From Aromatoleum buckelii (GTDB taxonomy: Bacteria > Pseudomonadota > Gammaproteobacteria > Burkholderiales > Rhodocyclaceae), in the NCBI RefSeq assembly GCF_012910785.2, contig NZ_WTVH02000007.1, forward strand, positions 1-55,295: a DNA stretch of 55,295 bases, written 5' to 3'. A program made the position numbers and the translations under genes. This document shows positions 1 through 55,295 of this stretch, piece by piece. The first letter of the stretch is position 1. Each line of letters starts with the position of its first letter. The notes beneath the pieces are model-generated. The model did not search any database. It had not been told where the DNA came from and saw nothing but the letters and a program-made list of their open reading frames with translations.

Positions 1-1397
1 GTGGCGGACCGGGCGGATACGTCGCAGCGATCCGCGCTGCACAACTGGGCTTCAAGACCGCGTGCGCGGAGTCCAACCCGTATGCTGACCCGAAAGGCGA
101 GCCGCGCCTCGGTGGCACGTGCCTGAACGTCGGCTGCATCCCGTCGAAAGCGCTGCTGCACACCTCGCACTTGTTCGAGGAAGCCGAGCACGCGTTTCCG
201 ACCCAGGGCATCAGGCTCGAGGGCAAGGTGAGCATCGACGTGCCGGTGATGATCGGTCGCAAGAACAAGGTCGTCGACCAGCTCACCAGCGGCATCAAAG
301 GCCTGTTCAAGAAGAACAAGGTCACTTTCCTCGCCGGACACGGCAGCTTCGAAGGCAACGGGCCGGCAGGGTATGTCGTCAGGGTCGGCGCGGAAACCGT
401 CGAAGCCAAGCACGTCGTCATCGCGACCGGCTCGAAGCCGCGTCACCTGCCGGGCATTCCGGTCGACAACAGGATCGTCTGTGACAACGTCGGCGCGCTG
501 GACTTCGATTCGGTGCCGAAGAAGCTCGGCGTGATCGGCGCGGGCGTCATCGGCCTCGAGATGGGCTCGGTGTGGCGCCGCCTCGGCGCGGAAGTGACGG
601 TCCTTGAAGCGCTGCCGGACTTCATGCCTTTCGCCGACATGGACGTCGCGAAGGAGGCGCTGAAAGTCTTCACGAAGCAGGGGCTGGACATCCGGACGGG
701 CGTGACGATCGGCGAGACCAAGGTTGGCGCGGACGGCGTGTCGCTTGCCTACACCGGCAAGGACGGCAAGGAAGCGACGCTCGAATGCGACCGACTGATC
801 GTCTCGGTCGGTCGCGTTCCGAACACCGACGGTCTGAACGCGAGCACGGTCGGGCTGGACGTCAGTGATCGTGGCCAGATCGTCGTCGACGGGCACTGCC
901 GCACGAACCTGCCGAATGTCTACGCGGTCGGTGACGTCGTGCGCGGCCCGATGCTTGCACACAAGGCGATGGAAGAGGCGGTGATGGTCGCCGAGATCAT
1001 CGCCGGGCAGGCCGGTCACGCGAATCTCGACACCGTCCCCGGCGTCATCTACACGTCGCCCGAGATCGCCTGGGTCGGCAAGAGCGAGCAGCAGCTCAAA
1101 GCCGAAGGCGTTGCCTACCGCGCCGGAAAGATCCCGTTCATGGCGAACGGGCGCGCGTTGGGTTCCGGCGACCCGACCGGCTTCGTCAAGATGCTCGCCG
1201 ACGCCAACACCGACCGCATCCTCGGCGTGCACATCATCGGCGCCAATGCGTCGGAGCTGATCTCCGAGGCGGTCGTCGCGATGGAGTTCGGCGGCGCTGC
1301 GGAAGACCTGGCGCGCATCTGCCACGCTCACCCGACGCTGTCGGAAGTCGTGCATGAAGCGGCGCTGGCGGTAGACAAGCGGCCGTTGCATTTCTGA
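1..1397 (+). CDS. lpdA: Dihydrolipoyl dehydrogenase (E3), 5' end cut by window
   Basis: This is the flavoprotein E3 subunit of the 2-oxoacid dehydrogenase complexes. It reoxidises dihydrolipoamide with NAD+ in the cytoplasm. The reading frame is open from the first bases, and the FAD-binding glycine motif (GGPGGYVAA) lies right at the window edge, so only a few N-terminal residues are missing. The redox disulfide motif [13 protein letters not shown] is at about nt 111-150, the NAD-binding [11 protein letters not shown] at about 537, and the C-terminal active-site stretch [12 protein letters not shown] at about 1322. In related betaproteobacteria lpdA follows the 2-oxoglutarate dehydrogenase genes and precedes zapE; the zapE neighbour seen here fits that order, but the upstream genes are outside the window. 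Confidence 0.97.
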
Positions 1398-1416
1398 TCG
1401 TCGGCCTGCCGCAAGA

Positions 1417-1450
1417 CAGGGGTGGCGCGGGAATATCCTGGCCACCCCTG
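1417..1450 (+). terminator. Hairpin after lpdA
   Basis: A perfect 10-bp inverted repeat (CAGGGGTGGC / GCCACCCCTG) with a 14-nt loop starts 20 bp after the lpdA stop and is followed by a moderately T-rich stretch (ATTTCGTTTC). It probably ends or attenuates lpdA transcription before zapE. The T-run is imperfect, so efficiency is uncertain. Confidence 0.6.
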
Positions 1451-1485
1451 ATTTCGTTTCGGAACCTCGCCTTTTCAGTGCCTCC

Positions 1486-2598
1486 ATGCCCCATCGTGTT
1501 CTCAAAGTCGCCCAGCACGGAATGCTCGATGCCTACGAGGCGCAGCTCAAGGTCCGCGGCTACAAGTCCGACCCCGAGCAGCGCGCCGCGGTGCAGCGCC
1601 TGCAGCAGCTCTATACCGACCTGATCGGGTTCAAGGCCGCACGTCGGGGGACGTTGCGCAAGCTCCTCGCCCGGCCGCGGTTGCCACGCAGCGTCTATTT
1701 CTGGGGCGGTGTCGGGCGCGGCAAGAGCTTCCTGATGGACTGTTTTTTCGACGCGGTGCCGTACCAGCGCAAGCGCCGCGTGCATTTCCACGCGTTCATG
1801 CAGGAAGTGCAGAACGACCTGAAGAACTTCAACGATGCGCCCGATCCGCTGCAGCGCGTCGCCGACCGCATCGCGCGCCAGACGCGGCTGCTGTGCTTCG
1901 ACGAGTTTCACGTCTCCGACATCGCCGACGCGATGATCCTCGGGCGCCTCCTCGACGCGCTGTTCGCGCGCGGCGTGATCTTCGTCATGACCTCGAACTA
2001 TCCGCCCGAAGGCCTCTACCCGAACGGGCTGCAGCGCATCAATTTCCTGCCGGCGATCGAGATGATCAAGCGCCGCTTCGACGTCATCGAGGTGGACCAT
2101 GGCACCGATTACCGCTTGCGCACGCTGGAGAAGATCGAGATTTACCTCGTGCCCGACGACGACGCAGCCGAGCGCAAGATGCGCGAGGATTTCCGCCGCC
2201 TGGCCGCGAGCGACGGCGAAACCGGCGCGATCGACCTGCTCGGCCGCCAGCTGCCGGTGGTGCGCCGCGCCCCCGGCGTCATCTGGTTCGACTTCACGAC
2301 GCTGTGCGGGGGGCCGCGGTCGCAGAACGACTATCTCGAAATCGCCCGCGAGCACCACACCCTGCTGCTCTCCGGCGTGCCGCGCATGAGCGCCGGGAAT
2401 GCGTCCGAAGCACGGCGCTTCACGTGGCTCGTCGACGTCCTCTACGATCACCGGGTCAAGCTCGTAATGAGCGCCGAAGTCGAGGCGCCCGAGCTGTACA
2501 CCACCGGCCACAACGCGCACGAATTCGTCCGCACCGTCAGCCGCCTGATGGAAATGCGTAGCCGCGATTACCTTGCCGAGGCCCATCGAACGGAGTGA
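1486..2598 (+). CDS. zapE: Cell division ATPase ZapE (AFG1 family)
   Basis: This 370-residue protein belongs to the AFG1-like P-loop ATPases. In E. coli ZapE binds FtsZ and destabilises the Z ring late in division. The Walker A motif GGVGRGKSFLMD is near residue 73 and the Walker B motif LLCFDEFHVSDIAD near residue 135. The family signature FHAFMQEVQ and the sensor region VIFVMTSNYPPEGLYPNG are also present. Length matches the family. The ATG at 1486 is used; another in-frame ATG 36 bp downstream (MLDAYE) is a possible alternative start. It follows lpdA in the same direction after a hairpin. Confidence 0.93.
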   Translation: MPHRVLKVAQHGMLDAYEAQLKVRGYKSDPEQRAAVQRLQQLYTDLIGFKAARRGTLRKLLARPRLPRSVYFWGGVGRGKSFLMDCFFDAVPYQRKRRVHFHAFMQEVQNDLKNFNDAPDPLQRVADRIARQTRLLCFDEFHVSDIADAMILGRLLDALFARGVIFVMTSNYPPEGLYPNGLQRINFLPAIEMIKRRFDVIEVDHGTDYRLRTLEKIEIYLVPDDDAAERKMREDFRRLAASDGETGAIDLLGRQLPVVRRAPGVIWFDFTTLCGGPRSQNDYLEIAREHHTLLLSGVPRMSAGNASEARRFTWLVDVLYDHRVKLVMSAEVEAPELYTTGHNAHEFVRTVSRLMEMRSRDYLAEAHRTE

Positions 2599-2694
2599 CG
2601 TGGACAAACGCGCCCGTCTTTCGCCAGCTTCGAGCGCGCACAATCTGCGGGCGGCTGCTAACATGAGCTGATCATCCGACCCCTTGCGAGTGAC

Positions 2695-3312
2695 ATGGAC
2701 CAGCAAGCCATTACCGCCGCCTACCGTCGCTATGCCCCGGTCTATGACATCCTGTTCGGCCCGGTTTTCGAGCCCGGTCGGCGGCGGCTGGTGCAGGCCT
2801 TGAACTGCCGGCCGGGCGAGGAGGTCCTCGAAGTCGGCGTCGGCACCGGCCTGTCGTTGCGCCATTACCCCCGCTACGCCCGCGTCACGGGCATCGATCT
2901 TTCCCCCCACATGCTCGCGCGCGCGAGCCTTCAGGTGCAGCGCCATGATCTGCGCAATGTCGCGCTGATGGCGATGGACGTGCAGCGGCTGTCGTTTCCG
3001 GATGCGAGCTTCGACAAGGTCAGTGCCCTGTACGTCGCATCGGTGGTTCCCGATCCGGCAGTGATGATGCAGGAACTCGAGCGGGTCTGCCGGCCCGGCG
3101 GCGAAGTCGTCGTCGTCAATCATTTCACCCGCAGCAACGGCTTCGCGTCGCGCATCGAGCGCGGCCTCGCGCCGCTCGCGCGTTCGCTCGGGTTCCGGCC
3201 GCTGTTTCCGCTCGATGCGTTCATCGGCCTGACGCATCTCGAGCTGACCGAAACCACGCCGGTGAACGCGTTCGGATACTGGACGCTGCTGCGTTTTCGC
3301 AATCGCGCCTGA
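2695..3312 (+). CDS. Class I SAM-dependent methyltransferase, phospholipid N-methyltransferase-like
   Basis: A 205-residue methyltransferase with SAM-binding motif I VLEVGVGTGLSL (about residues 43-54), motif II region VTGIDLSPHML, and the RVCRPGGEVVVVNHF segment. The N-terminal pattern AAYRRYAPVYDILFGPVFEPGR resembles the short PmtA/UbiE-like enzymes that methylate phosphatidylethanolamine; that substrate is inference from resemblance only. The protein is predicted soluble. The start ATG is immediately preceded by GTGAC and lies 96 bp after zapE. Confidence 0.8.
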   Translation: MDQQAITAAYRRYAPVYDILFGPVFEPGRRRLVQALNCRPGEEVLEVGVGTGLSLRHYPRYARVTGIDLSPHMLARASLQVQRHDLRNVALMAMDVQRLSFPDASFDKVSALYVASVVPDPAVMMQELERVCRPGGEVVVVNHFTRSNGFASRIERGLAPLARSLGFRPLFPLDAFIGLTHLELTETTPVNAFGYWTLLRFRNRA

Positions 3313-3497
3313 GCCGGGGGCGGCAGGCGATCGTTAACGACGGTTGACGCCATTCGTAGGCCGCTGGCGTAATGCCAATCGCCCGTCATCGAGCGATCGG
3401 CCGCCGGCTGGGGCGCTCGTGGTGAAGCGGCCGGCAGCGAAAGCCGTCGTGCGCCATCCACAGGTGATAGCATTGCCGACTGCTCCTGTTTTGCGCC

Positions 3498-5453
3498 ATG
3501 CCAGATCTCGATTCCGCCTTTTCTCCCGATGGACTGCTTGCCGCGGCAGTGCCGTCGTTCCGGCCGCGCCCGCAACAGCTCGAGATGGCGCGCCGCATTG
3601 CCGAAGCCCTGCAGGAAAACCGCGTCCTCGTCGCCGAAGCCGGCACCGGCACCGGCAAGACATTCGCATATCTGGTGCCGGCGCTCCTGTCCGGCGGCAA
3701 GGTGATCCTGTCGACCGGCACGAAGACGCTGCAGGATCAGCTCTTCAATCGCGACCTGCCGACCGTGCGTGCCGCGCTGAAAGTGCCTGTCACCGTGGCG
3801 CTGCTGAAAGGGCGCGCGAATTACGTCTGCCCGTACCACCTCGAACGCAATTCGCAGGATGGCCGCTTCCTCACGGCGCAGGATGCGGCCGACCTGCGCG
3901 CGATCGCGCGGTTCGCGAAAACGACGCACAGCGGTGACAAGGCCGAATGCACGGACGTGCGCGAAGACTCGGCGGCGTGGCTGGCAGCGACTTCCACGCG
4001 CGACAACTGTCTCGGCCAGGAATGCCCGAACGTCAGCGAATGCTTCGTGCTTTCGGCGCGGCGTGCGGCGATGGACGCCGATGTCGTGGTCGTCAATCAC
4101 CACCTGTTCTTCGCCGACGTGATGCTGCGCGACGAAGGCATGGGGGAGCTGCTGCCGGCGTGCAACGCAGTGATTTTCGACGAAGCGCACCAGCTGCCGG
4201 AAACCGCCAGCCTGTTCTTCGGCGAGAACGTGTCGACCGCGCAGCTCCTCGAACTCGCGCGCGACACGCGCTCCGAAACCCTCGCCGGCGCGCGTGACTG
4301 TCGCGAACTGATCGACGCGAGCCGGGCGCTGGAGAAGGCCGCGCGCGACCTGCGCCTCGTGTTCGGTCCCGAGCCTGCGCGCCTGTCGGCCGTGCAGGCC
4401 GCCGCGCTGCCGCAGTTCGACGATGCGCTGAAGGCGCTCGACGACGAACTGGGCCGCTTCGCCACGATCCTCGGCACGCAGGCCGAGCGCTCGGAAGGGC
4501 TCGCGAACTGCCTGCGCCGCACCGACGAAATCCGGCAACGCCTCGGGCGCTGGCGCACACCCGATTCGACCGAGCTGATCCGCTGGGTCGAAGTGTTCAC
4601 CCAGTCGGCCGCGCTGAACGCGACGCCGCTGCACGTGTCGCAGGTGTTCCGCCGTCAGCTCGAAAGCCATCCGCGAGCGTGGGTCTTCACTTCGGCGACT
4701 CTCGCGGTCGGCAACGATTTCGGCCATTACTGCGACGAACTCGGGCTGTCGTGGCTCGAGCCGCCGCCGTTGACCGAAGTGTGGGGCAGTCCGTTCGACT
4801 ACGCCGAGCAGGCCTTGCTGTATGCGCCGGCCGGCCTGCCGGACCCGAACCATCCGGACTATGTCGAAGCCGTCGCGCGGACCGCGCTGCCGCTGATACG
4901 GGCGGCGCGGGGACGGACGTTCGTGCTGTGCACCTCGCTGCGCGCGATGCGGCGCATCCATGGGCAGCTTGCCGACGGCCTCGAGCGTGCCGGCGACAAG
5001 CTGCCGATGCTGCTGCAGGGTGAAGGCTCGCGTACGGAACTGCTCGAACGTTTCCGCCGGCTCGGCAACGCGGTGCTGGTCGCGAGCCAGAGCTTCTGGG
5101 AAGGCGTCGACGTGCCGGGCGACGCGCTGTCGCTGGTCGTCATCGACAAGCTGCCGTTCGCGCCGCCGGACGATCCGGTGCTCGCGGCACGCGTCGAGCA
5201 CCTGCAGAAGAGCGGGCGCAACCCGTTCATGCATTATCAGTTGCCGCGCGCGGTGATCAACATGAAGCAGGGCGCCGGCCGCCTGATCCGCAGCGAACGC
5301 GACCGCGGCGTGCTGTGCATCTGCGACCCGCGGATGATCGGCAAGCCCTATGGCAAGGTCATCTGGCGCAGCCTGCCGCCGATGCGTCGCACCCGCGTCG
5401 AGGCCGAGGCAGTTGCGTTTCTCGAACAACTCGCGCCACCCCCGGCAATGTGA
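3498..5453 (+). CDS. ATP-dependent DNA helicase, DinG/YoaA family
   Basis: A 651-residue XPD-like superfamily 2 helicase that should unwind DNA 5' to 3' during repair. Motifs in order: Q-motif region RPRPQQLEMARRI, Walker A AEAGTGTGKTFAY (residues ~45-57), the Fe-S domain with C111 (VCPYHLERN) and the later cysteines in CLGQECPNVSECF, the DEAH box IFDEAHQLPETAS, QSFWEGVDVPGD, and motif VI QGAGRLIRSERDRG near the C-terminus. The intact cysteine cluster indicates a bound 4Fe-4S centre. Length and motif set fit YoaA better than the longer nuclease-fused DinG forms. Confidence 0.92.
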   Translation: MPDLDSAFSPDGLLAAAVPSFRPRPQQLEMARRIAEALQENRVLVAEAGTGTGKTFAYLVPALLSGGKVILSTGTKTLQDQLFNRDLPTVRAALKVPVTVALLKGRANYVCPYHLERNSQDGRFLTAQDAADLRAIARFAKTTHSGDKAECTDVREDSAAWLAATSTRDNCLGQECPNVSECFVLSARRAAMDADVVVVNHHLFFADVMLRDEGMGELLPACNAVIFDEAHQLPETASLFFGENVSTAQLLELARDTRSETLAGARDCRELIDASRALEKAARDLRLVFGPEPARLSAVQAAALPQFDDALKALDDELGRFATILGTQAERSEGLANCLRRTDEIRQRLGRWRTPDSTELIRWVEVFTQSAALNATPLHVSQVFRRQLESHPRAWVFTSATLAVGNDFGHYCDELGLSWLEPPPLTEVWGSPFDYAEQALLYAPAGLPDPNHPDYVEAVARTALPLIRAARGRTFVLCTSLRAMRRIHGQLADGLERAGDKLPMLLQGEGSRTELLERFRRLGNAVLVASQSFWEGVDVPGDALSLVVIDKLPFAPPDDPVLAARVEHLQKSGRNPFMHYQLPRAVINMKQGAGRLIRSERDRGVLCICDPRMIGKPYGKVIWRSLPPMRRTRVEAEAVAFLEQLAPPPAM

Positions 5454-5485
5454 GCCGGAAGATAGCGCACACGATGGAGACACCG

Positions 5486-6826
5486 ATGAGCACAGCCGTC
5501 GACGCCGGGCTCGACCCGTTGCTGCGCGCATTGTCCGAGGGCGATGGCCTGGACGTCGCCGAACGCCTCAATCGCGGTTGCCAGTGCGTCTCGCTCGACC
5601 ACGAGCGCCTGCGCGGCGAACTCGAACGGGACGCGCGCGACGGCGCACTCCTGTCGATGATCGTCTCGACCCGCCCGCACCTGTTTGCCGATTCGGTCGC
5701 CTTCGTCGCGGCGCATCACCAAGCGCGCATGGCGCAGATCATCGCCGCAGTCGAGCGCGTGGTCGCGCTGCCCGGCTGGGAGGCGCTCGCGTTCGATCAC
5801 GCGCCGGCGGCCGCGAAGCTGCCGACCGCGGCAGCGGGCGTGTTTCTCGGCTACGACTTTCACCTCGGGCCGGAAGGGCCGCAGCTCATCGAGATCAACA
5901 CCAACGCAGGCGGCGCGCTGCTCAATGTTGCGCTGGCCCGCGCCCAGCGCGCGTGCTGTGCCGAGGTCGCACCGCTTGAAGCGGCCGTCGCCGCGGGCGG
6001 GCCGAACGATCCGGAAGCCGCGTTCATCGATATGTTCCGCAACGAATGGCGCGCGATGCGCGGTGAACAGGCGCTGCGCACGGTCGTGATCGTCGACCGC
6101 GAACCGCAGTCCCAGTACCTGCTGCCTGAATTCGTGCTGTTCCAGCGCCTGTTCGAACGCCACGGGCTCGCTGCGTACATCTGCGATCCGGCCGAGCTCG
6201 AATTCGCAGACGGGCGCCTGTGGCTCGGTGAAACCGTCGTCGATCTGGTTTATAACCGCCTCACCGACTTTGCGTTGAGCGAGCCGGAAAGCGCGTCGCT
6301 TGCCCGCGCGTGGGCAGCCCAGGCAGCGGTGATCACCCCACACCCGCGCGCCCATGCCCTATACGCCGACAAGCGCAATCTGGCGCTGCTCGCCGACGAC
6401 GCGGTGCTGCGGGGGATTGGCGTCGATGGCGGCACGCGCGCTGTGCTCGCCGCCGGCATCCCGGCCACGCGCCAGGTCCGGGCGGAGGACGCCGAAGCGT
6501 TGTGGCGTGACCGCCGGGAACTGTTCTTCAAGCCCGCTTCGGGGTTCGGCAGCCGGGCCACGTATCGCGGGGACAAGCTGACGCGCCGGGTGTTCGACGA
6601 AATCCTCGCCGGCGACTACATCGCACAGCGACTCGTGCCCCCCAGCGCGCGGCGCCTGTCAGTCGGGGGTACGGCGACCGACTTGAAGATGGACCTGCGA
6701 AATTACGTGTACCGCGGCAGCGTGCAACTCCTTGTTGCGCGGCTGTATCGTGGCCAGACGACGAATTTCCGCACGCCGGGCGGCGGCTTCGCCGCGGTGG
6801 TGGCGCTTCCCTGCGCACAATCCTGA
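5486..6826 (+). CDS. ATP-grasp fold protein of unknown substrate
   Basis: A 446-residue protein with an ATP-grasp-like C-terminal half. The stretch LIEINTNAGGALLN (about residue 134) resembles the pre-ATP/substrate lobe of glutathione-synthetase-like ligases. FFKPASGFGSRATY and the end DLRNYVYRG...RTPGGGFA look like nucleotide- and metal-binding elements. Such folds usually make amide or peptide bonds with ATP; the substrate cannot be read from sequence. I chose the ATG at 5486 because GGAG sits 6 nt upstream; an ATG at 5474 in the same frame is also possible. It starts 32 bp after the helicase gene and precedes the Moco cluster. Confidence 0.75.
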   Translation: MSTAVDAGLDPLLRALSEGDGLDVAERLNRGCQCVSLDHERLRGELERDARDGALLSMIVSTRPHLFADSVAFVAAHHQARMAQIIAAVERVVALPGWEALAFDHAPAAAKLPTAAAGVFLGYDFHLGPEGPQLIEINTNAGGALLNVALARAQRACCAEVAPLEAAVAAGGPNDPEAAFIDMFRNEWRAMRGEQALRTVVIVDREPQSQYLLPEFVLFQRLFERHGLAAYICDPAELEFADGRLWLGETVVDLVYNRLTDFALSEPESASLARAWAAQAAVITPHPRAHALYADKRNLALLADDAVLRGIGVDGGTRAVLAAGIPATRQVRAEDAEALWRDRRELFFKPASGFGSRATYRGDKLTRRVFDEILAGDYIAQRLVPPSARRLSVGGTATDLKMDLRNYVYRGSVQLLVARLYRGQTTNFRTPGGGFAAVVALPCAQS

Positions 6827-6869
6827 GCATGTTGTATGCTCCTCAACATTTGAATCGAGCGAATCACTG

Positions 6870-7367
6870 ATGATCGTATTCGGCATCGCTGGCTGGTCCG
6901 GTTGTGGCAAGACCACGCTGATCGAAAAGCTCATTCCCGAGTTCACCGCACGCGGGATCTCGGTTTCCGTCATCAAGCACGCCCACCACGGCTTCGACCT
7001 CGACCGCCCGGGCAAGGACTCGTTTCGCCACCGCGAGGCGGGAGCCAGCCAGGTGCTGATGTTGTCGAACGATCGCTGGGTGCTGATGCACGAGCTTCGT
7101 GGTGCGCCCGAGCCGACGCTCGAAGAGCAGTTGCGTCTGTTGTCGCCGTGCGACGTCGTGCTGATCGAGGGGTACAAGGCCGCCGCCGTGCCGAAGATCG
7201 AAGTGCATCGTCCGGCGCATGGAAAGCCGCCGCTGTGGACCGACAATCCCCACGTCGTCGCGGTCGCGACCAACGCCGGGATCGATTGTCCGCTGCCGAC
7301 GCTCGCGCTCGACGACGGCGCGGCGATTGCCGAATTCATTCTCGCTCACTCACGTCTAGCCACGTAA
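6870..7367 (+). CDS. mobB: Molybdopterin-guanine dinucleotide biosynthesis adapter MobB
   Basis: A 165-residue P-loop GTPase that assists MobA in attaching GMP to molybdopterin. The Walker A motif GWSGCGKTTLIEKL is at the N-terminus (residues ~8-20), followed by VSVIKHAHHGFDLDRPGKDS, a conserved MobB stretch. The open frame extends upstream to 6732, but the ATG at 6870 is chosen because MIVFGIAGWSGCGKTTL is the normal family N-terminus. It leads a four-gene molybdenum cofactor cluster with moeA, moaD and moaE, 3 bp before moeA. Confidence 0.95.
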   Translation: MIVFGIAGWSGCGKTTLIEKLIPEFTARGISVSVIKHAHHGFDLDRPGKDSFRHREAGASQVLMLSNDRWVLMHELRGAPEPTLEEQLRLLSPCDVVLIEGYKAAAVPKIEVHRPAHGKPPLWTDNPHVVAVATNAGIDCPLPTLALDDGAAIAEFILAHSRLAT

Positions 7368-7370
7368 ATC

Positions 7371-8576
7371 ATGAACGCCAATATGCTCTCCTTCGACGAA
7401 GCGCTCGAAATGCTGACCCGCAAGACCCAGCCGATCCGCGAAATCGACATGGCCGACACCTTCGTCGCGCAGGGTAGGGTTCTCGCCGCCGATCTGCATT
7501 CGCCAGTTTCGGTGCCTGCGCTCGACACCTCGACGATGGACGGCTACGCGCTGCGCGCGGCCGACGTTACGGCCCCGGGAGTGTCCCTCGCGGTGTCGCA
7601 GCGGATTCCCGCGGGCAGCGTCGGCCATCCGCTTCAACCGGGCACCGCCGCGCGCATCTTCACCGGAGCGCCGCTGCCCGCCGGCGCCGACGTCGTGGTG
7701 ATGCAGGAGATGTGCGAGCACCAGGGCGAGGCAGTGGTGATCAACCATCAACCCCGCGCCGGCGAGGCGGTAAGACTAGCGGGCAGCGAGATCGCCCGGG
7801 GTGATACGGTGCTGGAGGCAGGCACGCGGCTGCGCCCGCAGGAACTCGGACTCGCCGCCTCGGTCGGCATCGCGCAGCTGCCGGTCGTACGACGGATGCG
7901 CGTCGCGCTGTTTTCCACCGGCGACGAACTGGTCATGCCGGGCGAACCGCTGCCACCGGGTGGCGTATATAACTCCAACCGCTTCCAGCTGCGTGCGCTG
8001 CTGCTGCAGCTCGGTTGCGAAGTCACCGATTTCGGCATCGTGCCGGACCGTCTCGAGGCAACGCGCGCAGTGTTGCGCGATGCCGCGCAAGGACACGAGC
8101 TGATCCTCACGAGCGGCGGCGTCTCGGTCGGCGAAGAAGATCACGTGAAGCCCGCAGTCGAGGCCGAAGGCTCGCTCGACCTGTGGAAGATCGCTATGAA
8201 ACCGGGCAAGCCCCTCGCATACGGGCGCGTCGGAGCCGCCGCGTTCATCGGCCTGCCGGGAAACCCGGTGTCGAGCTTCGTGACCTTTCTGATGATGGTG
8301 CGGCCTTTCATCCTCGCGACGCAGGGGGCAAGCACACTGATACCCCGGGGCGTCGCGTTGCGGGCGGATTTCGACTGGCCGCGGCCGGATCGCCGCCGCG
8401 AGTTCCTGCGTGCGCGCTTCAACGACACGGGAGGCATCGAGCTGTATGCTCACCAGGGTGCTGCAGCGCTGTCGTCGATCGTGTGGGCCGACGGGCTCGT
8501 CGATGTGCCGGCCGACACGCCGATCGCGCGCGGCGAGACGGTCCGCTTTCTGCCTTACGGCGAGTTGTTATACTGA
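7371..8576 (+). CDS. moeA: Molybdopterin molybdenumtransferase MoeA
   Basis: MoeA (401 residues) inserts molybdate into adenylylated molybdopterin in the last common step of cofactor synthesis. Seen: the N-terminal substrate loop PALDTSTMDGYALRAAD, the MoCF-biosynthesis domain with TSGGVSVGEEDHVKPAVE, and the segment MKPGKPLAYGRV...FIGLPGNPVSSFV, followed by a small C-terminal domain. Full length for the family. The start is 3 bp after the mobB stop, indicating translation from one message; moaD begins 4 bp after its stop. Confidence 0.97.
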   Translation: MNANMLSFDEALEMLTRKTQPIREIDMADTFVAQGRVLAADLHSPVSVPALDTSTMDGYALRAADVTAPGVSLAVSQRIPAGSVGHPLQPGTAARIFTGAPLPAGADVVVMQEMCEHQGEAVVINHQPRAGEAVRLAGSEIARGDTVLEAGTRLRPQELGLAASVGIAQLPVVRRMRVALFSTGDELVMPGEPLPPGGVYNSNRFQLRALLLQLGCEVTDFGIVPDRLEATRAVLRDAAQGHELILTSGGVSVGEEDHVKPAVEAEGSLDLWKIAMKPGKPLAYGRVGAAAFIGLPGNPVSSFVTFLMMVRPFILATQGASTLIPRGVALRADFDWPRPDRRREFLRARFNDTGGIELYAHQGAAALSSIVWADGLVDVPADTPIARGETVRFLPYGELLY

Positions 8577-8580
8577 AATC

Positions 8581-8835
8581 ATGAACATCAAAATCCTTTA
8601 TTTCGCGTCGCTCAGGGACACGGTCGGGCGTGCCGAAGAATCGTTCGTGCTGCCCTCTGGAGTCGCCACGGTCGGCGATCTGCGCGCTTTCCTTGCCGAG
8701 CGGGGCGACAAGTGGGACGCGCTCGCAGAAGGGCGCAATGTACGCGCCGCCCGCAATCAGCGCATGGCGAACCCGACTGACCCGGTCGGACCCGGCGACG
8801 AAATCGCATTCTTTCCGCCCGTCACCGGAGGCTGA
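8581..8835 (+). CDS. moaD: Molybdopterin synthase sulfur carrier MoaD
   Basis: An 84-residue ubiquitin-like protein whose C-terminal glycine is thiocarboxylated and donates sulfur to precursor Z through MoaE. The protein begins MNIKILYFASLRD and ends in FFPPVTGG, the essential Gly-Gly tail. The open frame extends upstream inside moeA, but the ATG at 8581 gives the canonical MoaD length. It starts 4 bp after moeA and ends 3 bp before moaE, so the pair is almost certainly co-translated. Confidence 0.95.
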   Translation: MNIKILYFASLRDTVGRAEESFVLPSGVATVGDLRAFLAERGDKWDALAEGRNVRAARNQRMANPTDPVGPGDEIAFFPPVTGG

Positions 8836-8838
8836 AAC

Positions 8839-9315
8839 ATGTCGGTAAGCGTCCAGCAAGCAGATTTCGATGTCGGTGCCGAAATTGCCGCGCTGTCGCA
8901 GGGGCGCCCCGAAGTCGGGGCCGTGGCGAGCTTTGTCGGGCTGGTGCGGGATGTCAGCGCCGGTGCCGAAGTCGCGGCGATGACCCTCGAGCACTATCCG
9001 GGAATGACCGAGCGCTCGCTCGAAGACATCGTCGGCGAAGCCCGCCGGCGCTGGCAACTCGATGGCGTCCGTGTGATCCATCGCTATGGCAGGCTCGAGC
9101 CGGGAGACCGCATCGTCTTCGTCGGCGTCGCCGGGGCCCACCGTGGCGAGGCGTTCGCCGCATGCGAATTTGTCATGGACTATCTGAAGACCCGCGCGCC
9201 ATTCTGGAAGTTGGAGGAAACACCCGAAGGTGCGCATTGGGTCGATGCGCGGGACAGCGACGACAGCGCAGCGGCGCGCTGGGATACGGAGTCCGAGCCG
9301 CGCCCGGGGGACTGA
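8839..9315 (+). CDS. moaE: Molybdopterin synthase catalytic subunit MoaE
   Basis: A 158-residue large subunit of molybdopterin synthase, which makes the dithiolene of molybdopterin using MoaD thiocarboxylate. Family features seen: VASFVGLVRD, LEHYPGMTE, VIHRYGRLEPGD, VGVAGAHRGEAFAACEFVMDYLKTRAPFWK, where the lysines are the expected active-site residues. The acidic tail after WVDARDSDD is somewhat longer than minimal homologues. Last gene of the Moco cluster; a palindrome at 9408-9429 lies between it and the convergent phasin gene. Confidence 0.96.
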   Translation: MSVSVQQADFDVGAEIAALSQGRPEVGAVASFVGLVRDVSAGAEVAAMTLEHYPGMTERSLEDIVGEARRRWQLDGVRVIHRYGRLEPGDRIVFVGVAGAHRGEAFAACEFVMDYLKTRAPFWKLEETPEGAHWVDARDSDDSAAARWDTESEPRPGD

Positions 9316-9360
9316 CCCGCCTGCGCCTTCGCGGCGGGAAGGAGGCCGCAGGTGGAGTCT

Positions 9361-9415
9361 GAAAATAGCGGAGAAACGGCGGGAAAACGGCGGTAAAACG
9401 ACGGAGAAACGGCGC
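9361..9415. repeat. Degenerate short tandem repeat, ~11 bp units
   Basis: Between moaE and the phasin gene the sequence iterates an AAACGG(C/A)GG-type unit about five times, with 10-12 bp spacing and small changes (AAATAGCGG, AAACGGCGG, AAACGGCGG, AAACGACGG, AAACGGCGC). It runs directly into the terminator-like palindrome and lies in the 3' untranslated region of either gene. No function is evident. Confidence 0.6.
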
Positions 9416-9429
9416 CCATGGGCGCCGTT
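9408..9429. terminator. Palindrome between convergent moaE and phasin genes
   Basis: A perfect 22-bp palindrome built on AACGGCGCCC and its complement sits between the 3' ends of moaE (+) and the phasin gene (-). It could act as a bidirectional terminator for the two converging transcripts, although neither side has a long T-run. Confidence 0.5.
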
Positions 9430-9448
9430 GTCGCAAAACGGCCCGGCC

Positions 9449-9958
9449 TTACTTCTTGGTCTTGGTGGTAACCGGTTGTGTGAACATCTGGAACGCTTCG
9501 GACGAAGCCCGCGTCATCTGCTCGAAGGCCGAGCGCGTCGTGTCCATTGCGGTCTGGAGCGCGGTCATCGCATTCTGGTCGGTGATCGGCATGCCGGTGA
9601 ACATCTTCTGCATCGCCTCGAACATGTCCTTGCCGCCGGTGGACAGTTGTTCGCCGACGAGCTTTCCGACTTCGGCCTGGGTGCGGTTCGTCAGTTCCGC
9701 CATTTCACGTGCGCAGGACAGCATCTTTTCCGTCGTGCTCTGCGCGTACTGGGTGCGCAGTTCGATCGCCTGTTTCGGATCCTTGACGCTGGATAGCGCC
9801 TTGGCGTTCTCCACCCCCTCTTCGAACAGACTCTTCGCCACTGCAACCTGCAGTTCCATGATGCGCTGCGAGTTTTCGATCGACATCTGCGCCAGACGCA
9901 CCGCCGCTTCGAGATTTTTCTTCTGAAGCTCGTTGATCTGGTCCTGTTTGGTTGCCAT
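9449..9958 (-). CDS. Phasin family protein (PHA granule-associated)
   Basis: A 169-residue helical protein that coats polyhydroxyalkanoate granules. It begins [20 protein letters not shown] and contains the phasin pattern of amphipathic helices ([42 protein letters not shown]), ending in a basic TKTKK tail. The frame is open far upstream into the clpB region, but the ATG at 9958 has a strong ribosome binding site (GGAGAAGGAA) and gives family length. Divergent from clpB. Its presence suggests PHA storage by the host. Confidence 0.9.
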
Positions 9959-10180
9959 ATTCCTTCTCCACGCGCAAAGTTTGAACACTGGAACTACCAA
10001 GCGCTGCGGGCGCCGTACGTGCGCCGCCGTTCCCTCGCCCCGGTATCCGGATATATTACAGGAGGATGGAGTCGGCGTAATACCGCACTGCCTGTACCCG
10101 TTGCACTGCAACTGCAGCAACAGTCGCCCGCACGCTTCCCTCTGGCATTGGCTGGACGTGGTTACCGGTTTCGGCAAACC

Positions 10181-10209
10181 GTTGACTTTGTTGTCCGTGC
10201 CCCCATCTT
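10181..10209 (+). promoter_or_regulatory. Heat-shock (sigma-32 type) promoter of clpB
   Basis: GTTGACT (-35, sharing the TTGA core of the sigma-32 consensus CTTGAAA) is separated by 13 nt from CCCCATCTT, a match to the sigma-32 -10 element CCCCATNT. The clpB start codon is 35 nt downstream of the -10 element, giving a leader of roughly 30 nt. This fits the known heat-shock control of clpB. Confidence 0.75.
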
Positions 10210-10243
10210 CGATGGCAATCCACTCAGAACAGGAACGCCCACC

Positions 10244-12826
<2,583 letters not shown>

Positions 12827-13038
12827 CAAAACGCAGTGCTCTCGTATCGGCGGGCGGCGGGGTTTTCTCGTCGCCCGCCGGCGCCGTTCCGGGAAGGACA
12901 GATTTCCGGCATTCATCACCGGTAGGCCGCCACGCCGGCCGCCGCGGTGGCCTGCTGCCCGCGGCGATGCGATAATGCCGCCTTTGCGTTTTCGGCGCAG
13001 GCCGAACGCCCTTCCCCTGGTTTCCACGGAAAAACACG

Positions 13039-14940
13039 ATGTTTGATGCAGTCCGCAACAACAAGCGCATCGCCCAAATCATCCTGGCGCTGCTGATCGT
13101 CCCGTTCGCTTTCTTCGGGCTCGATTCATACTTTACCGACGGGCCCGGCGGGAACGAGGTGGCCACGGTGGGCGGGTCGAAAATATCGACGAATGAATTC
13201 GACCAGGCGCTGCGCGATCAGCAGGACCGGTTGCGTCAGTCGATGGGCGGACAGGTCGATAGGGCGATGCTCGAATCGGAAGCAATGCGCCGGTCGGTGG
13301 TGGAGAACCTCGTCAATCAGCGCCTGCTCGCCATGCACGCTGCGGACAGCAGCCTCGTCGTGACGCAGCAGCAGCTGCAGCAGGTCATCGCGACGGTGCC
13401 GGCGTTCCAGGAGGACGGACGTTTTTCGCTCGAGCGTTACGAGGCCGCGGTGCGGGCGCAGGGGATGACGCCGGCGATGTTCGAGGCGCGACTCGGGCAG
13501 GACCTGCGCGTCCAGCAGATCGCCTTGGCGGTCGGTCAATCCGCTTTCACGGCGCAGGCGTCTGTGCAGCGCTTCCTCGAGGCACAGCTCGAAGAACGCA
13601 AAGTCAGCGAACTGAAGTTCTTACCCGACGCGTTTCTTGCCCAGGTCGAGCTCCCGGACGATGCAGCGAAGAAATATTACGATGCGAACCCGGAGCGTTT
13701 CGAACGCCCGGCGCGGTTGCGCGCCGAGTATCTCGTCTTCGACGAAAACGCGCTGCTGAACCAGGTTTCGGTGTCCGACGATGAAATCCGCAAGTTCTAC
13801 GAGGCGAATACTGCACGCTTCGGCCAGCCGGAAGAGCGCAACGCACGCCATATCCTGATCGAGGCGGCGGCCGATGCGCCGGCCGAAGAGGTTGCGAAGG
13901 CAAGTGAAAAGGCGGCGGCGCTGCTCGCGCAGGTGCGTGCGAACCCGGAGCGCTTCGCAGAATTGGCGAAGGCCGAGTCGCAGGATCCCGGGTCCGCCGC
14001 GGGTGGGGGCGAACTGGGTTTCTTCGGCCGCGGGGCGATGGTCAAGCCGTTCGAGGACGCCGTGTTCAGCCTCGAAAAAGGCCAGATCAGCGACGTGGTC
14101 CGCTCGGATTTCGGTTTTCACATCATCCAGGTCGTCGACATCAAGCCCGCGAAAGCCCGTCCGTTCGAAGAAGTCCGCGACGAGATTGCCGAGGAGCTGA
14201 AGCGACAGGCGGCAAGCCGCCGCTTCGCCGAGCAGGCCGAGCATTTCGCCAACCTCGTCTACGAGCAGGCGGACAGCCTGCAACCGGCCGCGGAGGCGCT
14301 GGGCCTCGAGATTCGCCAGACGGACTGGATCTCCCGCGAGGAAGGATCGATCGGCGGGTTCAAGAACGAAAAACTCCTCAATGGGCTGTTTTCGGACGAA
14401 GCGGTGAAGAACGGCCGTAACGTCGAGGCGGTGGAGGTGTCGCGCGGCACGCTCGTCTCGGCGCGGGTGCGCGATTTCGAAGCGGCGCAGCGACTGCCGT
14501 TCGACGAGGTCAAGGCCTCGATCGAGAAGCAGCTGCGTGCCGAGGAGGCGAGCAAACTCGCCGTCACTCGCGGTGAAGCTGCGCTGGCGGCGCTCGCGAA
14601 AGGTGAGCAGGCGAGCGGGGCGTGGAGCGAAGCGCGCGTGGTGCGCCGGGGAAGTCCGGAACTCGCTCCGGCGGCGATCGATGCGGTGTTCGGGGCCGCG
14701 GAGAGCAAGCTGCCGGCGTACGCCGGGGTCGCGATGCCGGAAGGCGGGTATTCGGTATTCCGCATCGAGAGCGTGACGCGCCCGGAACTCGCAAAGGACG
14801 ATCCGCGCCTGCAGGCGGTGTCGCAGCAGTACCAGCGGCTGATCGCGGAGCGCGACTTCAACGCTTTCCTCGCGTCGCTGCGGGAGCGGTACGAGGTTGA
14901 AATCAACGAAGCGGCGCTGCGGACGGCACAGCAGCCGTAA
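13039..14940 (+). CDS. ppiD: Periplasmic folding chaperone / peptidyl-prolyl isomerase PpiD
   Basis: A 633-residue membrane-anchored chaperone acting on proteins emerging from SecYEG. One N-terminal membrane segment (residues ~13-32, [15 protein letters not shown]) anchors it with the rest in the periplasm. A SurA/PpiD-like N domain follows ([13 protein letters not shown]...), then a parvulin domain at about residues 270-370 ([11 protein letters not shown] ... [21 protein letters not shown] ... DFGFHIIQV), then a long C-terminal region. Length fits PpiD. It is followed by a strong terminator shared with convergent fabI. Confidence 0.94.
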
Positions 14941-14965
14941 CGGCAGGAGAGCCCTTTCGGGCGCG

Positions 14966-14999
14966 AAAAAAACCCGGCGCGATCTGGCCGGGTTTTTTT
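14966..14999. terminator. Bidirectional rho-independent terminator between ppiD and fabI
   Basis: A GC stem (ACCCGGC / GCCGGGT) is flanked by seven A on one side and seven T on the other, with an 8-nt loop. It is a classic intrinsic terminator readable on both strands, placed 25 bp after ppiD and about 40 bp after the end of fabI on the other strand. Confidence 0.92.
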
Positions 15000-15037
15000 G
15001 CTGCGCGAACCTGTGATTTTGCTCCGCGAGCCTGTGA

Positions 15038-15829
15038 TCAGTTTTGTTCGGAATTGCCCAGCGCGGTCGTGTTGAAGCCGCCGTCCACGTACATGATCTC
15101 GCCGGTCATGCCGCTGGCGAGGTCCGAGCACAGGAACGCGGCCGCGTTGCCGACTTCCTCGATCGTCACGTTGCGGCGCAGCGGGGCGTTGTGCTCGTTG
15201 AACGACAGCAGCTTGCTGAAGTTGCCGATGCCCGATGCGGCGAGCGTCTTGATCGGGCCTGCGGAGATCGCGTTGACCCGCGTCCCTTCCGGGCCGAGGC
15301 AGACCGCGAGGTAGCGCACCGCAGCTTCGAGGCTCGCTTTCGCCAGGCCCATGATGTTGTAGTTGGGCATCGTGCGCACTGCGCCGAGATAGGACATGGT
15401 CAGCAGGGCGCCCCTGCGGCCCTTCATCATCGGGCGGGCCGCTTTCGCGAGCAGCGGGAAGCTGCCTGCGCTGACTTCCTGCGAAATGCGGAAGGCCTCG
15501 CGCGAGAACCCGTCGAGGAAATCGCCTTCGAGTGCGTCGCTCGGCGCGAACGCGATCGAATGTACCAGACCGTCCAGGCCGTCCCATTTCTGCCCGAGCT
15601 GTTCGAACAGGCCGGCGATTTCGGCATCGTTCTGCACGTCGCATGAAAAAATCAGGTCGGAACCGAATTCGGCGGCCATTTTCGCCACACGTTCCTGAAA
15701 GCGCTCGTTCTGGTACGTGAAAGCGAGCTCGGCGCCTTCACGGTGCATCGCTTTTGCAATGCCGTAGGAAATCGAGCGATTGCTGAGCAGTCCGGTGATC
15801 AGAATCCGTTTTCCGGCGAGAAAGCCCAT
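15038..15829 (-). CDS. fabI: Enoyl-ACP reductase [NADH] FabI
   Basis: A 263-residue short-chain dehydrogenase that reduces trans-2-enoyl-ACP in fatty acid elongation and is the triclosan target class. Features: [20 protein letters not shown] (nucleotide-binding glycine region typical of FabI), [13 protein letters not shown], and the catalytic YxxxxxxK pair in [14 protein letters not shown]. The C-terminus has the [18 protein letters not shown] stretch. Full length. It converges on ppiD. Confidence 0.97.
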
Positions 15830-16009
15830 TTTTGGTAATGCTCCGTCTTGTTGAGCGCCCGATTATAGCTGGGTCCGTCGCTGCACGTGTGCTTGAGCAG
15901 CCGCCTGGGCTGGCGTTGTGGCCCGAACGGCCTGTCGGGTGCTGGCGTGGCGGCAGGCTTGAGCCGGCCGGCGGATGGCGAGCGGGAGCGGGGTGTCGTG
16001 AAAGCTGTC

Positions 16010-16831
16010 TTATCGCGAATCGGTGAACGATTCTTGCGGCTCCTGTTGAAGCCGGAAAATGCCCAGGGACAGCGCGCAGATCAGCGTGAAGGTGACGAGT
16101 TCGCCACCGTCCTCGACAACCGTGAGCACGGTCTGGAAGCGGCCCAGCTGCTGATGGATGACGCTGTGCACGATGTCCATCCCAACGGCGAAGAAGAGCA
16201 GGAGCACTATGGCAACGAAGAACACCTGTGCGTCGCGCCTGCTTCGTGGATCGCTGCGCAGATAGCCGAGCAGGACGGCAAGCATCGGCAGCAACCCGAG
16301 AGCGCTCCAGCCGACGAGCTCTCCTGTCGCCGCCGATATGCCGGTGTTCATCGACAAATAGTCCCCCATTGCCTCGTGCAGCGCCATCGAATCATCGAGC
16401 ACGGACACTGCGAACAGCAGCGCCAGCATCAGGTACACCGGTTGCCTGCGCTTCGAATAGGTCGCGAGCAGCAGCAGCACCGCGACGACCTGCTGGGCAT
16501 AGCCGTAGCGTTCGGGATAGCCACCGTCGACGAACGAGAACTTCACGTTGCCGCGGAGCGGGCTCGCCTCTAGACCGTAGTGCTCGGCGAAGGCGTATGC
16601 GATGAAAATACCGATGAAGGCGAAGTCGGCGACCAGCGCGATCGCGAGGAACCGCCAGTCGCATTTTCGTTTCGGCTTTGCCACGGAAACGAGGTGCCGC
16701 AGTATCGCGCCCGCCTTCGCCGACCAGGACGAGGGATTCTTCGCGAGCAGTGGGTCGGGCATGACGTCCTGCGCTGGCGGGGGAAGCCCAAGCGTGTCCG
16801 GGGTAAAGGGTGAGCGGGACGGATTCGCCAT
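16010..16831 (-). CDS. Multi-pass membrane protein of unknown function
   Basis: A 273-residue protein I do not recognise. It has a hydrophilic N-terminal ~60 residues and then about six hydrophobic segments (roughly residues 62-84, 113-129, 134-150, 167-190, 199-222, 235-257). Several acidic and histidine residues lie at the membrane borders in VLDDSMALHEAMGDYL, GMDIVHSVIHQQL and VVEDGGELVTF, a spacing that could form a metal or cofactor site; that is inference. The gene is divergent from the ABC importer genes with a 270-bp intergenic region, and no operon partner is seen. Confidence 0.7.
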   Translation of the reverse strand: MANPSRSPFTPDTLGLPPPAQDVMPDPLLAKNPSSWSAKAGAILRHLVSVAKPKRKCDWRFLAIALVADFAFIGIFIAYAFAEHYGLEASPLRGNVKFSFVDGGYPERYGYAQQVVAVLLLLATYSKRRQPVYLMLALLFAVSVLDDSMALHEAMGDYLSMNTGISAATGELVGWSALGLLPMLAVLLGYLRSDPRSRRDAQVFFVAIVLLLFFAVGMDIVHSVIHQQLGRFQTVLTVVEDGGELVTFTLICALSLGIFRLQQEPQESFTDSR

Positions 16832-17101
16832 TATTTACCCCCGGAGTCGGCGGAGAACTTGGGCGCGTTGGGCGGAAAAGAAGGGCGCGCGTAATGCCCA
16901 TGAAACAACTGTGGCAAAGACTGGCGTATTTGCAAGTCGCTGCGCGGGCAAAGCACCTCCAGATCCGTGACCACGCAGGGGCCGGTGATCGGGAGGCCCA
17001 AAGCCCGTGACGCACCACCGCAGGAGTGTCACTTCACTCTCGTACCGTTGCCGGCACGCGCACACGAGCGGCGCGCCTGCCGCAACGGGTAGAATCGGCC
17101 C

Positions 17102-19273
17102 ATGTTTTCGCGCGCCTGCCTACTGCTGCTGTCATGCGTCCTGCTCGCCGCGTGCGGGCAGGTGTGGAACGACCCCTATCCCGTCGCCGAGCGCGACCAG
17201 AACGTCATGTACACCGCGTTCACCGATCGCCCGAAACACCTCGACCCGGTGCAGTCATACAGCGAGGACGAGGCGGCCTTCCTGTACCAGATCTACGAAC
17301 CGCCGCTGCAATACCATTACCTCAAGCGGCCTTACACGCTGATCCCCGGAAGTGCCGCGCAGCTGCCCGTCATGCGCCGCTACGACGCGCGCGGCCGCGA
17401 GCTTCCCGCCGATGCTCCGGCCGCGCGCGTCGCCCGCAGCGAGTACGAGATCCGCATCGCGCCCGGGATTCTCTATCAGCCTCACCCGGCTTTCGCCAAA
17501 GCGGACGACGGCAGCCCGCGCTACCTCGAGCTCGGCCCTGATGACCTGGAAGGCGTGCGCGGCCTCGCGGATTTTCCCGAAACCGGCACGCGCGAGCTCG
17601 AAGCGGGAGATTTCGTCCACCAGATCAAGCGCCTCGCGCACCCGCGCCTGCACTCGCCGATCTTCGAGCTGATGGCCGAGTACATTCCCGGCCTGAAGGT
17701 GCTGCAAAAGCGCCTTGCCGACGAGGTACAGCGCAACCCCGGCTGGATCGACCTCACCGCGCACGCGCTGCCGGGTGTCGAAGTCGTCGATCGCCACACT
17801 TATCGCATCACGCTGAAAGGCGCCTACCCGCAGTTCCTGTACTGGTTGTCGATGCCGTTCTTCGCGCCGGTCCCGCCGGAGGCGGATCGCTTTTTCGGTC
17901 AGCCGGGCATGGCCGAGCGCAACCTGACGCTCGACTGGTGGCCAATCGGCACCGGCCCGTTCATGCTCGCCGAGAACAACCCGAACGCGCGCATGGTGCT
18001 GGTCAGAAACCCGAACTACCGCGGCGATCCCTACCCGTGCGAAGGCGATCCGGCGGACCGCGACGCGGGACTGCTGGCCGATTGCGGCAAGCCGATGCCG
18101 TTCCTCGACAAAGTCGTGTTCTCGCGCGAACGCGAAGGAATTCCGTACTGGAACAAATTCCTGCAGGGCTATTACGACGCCTCCGGCGTGTCGTCTGAGA
18201 ACTTCGACCAGGCTGTCAATATGAGCAGCCAGGGGGAAGTCGTGCTGTCGGACGACATGGTCGAGCGCGGCATCGAGCTGCTGACTTCGGTGTCGCCGTC
18301 GGTGTTCTACCTCGGCTTCAACATGCTCGACCCGGTCGTTGGCGGCGGCGACACGGCGGCGGGGCGCGAGCGCGCGCGCAAGCTGCGTCAGGCGATCTCG
18401 ATCGCGCTCGACATGGAGGAGTTCGTGTCGATCTTCCTCAACGGCCGCGGCGTGCCGGCAATGCATCCGATCCCGCCGGGCATTTTCGGCGCACGCGACG
18501 GCGAGGCGGGCATCAACCCGGTCGTCTATGAATGGCGCGGCGGCAAGGCCGTGCGCCGCAGCAAGGACGTCGCGCGGCGGCTGCTCGCCGAAGCCGGCTA
18601 TCCGGACGGGCGGGACGCGAAGACCGGCGAACCGCTGATCATCAACCTCGACACGACGCCGGGCGGGCTCGGCGACAAGGCGCGTTCGGACTGGCTCGCG
18701 AAGCAGTTCCGCGAACTCGGCGTGCAGTTCGTCGTCCGCCCGACCGACTACAACCGCTTCCAGGACAAGATCCGCGAAGGCAACGCGCAGCTGTTCTTCT
18801 TCGGCTGGAACGCCGACTATCCCGACCCCGAGAACATGCTGTTCCTGCTGCACGGCCCGCAAGCGAAAGTCAGGGAGTCGGGGCAGAACGCGGCGAACTA
18901 CCAGAACGCCGAGTACGACCGCCTTTTCGAGCAGATGAAGGGGATGCCCGACGGGCCGGAGCGCCAGAAGATCATCGACCGCATGGTCGCGATCCTGCAG
19001 CACGATGCGCCGTGGATTTTCGGTTTTCATCCGAAGGCCTACTCGCTGCAGCACGGCTGGGTCGAGAACCGCAAGCCGGGCAGCATGATCCGCAACACGC
19101 TGAAGTATCAGCGCGTCGACCTCGAACGCCGGCAAGCGCTGCGCGCGCAGTGGAACCAGCCTGTCGTGTGGCCGCTCGGGCTCGTCGCGCTGCTGTTCGT
19201 CGTCATCGTTGCGCCCGCATTCCTGCATTACCGCCGGCGCGAACGCGCGACCGGCGTCGGAGGCGCTGCCTGA
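17102..19273 (+). CDS. ABC importer substrate-binding lipoprotein (oligopeptide type, SBP_bac_5)
   Basis: A 723-residue extracytoplasmic solute receptor. The N-terminus is a lipoprotein signal with lipobox LLAAC (Cys at residue 18). The body has the peptide/nickel-binding family pattern: DRPKHLDPVQSY near the start, IGTGPFMLAENN, VRNPNYRGDPY, and LFFFGWNADYPDPENML. A hydrophobic segment close to the C-terminus (VWPLGLVALLFVVIVAPAFL) followed by basic residues suggests a second membrane anchor, which is unusual for this family; the protein is also longer than the common 500-600 residues. Its stop overlaps the permease start by one base (TGATG). Ligand not predictable; di- or oligopeptides are likely. 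Confidence 0.88.
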   Translation: MFSRACLLLLSCVLLAACGQVWNDPYPVAERDQNVMYTAFTDRPKHLDPVQSYSEDEAAFLYQIYEPPLQYHYLKRPYTLIPGSAAQLPVMRRYDARGRELPADAPAARVARSEYEIRIAPGILYQPHPAFAKADDGSPRYLELGPDDLEGVRGLADFPETGTRELEAGDFVHQIKRLAHPRLHSPIFELMAEYIPGLKVLQKRLADEVQRNPGWIDLTAHALPGVEVVDRHTYRITLKGAYPQFLYWLSMPFFAPVPPEADRFFGQPGMAERNLTLDWWPIGTGPFMLAENNPNARMVLVRNPNYRGDPYPCEGDPADRDAGLLADCGKPMPFLDKVVFSREREGIPYWNKFLQGYYDASGVSSENFDQAVNMSSQGEVVLSDDMVERGIELLTSVSPSVFYLGFNMLDPVVGGGDTAAGRERARKLRQAISIALDMEEFVSIFLNGRGVPAMHPIPPGIFGARDGEAGINPVVYEWRGGKAVRRSKDVARRLLAEAGYPDGRDAKTGEPLIINLDTTPGGLGDKARSDWLAKQFRELGVQFVVRPTDYNRFQDKIREGNAQLFFFGWNADYPDPENMLFLLHGPQAKVRESGQNAANYQNAEYDRLFEQMKGMPDGPERQKIIDRMVAILQHDAPWIFGFHPKAYSLQHGWVENRKPGSMIRNTLKYQRVDLERRQALRAQWNQPVVWPLGLVALLFVVIVAPAFLHYRRRERATGVGGAA

Positions 19274-20250
19274 TGTTTGCGTATATCGTCCGCCGCCTGC
19301 TGTACGCGCTGCCGATCCTGATCGGCGTGAATCTCATCACTTTCGCGCTGTTCTTCGTCGTCAATTCGCCGGACGACATGGCGCGCATGCACCTGGGCGT
19401 CAAGCGCGTGACGCCGGAGGCGATCGAACGCTGGAAGGCCGAGCGCGGCTACGACCGGCCGCTGTTCGTCAACACACAGGCGGACGGCCGCGAGAAGCTC
19501 ACCGACACGATCTTCTTCGACGAGTCGCTGCGCATGTTCGCATTCGATTTCGGCCGCGCCGACGACGGCCGCGACATCGCGCAGGAGATCCGCGACCGCA
19601 TGCGCCCGTCGCTCGCGATCGCGCTGCCGACCTTCGTCCTCGGGCTGTTCGTCTCGGTGTCGTTCGCGCTGATGCTGGTGTTTTTCCGCGCGAGCTACCT
19701 CGACTTCTGGGGCGTCGTGCTGTGCGTCGCGATGATGTCGATATCGAGCCTGTTCTACATCATCGGCGGGCAGTGGCTGGTGTCGAAAGTGTGGGCGCTG
19801 GTGCCGATCTCGGGCTACGCGCCGGGGCTCGATGCGGCGCGCTTCCTCGTGCTGCCGGTGCTGATCAGCGTCGTCGCCGGCATCGGCGCGAACGCACGCT
19901 GGTATCGCACGATCTTCCTCGAGGAAATCTCGAAGGACTACGTGCGCACCGCCCGCGCCAAAGGCCTGTCGGAACTGGCGGTGCTGTTCCGCCATGTGCT
20001 GAAGAACGCGATGATCCCGATCCTCACCGGCGTCGTCGTCGTCATTCCGCTGCTGTTCATGGGGAGCCTGATCGTCGAGTCGTTCTTCGGCATTCCCGGC
20101 CTCGGCAGCTACACGATCGACGCGATCAATGCGCAGGACTTCGCCGTCGTGCGCGCGATGGTGTTCATCGGTTCGGTGCTGTACATCGTCGGCCTGCTGC
20201 TGACCGACATTTCCTACACGCTCGTCGATCCGCGCGTAAGGCTGGAGTAG
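19273..20250 (+). CDS. ABC importer permease (DppB/OppB/YejB type)
   Basis: A 325-residue inner-membrane permease. It starts MFAYIVRRLLYALPILIGVN, the standard first helix of DppB-like permeases, and has about six membrane segments. The coupling (EAA) loop is KDYVRTARAKGLSELAVL followed by RHVLKNAMIPILT. The C-terminus LTDISYTLVDPRVRLE is canonical. The ATG at 19273 overlaps the stop of the binding-protein gene, so translation is coupled. A second permease follows 4 bp later. No ATPase gene lies in this cluster. Confidence 0.93.
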   Translation: MFAYIVRRLLYALPILIGVNLITFALFFVVNSPDDMARMHLGVKRVTPEAIERWKAERGYDRPLFVNTQADGREKLTDTIFFDESLRMFAFDFGRADDGRDIAQEIRDRMRPSLAIALPTFVLGLFVSVSFALMLVFFRASYLDFWGVVLCVAMMSISSLFYIIGGQWLVSKVWALVPISGYAPGLDAARFLVLPVLISVVAGIGANARWYRTIFLEEISKDYVRTARAKGLSELAVLFRHVLKNAMIPILTGVVVVIPLLFMGSLIVESFFGIPGLGSYTIDAINAQDFAVVRAMVFIGSVLYIVGLLLTDISYTLVDPRVRLE

Positions 20251-20254
20251 GCGC

Positions 20255-21685
20255 ATGGATTTTCGTTTCGTGCTGTTGTGGACCGATGCGCTGTTCTTCG
20301 TGCTGCTTGCGCTGGGGCTCGTGACGATCGTCTACGTGCGGCGCAGCCAGCCATTGCGCGCCGCGTGGCGCAAGGTCGGCAGCCGCGCGACGGGGATGGC
20401 GACGGCAACGATCCTGCTCGCGTTCCTCGCGATCGGGCTCGCCGACAGCCTGCACTACCGCCCGGCGCTGCCGGCCGCCGCAGTCGATGGCGGGGAAGCG
20501 CCTGCGGATTCCCGGGAAGCTGCCTATTCGTCCGAAGTCCTGAGCGCGCTCGATGCGCTGCTCGCGCCGCTGCGCACCCGCCTCGAAAAAACCTACTCCG
20601 CGCCGTTCGCCGGCGAACTGTACGCACGTGAAACCGTCGAGCTGCCGGATGGGGAACAGACGCGCATTCATCCCCGTTTGACATACGGCGCCGCGCACCT
20701 GGACGATCCCGAAACCGAGCGCGCGCAGGACATCGCTAGCCGTCTCGGCAACGGCGCCGCTGCCGCGTTCGGCGTGTGGCTGGTCGCCGCGCTCGCAGTG
20801 ACCGCTTCGCTCGCGCGGCGTCGCGGTCGAGGCTGGACCGAAGCCGCCTCCGCACTCGTCCGTGGCGAAACGGTGCTCGCGTGGCGCGCCGCGCTCGTCA
20901 CGTTCGGCGCGATCCTGCTCGTGGCCGGCGCTGCGGTTGCGCTCGGCTCGCACTACCACGTGTTCGGCACCGACAAGGTCGGCCAGGACGTGCTCTACCT
21001 GTCGCTGAAGAGCGTGCGCACGGCGCTGATCATCGGCACGTTGACGACGCTCGTGATGCTGCCATTCGCGGTCGCGCTCGGCATCATGGCGGGCTATCTC
21101 GGCGGCTGGGTCGATGACGTCATCCAGTACCTCTACACGGTGCTCAACGCGATCCCCGGCGTGCTGCTGATCGCCGCGGCGGTGCTGATGATGCAGGTTG
21201 TCATCGACACCAACCCGCAGTGGTTCGCGACCGCGGCCGAGCGCGCCGACGCGAGGCTGCTGGCGCTGTGCCTGATTCTCGGCATCACCAGCTGGACCGG
21301 GCTGTGCCGGCTACTGCGCGGCGAGACGCTGAAGCTGCGCGAGCTCGACTACGTGCATGCCGCGCGCGCGTTCGGCGTCGGCACGGCCGCGATCCTACGC
21401 CGCCACATCATGCCGAACGTCATGCACATCGTGATGATCGCCCTCGTGATGGATTTCTCCGGGCTGGTGCTCGCCGAGGCGGTGCTGTCCTACGTCGGCA
21501 TCGGCGTCGACCCGGGCACGATCAGCTTCGGCACGATGATCAACATGGCGCGCGCCGAGCTCGCGCGCGAGCCGATGGTGTGGTGGTCGCTGCTCGCGGC
21601 GTTCGCATTCATGTTCGTGCTCGTGCTGTCGGCGAACCTGTTCGCCGATGTCGTGCGCGACGCCTTCGATCCGCGACGCGGCTGA
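20255..21685 (+). CDS. ABC importer permease (DppC/OppC/YejE type) with enlarged N-terminal region
   Basis: A 476-residue second permease of the peptide importer. The C-terminal half carries the permease domain: FGTDKVGQDVLYLSLKSVRT, several helices, the coupling loop ARAFGVGTAAILRRHIMPN, and SYVGIGVDPGTISFGTMIN. The N-terminal ~230 residues are larger than in typical DppC: two helices, a ~100-residue hydrophilic stretch (about 67-165) probably facing the periplasm, and another helix pair. YejE-type proteins also carry an insert here. It is the last gene of the unit; the partner ATPase must be encoded elsewhere. Confidence 0.9.
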   Translation: MDFRFVLLWTDALFFVLLALGLVTIVYVRRSQPLRAAWRKVGSRATGMATATILLAFLAIGLADSLHYRPALPAAAVDGGEAPADSREAAYSSEVLSALDALLAPLRTRLEKTYSAPFAGELYARETVELPDGEQTRIHPRLTYGAAHLDDPETERAQDIASRLGNGAAAAFGVWLVAALAVTASLARRRGRGWTEAASALVRGETVLAWRAALVTFGAILLVAGAAVALGSHYHVFGTDKVGQDVLYLSLKSVRTALIIGTLTTLVMLPFAVALGIMAGYLGGWVDDVIQYLYTVLNAIPGVLLIAAAVLMMQVVIDTNPQWFATAAERADARLLALCLILGITSWTGLCRLLRGETLKLRELDYVHAARAFGVGTAAILRRHIMPNVMHIVMIALVMDFSGLVLAEAVLSYVGIGVDPGTISFGTMINMARAELAREPMVWWSLLAAFAFMFVLVLSANLFADVVRDAFDPRRG

Positions 21686-21856
21686 GGTTCGCAGCGCGGC
21701 TGAAGTTCGCAGCGCCGCCGCCCCGTTTTTCTTGCCGACGCCGCGGTGATCCAGGCTTCCGGGGAACGTCGATTGCTTCGTTGTACTCCCGGTCCCGGGG
21801 CGCGCAATCCGGCTTTCGCCGGCCGCACGTCTTCGCCGGCATGCAGGAGAGCAATC

Positions 21857-22906
21857 ATGCCCAGGGTGGTCTGGAAAGGCGCCATCGCCTTCGGTCTGGT
21901 TCATGTCCCGGTCGCTCTTTACCCCGCGAGCACCGCAAACCGGCTCGATCTCGATCTGCTCGACCGCCGCGATTTCGCCCCGGTCGGCTACCAGCGCATC
22001 AACAAGCGCACTGGTGAGCAGGTGTCGCCGTCGGACATCGTCAAGGGTTACCAGTACGAGGACGGCCAGTACGTCGTCGTTACCGACGAGGACTTCCGCG
22101 AGGCGAACGTCGAAGCGACGCAGACGGTGGAGATCGTCGGCTTCGTGTCGCAGGACGACATCCCGCCTTACTACTTCGATACGCCGTACTACCTCGAACC
22201 CGGGCGCCGTGGCGAGAAAGGCTATGCGCTGCTGCGCGAGACCATGCGCGCGACCCGCCGAGTCGCGCTTGCGCTGGTCGTGATCCGCAGCCGCCAGCAT
22301 CTGGCCGCGGTGATCCCGGTCGGCGCGGTGCTGCTGATGAACACGCTGCGCTTCGCCGACGAGATCCGCTCGGTGGACGAACTGAAGCTGCCGGACGAGA
22401 GCCTGAAGAAGCTCGGCGTGACCGCACGGGAGCTCGAGATGGCCGAGCGCCTCGTTGAAGACATGGTCGAGGACTGGGCGCCCGAACAGTACCGCGACAC
22501 CTACCGCGATGACCTGATGGCGCGCATCGAAGCCAAGATCGAGTCCGGGCGCACGCACGTCCTCGCCGAGACGCCGGCGAAGGAGCCAGCCGAGGCCGGG
22601 GCCGAGGTCGTCGACCTGATGGCGCTGCTCAAGCGCAGCCTCGAAGGACGCTCCCCCAGGCGCGCGGGTGGTAAGGCGCGCAGCGAAAATGAAGAGGAGG
22701 GGGCGGGCGCCGACGAGGATTCTGCGCGGCGACCGTCGCGCAGCGCTGGGCGCAAATCCGCGGCGAGCGGGGCATCGGCGAGGAAACCGGTGCCTCCCGG
22801 ACGGAGCACTGGTGCCGGGAAGACCGCGTCCCGCAATCCTGCCGGCGAGCCGGGCAAGGACGGCGGAGGTCGGGCAGCGGGTGAAACGCGGCGTCGGCGC
22901 GCATGA
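21857..22906 (+). CDS. ku: Bacterial Ku, DNA end-binding protein
   Basis: A 349-residue Ku homodimer subunit that binds double-strand ends and recruits LigD for non-homologous end joining. The family N-terminus MPRVVWKGAIAFGLVHVPVALY is clear, with DLLDRRDFAPVGYQRINKRTG and the ring-forming core up to about residue 255. A long lysine/arginine/serine-rich C-terminal extension (about 265-349) is present, as in Ku proteins with extra DNA-binding tails. The ATG at 21857 has GGAGAG 5 nt upstream. Its stop overlaps the ligD start (ATGA), so the two are co-translated. Confidence 0.96.
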   Translation: MPRVVWKGAIAFGLVHVPVALYPASTANRLDLDLLDRRDFAPVGYQRINKRTGEQVSPSDIVKGYQYEDGQYVVVTDEDFREANVEATQTVEIVGFVSQDDIPPYYFDTPYYLEPGRRGEKGYALLRETMRATRRVALALVVIRSRQHLAAVIPVGAVLLMNTLRFADEIRSVDELKLPDESLKKLGVTARELEMAERLVEDMVEDWAPEQYRDTYRDDLMARIEAKIESGRTHVLAETPAKEPAEAGAEVVDLMALLKRSLEGRSPRRAGGKARSENEEEGAGADEDSARRPSRSAGRKSAASGASARKPVPPGRSTGAGKTASRNPAGEPGKDGGGRAAGETRRRRA

Positions 22907-25656
22907 AGCGAAGCGAGTCCGGCAAGGCCCGCGCAGGTGACCCGCTTGCGCGCTACCGCGCGATGCGCGACTTCGGCGCGACGCCGGAGCCGGGCGGCAA
23001 TACCATTCCGGGCAAGGCCGAAGACGCGCTGACCTTCACGGTGCAGCGTCACGCCGCGCGTCGGCTGCATTACGACTTCCGTCTTGAACTCGACGGCGTG
23101 CTCAAGAGCTGGGCGGTGCCGAAAGGTCCGAGCCTCGACCCGTCCGAGCGCCGGCTTGCGGTCGAAACCGAGGACCATCCGCTCGACTACGGTGACTTCG
23201 AAGGCGTGATTCCGGCCAAACAGTACGGCGCAGGCGAAGTCGTCCTGTGGGATCGCGGGTGCTGGTCGACCGACTCGCCCGATCCGGCCGCCGATCTCGC
23301 TCGCGGAAAGCTCAAGTTCCGTCTCGACGGCGAGAAGCTGCAGGGAGGCTGGACGCTCGTGAGGATGCGCGCGAAGGCAGGTGAAGAGGACAGCGAAGGT
23401 CCTCACAACTGGCTGCTGATCAAGGAGGACGACGACGAGGCCCGTGTCGGCGACGAGGCCGAGATCACCGTGACCCGGCCGGGCAGCGTGAAGCACGTCG
23501 ACGAACGGGCCGGGCGGCGCGAAACGGGGGCGACAAAGCCCGTGTCTGCCCCCGCCGAAAGTCGACGAATGCGCAAGGCCCCTCGGGCAGGCGCAACCGC
23601 AGCCGAAGGAAAAATGGCGAAACCGGCAAAACGCGGCCACGCCGCGCTGCCCGCTTTCATCACACCGCAGCTCGCGAGCCTTGTGAACGAGCCGCCGCCC
23701 GGGGAAGGCTGGGTGTACGAGATCAAGTACGACGGCTATCGCATCCTGGCGCGTCTCCAGGCGGGAACCGTCACGCTCTACACGCGCAACGGCCAGGACT
23801 GGACGCACCGCATGCCGCAGCTCGCGAAGGCGCTCGCGGCGCTGCAACTCGATGACAGCTGGCTCGACGGCGAGATCGTCGTCAATGGCGATGATGGTTT
23901 GCCGGATTTCCAGGCGCTGCAGAACGCGTTCGCACAGGGTGCGTCCGGCCGGATCGTCTATTACCTGTTTGACGCACCGTGGCTGTCCGGAGACGAGCTG
24001 GCGCCCCTGCCGCTCGTCGAGCGCAAGCGCCGGCTCGCCGCTGCGCTCGCCGGCGGCGAGGGCGGGCCGATCGTGTACAGCGAGCATTTCGCCGGCGACG
24101 TCGGGGCCGCGCTCGAGCAGGCCTGCCACCTCGGTATGGAAGGGCTGATCGGCAAGCGCGGCGATGCGCGTTACGTCGCGGGCCGCAGTCGCAGCTGGAT
24201 CAAGCTGAAATGCCGGCCGCGGCAGGAGTTCGTCATCGGCGGCTACACCGAGCCGGGAGGCGCCCGGGAAGGCTTCGGCGCGCTGCTCGTCGGGCTGTAC
24301 GACGACGCCGGCGCGCTGAATTATGCTGGCAAGGTCGGCACGGGCTTCGATCGGGAGACGCTCGAAGGGCTCGCCCGCCAGCTCGCCGCGCTCGAGCGCC
24401 ACGACTCGCCGTTCGCCCGCAAGCCGCGTGGCGCTGGCCAGCACTGGGTGCGTCCGACGCTCGTCGCCGAAGTCGAATACGCCGGCTGGACGCGTGACAA
24501 CCTGTTGCGCCAGGCAGCATTCGTCGGATTGCGCGAGGACAAGCCCGCCCATACGGTGCAGGACGAGGTCCCGCTGAGTTCCGATGTGACAGCGCAGGCG
24601 GAACAACCGTGGTCGCGGGCGGAGTCGTCGCGGCAGAAGAAAAAAACCTCGAAGGAGCCTGGCGGGCCGGCAAAGACGAAGGCGAAGGCGAAGGCGAACA
24701 CGCCTTCGGCCCCGGATGGAGTGCGCGTTGCCGGCATCGTCATCACGCACCCCGAGCGCGTCGTCTGGCCGGACGCTGGCCTGACGAAGGCCGATCTCGC
24801 GCATTACTACGAAGACATCGCGCCATGGCTGCTGCCGCACGTCGCAAGCCGTCCGCTGAGTCTGCTGCGCTGTCCGGATGGCAGCGAGGCGGAGTGTTTT
24901 TTCCAGCGGCACATGGGGCAGGAGCGGCCCGGCGGAGTCGAAAGCTTCATCTGGGAGTCTTCGAAAGACCGCCGCAGCTATCTGTACGTGACGGATCTCG
25001 AAGGGGTGATCGGCATGGTCCAGCGCGGCGTCGTCGAATTCCATACCTGGGGCTCGACGATGCCGCGCGCGGACCGGCCGGACCGGATCACGATCGATCT
25101 CGACCCGGGGCCGGAACTGGCGTGGGCGCGAGTCGTCGAAGCGGCGCAGCTGGTGCGCGGGCTGCTCAAAGAGCTCGGGCTCGCCAGTTTCGTGAAGACG
25201 ACCGGCGGCAAAGGTCTGCACGTCGTCGTGCCCTTGCGCCGCGGTCATCAATGGGGCGACGTCAAGCGCTTTGCGAAAGCCTTCGCGACTCACCTCGCAC
25301 GCATCCTGCCGGACCGCTTCACCGCGACCATGGCCAAGAACCAGCGGGCTGGAAGGATTTTCGTCGATTACCTGCGCAACGACGCGGGGGCGTCGGCGAT
25401 CTGCGCGTATGCCGCGCGGGCGCGCCCGGGCGCTCCGGTATCGACCCCGCTCGCGTGGGACGAGCTCGGGCCGGAACTGAAACCAGGCGCGTTCACGATC
25501 CTCACCGTTGCGGACCGGCTCGCCCGGCTGCGCGAGGATCCGTGGCGCGATTACGCCCAGCAGCGCTTCGTGCTGACCGGCAAAATGTGGGAGGCACTCG
25601 GCGAGACGCCGCCGCGCAAGACCCCGAACCAAGCGCAGCAGCGCGACTCTGACTGA
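22903..25656 (+). CDS. ligD: Multifunctional NHEJ ligase LigD (phosphoesterase-ligase-polymerase)
   Basis: A 917-residue three-domain enzyme. Order: 3'-phosphoesterase domain at about residues 12-165 ([39 protein letters not shown]), a basic Ala/Lys-rich linker, the ATP-dependent ligase domain at about 245-545 with nucleotidyl lysine K275 in EIKYDGYR, a second basic linker, and the primase-polymerase domain from about 607 ([20 protein letters not shown] ... [15 protein letters not shown]). With Ku it can trim, fill and seal broken ends. Domain order is that of Pseudomonas-type LigD. It overlaps ku by 4 bp. Confidence 0.97.
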
Positions 25657-25681
25657 AACCCTCCGCGGAACCGCAAGGCCC

Positions 25682-27253
25682 ATGAAAAATCTCGTATTCG
25701 ACAACCGTTTCGTCCACGAACTGCCCGGTGATCCGAACCCGTCGCCGGATGTGCGCCAGGTCCACGGCGCCTGCTACTCGCGCGTAATGCCGACGCCGGT
25801 CAGCGCGCCGCATCTGATCGCATGGTCGCCCGAAGTCGCGGCGCTGCTCGGGTTCGATGAGTCGGACGTGCGCTCGCCCGAATTCGCCGCGGTCTTTGCC
25901 GGCAACGCGCTGATGCCGGGAATGGAGCCGTATGCCGCCTGTTATGGCGGCCACCAGTTCGGCAACTGGGCGGGCCAGCTCGGCGACGGCCGCGCGATCA
26001 CGCTCGGCGAAACGGTCCCCACGCAGGGCGACGGGCGCAGCGGGCGCTGGGAGCTGCAGCTCAAGGGTGCCGGCCCCACGCCGTACTCGCGCCACGCCGA
26101 CGGCCGGGCGGTGCTGCGCTCGTCGATCCGCGAATTTCTCTGCAGCGAGGCGATGCACCACCTCGGCGTGCCGACGACGCGCGCGCTGTGCCTCGTCGGC
26201 ACCGGCGAAAAAGTCGTCCGGGACATGTTCTACGACGGCCGACCGAAAGCCGAGCCGGGAGCGGTCGTGTGTCGCGTCGCGCCGTCGTTCATCCGCTTCG
26301 GCAATTTCGAGATCTTCACATCACGCGGCGACGAGGCGCTGCTGACGCGCCTCGTCGATTTCACGATCGCGCGTGACTTTCCCGAGTTCGGGGGCGAACC
26401 GGCAACGCGCCGTGCCGAGTGGTTTCGCATGGTGTGCGAACGCACGGCACGAATGATCGCTCAGTGGATGCGCGTCGGTTTCGTGCACGGCGTGATGAAC
26501 ACCGACAACATGTCGATCCTCGGCCTGACGATCGATTACGGCCCGTATGGCTGGATCGACAATTTCGATCCGGGCTGGACACCGAACACGACCGATGCCG
26601 GCGGTAAGCGCTACCGCTTCGGCAACCAGCCGCACATCGCCCATTGGAACCTGCTCCAGCTCGCGAATGCGCTGTATCCCGTGTTCGGCGCGGCCGAACC
26701 GCTGCACGAGGGGCTGGACCTTTACGCCCGGGTCTTCGACGAAGAAAACCGCCGCATGCTGGCCGCAAAACTCGGCTTCGAGGCGTTCGGCGACGAGGAT
26801 GCCGCGCTCGTCGAGACGCTGCACGCGCTGCTGACGCGGGCCGAAGTCGACATGACGATCTTCTTCCGCGGCCTCGCGTCGCTCGATCTTGAGGCGCCTT
26901 CGATCGATCCGTTGCGCGACGCATTCTATTCGGTGGAGAAAGCCGCCGCTGCCGAGCCCGAGATGAACAGCTGGCTCGCCGCGTACGCGAAGCGGGTGAA
27001 GCAGGAGCGGACGCCTGCCGATCGACGCCGCGTTCGCATGAACGCCGCCAATCCGCGCTTCGTGCTGCGAAACTACCTCGCGCAGGAAGCGATCGACGCT
27101 GCCGAACAGGGGGACTATGCGTTGATTTCCGAGCTGCTCGACGTCATGCGCCATCCGTACGACGAGCAGCCGGGGCGCGAGCGATTCGCCGCCAAGCGGC
27201 CGGACTGGGCACGCAACCGTGCCGGCTGTTCGATGCTGTCGTGCAGCTCGTGA
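25682..27253 (+). CDS. selO: Protein adenylyltransferase SelO (YdiU/UPF0061)
   Basis: A 523-residue pseudokinase that transfers AMP to hydroxyl side chains of proteins and is linked to redox stress. Family stretches seen: [60 protein letters not shown] (catalytic and metal-binding loops), and SMLSCSS at the very end. The cysteine third from the C-terminus occupies the place of selenocysteine in vertebrate SELENOO. It starts 25 bp after ligD and ends convergent with smpB. Confidence 0.96.
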
Positions 27254-27334
27254 TGTTCTGGGCTCCGTCCCGGCTCCCCAGAGCGGAGGTCGACGAAGGC
27301 GGTCGTACGGAGGTGCGCGAAACGCGCGCGACGT

Positions 27335-27781
27335 TCAGGTCTTGGCGCGCATCAGCCGCGCCTTGTCGCGCTCCCAGTCGCGTTCCTTCTCGGACTCGCG
27401 CTTGTCGTATTGCTTCTTGCCTTTCGCCAGCCCGATCGTCGCCTTGATGCGACCTTTCGCGTAATGCAGGTCGAGCGGCACGAGCGTGAAGCCGGCGCGC
27501 TCGACCTTGCCGATCAGCTTCGCGATCTCCTTCGCGTGCATCAGCAGCTTGCGGGTGCGCACCGGATCTGTCTTGACGTGAGTCGAGGCGCTTTGCAGCG
27601 CACTGATGTGCATGCCGAGGATGAACAGCTCCTCGCCGCGCAGGATCACGTACGCTTCCTTGATGTTCGCACGCCCGGCCCGGATCGCCTTGACTTCCCA
27701 CCCTTCCAGGACGAGCCCGGCCTCGTACTTCTCTTCGATGAAGTAGTCATGGAAGGCCTTGCGGTTGTCGATGATGCTCAT
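27335..27781 (-). CDS. smpB: SsrA-binding protein SmpB
   Basis: A 148-residue RNA-binding protein that loads tmRNA onto stalled ribosomes for trans-translation. It begins [22 protein letters not shown] and includes [19 protein letters not shown] and the basic C-terminal tail [20 protein letters not shown] needed for accommodation. The frame extends 11 codons upstream, but the ATG at 27781 gives the usual N-terminus. It is divergent from ratA with about 110 bp between, a very common proteobacterial arrangement. The tmRNA gene itself is not in the window. Confidence 0.97.
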
Positions 27782-27889
27782 GGGCTTGTCGTGGATCCTT
27801 GGCGTGTGCTTCAAGCCGGCGCCGGCCGCGCGGCTTGCGGTAGAATCGCGGATTTTAGCAGTTCGGCGCCGAGGCCGTCCCTATCCCCA

Positions 27890-28327
27890 ATGGCTGACGT
27901 CAAGAAGCTGGTCCTGGTCGAGTTCACGCCTGCGCAGATGTTCGAGCTCGTCGATCGCTGCGAGGACTACCCGCAATTCCTGCCGTGGTGTGGCGGCACG
28001 GAGGTGCATGCGCGCACGGAAAAAGTCACTGTCGCGACGCTGCACATCAACTATCACGGGCTCAAGGCGCATTTCAGCACGCAGAACGAGAAGCTCGCGC
28101 CGGTGAAAATGCTGATCCGGCTCAGGGACGGTCCGTTCAAGCATCTCGACGGCAACTGGCATTTCACGCCGCTCGGCGAGAGCGCGTGCAAGATCGAGTT
28201 CAACCTGCACTACGAATTCTCGAACCGGCTGCTGGAAAAGGCGCTCGGGCCGGTGTTCAATCACATCGCGAACACCTTCGTCGATTCGTTCGTGAAACGG
28301 GCGAACCAAGTCTATCCAAAGAGCTGA
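27890..28327 (+). CDS. ratA: RatA-type START/polyketide-cyclase family protein
   Basis: A 145-residue START-like lipid-binding fold protein related to yeast Coq10 and E. coli RatA. Seen: MADVKKLVLVEFTPAQMFELVDRCEDYPQFLPWCGG... and the ending ALGPVFNHIANTFVDSFVKRANQVY. E. coli RatA was reported to interfere with 70S assembly, while the Coq10 relationship suggests a quinone-related role; the sequence does not decide between them. The ATG at 27890 is the family start although the frame is open upstream. Divergent from smpB, and 2 bp before rnfH. Confidence 0.93.
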   Translation: MADVKKLVLVEFTPAQMFELVDRCEDYPQFLPWCGGTEVHARTEKVTVATLHINYHGLKAHFSTQNEKLAPVKMLIRLRDGPFKHLDGNWHFTPLGESACKIEFNLHYEFSNRLLEKALGPVFNHIANTFVDSFVKRANQVYPKS

Positions 28328-28329
28328 GC

Positions 28330-28653
28330 ATGGCCGATCTGATCACTGTCGAAGTCACCTATGCGTTGCCGCAGGTGCAGGAATTGCTGAAAGTGCGCGT
28401 GCCGGAAGGTGCGACCGTGCGCGACGCGATCGAAGCCTCGGGGATTCTTGCCAAGCATCCGGAAATCGACCTTGACGGGCCGAACAAGGTGGGCGTCTAT
28501 GCGAAGCTGACCCGGCTCGACACCCCGTTGCGTGACCGCGACCGCGTCGAAATCTACCGTCCGCTGATCGCCGACCCGAAGGCAGTGCGCAAGAAGCGCG
28601 CCGAGGAAGGCAAGGTCATGAAAAAAGGCGGCGGGCCGGCAGGCGAGGAGTAA
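28330..28653 (+). CDS. rnfH: RnfH family ubiquitin-like protein
   Basis: A 107-residue beta-grasp protein: ITVEVTYALPQVQELLKVRV, GATVRDAIEASGILAKHPEID, and LRDRDRVEIYRPLIADPKAVRKKRAEEG. The ratA-rnfH pairing is conserved across proteobacteria, but the molecular role is unclear. It starts 2 bp after ratA. The lysine-rich tail and KKGGGPAGEE end are not thiocarboxylate-type Gly-Gly ends. Confidence 0.92.
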   Translation: MADLITVEVTYALPQVQELLKVRVPEGATVRDAIEASGILAKHPEIDLDGPNKVGVYAKLTRLDTPLRDRDRVEIYRPLIADPKAVRKKRAEEGKVMKKGGGPAGEE

Positions 28654-28670
28654 CGCCGAGGGAGGAGTAA

Positions 28671-30719
<2,049 letters not shown>

Positions 30720-30738
30720 TTCGGCTCAGACGTTCTTG

Positions 30739-30756
30739 GGGCGGCTGCGGCCGCCC
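30739..30756 (+). terminator. Hairpin between guaB and guaA
   Basis: A perfect 7-bp GC stem (GGGCGGC / GCCGCCC) with a 4-nt loop is followed by TTCTCATTT and ends 20 nt before the guaA ATG. It may reduce read-through from guaB to guaA or simply be an intergenic hairpin. Confidence 0.4.
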
Positions 30757-30776
30757 TTCTCATTTCCGGTCCCGTC

Positions 30777-32342
<1,566 letters not shown>

Positions 32343-32457
32343 TTCTGCGTCCTCCACCCACTATCGCGGACTATCGCTAAGACCGATAACCTCATTGATT
32401 TCATGGGACTTTGCTCTTCACTGCTATCGATGACAATCGGTGCCAGCCAACTCAATT

Positions 32458-32639
32458 TGACGGTATTTTTGACGGTATTGTTGGAAAGGGCTGCGAGCGC
32501 GAGCAGCGTTTACCGTCAGCGGTAATCGGCGCTCCTGACGGTAAACTGCGGCTGAACGCCTTTCATGGCGCGGGTTTACCGTCTATCGTTTGATCGATGC
32601 CATCTGACGGTAAACCTTCAGGTCGGGTGACGGTAAACC
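32458..32639. repeat. Seven copies of TGACGGTAAAC upstream of the integrase (probable arm sites)
   Basis: Copies on the plus strand start at 32458, 32470, 32536, 32605 and 32628; inverted copies (GTTTACCGTC) are at 32508-32518 and 32574-32583. The two outer left copies read TGACGGTATT; the other five share GACGGTAAAC. The cluster fills most of the 314-bp gap between guaA and the integrase. Position, direct and inverted arrangement, and proximity to the attachment site match arm-type binding sites for the integrase or an excision factor. Confidence 0.8.
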
Positions 32640-32656
32640 GATGAGAGGTGGCCGCA

Positions 32657-33880
32657 ATGCTCACAGACGTCAAACTGAAGAGCCTCAAGCCAGCTGAGAA
32701 GGCGTACAAAGTCGCCGACCGCGACGCCATGTACGTCGTGGTGGCGCCGACAGGAGGCATCACGTTTCGGCTCGACTACCGCATCAACGGTCGCCGCGAG
32801 ACCTTGACACTTGGACGCTATGGGCCTGAAGGATTGTCCTTAGCCGAGGCAAGGGGGAAAGCGGTGGAGGCTCGCCGCCTGGCGGCCGAGGGAGTATCGC
32901 CTTCGGCAGAAAGGCGGAGGGCGAAGCGCAAGGCACGTGAGGCGAAGACCTTTGGGGACGCCGCGAGCGCCTGGCTCCAAGGTTATCGTATGGCCGACAG
33001 TACCCGCGCAATGCGCCAAAGCGTCCTCGAGCGCGACGTGCTGCCGAAATTCGGACGGCGAAAACTCGAGGAGATCACTGACGCCGACGTGCGTGACCTA
33101 TGCGATGCAGTGCTCAAGCGCGGCGCTCCAGCCACCGCGGTGCACGCCCGAGACGTTGTGAATCAGGTCTATCGCTGGGTGATCGAACGCGGCCAGAGGG
33201 TGAAGAACCCTGCCGAGATCGTTCGCCCTTCTTCGATAGCGACCTTTTTGCCGAAGGACCGTGCTCTGTCCGAAAAGGAAGTCGGCATCTTCTTGCTTGT
33301 CCTCGAAGAGGTGTCCACGCTGCCAACCATTCGCTTAGCGCTGCGTCTGCTCCTGCTGACACTCGTGCGCAAGGGCGAATTGCTGGCCGCGACCTGGGAT
33401 GAGGTCGATTTTATGAAAGCGGTCTGGACGATTCCGAAAGAACGGATGAAGGCGCGCCGGCCTCACAACGTGTATCTGTCACAGCAGGCTCTCGACATCC
33501 TCGTTGCGCTGAAAACCTGTGCGGGAGGGTCGTCCTACTTATTACCCTCCCGTTATGACGTCGACAAGCCGATCTCCAATGCGACCTTGAATCGGGTGAT
33601 TGATGTTGCAGTCGACCGGGCCATTGAACGCGCACTTCCATTGGAAAGGTTCACGGTGCATGACTTGCGCCGCACGGCTTCGACCCTGCTGCACGAGGCG
33701 GGATTCAATTCGGATTGGATTGAAAAGTGCCTCGCCCATGAGCAACGTGGGGTGAGGGCGGTCTACAACCGCGCCGAATATGCAGATCAGCGCCGTGACA
33801 TGCTGCAGCAGTGGGCCGATATGGTCGATAGCTGGGTGGTGGCACGCAGTAAGTCTGAGCCGTGTGCCCGAGCAAAATAG
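32657..33880 (+). CDS. P4-type tyrosine integrase
   Basis: A 407-residue site-specific recombinase. The N-terminal DUF4102 arm-binding domain (LTDVKLKSLKPAEKAYKVAD ... YRINGRRETLTLGRYGPEGL) is followed by a SAM-like core-binding domain and the catalytic domain with R238 (LVRKGELLA), H335 and R338 (VHDLRRTA), H361 (CLAHEQ) and nucleophile Y370 (VYNRAEY). All catalytic residues are present, so it is probably active. The open frame begins at a GTG at 32648; I prefer the ATG at 32657 because AGAGG lies 8 nt upstream. It catalyses insertion of the element at the guaA 3' end. Confidence 0.95.
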   Translation: MLTDVKLKSLKPAEKAYKVADRDAMYVVVAPTGGITFRLDYRINGRRETLTLGRYGPEGLSLAEARGKAVEARRLAAEGVSPSAERRRAKRKAREAKTFGDAASAWLQGYRMADSTRAMRQSVLERDVLPKFGRRKLEEITDADVRDLCDAVLKRGAPATAVHARDVVNQVYRWVIERGQRVKNPAEIVRPSSIATFLPKDRALSEKEVGIFLLVLEEVSTLPTIRLALRLLLLTLVRKGELLAATWDEVDFMKAVWTIPKERMKARRPHNVYLSQQALDILVALKTCAGGSSYLLPSRYDVDKPISNATLNRVIDVAVDRAIERALPLERFTVHDLRRTASTLLHEAGFNSDWIEKCLAHEQRGVRAVYNRAEYADQRRDMLQQWADMVDSWVVARSKSEPCARAK

Positions 33881-33897
33881 GCCCGCGATCGGCTTTT

Positions 33898-34230
33898 TCA
33901 TGCCCTCACGGGTCGCGCCCGCCGCTTGCGTACATCGGGTCCCGGAGCCGGCCCGAGTGCAGCGTCGCGCCGCGCGACGATCCAGGCGACGACCTCATCG
34001 TAGTCCCAGACGACGCAGCGCGACGTGAGGTTGAAGCGCTGTGGAAACTCACCTTTCTTCTCCAGCAGATAGATCGTTGAGTCCGCCAGCGGAACCATGC
34101 GGCGTAGCTCGTCGCGGCGGATGGTGCGTTTCAGGGGCAGCACCTTGGCCTCGTGAAGGGCACGACTGCCCGCAGGCCACTGATCAGGGGTTTGCTCCCC
34201 GATAGAAGAATCTTCGTGAGTATGGGTCAT
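33898..34230 (-). CDS. AlpA-like helix-turn-helix regulator
   Basis: A 110-residue DNA-binding protein. The core RRDELRRMVPLADSTIYLLE is the AlpA/excisionase-type helix-turn-helix, followed by KGEFPQRFNLTSRCVVWDYD and the EVVAWIVARRDA helix. Such proteins next to P4-type integrases control excision or element gene expression. The N-terminal ~35 residues (MTHTHEDSSIGEQ...) are an extension of unknown role. The start overlaps the end of the upstream gene by 4 bp (ATGA), so the two are co-translated. It converges on the integrase. Confidence 0.85.
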   Translation of the reverse strand: MTHTHEDSSIGEQTPDQWPAGSRALHEAKVLPLKRTIRRDELRRMVPLADSTIYLLEKKGEFPQRFNLTSRCVVWDYDEVVAWIVARRDAALGPAPGPDVRKRRARPVRA

Positions 34231-34802
34231 GGGGTGGCCTCCCTGCAGCCGGAATCTCCAGCGCCACCGAGGCGGAGAGTTGTGAGTTCGTTGTAACGAT
34301 CGAGGAAGAGATGCTTCGCTACGATGGGCGCAAGAGGTTGGATCGGGCGGGCGAGGGGCGAGGCCTGCGTCGTACCGATCCATGCGTCGTCGTGGGGTGG
34401 GTCGAGATCGCGCCGCGCGATGGCGCGTAATACGAGATCCGCGTACTTGACCGATGGCGGCAGGCAGGGCGGGGCGCCGAGGTCGGCCAGAATGTCTGCG
34501 GTCGTCTGGCTCTCGGCATTGAGGCACGCGGCGAGCAGTTTCCTGAGCGCATCTCCGGCGTGGAGGAGGAGCGCCGCCAGGGCGTCTTCGGGCGGCACGA
34601 TGGTGCTCGCCAGATAGTCGTGCTGCGCCACCGAATAGAAGGTGTGCGCGCGCCCCGCGAAGCAGCACGTGCTCGCGAGGACATGGGCGATGTCCCCGAT
34701 GCTTACCTGGCCCGGTGCTGTGTTTCCTCCACGGTCCTGACCGGCACCGATCCGGCCGGCGGTTCGGCGCATGACGTGCGCCGCCTGGGATTCATGTTTC
34801 AT
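34227..34802 (-). CDS. HD-like phosphohydrolase family protein with altered metal motif
   Basis: A 191-residue protein. The stretch SIGDIAHVLASTCCFAGRAH followed by TFYSVAQHDYLA matches the N-terminus of the small HD-domain phosphohydrolases of mobile elements, and VKYADLVLRAIARRDL matches the later ADxxLLxTExRDL element. At the place of the HD doublet the protein reads LLLHAGDALRKLL, so the canonical His-Asp metal pair is not preserved and it may be inactive or bind nucleotides only. Ribosome binding site AAGGAG lies 6 nt before ATG 34802. It overlaps the AlpA-like gene; one copy of the structured leader element lies about 480 bp upstream on the same strand. Confidence 0.65.
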   Translation of the reverse strand: MKHESQAAHVMRRTAGRIGAGQDRGGNTAPGQVSIGDIAHVLASTCCFAGRAHTFYSVAQHDYLASTIVPPEDALAALLLHAGDALRKLLAACLNAESQTTADILADLGAPPCLPPSVKYADLVLRAIARRDLDPPHDDAWIGTTQASPLARPIQPLAPIVAKHLFLDRYNELTTLRLGGAGDSGCREATP

Positions 34803-35477
34803 CTGTTTCTCCTTGCTGGCGTTCGTTGTCCGAATGGTCGATGCATGCCAAGGCCGGCCGACGGCGATTGCAGCGGTCGCAAGGCGGGGAATCAGGACGA
34901 GACGAAGTCAGAGCGGCGTGGAGAGCCGATCGACGAGCAAGGAAATGAGCGAGCGAGTCGCGTGAAGCGAGAGAGCGAGGCGTCCCCGCCGCGTCTCAAG
35001 GGGTGGCGTAGCGCTTTTGAGACGAGAGAAAAAAATACCGGCATGATCGCCGTTTGGCAAGTCCCGGCGAATTACCCAAGACGGGATGCTGCCGAGGTGT
35101 TGCCTAAGTTCCTGGTGCGATCTTTGATGTAAGTGGGCACCTGAATCGCCTCAGGATAGGTATGGCCGTAGGAGAGGCGCTCGGGGAAGGAGCCGGAGGG
35201 CGGGGGAGTAGGAGAACATCGGTCTCTCTTCGAAGAATGTCGGAGAGGCGTCTCCCACCGAGATCGACATGAATCGTGAGGCTGACCCCGGACCCGAAGG
35301 TCGTTCCGGTTACAGGGGCTGACCGGACGTTGAATATATTCGTAGGCGCCATACGCCGGCTCGTCAAGGGGCCGCTTCACAATGTGGCGATTGCGAGGTC
35401 CGGTTCTCTGTCGGTGGGTGGCGGCAAAGGAGTGGTCCCCGTGCGCACGACATCGTCAGCGTCGGCCGCGTGGACCT
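34803..35477 (-). other. 675-bp gap upstream of the HD-like gene; long untranslated leader region
   Basis: I find no convincing gene. On the minus strand, in order, it holds a TTGACG box (35362-35367), the pseudoknot element (35286-35326), several small hairpins including GGAGA/TCTCC, a 22-codon open frame at 35219-35151 preceded by GAGAGACC, and an 8-bp inverted repeat CGTCTCAA / TTGAGACG at 34992-35024. The arrangement suggests a long transcribed leader ending at the gene at 34802. Confidence 0.5.
35286..35326 (-). promoter_or_regulatory. Structured leader element, copy 1 (pseudoknot fold)
   Basis: Read on the minus strand: stem 1 CCGG/CCGG around the 13-nt loop TCAGCCCCTGTAA, linker AAC, stem 2 GACC/GGTC around TTCG, one C, then GGGG, which can pair with CCCC in the first loop. 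Thirty bases (35299-35328) are an exact inverted copy of 37432-37461. It lies between the kfrA-like gene and the HD-like gene and points toward the latter. Confidence 0.75.
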
Positions 35478-36359
35478 TTACGAAGCGCCCGTCACGGCGC
35501 TTTGCGCGGTGATGCCCTTGATGACGTCCAGATGGCCGGCATTCTGGGCGCGTAGCGCTTCCAACTCGCCATGGGCTTGAGCCAGACGAGCGGCCAGGTC
35601 GCGGGACTCCTTGCGCATCGTCGACAGCTCTGCCTCGAGGGTCGCGTCACGGCGCTTGTGATCCTGCAGCTGGCTGTCGAGCGTCGCCACTTCATGCGTG
35701 TGGCGCGCCTGGGTATCCGCCAGGCGCTCGGCGAGGCCTGCGGCTTTCGCCTCGGCGATCGCGGCCAGACGTTCGGCATCGGTGCGGGCGGCGCGCTCGG
35801 CGTCTACGGCACTGCGTAGCCGTTCGTTCTCCCTTTCGAGGATGGGCATGGCGTCGAGTCGAACCTGTGCCTTGGCCAACTCGGTGCGGGTGGTCTCGGC
35901 TGCCTGGCGCTCACGGGTCGCTTCATCCCGGACGGCGGAGCGGTCGATCTCCAGCTGCTCGATCTTTCCGGCGAGCGCCGCCTTCTCTTCCTGCGACGCT
36001 TGCAGGGCGTCCTCCACCGTCTGGATGTGGTCGGTCTGACGCTCGCTCTCGGCCGCGAGTTCGTCGGCAGCCGCTTGCACGTCGGACAACTTGGCGTCGA
36101 GGTCGGCCCGCGCCGTTGCCCGTTCCTGCGTCACGAAATCGAGAATTGCCCGTTGCAGCGCTGGGGGGAGGGCAGAACCCGCTTCGGTCGAGATGGGGTC
36201 GCTGCCTTCCCATCGTTGGAACAGCTTGTGGATGGTGCCCAAACTGCCGCTGCCGTGACGCTCGCGGATTTGGCGTGGGGTGGGCTTGCCGCCGGCGGCT
36301 TTGATCCGATCGGCGATGGCCGCCACCTGCTCGTAGGTGATGCTGGCTTCCCGGGGCAT
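35478..36359 (-). CDS. KfrA-like DNA-binding coiled-coil protein
   Basis: A 293-residue protein. The N-terminal ~60 residues (ITYEQVAAIADRIKAAGGKP, TPRQIRERHGSGSLGTIHKL, FQRWEG) form the KfrA helix-turn-helix domain. The remainder, about residues 85-280, is an almost uninterrupted charged coiled coil rich in Ala, Glu and Arg. KfrA proteins of plasmids bind DNA, repress their own promoter and help maintenance or segregation. Three iterated sites directly upstream of the start codon fit autoregulation. The gene is followed on the same strand by the HD-like and AlpA-like genes. Confidence 0.85.
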   Translation of the reverse strand: MPREASITYEQVAAIADRIKAAGGKPTPRQIRERHGSGSLGTIHKLFQRWEGSDPISTEAGSALPPALQRAILDFVTQERATARADLDAKLSDVQAAADELAAESERQTDHIQTVEDALQASQEEKAALAGKIEQLEIDRSAVRDEATRERQAAETTRTELAKAQVRLDAMPILERENERLRSAVDAERAARTDAERLAAIAEAKAAGLAERLADTQARHTHEVATLDSQLQDHKRRDATLEAELSTMRKESRDLAARLAQAHGELEALRAQNAGHLDVIKGITAQSAVTGAS

Positions 36360-36373
36360 GTCTCGTCGTCTCC

Positions 36374-36410
36374 TGTACGATACGTTACGTACGATTGGTT
36401 ACGGTACGAC
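36374..36410. promoter_or_regulatory. Iterated operator upstream of the kfrA-like gene
   Basis: GTACGA occurs at 36375, 36389 and 36404 (spacing 14 and 15 bp), with GTTACG at 36384 and 36398 between the copies, so the unit is about GTACGATNNGTTACG repeated. It ends 15 bp before the start codon of the kfrA-like gene and is probably the autoregulatory binding site of its product. Confidence 0.65.
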
Positions 36411-36434
36411 TCAAGGCTCCACTCCATCCTCTAT

Positions 36435-36797
36435 TCAGCCTCGTTGATTCTCGTGGTGGAGCGATTTCGCGGACGTCTCAGGTCCTTGGCCCGCCGGTGG
36501 CGTTCGTCGGGCCGCCAGATCAAGGGGTGTTCGAGCCGCCGACTTACCGCCCAGTGACGGTCTCGGCATCGGCCTTAGGCTTTCGCACCCGACCCAGTCT
36601 TCCCAGGCGGTGAGGACTTCACCGTCGATCTCGTCGGGGGCGAGGTCCTCGTGGGCGACCGGTGAACAGTCGATCCAGCGTATGCGCAGCAGTGGTCCGG
36701 TGCGTTCGAGGATCTCGACCCATCCGTGCTCGCGATGGATCGCCAGCTCACCCGGTCGCAGGCGGGATGGATGGGTGTTGATGTGTACGACGTTCAT
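36435..36797 (-). CDS. Small hypothetical protein of the element
   Basis: A 120-residue protein I do not recognise. It begins MNVVHINTHPSRLRPGELAI and contains HREHGWVEILERTGPLLRIR followed by WID, which looks like a small beta-barrel of the kind found in DNA- or RNA-polymerase-binding proteins; that is only a resemblance. The C-terminal ~40 residues are Pro/Arg-rich. The ATG at 36797 is preceded by GGAGGTGAGG, a very strong ribosome binding site, which is the main reason for calling the gene. It lies just upstream of the kfrA operator on the same strand. Confidence 0.6.
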   Translation of the reverse strand: MNVVHINTHPSRLRPGELAIHREHGWVEILERTGPLLRIRWIDCSPVAHEDLAPDEIDGEVLTAWEDWVGCESLRPMPRPSLGGKSAARTPLDLAARRTPPAGQGPETSAKSLHHENQRG

Positions 36798-37367
36798 ATC
36801 CCTCACCTCCATGTCAGGGGAATGTCATGTCATCACGGCGCGGAGGGCGCCAGGTTGTGTGCAGGTCCTCGAGCAGAGGAATTCCATCGGGGAGAGCAAT
36901 CGGCGCGTCGGGCCTTCCCGTGATGGAAGGGGCGCCAGCCCCCTGTCTGGAGGCGTCAAACGTGCGGGGGCGGCGTCAAATGCGGCGCATCAGCTGCCGC
37001 CGCAAAGGCGAGAGGTCGTGTGGCCGAAGAAGGGATGGTCGAGGCAAGCACGCGGCGTCCGGGTGGTTCGGCGTTGCCGGACTGAATAGGGGCGATCGGG
37101 GCCCCGCGTACCCAGGACACGTTCCGAAGTGGGTCTTGTCCGATCGGAAGCTGGCCGCAATCGTACGCGTAGGTCGCCGTCGGGCGGAAGAGATCATCTC
37201 CGTCCGCGGGACTATCGCTGATCAAACGGCGAAATGCAAGGCGGTTTGACAGGCGTCTTGCTCAGGCTGAAGGTGCGCTCGCATCGCTGCGCCGCTGTCA
37301 GGGCGCAATACGGCGGGTGTGCGCACTTGCAGTGGCACGCTGCCATGGGTTCGGTGGCGTTGCCCCG
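36798..37367. other. Gene-free region upstream of the STY4534 leader
   Basis: About 570 bp without a gene I can support. Short open frames exist on both strands but have arginine-rich, shadow-like composition and no ribosome binding sites. The region contains short GC-rich inverted repeats (for example GGGGCGCCAGCCCC near 36929) but nothing recognisable. An origin of transfer or replication could lie here; I see no nick-site motif to prove it. Confidence 0.4.
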
Positions 37368-37395
37368 TTGACGGGACGTGCTCGTGGCGTAGAAT
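37368..37395 (+). promoter_or_regulatory. Sigma-70 type promoter of the STY4534 leader
   Basis: TTGACG (37368-37373) and TAGAAT (37390-37395) are separated by 16 nt, a good sigma-70 promoter. Transcription would begin near 37402, giving a leader of about 160 nt that contains the pseudoknot element and two further hairpins before the ATG at 37562. Confidence 0.65.
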
Positions 37396-37408
37396 CACCG
37401 TCAGCAAT

Positions 37409-37561
37409 CGGCCATTTGGCCGTTGTCCTGCGTCCGGTCAGCCCCTGTAACCGGAACGACCGTCAGGTCTGGGGTTCCGTTTGTGTCACCCACCCGATCG
37501 GGAAGATCCTCTTCCCGGTCATGGGATGTGGTCTCCCGATTTTTTTCGTCTGGAGACCGTC
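37409..37561 (+). promoter_or_regulatory. Structured leader of the STY4534 gene, copy 2
   Basis: Elements in order: hairpin CGGCCA/TGGCCG (37409-37422); pseudoknot element 37434-37474 (stem 1 CCGG/CCGG around TCAGCCCCTGTAA, linker AAC, stem 2 GACC/GGTC around GTCA, T, GGGG); hairpin CGGGAAGA/TCTTCCCG (37499-37517) with outer pairing; hairpin GGTCTCC/GGAGACC (37530-37558) with a T-rich loop. The 3' arm of the last hairpin is the ribosome binding site, three bases before the ATG, so folding would hide it. Confidence 0.75.
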
Positions 37562-38068
37562 ATGACCGAATCCAAGCAAGTTGCTTCCAACTCCGCTCCC
37601 GAGAAGGAGCATTTCGATCTGCATACCAAGGGATGCGGCTATTTGGGCCGGGTCCGGTGGGTGAAACCGCGTGGCGGTGGTCGTCGAGGCGAGCCCTTTC
37701 TCGCATGCGCGATCAATGCTGTTCATGGATCCGTCACGGAACCCGCGTACACGTACTTTGACCTTCGAGTGGTCGGCGCCGAGTGTACCGAGCTCGTTGA
37801 ACGCTTCAAGCCGGATGTGCAGCAGGATCGCAAGGTCTTCGTGTCATTCCGCGTGGGCGATATCTACCCACATCTTTACTATGCGGACGTCAAGGATTCA
37901 GAAACCGGCGAACCCGGTAAGGAACCGAGAGTCATCATCAAGGGCCGTCTGCTGCTGCTGACGCACGTCAAGGTGGACGGTGAAACGGTCTTCGAGCGCC
38001 CGAAGACCATAGCTGTTCAGGAATCGGCCGAAAGCATTCATCAGGAACGCAACGGCACCAGCGGGTGA
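37562..38068 (+). CDS. STY4534 family ICE protein (DUF3577)
   Basis: A 168-residue core protein of SPI-7/PAGI-2/ICEclc-type elements. Family stretches: FDLHTKGCGYLGRVRWVKPR, GEPFLACAINAVHGS, YTYFDLRVVGAECTELV, VFVSFRVGDIYPHLYYAD, and IIKGRLLLLTHVKVDG. The fold resembles small single-strand DNA-binding beta barrels, and the family is annotated as replication-related, but no biochemical activity can be read from the sequence. It has its own promoter and a long structured leader, and is followed by an intrinsic terminator, so it appears monocistronic. Confidence 0.88.
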   Translation: MTESKQVASNSAPEKEHFDLHTKGCGYLGRVRWVKPRGGGRRGEPFLACAINAVHGSVTEPAYTYFDLRVVGAECTELVERFKPDVQQDRKVFVSFRVGDIYPHLYYADVKDSETGEPGKEPRVIIKGRLLLLTHVKVDGETVFERPKTIAVQESAESIHQERNGTSG

Positions 38069-38093
38069 TCACCCGGTCAGCCGCTTCAACCCC

Positions 38094-38119
38094 GGAGCCC
38101 TTCATCAAGAAGGGCTCTT
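38094..38119 (+). terminator. Intrinsic terminator after the STY4534 gene
   Basis: A perfect 9-bp stem GAGCCCTTC/GAAGGGCTC with a 5-nt loop, followed by TTTCTCC, starts 26 bp after the STY4534 stop. Confidence 0.8.
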
Positions 38120-38171
38120 TCTCCAGGCCACGGTCTGAAGAAAGAAGCTTTCGTTGTCTTCCAGCCGTTTT

Positions 38172-38460
38172 GCACGTTTCGGCAAAAACGTGCGTCGTGC
38201 GCCCAGTCAGCCCCTGAAACTGGGACGGCCGTCAGGCCCGGGGTCCGTCGGCAGGGATTTGCCTGTCCGCTTCGATCCTGTACCGGTCCGGAAACCCGGT
38301 GCATGTTTCAAAGCCGGGGCCACCGATCACGTTGGTGGCCCCCTTGTGTCGCACGCGCCGAGGGCTTGACCCATTCGGTGTCCGATTCTCAACCACCCAT
38401 CGGGGCGCTCGTCCCCTTCGGGTGGGCAGGCCTCCGATGTCACATTCGGAGATCGCGATC
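38172..38460 (+). promoter_or_regulatory. Structured leader of the DUF3275 gene, copy 3
   Basis: Elements in order: hairpin GCACGTTT/AAACGTGC (38172-38193); pseudoknot element 38203-38243 (stem 1 CCAG/CTGG around TCAGCCCCTGAAA, linker GAC, stem 2 GGCC/GGCC around GTCA, C, GGGG); strong hairpin GGGGCCACC/GGTGGCCCC (38316-38342); nested hairpin CCACCC/GGGTGG with inner GGGG/CCCC (38393-38425); and CTCCGA/TCGGAG (38432-38451), whose 3' arm contains the ribosome binding site for the GTG at 38461. Confidence 0.72.
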
Positions 38461-39114
38461 GTGAGCATTACCGTCGAAGGGACCCTGAACATCAAGCGTA
38501 TCAAGGGGGCCAATGGGCCGTTCTGTGTCGGCGACCTGCTGACCGACATCGGCGAGTTTCGCGTCAAGGATCCCATCCTCGACCAGTTCGAGGAAGGGAG
38601 CTACGCGGGGCGCTATATCATCCAGCGTATCTTCCCCTGGTCCTACGCCAGCAATGGCCGGCTCGTGCTGGAGATCCGCGCCCGACTCGTCGATCTGCAC
38701 GTTGATAGCGGCACCGAAAGGAGCTTGCCGGAAGCGCCGATCGAACCGGACCCCGCTGACGAGGTCTCGGCCCACACCGGTGATCCAGGTGTTGGGCATC
38801 GCGAGCTGGAGGCAAGCAATGCGCCCGCGATCGAACGCGGGCAGGGCGATGGGGCGCCGCCGGCGTCGCCCACCACGGGGCCGGATGAATCGCCCGACCT
38901 CGCGCTGTTCGGCGATGAACTCCACACGCTGGTCGCGGCGCGCCAACCGGTGAGGCTCGATCCGACCCTCGATGATCGCCGGCGCTTTCGGGCGCAGCGC
39001 AACCGCCTGAAAGCCGGACTCCAATACGGCTTTGTGCCGGAAGAGCAGGTTTGGTATCCGGAGGAATCCGACCGGTATCAGGCCTACCTCGCCGCGAAGG
39101 CGGGCTCCTCGTAG
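38461..39114 (+). CDS. DUF3275 family ICE protein
   Basis: A 217-residue core protein of the same ICE class. The N-terminal half is the DUF3275 domain: SITVEGTLNIKRIKGANGPF, CVGDLLTDIGEFRVKDPILD, FEEGSYAGRYIIQRIFPWSY, LEIRARLVDLHV. The C-terminal half is a proline/glutamate-rich linker and a final helix set ending DRYQAYLAAKAGSS. I use the GTG at 38461 rather than upstream ATGs, because it gives the family N-terminus and leaves the ribosome-site hairpin untranslated as in neighbouring genes. Function unknown; replication or maintenance of the element is the usual guess. Confidence 0.82.
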   Translation: MSITVEGTLNIKRIKGANGPFCVGDLLTDIGEFRVKDPILDQFEEGSYAGRYIIQRIFPWSYASNGRLVLEIRARLVDLHVDSGTERSLPEAPIEPDPADEVSAHTGDPGVGHRELEASNAPAIERGQGDGAPPASPTTGPDESPDLALFGDELHTLVAARQPVRLDPTLDDRRRFRAQRNRLKAGLQYGFVPEEQVWYPEESDRYQAYLAAKAGSS

Positions 39115-39499
39115 AACAATCCCGGCGGCCGACGCCGGCCGCCCGCCCGCGCGCGGGCTTTCTGAATCGAGCTCACTGCGTCACGGGACCAGTGCGTTTC
39201 GGAAAGCCCGCGAGGGGCCATGAACAACTGGGCAGCAGCACGCCCGATGTGTTGCGGCATTTGCGTCGGCGGTTTTGCCCCGCGCGCCCTTTCATCGGCA
39301 CCCACGCCTTCCACAGGGGTGCCTCGCACCCGAGCCACGGGCTTCCAGGGCAATGCGCCTGGGTCCGCGGGTGTGACGGAGGCATCGTTCAAGTCTCGTT
39401 CAAGCGGAACCAGCGGGTTCCCATCGTCGGCCTGCCCGGGCAGACCGACGATGGGAGTCCGTTTGCAGCGTGCGGCGATCGGCCCGCCGCGCGTGTTGC
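39115..39499. other. Gene-free region with hairpins before the DUF6094 leader
   Basis: No supportable gene. It holds a GC-rich hairpin at 39124-39146 (GGCGGCC/GGCCGCC) and a striking 36-bp nested hairpin at 39411-39446: outer arms CCCATCGTCGG/CCGACGATGGG around the palindrome CTGCCCGGGCAG. The outer arms start like the CCCATCGG hairpins in the other leaders of the element. Confidence 0.5.
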
Positions 39500-39636
39500 C
39501 TGATGCATCAGCCTGTCAGTCCCTGCAACAGGACCGAGCCTATCGCTCCGGGACATCGTCCACCACCACCCGCGGGTCGCGATCGACCCGTGGAGGGTCT
39601 GCGTCCCCCGCATGTTCTCTCCGAGGAGAAGATTCC
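39500..39636 (+). promoter_or_regulatory. Structured leader of the DUF6094 gene, copy 4
   Basis: Elements in order: palindrome CTGATGCATCAG (39500-39511); pseudoknot element 39512-39553 (stem 1 CCTG/CAGG around TCAGTCCCTGCAA, linker ACC, stem 2 GAGC/GCTC around CTATC, C, GGGA). The first loop has TCCC where other copies have CCCC, and the distal run has GGGA where others have GGGG, so pairing is kept. Then hairpin CGGGTCG/CGACCCG (around 39578-39595) and TTCTC/GAGAA (39615-39630) containing the ribosome binding site, 6 nt before the ATG. Confidence 0.72.
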
Positions 39637-40734
39637 ATGGCCCTGATATTCCCGCGCCTCGCGCGCAATTTCATCAAGAACGGCTACTTTCCGACCGACC
39701 AGGCGACGCTCGAGCGGATCGTTGTCGCCCTCGATGTGGCGGGCAATGCGCTGCGGATCCTCGATCCGTGCTGTGGAGAAGGCGCCGCACTCCACCGAGT
39801 CGGCGAGGCGCTGGCAGAATGCGGTGCCGCCGTTCAGACATTCGGCGTCGAGTTCGATGCCGAGCGGGCCTGGCATGCGAAATCCGTCCTGCACCTCGCG
39901 ATTCATGCCGACATTCAGGACGTCGTCGTAGCGCACAGATCGATGGGGCTCTTGTTCCTCAATCCGCCCTATGGAGATGCGGTGGCGGATCGGGCGCAGA
40001 CCGGCGACAAAGGACCGGACCGGCTCGAGAAGATCTTCTTCCGGCGGACCTTTCAAAGCCTCGCGTTCGGGGGCGTCCTCGTTCTTATCGTGCCCTACTA
40101 CGTGCTCGATGCGGAGTTCGCAGGCCTCCTCTCCCGCAACTTCGATCGCATTCGCTTCCATATGGCGCCGGAGCAGCAGTTCAAGCAGTGCGTGGTGTTC
40201 GGCGTTCGGCGCCGCTCGGACCGGTCTGAACCGCGCACCGTGTCGGCGCTCATCGCCGCCGGCAAGGGCGAGGCGCTCGACCAGGTGTTGCCCGAGTGCT
40301 GGACCGCCGAGCCGTATGCCGTGCCCGAGATTGCCGGTGGGGAAGGTCACTTCCACGCGGTCCGCATCGACGCCGCACAGCTCGCGGCCGAGGTGGCGCG
40401 ACTGCACCCCCACACGCTCTGGCCGCAGTTCCGGATCCACTTCGGTGGTACGAAATGCGCCCACCGCCCGCCCTTGACCGAAATGGGGCGATGGCACCTG
40501 GCGCTGGCGCTGGCGGCGGGCCAGGCTCACGGCATCGTGACCTCCGGCAGCGGTCGCACGCTGTTGATCAAGGGCGACACGTACAAGGACAAGGCCCGCT
40601 CCGTCGAATTTGCGGAAAGTCCGGACGGGACCGTCAGTGAAACCGTCATTCTCACCGACCGTTTCGTACCCGTGATACGCGGGATCGACTTCACGCCAGG
40701 GTCCAGGTTCGGGTCTGTCGTCACGATCCAATAG
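39637..40734 (+). CDS. DUF6094 methyltransferase-like ICE protein
   Basis: A 365-residue protein with a Rossmann methylase core: motif I RILDPCCGEGAALHRVGEAL at about residues 41-60 and the amino-methylase motif NPPY at 109-112 (LLFLNPPYGDAV), as in N6-adenine DNA methylases. Later stretches are GVLVLIVPYYVLDAEFAGLL and KQCVVFGVRRRS. The family is a conserved component of SPI-7-like elements; DNA methylation is plausible from the motifs but no recognition domain is seen. The ATG at 39637 is chosen over the long upstream open frame because of GGAGAA before it. It may protect the element or mark its replication. Confidence 0.82.
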   Translation: MALIFPRLARNFIKNGYFPTDQATLERIVVALDVAGNALRILDPCCGEGAALHRVGEALAECGAAVQTFGVEFDAERAWHAKSVLHLAIHADIQDVVVAHRSMGLLFLNPPYGDAVADRAQTGDKGPDRLEKIFFRRTFQSLAFGGVLVLIVPYYVLDAEFAGLLSRNFDRIRFHMAPEQQFKQCVVFGVRRRSDRSEPRTVSALIAAGKGEALDQVLPECWTAEPYAVPEIAGGEGHFHAVRIDAAQLAAEVARLHPHTLWPQFRIHFGGTKCAHRPPLTEMGRWHLALALAAGQAHGIVTSGSGRTLLIKGDTYKDKARSVEFAESPDGTVSETVILTDRFVPVIRGIDFTPGSRFGSVVTIQ

Positions 40735-40909
40735 GGCAGGGCAGACGCGCTGCACTTGGATCGGGTGGAGCACCGCTCCGCCTCGCCTTGCCGGCCCTCG
40801 GCGCCGGCACTTTGACCTCCACCGTGGCAACCCGAAGGGTCTCCCTCTCCGGGGCGAGCTCACCTTGGTGTTGCCTTCCAGCCATCTATCATTCATTGGG
40901 AGAAACGCG

Positions 40910-41533
40910 ATGCAGCAGGAAATCGATATGTGGGTGCTCGTGCGACACCGTGATGTGCCCCTGCCATCGAGCGCGGGCCGCAAGCGCTCGATGACGGATC
41001 CCGAGTGGCGAGCGGGGTGCCTCGAGTATCTTCAGACCACGTTGTTGTGCCACCCGGGCCCTCTTGCGCAGACGGAGGTCGTCTGGCCGCTGGCGTGCCG
41101 GGCGCCCGACGAGGCCGAGACCTTCTGGTCGACCCTCCGAGTGGTTCGGGCCAACTTCAACCACGCGCTGGCGAGCACCCTGAATCGCCTGTGCGCACTG
41201 CTCCCCGAGGCGGGCGCCGACCAGATGGAGATCCCAATCGGGCGCGACGGCGGTATCGATTGGTCGGAGGCCCTGTTTCCGTTGGGCGCCGCGCTTCTGA
41301 CGCACGTTGCGGAGCGGTTGCAGGACACGCGTGATTCCGCCGCTGCCGGCGGGGCCGTCCACCATGTGCTGAGCGACGTGGCGCGCCTCCTGTCGGACCA
41401 TCTCACCGATCAGTCGCCGTTTTTCGATGCGATCGCGCGGTCGGTACGTGTGCCGAGCGACAAGGTGCTGATGTCGGCGCTGGCGCAAGGCGAACTGCTC
41501 TTGCTTCCGGTCCGGCGCATCAGCGATCGATAG
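40910..41533 (+). CDS. Hypothetical ICE protein
   Basis: A 207-residue soluble, mostly helical protein I do not recognise. It starts MQQEIDMWVLVRHRDVPLPS and contains tryptophan-bearing helices (FWSTLRVVRANFNHALASTL, DWSEALFPLGAALLTHVAER). No catalytic motif is apparent. The ATG at 40910 follows GGGAGA by 6 nt. The 175-bp gap before it contains a GCCGGC inverted repeat but no copy of the pseudoknot element. Same strand and spacing as the ICE core genes around it. Confidence 0.6.
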   Translation: MQQEIDMWVLVRHRDVPLPSSAGRKRSMTDPEWRAGCLEYLQTTLLCHPGPLAQTEVVWPLACRAPDEAETFWSTLRVVRANFNHALASTLNRLCALLPEAGADQMEIPIGRDGGIDWSEALFPLGAALLTHVAERLQDTRDSAAAGGAVHHVLSDVARLLSDHLTDQSPFFDAIARSVRVPSDKVLMSALAQGELLLLPVRRISDR

Positions 41534-41640
41534 CTTCTCCTGGGGCGGCTGTGCCGCCGCAAGTCCTCTGCCCCCTTTATCACCCGTCGGGTCGCACGCC
41601 CGGCGGGCGGGGCCTCCGACGGGACATTCAGGAGCGAATC

Positions 41641-41985
41641 ATGCACAAATCGCGAAACTTCGACCGCGTGGCGGACGAGTACGAGCTCGCGCAGCTTCAG
41701 CCGCTTCGTGTCGCCCTGATGACGGCCGGTAACCCGGACCTGGGTCAGGATCCCGCACAACCACTGCTCAGCGTCCGGAATCGACTGCTGCCGGTCGCGA
41801 CGCTCGGAGACGCGAGCCGCGCCGTGTGCCGCTTCATCGACGAGCACAACGTCGGCGGCGGCAATTGGGCGGGCGGACAAGTCTTCGACGGCTGCGGCCA
41901 GCAGATCGCCTACGTGAGTTACAACGGGCGGGTGTGGCTGCCTGCGCGCACGGCGGCGCCTCGACTGACCGTCCACATGCATTGA
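41641..41985 (+). CDS. Hypothetical ICE protein
   Basis: A 114-residue protein without a recognised family. It begins MHKSRNFDRVADEYELAQLQ and ends with a compact beta-rich segment (GGNWAGGQVFDGCGQQIAYV, SYNGRVWLP). The ATG at 41641 has CAGGAG upstream; CTCC at 41611-41614 could pair with that GGAG as in the other leaders, and a CCCGTCGG/CCGGCGGG hairpin precedes it, but the pseudoknot element is absent. Confidence 0.6.
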   Translation: MHKSRNFDRVADEYELAQLQPLRVALMTAGNPDLGQDPAQPLLSVRNRLLPVATLGDASRAVCRFIDEHNVGGGNWAGGQVFDGCGQQIAYVSYNGRVWLPARTAAPRLTVHMH

Positions 41986-42106
41986 GAACCGAGTCCAAGG
42001 AGTTGTCTTTCCCCCGTGCCAGTCGGTGCGGGGCCTTTCTCCACTGCCTCGATGCGGCAATGAAGAAAGCGAGGCAATGGAGAAAGCGACTTCATGAAAT
42101 TGCCGG

Positions 42107-42257
42107 CGACTCGATTGAGTCGGCGCCGCGCACTGTCAGCCCCTGAAACAGCGACGGCCCTTCGGGGCCCGGGGTCTTCGTCCATTCATCCACCCCATCG
42201 GGAAGATCCGCTTCCCCGATGGGGGCGGCATCTCCCCATCTCACGAGGAGCTCTGTC
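42107..42257 (+). promoter_or_regulatory. Structured leader of the gene at 42258, copy 5
   Basis: Elements in order: hairpin CGACTC/GAGTCG (42107-42122); pseudoknot element 42132-42174 (stem 1 CTG/CAG around TCAGCCCCTGAAA, linker GAC, stem 2 GGCCC/GGGCC around TTCG, C, GGGG); hairpin CCCATCGGGAAG/CTTCCCCGATGGG (42194-42223, one bulged C); and CTCC/GGAG (42232-42250) covering the ribosome binding site, 7 nt before the ATG. Confidence 0.75.
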
Positions 42258-43274
42258 ATGGAAAACGTCGAAATCCGGTCGCCACGGGCGATTGAGGCGG
42301 AACCCATCATGTTGTCGATCGAGGGTTTCTCCGATCTGTACGCGGATGCCTGCGTCCGCGGCGAAGACGGCGAGCTGTTGCTGCTCTCCCTGTATGGACG
42401 CGACACCTCCGTGCTGCAGTTCATGTCGGCATTCTCGGTGCGTCGGGATCAGGGCGGCCTGCTCCAGGCGGGGCAGGCAAGCTTCAACCTGACCGAGGAG
42501 GGAGCACGACACACGGTTTTCGTCCCGGAGCCGGAACGGCTGCAGAAGTTCACGGGTCGTTTCCCTGACCGGAACCTGTTTGGATCCCTGACCCATACGT
42601 GGCTTTACGACCCGGTTCTGGTTCAGCCCGACCGGCCGGGGGCAACCGCCTGGCTGGTGAGTGACGAGCACGAAGTGCCGCGCTCCCAACTATGGGCTCT
42701 GATCCAGGACCTCAGCCCGCTGCCGCTCCTCGAACACTGGTGCGATCCGCTGCTCGACGGCCTGGGCGATCGGCTCTGCATGCCACTGAGCCGCTTCAAG
42801 TTCCCACCACTCGGCAAAGTCCGGGGCGTCCGCGTCACGCTCGAGGAGCGGTTCCAGGACATCGTTTCGATGGCCGTCAAGCAGGGTCTATTGACGCTCG
42901 AGGCGGACGACCTGGCCGCCGACGCGGCGGAACGAATCCGGGTGATCGCAGAAGCCTTGCCGCGCGCGCAGGCTTCGGCCAAACCCTTGTTCGAACTCGG
43001 TCGCGTGGTTATGACGGCAGGGGTCGAACTGCTCCTCGAACGTCATCCGGACCTCGTCGACCGCTGTCTCCGCGCCTACGTGCGGGGCGATTGGGGTGTG
43101 AGCTCCGAGCCTGAGCAGAACGACGAAGCCGTTCGATTGGGTGACTGCCGCATATTTGCTGCATATCCGATCGATCCGGCTCGACCGAGCGCGGGCTACG
43201 GCGCCAACACTTTGTGGATCATCACCGAAGCGGACCGCAGCGTCACGACCTTGCTGCTGCCCGACGAGTACTGA
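42258..43274 (+). CDS. Hypothetical ICE protein with conserved C-terminal TEADRS domain
   Basis: A 338-residue protein. The N-terminal two thirds are unrecognised. The last ~75 residues (DRCLRAYVRGDWGVSSEPEQ, NDEAVRLGDCRIFAAYPI, and LWIITEADRSVTTLLLPDEY) match a small domain recurring in phage and plasmid proteins of otherwise different architecture, always ending near the C-terminus with TEADRSxTTxLLPxEY. The role of that domain is unknown to me. The start ATG follows GAGGAG in the leader hairpin. Confidence 0.7.
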   Translation: MENVEIRSPRAIEAEPIMLSIEGFSDLYADACVRGEDGELLLLSLYGRDTSVLQFMSAFSVRRDQGGLLQAGQASFNLTEEGARHTVFVPEPERLQKFTGRFPDRNLFGSLTHTWLYDPVLVQPDRPGATAWLVSDEHEVPRSQLWALIQDLSPLPLLEHWCDPLLDGLGDRLCMPLSRFKFPPLGKVRGVRVTLEERFQDIVSMAVKQGLLTLEADDLAADAAERIRVIAEALPRAQASAKPLFELGRVVMTAGVELLLERHPDLVDRCLRAYVRGDWGVSSEPEQNDEAVRLGDCRIFAAYPIDPARPSAGYGANTLWIITEADRSVTTLLLPDEY

Positions 43275-43284
43275 GCGAAAAGCT

Positions 43285-43396
43285 CACCGGCGAATACGGT
43301 GTGCCTGACGGCTGTCGCCCCTTTCTTTCATCTCAAACCCATGCGGGGACACGTACCCCGCATGGGGTCGGTCTCCGCCTTCTGAAGGAGACCTCC
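43285..43396 (+). promoter_or_regulatory. Leader of the helicase gene: two hairpins without the pseudoknot element
   Basis: A short hairpin CACCG/CGGTG (43285-43301) is followed by a perfect 11-bp stem CCCATGCGGGG/CCCCGCATGGG with a 7-nt loop (43338-43366) and by GGTCTCC/GGAGACC (43370-43393) with a 10-nt loop. The last arm is the ribosome binding site, three bases before the ATG. The two lower hairpins match those of the STY4534 leader in order, spacing and the GGTCTCC/GGAGACC sequence. Confidence 0.7.
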
Positions 43397-45682
43397 ATGC
43401 ATCTCGCACATGCTGGCTTCGCGCCGGCTCTCGTCCTTCCGGAGCCTGCCCAACTGTCGCTGGCCGAGTTCGTCGACGACTTCGGCGCCAGCTTGCTGGA
43501 CGCCGTTCGACGCCAGAATCCGCCCGTCTATGACGGCGTGGCGGACCCGCGGCGCGATGCGCTGATGGATCGGCTGTCCCGAAAGCCCTTTCCGGCGCAA
43601 CGCGATGCCGTCCAAGCCGTGACGCGACTGCTGCTCGACGCCGGCGACCCCGCGGCGATCCTCAACGCCGAGATGGGAACCGGCAAGACCATGATGGCGA
43701 TCGCCGCGTCCGTCGTGATGCACGAGGCGGGTTTGCGCCGCACCCTGGTACTGTCCCCGCCGCACCTGGTGTACAAGTGGCGCCGGGAGATCCTGCTGAC
43801 CGTGCCCGATGCTCGCGTCTGGATCCTCAATGGGCCGGACACGCTGCACAAGCTCCTCACCCTGCGCGCGATGCGCACCGCACCCGCCGTGCCGGAGTTT
43901 TTCGTGCTCGGGCGAGTGCGGATGCGCATGGGCTTTCATTGGCGGCCCGCGTTCAATGTACGTAGAACGGTGTATCGGGACGAGCTCGGCGCGCGCCACG
44001 TCGCCGCCTACGCCATTTGTCCGGACTGCGGGCAATGGCTGACGGACAAGGCCAATGACGCCGAGCTGCCGATGTCGGCGGCGCGGGCCAAGGTGGTGCT
44101 CGACGAGAATCGAACCGCTTGCCCGCACTGCGGCGCGCGGCTGTGGACCTTGACCCGCAAGGGCAAGCCGCAGCGCTCGCACCGCGAGCTCGTCGTGGAC
44201 GCGTTGCAGCAGCTGCCGACCATCGGCGCGAAGACCGCCGAGAACCTGGTCCAACGATTCGGCGAGGAAATGCTCGGCGACATGCTGGCGGACAACGTGC
44301 ACGAGTTCATCAACCTGATGGACGAGGAGGGCGAGCTCGTCTTCTCCGACCGCCAGGCCGCACGCATGGAGCGCGCCATGGCTGCCCTTGAGATCGGCTT
44401 CGGCCAGGGCGACTACCAGGCGACGGAATTCGTCAAACGGTATTTGCCCCAAGGCTACTTCGGCTTGCTGGTGGTCGACGAGGGGCACGAGTACAAGAAC
44501 GCCGGAAGCGCACAGGGACAAGCCATGGGCGTCCTGGCCGCCAAATGCAGCAAGACGCTCCTGCTGACCGGCACCCTGATGGGCGGCTACGCCGAGGATC
44601 TGTTCTACCTCCTCTGGCGTCTCAATCCGAGGGCGATGATCGACGACGGCTACCGCCCGAACGTACGTCGCAGCCTGGGCCCGGCAGCAATGGCCTTCAT
44701 GCGCGATCACGGTGTCGTGAAGGACATCTACCGCGAGTTGGAAAGCCGCTCCCATCGGACCGCGAAGGGCAAGACGATCAGCCATCGAACGGCGAAAGCC
44801 CCCGGCTTCGGCCCGAAGGGCATCATGCGATACGTGCTGCCCTGCACGGTCTTCCTGAAGCTCAAGGATATCGGTGGCGACGTGCTTCCACCGTATCGCG
44901 AGGTGTTCGAATCGGTGGTGATGACGGAGACCCAGCGCGAGGGCTACACGAAGCTCGCCGCCGTCCTGACAGCCGAGTTGCGCCAGGCACTGCGCTGCGG
45001 TGACGCGACGCTGCTCGGGGTGGTGCTCCAGGTGCTGCTCGCCTGGCCTGACTGCTGCTTCCGCGACGAGCTCGTCAGGCATCCTCGAACGGGCGCCCAG
45101 CTTGCATATCAGCGGGCCATCTTCGCCGACGGGGACGTGAGCCCGAAGGAAGCGGCGCTGATCGAACTTTGCCGGCACGAGAAGGGCAGGGGCCGCAAGG
45201 TGCTCGCCTACTCGATCTACACCGGAACCCGGGACACCACGAGTCGCCTGCGGGCCCACCTGGAACGCACCGGCTTCAAGGTGGCTGTGCTGCGCGCGAG
45301 CGTCGACGCGGCGCGACGCGAGGACTGGGTGGCTGATCAGGTCGAACGTGGCGTCGACGTGCTGATCACGAACCCGGAACTCGTGAAAACCGGGCTGGAC
45401 CTGCTCGACTTTCCGACCATCGCCTACATGCAGTCGGGCTACAACTGCTACACCCTGCAGCAGGCCTCGCGCCGTTCATGGCGCATCGGGCAGCGCAACG
45501 ACGTGGCCGTGCACTTCTTCGGATACGCGGATTCGGCCCAAATGGACTGCCTTGCACTCATGGCCCAGAAGATTGCCGTGGCGCAATCCACGTCGGGTGA
45601 CATGCCGGAGACGGGCCTCGACGTCCTTAACCAGACCGGCGACAGCATCGAGGTGGCGCTGGCCAAGAGGTTGGCGGCCTGA
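43397..45682 (+). CDS. SNF2-like DEAD/DEAH helicase with zinc-finger insert (ICE core)
   Basis: A 761-residue superfamily 2 ATPase. The helicase core starts KPFPAQRDAVQAVTRLLLDA; Walker A is AEMGTGKTMM with K97. A large insert holds two CxxC pairs (CPDC near residue 210, CPHC near 243), probably one zinc site, followed by a helix-hairpin-helix-like LPTIGAKTAENLVQRFGEEM. The Walker B is DEGH at 361 (LLVVDEGHEYKN), and motif VI is ASRRSWRIGQ near 690. The insert between Walker A and B is much longer than in plain SNF2 proteins. It probably remodels or translocates on DNA during replication of the element. A hairpin terminator follows. Confidence 0.85.
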   Translation: MHLAHAGFAPALVLPEPAQLSLAEFVDDFGASLLDAVRRQNPPVYDGVADPRRDALMDRLSRKPFPAQRDAVQAVTRLLLDAGDPAAILNAEMGTGKTMMAIAASVVMHEAGLRRTLVLSPPHLVYKWRREILLTVPDARVWILNGPDTLHKLLTLRAMRTAPAVPEFFVLGRVRMRMGFHWRPAFNVRRTVYRDELGARHVAAYAICPDCGQWLTDKANDAELPMSAARAKVVLDENRTACPHCGARLWTLTRKGKPQRSHRELVVDALQQLPTIGAKTAENLVQRFGEEMLGDMLADNVHEFINLMDEEGELVFSDRQAARMERAMAALEIGFGQGDYQATEFVKRYLPQGYFGLLVVDEGHEYKNAGSAQGQAMGVLAAKCSKTLLLTGTLMGGYAEDLFYLLWRLNPRAMIDDGYRPNVRRSLGPAAMAFMRDHGVVKDIYRELESRSHRTAKGKTISHRTAKAPGFGPKGIMRYVLPCTVFLKLKDIGGDVLPPYREVFESVVMTETQREGYTKLAAVLTAELRQALRCGDATLLGVVLQVLLAWPDCCFRDELVRHPRTGAQLAYQRAIFADGDVSPKEAALIELCRHEKGRGRKVLAYSIYTGTRDTTSRLRAHLERTGFKVAVLRASVDAARREDWVADQVERGVDVLITNPELVKTGLDLLDFPTIAYMQSGYNCYTLQQASRRSWRIGQRNDVAVHFFGYADSAQMDCLALMAQKIAVAQSTSGDMPETGLDVLNQTGDSIEVALAKRLAA

Positions 45683-45683
45683 C

Positions 45684-45721
45684 GAATCCAGGGCGGGGGC
45701 GGCAGCCCTCGTCCTGGATTC
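45684..45721 (+). terminator. Hairpin terminator after the helicase gene
   Basis: A perfect 9-bp stem GAATCCAGG/CCTGGATTC with an inner GGGC/GCCC pairing, followed by the pyrimidine-rich TCCTTCTTCTC. It starts 2 bp after the helicase stop and marks the end of the core-gene series. Confidence 0.65.
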
Positions 45722-45747
45722 TCCTTCTTCTCGCATGCGACCTCGTC

Positions 45748-46689
45748 TCACGTAATGATTGCCGGCGAGCGGGTCTGGCGCTTCGCTATCTCGGCGACCA
45801 GGAACGGCTTGGCCTCCAAGGGAAAGAGCCAGTTCTTGTGGGCAGCCTGCCACCGCCCGCCGAAGACCCGGCACCAGGCCTTCACCACTTCGTTGAACTG
45901 AGCATCGTAGGGACTCCAGAGCGCGATCCCGAACGGGAAATCCGTCAGATCCACGATCCGGCCATCCGGCCAATAGCGGGTTCTCGGCGGTTTCGCCTTT
46001 TGCATGGGCGGAATGGGTTTTGGTGCGGGCATCGATTCGGCGGTAGAACGAGCCTGTTCGGTCGCTGCCGCGATTAGCGCCTGCTCCGCGGGATAGAACA
46101 GCCAGCGCTTGCCTCCAGCGCCTCGGATCACGATCTCTTCAAGGGCGGCCCAGTCCCAGGACTCGCGATCAAAGCCACGAAGGTCGATCTCAACCGACGG
46201 CTGGCCGAGCTCGCGTAGAACGGCAAGTTTCTCTTGATCGACGAAATGGGTCACTCCAACTTCGATGAGATAGGACTCCGAGGCAGTCGCCCCCACGACG
46301 TCGGGGACCACCGGACCGAGATTAACTTCGATCCTGACCGTTGCGAAGTCGACCCACGTTTCCGCAATGGAGGCTTCGCCTGTGCCGCGGCGACCGTCTG
46401 GCAGCGTGACGGAGCGCTGCACGGACAGTCCCGGCAAGGTGATCCCGCAGGCCCGCTCGATCGCGGTCTTCGCGGCAAGATGCAGCGCGCTCTCGGCGCC
46501 TCCTTCGCAGTCGGCGCCGGTTGCATGTGCAAAGTGCCAGACCCGGACATCTCCCTGGCGTGCAATGAGTGGGCGACGGCAGGACGGGCACATACATTCG
46601 CACGCCTGTCCCCGCTCAACCTCTTCTACCGAGACCACCCGGCCGTCCTTGGCAATGGCAAATGATTGCAGCAGACTCGTGGCTTCCAT
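45748..46689 (-). CDS. CoiA-like predicted PD-(D/E)XK nuclease with zinc finger
   Basis: A 313-residue protein. The N-terminus has a C4-type zinc finger (CECMCPSCRRPL) and the CoiA-family stretch RVWHFAHATGADCEGGAES followed by ALHLAAKTAIERA. The middle has a nuclease-like core, VVPDVVGA followed by SYLIEVGVTHFVDQEKL, giving the Asp and Glu-x-x expected of PD-(D/E)XK enzymes. The C-terminal ~60 residues (VKAWCRVFGGRWQAAHKNWL) look like a small DNA- or helicase-associated domain. CoiA acts in competence; here the element context suggests defence or DNA processing. The ATG at 46689 has GAAGGAG upstream, although the frame extends further. Divergent from the gene at 46784. Confidence 0.7.
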   Translation of the reverse strand: MEATSLLQSFAIAKDGRVVSVEEVERGQACECMCPSCRRPLIARQGDVRVWHFAHATGADCEGGAESALHLAAKTAIERACGITLPGLSVQRSVTLPDGRRGTGEASIAETWVDFATVRIEVNLGPVVPDVVGATASESYLIEVGVTHFVDQEKLAVLRELGQPSVEIDLRGFDRESWDWAALEEIVIRGAGGKRWLFYPAEQALIAAATEQARSTAESMPAPKPIPPMQKAKPPRTRYWPDGRIVDLTDFPFGIALWSPYDAQFNEVVKAWCRVFGGRWQAAHKNWLFPLEAKPFLVAEIAKRQTRSPAIIT

Positions 46690-46783
46690 GTTGATTGCTC
46701 CTTCGTCGATGACAGTGACGAGTGGAATTACCGCGCAGGCTGCTTTGCCAGAACACCCGGGAAACCGGGTTGAAAGGGGGTTT

Positions 46784-47851
46784 GTGAATACGCAAGCGAT
46801 TGTTTTTGCAGCCAAGTGTCTTGACGGTCTTGCTGCAGGGTGGCGCGAGTCGCGGCTGCTAAATGTTTCCGTATTGAGGGCGCTGTTGCTGCTGACGCAG
46901 CGTCATCCTGAACGGGCTGAGGGTGGATTCGACGCTCTGGAGATCGCCGAGGCAGTAGGAGCTGTGATTGGCCGGAACTGGGTAAAGGGCGATATCTGGG
47001 AGGACACGGCTGGGAAGGTTCGGGACCACTGGGGCAACCTGGTCACGAAGACCTGGCCAACGAAAGAGGAAGGTGTTCGCCAGCGCTTTCTGCAACTCGG
47101 GCTCGATGTCGCCCCTGAGTTGTCGCGGGACGAGGGCGGCGGGCAGGGCAACCCGACACGGTATTGCTTCCGCCTCGTTCCTTTGCCGAAAGTCTCGGAC
47201 GGCGAAGAGCAGGATGAAAACCCGGGACCACTCGCCGAACCCGCACCGCGCCCTTCAGGTAGCGTTTCCAGCGGCGACGAAGGCGTTAGTTACATCTGCG
47301 AGGATGTTGAAGACGCATCCTGGCTGGCCCGAAGTTTCGCACAGGGCTTCCTGCTGTCAGGCTGGAGGCGGCACGCACTTCGCAGTGTCTTCATTGCCGG
47401 CATCCTCGTTGTCTTCCTCGCCGTGCTGATCGTACCTCTGACAATGGTGACGAAGCGTTCGGTGAGTGAAAGCGCGAATGCACTGATCGGCGCGGGGGTC
47501 TTCGGCTACATTTTCTGGAGCACCTTAGGCACGCTTCTGATGCTGCACCGGTGGCGTATTGCACTGGCGCCGTGGTGGATGCAATCGGTCGATGATGACC
47601 GCCTGGTTGAGTGGCGCTGCCCTCCGCGGCACCCAGAGAAGTCCATCAAGGCCGTTCGCTACACGGCGACGTGCCCCTTGTGCGGCGGCAAGGTCGTAGC
47701 GCGTTCGGGCGGTTTGAAGCATGTGTGGAGCCTCATCGGGCGTTGCGAGGAGGCGCCGGCGGCGCATGTCTTTTCGTTCGACCATGTTCGACGTGAGGGG
47801 CTCCCGCTCATGCGATCCATGACGAGTGAAACGAGGCAACCACGGTCGTAA
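46784..47851 (+). CDS. Membrane protein with N-terminal helical domain and C-terminal zinc ribbon
   Basis: A 355-residue protein I cannot assign. The N-terminal ~130 residues are soluble and look like a winged-helix or all-helical domain (LLNVSVLRALLLLTQRHPER, NWVKGDIWEDTAGKVRDHWG, TRYCFRLVPLP). An acidic linker follows, then two membrane segments at about residues 204-226 and 233-255, then a cytoplasmic tail with CPLCGG at about 297 and a later cysteine, possibly a zinc ribbon. I use the GTG at 46784 (AAAGGGGG upstream). It ends 56 bp before hsdR on the same strand, so it may belong to the restriction locus. Confidence 0.65.
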   Translation: MNTQAIVFAAKCLDGLAAGWRESRLLNVSVLRALLLLTQRHPERAEGGFDALEIAEAVGAVIGRNWVKGDIWEDTAGKVRDHWGNLVTKTWPTKEEGVRQRFLQLGLDVAPELSRDEGGGQGNPTRYCFRLVPLPKVSDGEEQDENPGPLAEPAPRPSGSVSSGDEGVSYICEDVEDASWLARSFAQGFLLSGWRRHALRSVFIAGILVVFLAVLIVPLTMVTKRSVSESANALIGAGVFGYIFWSTLGTLLMLHRWRIALAPWWMQSVDDDRLVEWRCPPRHPEKSIKAVRYTATCPLCGGKVVARSGGLKHVWSLIGRCEEAPAAHVFSFDHVRREGLPLMRSMTSETRQPRS

Positions 47852-47860
47852 GGCCCTATC

Positions 47861-47885
47861 TGCGATAATCGGGCGAAAATTTTCG
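47861..47885 (+). promoter_or_regulatory. Extended -10 promoter and palindrome before hsdR
   Basis: TGCGATAAT (47861-47869) is an extended -10 element (TG-N-GATAAT). It is followed at once by the perfect palindrome CGAAAATTTTCG (47874-47885), which would overlap the transcription start and could be an operator. The ribosome binding site AGGGGAGG lies 2 nt before the hsdR ATG. Confidence 0.55.
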
Positions 47886-47907
47886 ATAGCGAGCGAAAGG
47901 GGAGGCA

Positions 47908-50310
47908 ATGCGAACTGGCGTGATTACCGAAGCGGATACATGCCGCGAGTACGTCACGCCCCGGCTGGTGGAGGCGGGCTGGGGTATTGCACCCCATGTC
48001 ATCGGCGAGCAGCGCAGCTTCACCAACGGCCGCATCATCGTAGCGGGCGGCAAGGTGCGGCGTGGTAAGCAGAAGCGTGCGGACTATCTGCTGTATTACC
48101 GTCGCGATTTCCCACTTGCGGTGGTCGAAGCGAAGGAAGCGGGGCTGCCCGCGGAGACGGGGGTACAACAGGCGCGTGAATACGCGGAGATCCTCGGGCT
48201 CAAGTTCGCATATGCGACCAATGGCCAGCGCATCATCGAGATCGACTACATCACTGGCACCGAGCGCGAAGTGGAGCGCTACGCCACGCCGGACGAGTTG
48301 TTCGCCCGCCTGACCGCCGCGGCGCAACTATCCGAGAGCTCCGCACCGCACTTGCTGGAGCCCTTTAACCTCGTTTCCGGCAAGATTCCTCGCTACTATC
48401 AACAGGTCGCGATCCACCGGGTGATTGAGGCGATCCTGCAGGGGCAGGACCGTATCCTCGCCACTCTCGCCACGGGCACCGGCAAGACCTGCGTGGCGTT
48501 CCAGATCTGCTGGAAACTTTGGAACAGCCGGTGGAACAAAAATGGGGAGTACCGGCGACCGAAGATACTGTTTCTGGCCGACCGCAACATCCTTGTCGAT
48601 GACCCGATGGCCAGGATGTTCTCGCCCTTCGGCGACGCCCGGCACAAGATTGCCGGCGGTGACGTGAGCCAGGGCCGGGACATGTACTTCGGCATCTACC
48701 AGGCGCTGACCACGGCCAGCGAGGACGTCTTCCGCCAGTACCGTCCGGACTTCTTCGATCTCATCATCATCGATGAATGCCACCGCGGCTCCAGCCGTGA
48801 CGAAAGCGCTTGGCGCGCGGTGCTCGATTACTTCGCGCCGGCCGTGCAGTTCGGCATGACGGCTACCCCGCTGCGTGAGGAGTCCCGCGACACCTACGAA
48901 TATTTCGGCAACCCGGTCTATACCTACAGCCTGCGCCAGGGTATCGAGGATGGCTTTCTGGCGCCGTATCGGGTGCATCGGGTGATCACGACGGTCGATG
49001 CCGCGGGCTGGCGACCGAGCAAGGACGAGATCGACCGTTACGGCCGCGAGGTGCCCGACGAGGAGTACCAGACCAAGGATTTCGAGCGGGTGGTGGCGCT
49101 GCGTGCCCGCACGCGGGCGATGGCGCGACATTTCAGCGACTTCCTCAAGGGCACGGACCGCTTCGCAAAGACGCTGGTGTTTTGCGTCGATCAGGAGCAC
49201 GCGGCCGAAATGCGCCAGGAGCTTCTCAACCTCAATAGCGACCTGGTTGTGCAGTACCCGGATTATGTGTGCCGGGTCACCGCCGACGAGGGCGCCATCG
49301 GCTTGACCCACCTCGCGAACTTCCAGGACGTGGACAAGCCTACCCCGGTCATCCTCACGACCTCGCAGTTGCTGACCACGGGCGTCGATGCCGAGATGGT
49401 CAAGAACGTCGTCCTCGCGCGCGTCGTGGGCTCGCGCTCGGAGTTCAAGCAGATTGTCGGTCGTGGCACCCGTCTCAAGGTCGACTACGGCAAGGAGTAC
49501 TTCAACATCATCGATTTCACCGGCACGGCCACGCACCACTTTGCCGATCCGGACTTCGATGGCGAGCCAGCGCGCATCGAGGAAGTGACGATCGATGAGG
49601 CCGGCGAGCAGCTCGGCGTGACGACGCTTGAGCCGGAGCCGGAGACCACCGAAACGACCTTGCTGGAGTATGAGCTACCCGAAGAACAGATCGGACCGGG
49701 TACGGGCATGCTGATCGAGGAGCCGCCGCCCGAGCCCCGGAAGTTCTACATCGACGGCGGTGAGGTCGAGGTGATCGGCCATCTGGTGTACGACCTCGAC
49801 ACCGACGGCAAGAAGCTGCAGGTGGTTAAATACACCGAGTACTCGGGCCGCACCGTGCGTGCGCTGTATCCGACTCGCGAGGCGCTGCAATCGGCCTGGG
49901 CCAACCCCGATACGCGCAGCGAAGTGCTGCGCGAGCTTACCGAGCGCGGTATCAGCTTCGAGGAGCTGGCCACCACCAGCGATCAGGCCGACGCTGACCC
50001 CTTCGATCTGCTGTGTCACCTGGCCTGGAATGCGCCGCTGCTCACCCGTTGTCAACGCGCCGAGTTGGCGCGGCGCAAGGCGCCGGATCTGTTCGCGCAG
50101 TACGGTGACACCGCCCGAGAAATTTTGACGCTGCTGCTCGACCGCTACATCGAGCGTGGCATCCTCCAGTTCAACGCACTATCCGAGCTGATGAAGGTGC
50201 AACCCTTCGACCGCTACGGCAACCCTGGCGAAATCGCAGCCCGCCACTTTGGCGGCGTGCGCGGCATGAAGGATGCTGTGTCGCGCTTGCAGACTGCGCT
50301 GTACCAATAA
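47908..50310 (+). CDS. hsdR: Type I restriction enzyme, R subunit HsdR
   Basis: An 800-residue motor and nuclease subunit that translocates DNA and cuts unmethylated targets together with HsdM and HsdS. The N-terminal PD-(D/E)XK nuclease has D59 (KRADYLLYY), E74 and K76 (VVEAKEAG) and the QxxxY-like QQAREYAE. The helicase core has Walker A ATGTGKT with K193 and the DECH box at 289 (IIIDECHRGSS), TATPLREESRDTYEYFG, and motif VI VGRGTRLKVDYG. The C-terminal ~150 residues fit the EcoEI-type domain that contacts HsdM. All catalytic residues are intact. Confidence 0.95.
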   Translation: MRTGVITEADTCREYVTPRLVEAGWGIAPHVIGEQRSFTNGRIIVAGGKVRRGKQKRADYLLYYRRDFPLAVVEAKEAGLPAETGVQQAREYAEILGLKFAYATNGQRIIEIDYITGTEREVERYATPDELFARLTAAAQLSESSAPHLLEPFNLVSGKIPRYYQQVAIHRVIEAILQGQDRILATLATGTGKTCVAFQICWKLWNSRWNKNGEYRRPKILFLADRNILVDDPMARMFSPFGDARHKIAGGDVSQGRDMYFGIYQALTTASEDVFRQYRPDFFDLIIIDECHRGSSRDESAWRAVLDYFAPAVQFGMTATPLREESRDTYEYFGNPVYTYSLRQGIEDGFLAPYRVHRVITTVDAAGWRPSKDEIDRYGREVPDEEYQTKDFERVVALRARTRAMARHFSDFLKGTDRFAKTLVFCVDQEHAAEMRQELLNLNSDLVVQYPDYVCRVTADEGAIGLTHLANFQDVDKPTPVILTTSQLLTTGVDAEMVKNVVLARVVGSRSEFKQIVGRGTRLKVDYGKEYFNIIDFTGTATHHFADPDFDGEPARIEEVTIDEAGEQLGVTTLEPEPETTETTLLEYELPEEQIGPGTGMLIEEPPPEPRKFYIDGGEVEVIGHLVYDLDTDGKKLQVVKYTEYSGRTVRALYPTREALQSAWANPDTRSEVLRELTERGISFEELATTSDQADADPFDLLCHLAWNAPLLTRCQRAELARRKAPDLFAQYGDTAREILTLLLDRYIERGILQFNALSELMKVQPFDRYGNPGEIAARHFGGVRGMKDAVSRLQTALYQ

Positions 50311-50325
50311 AGAGAATCCGACTTG

Positions 50326-51945
50326 ATGGCCCGTTCCACCGCATCGACCGCTGCAAGCAGCACCGAAAAGAAGACCCGCGCCCCGCGTAAAGCGAAGGCG
50401 CCCCTCACCACCCGAGAGAACCTCTCCGCCCTGATCGGCACCGCCCGCAAGATCCTGCGCAAGGACAAGGGCCTCAACGGCGACGTGGACCGGTTGCCAC
50501 TGCTCACTTGGGTGATGTTCCTCAAGTTCCTCGACGATCTCGAGACCATTCACGAGGAAGAAGCCGAGCTCGACGGCAAGCCCTACCAGCCGATCATCGA
50601 GCGGCCATATCGCTGGCGCGACTGGGCTGCGCGCGAAGACGGCATCACGGGCGACGAGTTGCTCGCCTTCATCGGGCAGGATCTTACCGTGCGCCCCGAC
50701 GGCAAATCCGGGAAGGGCCTGTTCGCTCATCTGCGCGGCCTCGCCGGAGAGGGCGAGAAGGGCAGTCAGCGCGAAGTCATCGCCAACGTTTTCAAGGGCG
50801 TGCAGAACCGCATGGTCAGCGGCTACCTGCTGCGCGACATCCTCAACAAGATCAACGGCATCCACTTCTCGTCCAGCGAGGAGATCCACACCCTTTCGCA
50901 CCTATACGAATCCATGCTGCGCGAGATGCGCGATGCCGCTGGTGATGCGGGCGAGTTCTACACGCCGCGTCCATTAGTGCGCTTCATGGTGCGGGTTACC
51001 GACCCGCGGCTAGGTGAGACAGTCCTGGATCCGGCCTGTGGGACCGGCGGTTTTCTGGTCGAAGCCTACGACCACATCGCCCCGCAGGTGACCACGCCGG
51101 AAGAGCGCCGCACGCTGCAGCGTGACACCCTATACGGCCAGGAAGCCAAGCCCTTGCCCTACATGCTGGCGCAGATGAATCTGCTGCTGCATGGCCTGGA
51201 GGCACCGCAGATCGCCTACGGCAACACGCTCGATCGCCGGATCGCGGAGATCGGTCACAGCGAGCGGGTGGACGTCATCCTCACCAATCCGCCCTTCGGC
51301 GGAGAGGAGGAGGTCGGCATCAAGGCCAACTTCCCGCCCAACATGCAGACAGCGGAAACCGCGCTGCTCTTCCTGCAGTTCATCATGCGCAAGCTGCGCG
51401 TGGCGGGCGCCCCGGTGCTTGGCGGCAAACCGGCTGCACGGGGTGGCCGGGCCGCGGTGGTCGTGCCCAACGGCACCTTGTTCGGTGACGGTGTGTGTGC
51501 CGCCGTCAAGGAGGAGCTGCTCAAGTCCTTCAACCTCCACACCATCGTGCGCTTGCCGCAGGGCGTGTTCGCGCCCTACACCGACATTCCCGCCAACTTG
51601 CTGTTCTTCGAGCGCAGCGGCTCGACCGAGACCATCTGGTATTACGAACTGCCGCTGCCCGAGGGGCGCAAGAAGTACAGCAAGACCGCGCCGCTGCAAT
51701 TCGACGAGTTCGCTCAGATCACTGTCTGGTGGAACGACCGCCAGGAAGGCCCGCAGGCCTGGAAGGTGAGTGCCGCCGATATCGCGGCGCGCGGCTACAA
51801 CCTTGACTTGAAGAACCCCAACGCCAGGGCAGGTCTGGAGCATGCCGACCCCAAGGACCTGATCGCATCCATGCGCGGCCACGAGGCTGAGGTGATGCGA
51901 CTGCTGGGCGAGATCGAAGCGCTGGTGGCTGAGGTGCAGAGATGA
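50326..51945 (+). CDS. hsdM: Type I restriction-modification N6-adenine methyltransferase HsdM
   Basis: A 539-residue modification subunit. The N-terminal helical domain (LSALIGTARKILRKDKGLNG ... HLPLL-type HsdM_N region) is followed by the methylase domain: AGEFYTPRPLVRFMVRV, SAM motif VLDPACGTGGFLVEAYDH at about 233-250, and catalytic NPPF at 321-324 (VILTNPPFGGEEE). A lysine-rich N-terminal tail precedes the domain. I use the ATG at 50326, 3 bp after an in-frame TTG. It starts 15 bp after hsdR and overlaps the next gene by 4 bp. Confidence 0.95.
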   Translation: MARSTASTAASSTEKKTRAPRKAKAPLTTRENLSALIGTARKILRKDKGLNGDVDRLPLLTWVMFLKFLDDLETIHEEEAELDGKPYQPIIERPYRWRDWAAREDGITGDELLAFIGQDLTVRPDGKSGKGLFAHLRGLAGEGEKGSQREVIANVFKGVQNRMVSGYLLRDILNKINGIHFSSSEEIHTLSHLYESMLREMRDAAGDAGEFYTPRPLVRFMVRVTDPRLGETVLDPACGTGGFLVEAYDHIAPQVTTPEERRTLQRDTLYGQEAKPLPYMLAQMNLLLHGLEAPQIAYGNTLDRRIAEIGHSERVDVILTNPPFGGEEEVGIKANFPPNMQTAETALLFLQFIMRKLRVAGAPVLGGKPAARGGRAAVVVPNGTLFGDGVCAAVKEELLKSFNLHTIVRLPQGVFAPYTDIPANLLFFERSGSTETIWYYELPLPEGRKKYSKTAPLQFDEFAQITVWWNDRQEGPQAWKVSAADIAARGYNLDLKNPNARAGLEHADPKDLIASMRGHEAEVMRLLGEIEALVAEVQR

Positions 51946-53093
51946 CGGCAGTGACGCCTGCAGAGCCCGAATACTGCGCTATCCATAGCGACATCGTCGC
52001 ACTGCTGGAGGCCGCCCGACGCGCGGCGGCGCGCAGCGTCAACGCACTGATGACGGCGACCTACTGGGAGATCGGCCGGCGCATCGTCGAGTTCGAGCAG
52101 GGCGGCGAAGCCCGTGCCGAGCGGGGCCAGCAGTTGCTGCAGCGCCTGTCAGCCGACTTGGGGCAGCGCTTCGGCAGAGGTTTCAGCGTCGACAACCTGG
52201 AGCAGATGCGCCTCTTTTACCTCGCGTATCCGCCCCGGCTGATTTCCGAGGCGCTGTCTCGGAATACCACCGAACTGCCCTCCGACGGAAAATCCGAGAC
52301 GGTGTCTCGGAATATCGCCCCGCAGCTTCTGGCGCAGGCCTTGCCGCTGTCGTGGTCGCACTATGTGCATCTGGTGCGTCGTACCCGCTCCGAAGAGGAA
52401 CGCCGTTTCTACGAAGCCGAAGCCCTGCGCGGCGGGTGGAGTGTACGGCAGCTCGATCGGCAAATCAGCAGCCAGTTCTACACGCGGGCGCTGCTGTCCA
52501 CGAACAAGCGTGCCATGCTGGAAAAGGGCAGCCAGCCCCAGCACGGCGACATCGTCACGCCGGACGAGGCCATCAAAGACCCTTACGTCCTGGAATTCCT
52601 CAACCTCAAGGACGAGTATTCCGAGTCTCAACTGGAAGATGCACTCATTCACCGCCTTGAGGACTTTCTGCTGGAGCTGGGCAACGATTTCACCTTCGTT
52701 GGTCGCCAGCGGCGGCTCCGCATCGACGAGAGCTGGTTTCGGGTAGACCTCCTGTTTTTCCATCGTCGCCTGCGCTGCCTGGTCATCATCGACCTGAAGC
52801 TCAACCAACTGACCCATGCCGACGTTGGCCAGATGCACATGTACTGCAATTACGCCCGCGAGCACTGGACCCTACCGGGCGAGAATCCGCCGGTTGGCCT
52901 GATCCTGTGCGCACGGGCCAAATCCGCCTTGGCTCGCTACGCTCTGGACGGGCTGCCGAACAAGATCATGGCTGCAGAATACCGGACCGTGCTGCCCGAC
53001 GTGGAACTGCTGCAAGCGGAGTTGGAGAAGACGCGGCGCGAGCTGGAGGCGCGGAAGATCGCGCGCAGTGGTGATGCGGAGGGCGGCGCATGA
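51942..53093 (+). CDS. DUF1016 (YhcG-type) PD-(D/E)XK nuclease family protein
   Basis: A 383-residue protein with the N-terminal DUF1016_N domain (ATYWEIGRRIVEFEQGGEAR, RFGRGFSVDNLEQMRLFYLA) and the C-terminal nuclease-like domain: RLRIDESWFRVDLLFFHRRL, CLVIIDLKLNQLTHADVGQM, YARE. The D...DLK pattern matches the active site of the superfamily. These proteins commonly accompany type I restriction genes, and a nuclease role is inferred. Its ends overlap hsdM and hsdS by 4 bp each (ATGA), so it is translated as an integral part of the operon. It sits between M and S rather than outside them. Confidence 0.9.
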   Translation: MTAVTPAEPEYCAIHSDIVALLEAARRAAARSVNALMTATYWEIGRRIVEFEQGGEARAERGQQLLQRLSADLGQRFGRGFSVDNLEQMRLFYLAYPPRLISEALSRNTTELPSDGKSETVSRNIAPQLLAQALPLSWSHYVHLVRRTRSEEERRFYEAEALRGGWSVRQLDRQISSQFYTRALLSTNKRAMLEKGSQPQHGDIVTPDEAIKDPYVLEFLNLKDEYSESQLEDALIHRLEDFLLELGNDFTFVGRQRRLRIDESWFRVDLLFFHRRLRCLVIIDLKLNQLTHADVGQMHMYCNYAREHWTLPGENPPVGLILCARAKSALARYALDGLPNKIMAAEYRTVLPDVELLQAELEKTRRELEARKIARSGDAEGGA

Positions 53094-54355
53094 AGGCGTG
53101 GCCCAAAGTCGCACTCGGCGACATTGCGCCGATTGTTCGCCGCCCGGTCAAAATCAGGCACGATGCGGCATATCCCGAGCTCGGAATTCGATCTTTTGGT
53201 CGCGGGACATTCCACAAGCCCGCACTTTCCGGAGCGGATGTCGGGAGCAAACGGTTGTTTCGGATCGAACCGGGAGATTTGCTCTTCTCAAATGTCTTTG
53301 CGTGGGAAGGCGCCATTGCAGTGGCAGTTCCGGCTGACGCCGGGCGATTCGGATCACATCGATTCATCACCTGCGTTGTTGATCCCGCCAGGGCGAATGC
53401 TACCTTCCTCAAACTCTACTTGACTGCGTCTCCGGATGGACGTGAGCAGGTGCTGAAAGCGTCGCCCGGCGGTGCAGGGCGAAATCGGACGCTGGGTGTC
53501 GAGAAGTTGGGGAGAATTCGGGTTCCGCTCCCACCGCTAGCCGAACAACAAGCCCTCGTTGCCCGCCTCGAGGCGTTGGCCGAGAAAACCCGGCAGGTCG
53601 AAGCGCATCTGGCAGCCGTCGAGCGCGACGCTGAGCGCCTTGTCAGGGCCTACATTTTTCATCCTCCAGGTGAGCATCCGACGAAGCGGCCAATGTCGGA
53701 GCTGCTATCTCAGCGGCAGCCAGACGTGACGGTTGATGGAACCGTTCAATACCGTTTTGCAGGCGTCTACTCGTTCGGTCGTGGTGTATTTCCAAGTGTC
53801 GTCAAGGCCGGATGCGAGTTTGCTTACGAGCGGCTCTCAACTGTTCGAACTGGTGACTTCACATATCCAAAGTTGATGGCCTGGGAGGGCGCGCTGGGTG
53901 TCGTGCCGCCGGAATGCGACGGCATGGTTGTCTCTCCGGAATTTCCGGTGTTCTCGGTCAACACGGAGGAAATCCTGCCCGAACTGCTAGATATCTACTT
54001 CCGCACTCCGGAAGTCTGGCCTGCGTTGGCAGAACTGAGCGGTGGCACCAACGTTCGCCGTCGCCGCCTACAGCCATCGGCGTTTCTGAGCTATGAAATG
54101 CCGGTTCCGTCGATGGAAACGCAATTGAAGCTACGTGAGGCATATCGACGGACCCAGGCCCTCAAGGCCAAGCACTCCGCCATCCGCGAAGCCAACGCCG
54201 CGCTCGTGCCCGCGACACTCGAGAGGGTGTTCAGCTCTGCCGAGCCGTCGGCGTCTGAGGATTATCGTCCGAGCCTAGGCCCTGTTCACAGTAGCCGATT
54301 TGTGTTTCCATCCGGGATTTTGGATGTTGACCATGGATCGACGAATGTTGAGTGA
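53090..54355 (+). CDS. hsdS: Type I restriction specificity subunit HsdS, 3' end altered by IS
   Basis: A 421-residue specificity subunit with two target-recognition domains: the first from MKAWPKVALGDIAPIV, ending at the conserved VPLPPLAEQQALVARLEALA, the second from RPMSELLSQRQPDVTVDGTV, ending at MPVPSMETQLKLREAYRRTQ, each followed by a dimerisation helix. The IS element inserted at 54279 supplies the last ~25 codons (from ...RPSLG onward). Joining the sequence across one CTAG copy would continue the frame for about 40 codons to a TGA at 55224-55226. The lost part lies beyond the second conserved helix, so the subunit may still work. Confidence 0.92.
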   Translation: MKAWPKVALGDIAPIVRRPVKIRHDAAYPELGIRSFGRGTFHKPALSGADVGSKRLFRIEPGDLLFSNVFAWEGAIAVAVPADAGRFGSHRFITCVVDPARANATFLKLYLTASPDGREQVLKASPGGAGRNRTLGVEKLGRIRVPLPPLAEQQALVARLEALAEKTRQVEAHLAAVERDAERLVRAYIFHPPGEHPTKRPMSELLSQRQPDVTVDGTVQYRFAGVYSFGRGVFPSVVKAGCEFAYERLSTVRTGDFTYPKLMAWEGALGVVPPECDGMVVSPEFPVFSVNTEEILPELLDIYFRTPEVWPALAELSGGTNVRRRRLQPSAFLSYEMPVPSMETQLKLREAYRRTQALKAKHSAIREANAALVPATLERVFSSAEPSASEDYRPSLGPVHSSRFVFPSGILDVDHGSTNVE

Positions 54356-55094
54356 TACGCAGTGGGCTCGGATCGCAGACTTGCTCCCGGGCAAACCGAC
54401 TGACAAAGGCGGCCGTGCGGCCGACAACCGTCGCTTTGTCGAAGCAGTGCTGTACCTCGCCCGAACCGGCTGTCCCTGGCGTGACCTGCCGCCGGAACTG
54501 GGCAAGTGGCACTCGGTGTATGTCCGCTTTTCGCGGTGGGAGCAGTACGGGGTATGGGATCGCGTTGCCCAAACCCTGTGTGGAGAGGCCGATCTGGAAG
54601 AGCTGTTCATTGATTCCACCGTCGTGCGTGCGCACCAACATTCGGCCGGCGCGCCCAAAAAAACGCTGGCGATCAGGCGATCGGTCGCTCGCGGGGCGGA
54701 CTGAGCACCAAGATCCACGCCTGCGTCGATGCGCTCGGCAACCCCTTGCGGCTGATTCTGACCGGCGGACAAGTTGCCGATGTCACCCAGGCGGCGGCCC
54801 TCATCGAAGCCATTGCGACCGACGCGGTCATCGCCGACAAGGGGTACGACAGCGATGCCTTCATCGAGACCATTGAAGCCAGCGGCGCACAAGCCATTAT
54901 TCCGCCTCGGCGAAACAGGACTTCTCAACGGCACGTCGACTGGCATCGCTACAAGGCGCGCAACCTCGTTGAGCGGTTCTTCAACCGACTCAAACAGTTC
55001 CGACGCCTGGCCACGCGCTACGACAAACTCGTTCATCGGTTCAACGCCTTCTTGCAACTGGCATGTGCCTACATCCGGCTACTGTGAACGCGCC
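54279..55094 (+). mobile_element. IS5-family insertion sequence, 816 bp, CTAG target duplication
   Basis: The element is bounded by ~19-bp imperfect inverted repeats (left GCCCTGTTCACAGTAGCCG, right end complementary GGCGCGTTCACAGTAGCCG; 16 of 19 match) and flanked on both sides by CTAG (54275-54278 and 55095-55098). It encodes one transposase made by frameshifting. Size and target site fit the IS427-like branch of IS5. Both ends and the coding frames are intact, so it is probably recent and mobile. Confidence 0.92.
54333..55087 (+). CDS. IS5-family transposase, -1 frameshift at an A7 run
   Basis: A DDE transposase encoded in two overlapping frames. The first frame starts MDRRMLSDTQWARIADLLPG and runs through CPWRDLPPELGKW and LFIDSTVVRAHQHSAG to a stop at 54704. 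Seven A at 54657-54663 form a slippage site; moving back one base there continues directly into GRSRGGLSTKIHACVDALGN, then VIADKGYDSDAF and RNLVERFFNRLKQFRRLATR, ending at 55087. The DDE residues are D (FIDS), D (IADKGYD) and E (VERFFNRLK). The fused protein is about 250 residues. Both frames are otherwise open, so this is programmed slippage rather than decay. Confidence 0.9.
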
Positions 55095-55295
55095 CTAGTA
55101 ACCGGGCAGCTAAAATACCGTTCGTTCGGGCTGGCCGCTGCATCCCGCTATGAGGCAGGTGGTCGATGCGGCCGTGGTGATGCAGGGGCAGAAGATCCAG
55201 TTTGCGATAGTGGATCCGGGGGCTGAGTCCTGCGAGATCCGGGGCAGTTGCGGCGGTTAGTGGTTGAGGGGTAAGTCAGTCAGCTCTTCGGCCGT
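55095..55295 (+). other. Sequence beyond the IS, displaced end of the hsdS region
   Basis: The first bases continue the hsdS frame if the IS is removed, up to a TGA at 55224-55226. A 36-codon open frame from an ATG at 55150 (MRQVVDAAVVMQGQKIQFAI...) overlaps it in another phase but has no clear ribosome binding site. Nothing else can be supported before the window ends. Confidence 0.4.

Follow-up and report, generated by a model that had tools for sequence, protein, structure and literature searches.

A 55,295-nucleotide stretch of the Aromatoleum buckelii genome (the window) carries a short repeated element among ICE genes, which a sequence-only reading had described as five copies of a pseudoknot RNA in untranslated leaders. 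What is this element, and what might it do for the ICE that carries it? All five copies were recovered where they had been reported (Table 1). The evidence below points to a selected RNA structure that, we infer, probably regulates ICE maintenance genes in cis and is read by a protein.

Table 1 Element copies (X5′ to Y3′), neighbouring genes and promoter-like sequences in the window.
Feature	Position	Strand	Remark
Pseudoknot copy 1	35285..35327	-	No close ORF downstream
Promoter-like sequence of copy 1	35339..35367	-	TTGACG, 17 nt, TACGAA
Sigma-70-like promoter before copy 2	37368..37395	+	TTGACG, 16 nt, TAGAAT
Pseudoknot copy 2	37433..37475	+	DUF3577 gene leader
DUF3577 / STY4534-family gene	37562..38068	+	NCBIfam STY4534_fam below cut-off, 115.6 of 160 bits
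Pseudoknot copy 3	38202..38244	+	Long leader, DUF3275 gene
DUF3275 gene	38461..39114	+	
Pseudoknot copy 4	39511..39554	+	TCCC/GGGA pseudoknot; DUF6094 gene leader
DUF6094 methyltransferase-family gene	39637..40734	+	
Pseudoknot copy 5	42131..42175	+	Leader of gene at 42258
Gene without Pfam family	42258..43274	+	Relatives in other ICE modules

Fold and covariation

The element folds as an H-type pseudoknot carrying an inserted hairpin. From 5′ to 3′ it consists of X (5 bp), UCA, Y (the pseudoknot helix, 5 bp), UGNAA, X′, AC, a short hairpin and Y′, giving a minimal unit of 43 nt. Stem 1, previously described as 4 bp followed by a 3-nt linker, is better described as usually 5 bp with a 2-nt AC linker: in the window it has five pairs in three copies, four in copy 4, and three pairs, one mismatch and then one further pair in copy 5. 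The pseudoknot helix is 5 bp long (GYCCC/GGGRY) in all five copies, which are solitary and spaced at least 769 nt apart.

A set of 815 kb contained 136 TCAN5TGNAA sites. The first four X pairs can form at 58 of them, and a perfect Y partner is present at 54 of those 58 (0.36 expected with shuffled flanks). In alignment A1 (26 sequences), standard pairs occupy 97.5% of pair cells (83.8% in shuffles) and 45 cells carry a change in both partners (14.3 in shuffles); neither the pairs with both-side change nor the further pair types, two of the five measures taken, rise above shuffles. Alignment A3 comprises 70 model hits, 67 of them distinct and some probably false (L066 8009 and L068 19417 look false), obtained with a model that favours GGGG by sequence; standard pairs reach 97.4% (78.4% shuffled), both-side-changed cells 167 (42.4 in shuffles), and each of the five measures lies above every one of 500 shuffles. 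In a tree-aware covariation test, an imitation of R-scape rather than R-scape itself, the nine best-scoring column pairs out of 1,275 were all predicted pairs, four with E<0.05. The best pseudoknot pair had E=0.067, and the weaker ones were Y5 (4.25), Y4 (10.3), and Y1 and Y3 (both >100).

A single plasmid carries five copies with five distinct compensated Y helices, and in another genome Y reads GCCTC/GAGGT in four copies and GCTTC/GAAGT in one. The UCA and UGNAA loops are unchanged while Y varies, which argues for a reader of the fold and not for antisense pairing. On the gene-sense strand there are 61 G-U cells against 6 A-C cells (24 against 5 without Y1); as G-U is kept and A-C is rare, this is the strand that folds. 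In an unstructured control, the pattern TCAGYCCCTGNAAC..GGGR occurs in 47 viral contigs, three of which (one identical sequence) have four stem-1 pairs. The element is clearly under selection as an RNA pseudoknot: both the selected structure and the covarying pseudoknot that had been proposed are borne out, with agreement between the Y-partner counts, A3 and the tree-aware test.

Distribution and gene context

The exact loop TCAGYCCCTGNAA occurs six times in the 4.16-Mb genome, five of them inside the window, and its reversed control pattern once; a covariance model found a seventh genome copy with a variant loop. Within the genus, 14 of the 17 genomes carry copies, and the close named relatives are Aromatoleum. 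Model R1 returned matches in six of 300 genomes from the order, the one in G187 being doubtful, and in 3 of 398 phylum genomes: the genome itself, G630 and G670. By eye, the G630 match resembles the antisense of a tRNA end, and the G670 match is doubtful. Model R2, in which Y and the hairpin are modelled, matched six of 399 genomes from the order, with doubt over G052.

ICEs carry several copies of the element. In four annotated plasmid loci all 11 copies are intergenic with respect to the listed genes and share the orientation of the following CDS. The distance from Y′ to the start codon is 73-105 nt in 8 of the 11 leaders measured, a set that excludes copy 1, L101 9770, L102 10045, L106 10125 and L108 7092. 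One locus-tag number is absent at L102 copy 10045, where an unlisted pseudogene is possible. ORF calling at 26 sites gave 66-83 nt to the start at nine. At one further site the distance was 65 nt and the ORF doubtful, and the remaining 16 had a different distance, a doubtful ORF or no ORF. Within the window, the leader position that had been claimed for all copies holds for four; minus-strand copy 1 has no convincing nearby downstream ORF.

The sigma-70-like promoter before copy 2 is equalled by none of 200 shuffles. The promoter-like sequence of copy 1 is kept in five loci, and its score by itself is ordinary (matched by 51 of 200 shuffles). Sigma-70-like promoters lie directly upstream of 5 of the 25 copies scored, all five preceding gene leaders. 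The other 20 lack a clear one, so that separate transcripts are hypothetical. Large hairpins are visible by eye upstream of internal copies. Hairpins hiding the RBS were dropped as support for the element: counting genes that no more than 3 of 60 shuffles equal gives none of the six window genes, 12 among 59 other genes tested and one among 14 pil genes.

Relation to STAXI and radC RNA

The sequence-only reading had recognised no named family in the element, and none of any name matches it in Rfam 15 at gathering or permissive thresholds; across the loci Rfam returned radC, STAXI, tRNA, psRNA2, RNA-OUT and chance matches, none at the element. The STAXI model (RF01728, threshold 40.5 bits) has no match in the window and none at E<=10 in 34800-42700, and the radC RNA model (RF01754, threshold 40 bits) does not match the element. 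It is nevertheless not isolated, because its topology and genomic slot match those of the STAXI repeat unit and radC RNA.

STAXI is described as two or usually three tandem pseudoknots in Enterobacteriales (PMC2864571), whereas the element occurs as single copies in Rhodocyclales/Burkholderiales. A scan with the STAXI model matched none of 185 class genomes and none of its controls, and carries no weight. The two share the ICE setting and a place before a STY4534/DUF3577 gene, and in each of the three STAXI hits folded here (L105, L114 and L116) one unit runs X, Y, X′, hairpin, Y′ with a UGNRA-type second loop. In STAXI units, unlike in the element, the hairpin directly follows X′.

The radC RNA family is defined by its position before radC or other DNA-processing genes, and the element shares this context: a RadC gene sits downstream of a copy in L016, and a DUF6094 methyltransferase-family gene in the window. 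The helix order of radC RNA is the same, with Y compensated, in 13 of 13 radC hits (a descriptor fold without shuffle control), and radC RNA too occurs in several copies per ICE. The pseudoknot is unmarked in the Rfam radC model output. In L072, L103, L107 and L118 radC RNA lies directly before STY4534/DUF3577, and in L104 one gene further up. It differs from the element in that the Rfam model spans 149 nt with further hairpins and the second loop mostly lacks UG.

A GGATCGG/CCGATCC pseudoknot, for which we know of no name, has the same topology and recurs in DUF3577 loci (by descriptor, three copies plus a GGACCG variant in L090, three in L095, three plus a GGACCGG variant in L097 and one in L100). 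Unlike the element, it has an X of 7 bp, a first loop that is mostly a single base, and GAA, GCA or GTA as second loop. A DUF3577 RNA motif was reportedly described by Weinberg in 2017; it is compared here by name only, and name searches for it returned nothing.

Model R2 gave seven matches at E<=5 in 25 other ICE loci, the best (L093, E 0.042) without the loop and one in L089 (0.22) overlapping a pseudoknot found there. None fell on a STAXI or radC site, so sequence models do not join the classes and lend no support to common descent with STAXI/radC. The open-access literature searched held nothing linking STAXI with radC RNA and nothing describing the element. Our best reading makes the element a new sequence class within a broader group of ICE leader pseudoknots, to which the STAXI unit and the radC core also belong.

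How the element may act

On balance, and with moderate confidence, we favour a selected ICE leader pseudoknot, of the same broad kind as the STAXI unit and the radC core, that acts in cis through a trans-acting protein on maintenance and replication genes. The protein would read the constant UCA and UGNAA loops in their folded shape, and the bound element would set expression, presumably at the level of translation, of a gene usually starting 73-105 nt downstream. One protein reading several leaders would place several ICE genes under joint control through the shared element. T4 gene 32, where a single-strand binding protein controls its own gene by binding a leader pseudoknot, suggests one way in which the element might act; the reader there is an SSB, whereas DUF3577 has no SSB profile match.

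This reading is favoured by the occurrence, in other ICEs, of radC RNA or STAXI with the same topology ahead of the DUF3577 orthologue. Against it stand copy 1, which has no close gene, and the 18 of 28 DUF3577 leaders in which the UG..A-type pseudoknot is absent, among them L102 (second loop TTAAA), the radC-bearing L072, L104 and L107, and the GGATCGG-type L083. The fold is present in the other ten (equalled by no more than 1 of 100 shuffles), which include near relatives (L103/L118; L105/L114/L116); the test excluded L059, L061, L075, L078, L079, L085-L088 and L117, several of which are duplicates. As to the reader, none of 11 window proteins marks the element alone beyond close relatives among 34 loci. 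DUF3577 is in all of these except the element-type L060, L062 and L063, while DUF3275, DUF6094, the 42258 gene and the helicase occur in element, radC and GGATCGG loci and are absent from the three STAXI loci as fetched. DUF3577 was dropped as an SSB-like reader (hhalign to SSB E=0.39, no PDB relative, a structure model unusable at pLDDT 33.6), and no recogniser was found among the candidates examined.

The least probable alternative by far is a repeated duplex-DNA binding site, or chance: primary sequence is conserved across repeated copies, but three covarying helices, one of them crossing, the five compensated Y arms in one plasmid and the excess of Y-paired sites over shuffled flanks speak strongly against it. 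More serious, though still unlikely, is a transcription processivity element, by analogy with HK022 put RNA, where nascent RNA makes polymerase read through. The nascent pseudoknot might alter RNA polymerase so that it passes hairpins or boundaries along the ICE operon, and repeated copies would renew the effect. Copies do repeat along one module, often without their own promoter, with large hairpins upstream of internal ones, and L102 has a surplus of terminator-like sites (26 against 12.0 in shuffles); yet the window region has 7 against 7.8, and such a role does not require the mostly short, steady start-codon distance.

A structure acting in single-stranded DNA during conjugation, for example as a single-strand promoter or loading site, seems improbable to us. 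The element sits in conjugative elements and adjoins DNA-processing genes, and such a role was raised, and doubted, for STAXI by its authors (PMC2864571). The bias for G-U over A-C on the gene-sense strand argues for action as RNA, though G-T in DNA would mimic it; moreover, copies follow gene orientation in all 11 annotated cases, and upstream promoters are predicted to fire through some of them. We are equally doubtful of a small-molecule riboswitch aptamer, which the compact pseudoknot and constant loops would suit. The preQ1-II riboswitch also has an inserted hairpin, but the ICE genes downstream of the element are of mixed type and not of one pathway, no Rfam riboswitch matches, and the sequence class differs between ICEs at orthologous genes, which would be unusual with a fixed ligand.

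The preferred reading, a protein-read leader pseudoknot, can be extended more tentatively: STAXI, radC RNA, the element and the GGATCGG pseudoknot may be one ICE-borne regulatory device, a leader pseudoknot retained at the same genes, whose sequence is rewritten per lineage with an ICE-encoded reader, copy 1 being a decoy RNA. If so, each ICE would control its own replication and DNA-processing genes and ignore those of others, and the promoter-driven region 35285-35367 (minus strand) would yield a decoy RNA tuning the partner.

As listed families, STAXI and radC RNA date from 2010, and the open-access literature searched held no function for either. With a third, well-covarying class at the same orthologous gene, two puzzles become one, namely what recognises a pseudoknot before ICE genes whose UCA and UGNAA loops stay constant. 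The element supplies a 43-nt minimal unit for study, natural variants in the five compensated pseudoknots of one plasmid, and environmental test hosts in Aromatoleum and Nitrogeniibacter. The answer would bear on how ICEs hold their DNA-processing genes in check until transfer.

Copies of the element and their surroundings

The left part of an ICE-like element sits behind guaA within the window, as an integration with an integrase-like gene (30777-33880). Its other genes encode an AlpA-domain protein, a KfrA_N protein, DUF3577, DUF3275, DUF6094 and a helicase, and to the right of the ICE module genes lies an EcoAI-type type I restriction system as cargo (47908-51945). The repeated pseudoknot of the sequence-only reading was confirmed here in five copies of ~43 nt, and two more were found on another contig (C2) of the same genome. 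From 5' to 3', it comprises helix X (5 bp), UCA, helix Y (5 bp), UGNAA, X', a hairpin of 3-5 bp and Y', where Y pairs with Y' to form the pseudoknot. The linker between X' and the hairpin is usually AC, and usually one pyrimidine separates the hairpin from Y'.

Coordinates of features in the window and in compared DNA loci (L-numbers)
Feature	Location	Position	Remark
GMP synthase (guaA)	window	30777-32342	
Integrase-like gene	window	32648-33880	
Element copy 1	window	35285-35327	opposite strand to other four copies
GGATCGG/CCGATCC class	L090	9235, 10167, 13037, 18352	
GGATCGG/CCGATCC class	L095	5979, 7980, 10427	
GGATCGG/CCGATCC class	L097	209, 1806, 2220, 3568	
GGATCGG/CCGATCC class	L100	1096	

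The proposed location in leaders of ICE genes holds for four copies, which precede the genes at 37562, 38461, 39637 and 42258, but not for copy 1: no close downstream ORF was found for it or its relatives (five loci). A promoter-like sequence and the pseudoknot are kept in these loci while the DNA behind them diverges; the score of that promoter-like sequence alone is ordinary (51/200 shuffles as good). Downstream of copy 1, the minus-strand stretch 35060-34560 (likewise in L007-L009) has a second promoter-like sequence (35060-35032) and a conserved inverted repeat, GTCTCAA..TTGAGAC, preceding a short ORF start kept in relatives. Behind copy C2:1839242 is the gene for a 193-aa protein that looks, on visual comparison, like RadC of L016; behind C2:1842437 no clear candidate gene was found.

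Loop-pattern matches occur in 14 of 17 genomes of the genus, and the named close relatives are three Aromatoleum genomes. Model searches at order level returned matches in 6/300 and 6/399 genomes, one doubtful per set, and among 398 genomes of the phylum only A. buckelii itself was convincing. Plasmid records with copies (18 examined out of 61 bearing DUF3577) come from Comamonas, Nitrogeniibacter, Burkholderia cenocepacia and B. glumae. The loop-and-GGGR pattern matched 47 viral contigs, of which three, all one sequence, had four X pairs.

Pairing and covariation

In a 26-sequence alignment, 97.5% of predicted pair cells are standard pairs (83.8% when shuffled) and 45 are doubly changed (14.3 in shuffles), while on two of the five measures the alignment does not stand out from its shuffles (114 and 252 of 500). 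Shifting the partner by a single base leaves ≤61% pairing. Among 70 matches (67 distinct) to a covariance model without Y pairing, 98.2% of Y cells are paired, four of the five Y pairs show changes on both sides, and all measures exceed 500 shuffles. With TCAN5TGNAA as the sole criterion, 815 kb yielded 136 distinct sites. The first four pairs of X can form at 58 of them, and 54 of those 58 also have a perfect Y partner of 5 bp, against 0.36 predicted from shuffled flanks; as many of the 58 are akin, this is a count of sites rather than of independent events.

Under a tree-aware null over 1,275 column pairs, predicted pairs fill ranks 1-9 and a non-predicted pair ranks tenth. X2, S2, X4 and S3 (S, hairpin pairs) have E<0.05, followed by Y2 (0.067), X5 (0.11), S4 (0.81), S1 (1.7), Y5 (4.25) and Y4 (10.3); X3, Y1, Y3 and X1, pairs with little variation or with wobble, rank far down. 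Support for the pseudoknot comes from the joint pattern of Y pairs, with no single pair significant. The Y helices of five copies on the Nitrogeniibacter plasmid (L102) read GCCTC/GAGGC, GCCCT/AGGGC, GTCCC/GGGAT, GCCCA/TGGGC and GTCCT/AGGAC; L058, whose genome belongs to another family, has four copies with GCCTC/GAGGT and one with GCTTC/GAAGT. G-U cells are commoner than A-C cells (61 versus 6; 24 versus 5 when Y1 is left out), in keeping with folding of the gene-sense strand. The shuffles of both alignments, the 54 Y-paired sites and the tree-aware null support the earlier claim of a selected RNA structure with a covarying pseudoknot.

Position relative to genes and proposed mode of action

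In four annotated plasmid loci, all 11 copies are intergenic with respect to the listed genes and co-oriented with the next CDS. Eight of 11 measured leaders have 73-105 nt between Y' and the start codon; the others have 202 and 216 nt (two DUF3275 leaders) and 28 nt. This mostly steady, short distance favours control of translation, to which transcription processivity is the main rival. Good sigma-70-like promoters (≤2/200 shuffles as good) are present at 5/25 element sites: three precede DUF3577 (window, L102, L059), one precedes RadC in L016 and one a hypothetical gene in L060. DUF3577 leaders often carry a hairpin, TCTCC..GGAGA, covering the ribosome-binding site (window 37475-37561; L102 3764-3847; L112 upstream of 6010), which is strong in L102 and L112 and not significant in the window.

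The helices differ freely even among copies within one ICE, while UCA and UGNAA are constant, a pattern that argues for a partner recognising the fold and makes antisense pairing less likely. A profile comparison of DUF3577 to SSB and a gene-sharing comparison across loci revealed no such partner.

Relation to STAXI and radC RNA

radC RNA (RF01754) directly precedes the STY4534/DUF3577 gene in L072 (genome G934), P. aeruginosa (L103, L118) and Stutzerimonas (L107), whereas in P. veronii (L104) it is set one gene farther upstream. STAXI (RF01728) directly precedes the STY4534/DUF3577 gene in Salmonella, Citrobacter and Pantoea records. By descriptor, without shuffle control, all 13 radC RNA matches have the order X, Y, X', hairpin, Y' with a compensated Y, e.g. 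GATC/GATC, GGATC/GATCC, GGGT/ACCC and GGTC/GACC in these five loci. By descriptor too, three STAXI matches each contain one unit with the element's helix order, a compensated Y and a UGNRA-type loop. ICEhin1056 (L112) carries neighbouring pseudoknot units at 5772 and 5834 (loops UGAGAA and UGAAA) before a STY4534-family gene, neither called by Rfam. Units at 13069 and 17193 in L089 (genome G770) have Y = ATCTCC/GGAGAT, and one L089 loop (TCAG..TGAGAG) looks intermediate between the element and STAXI. DUF3577 loci of other genomes contain a further repeated pseudoknot of the element's topology, the GGATCGG/CCGATCC class, named here by its Y strands, two copies of which are GGACCG-type. Across 28 DUF3577 leaders, a UG..A-type pseudoknot was found in 10 (≤1/100 shuffles as good) and not in the other 18.

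DUF3577 is common to all pseudoknot classes. Element, radC and GGATCGG loci also have DUF3275, DUF6094, the helicase and the gene at 42258 in common, none of which turned up in the compared stretches of three STAXI loci. No locus was seen with two classes: 11 element loci gave no match to radC RNA or STAXI, and the covariance model R2, which includes Y and the hairpin, gave none in seven others (four radC, three GGATCGG). Sequence models fail to link the element to the STAXI, radC or GGATCGG classes, and the claim is therefore limited to shared architecture and slot. The sequence-only reading had recognised no named riboswitch or thermometer, and no Rfam 15 family matches the element; its placement is corrected by topology and the DUF3577 slot. 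Common descent is not proven, but the element, STAXI and radC RNA share an architecture and a genomic slot, and the element belongs beside the other two.
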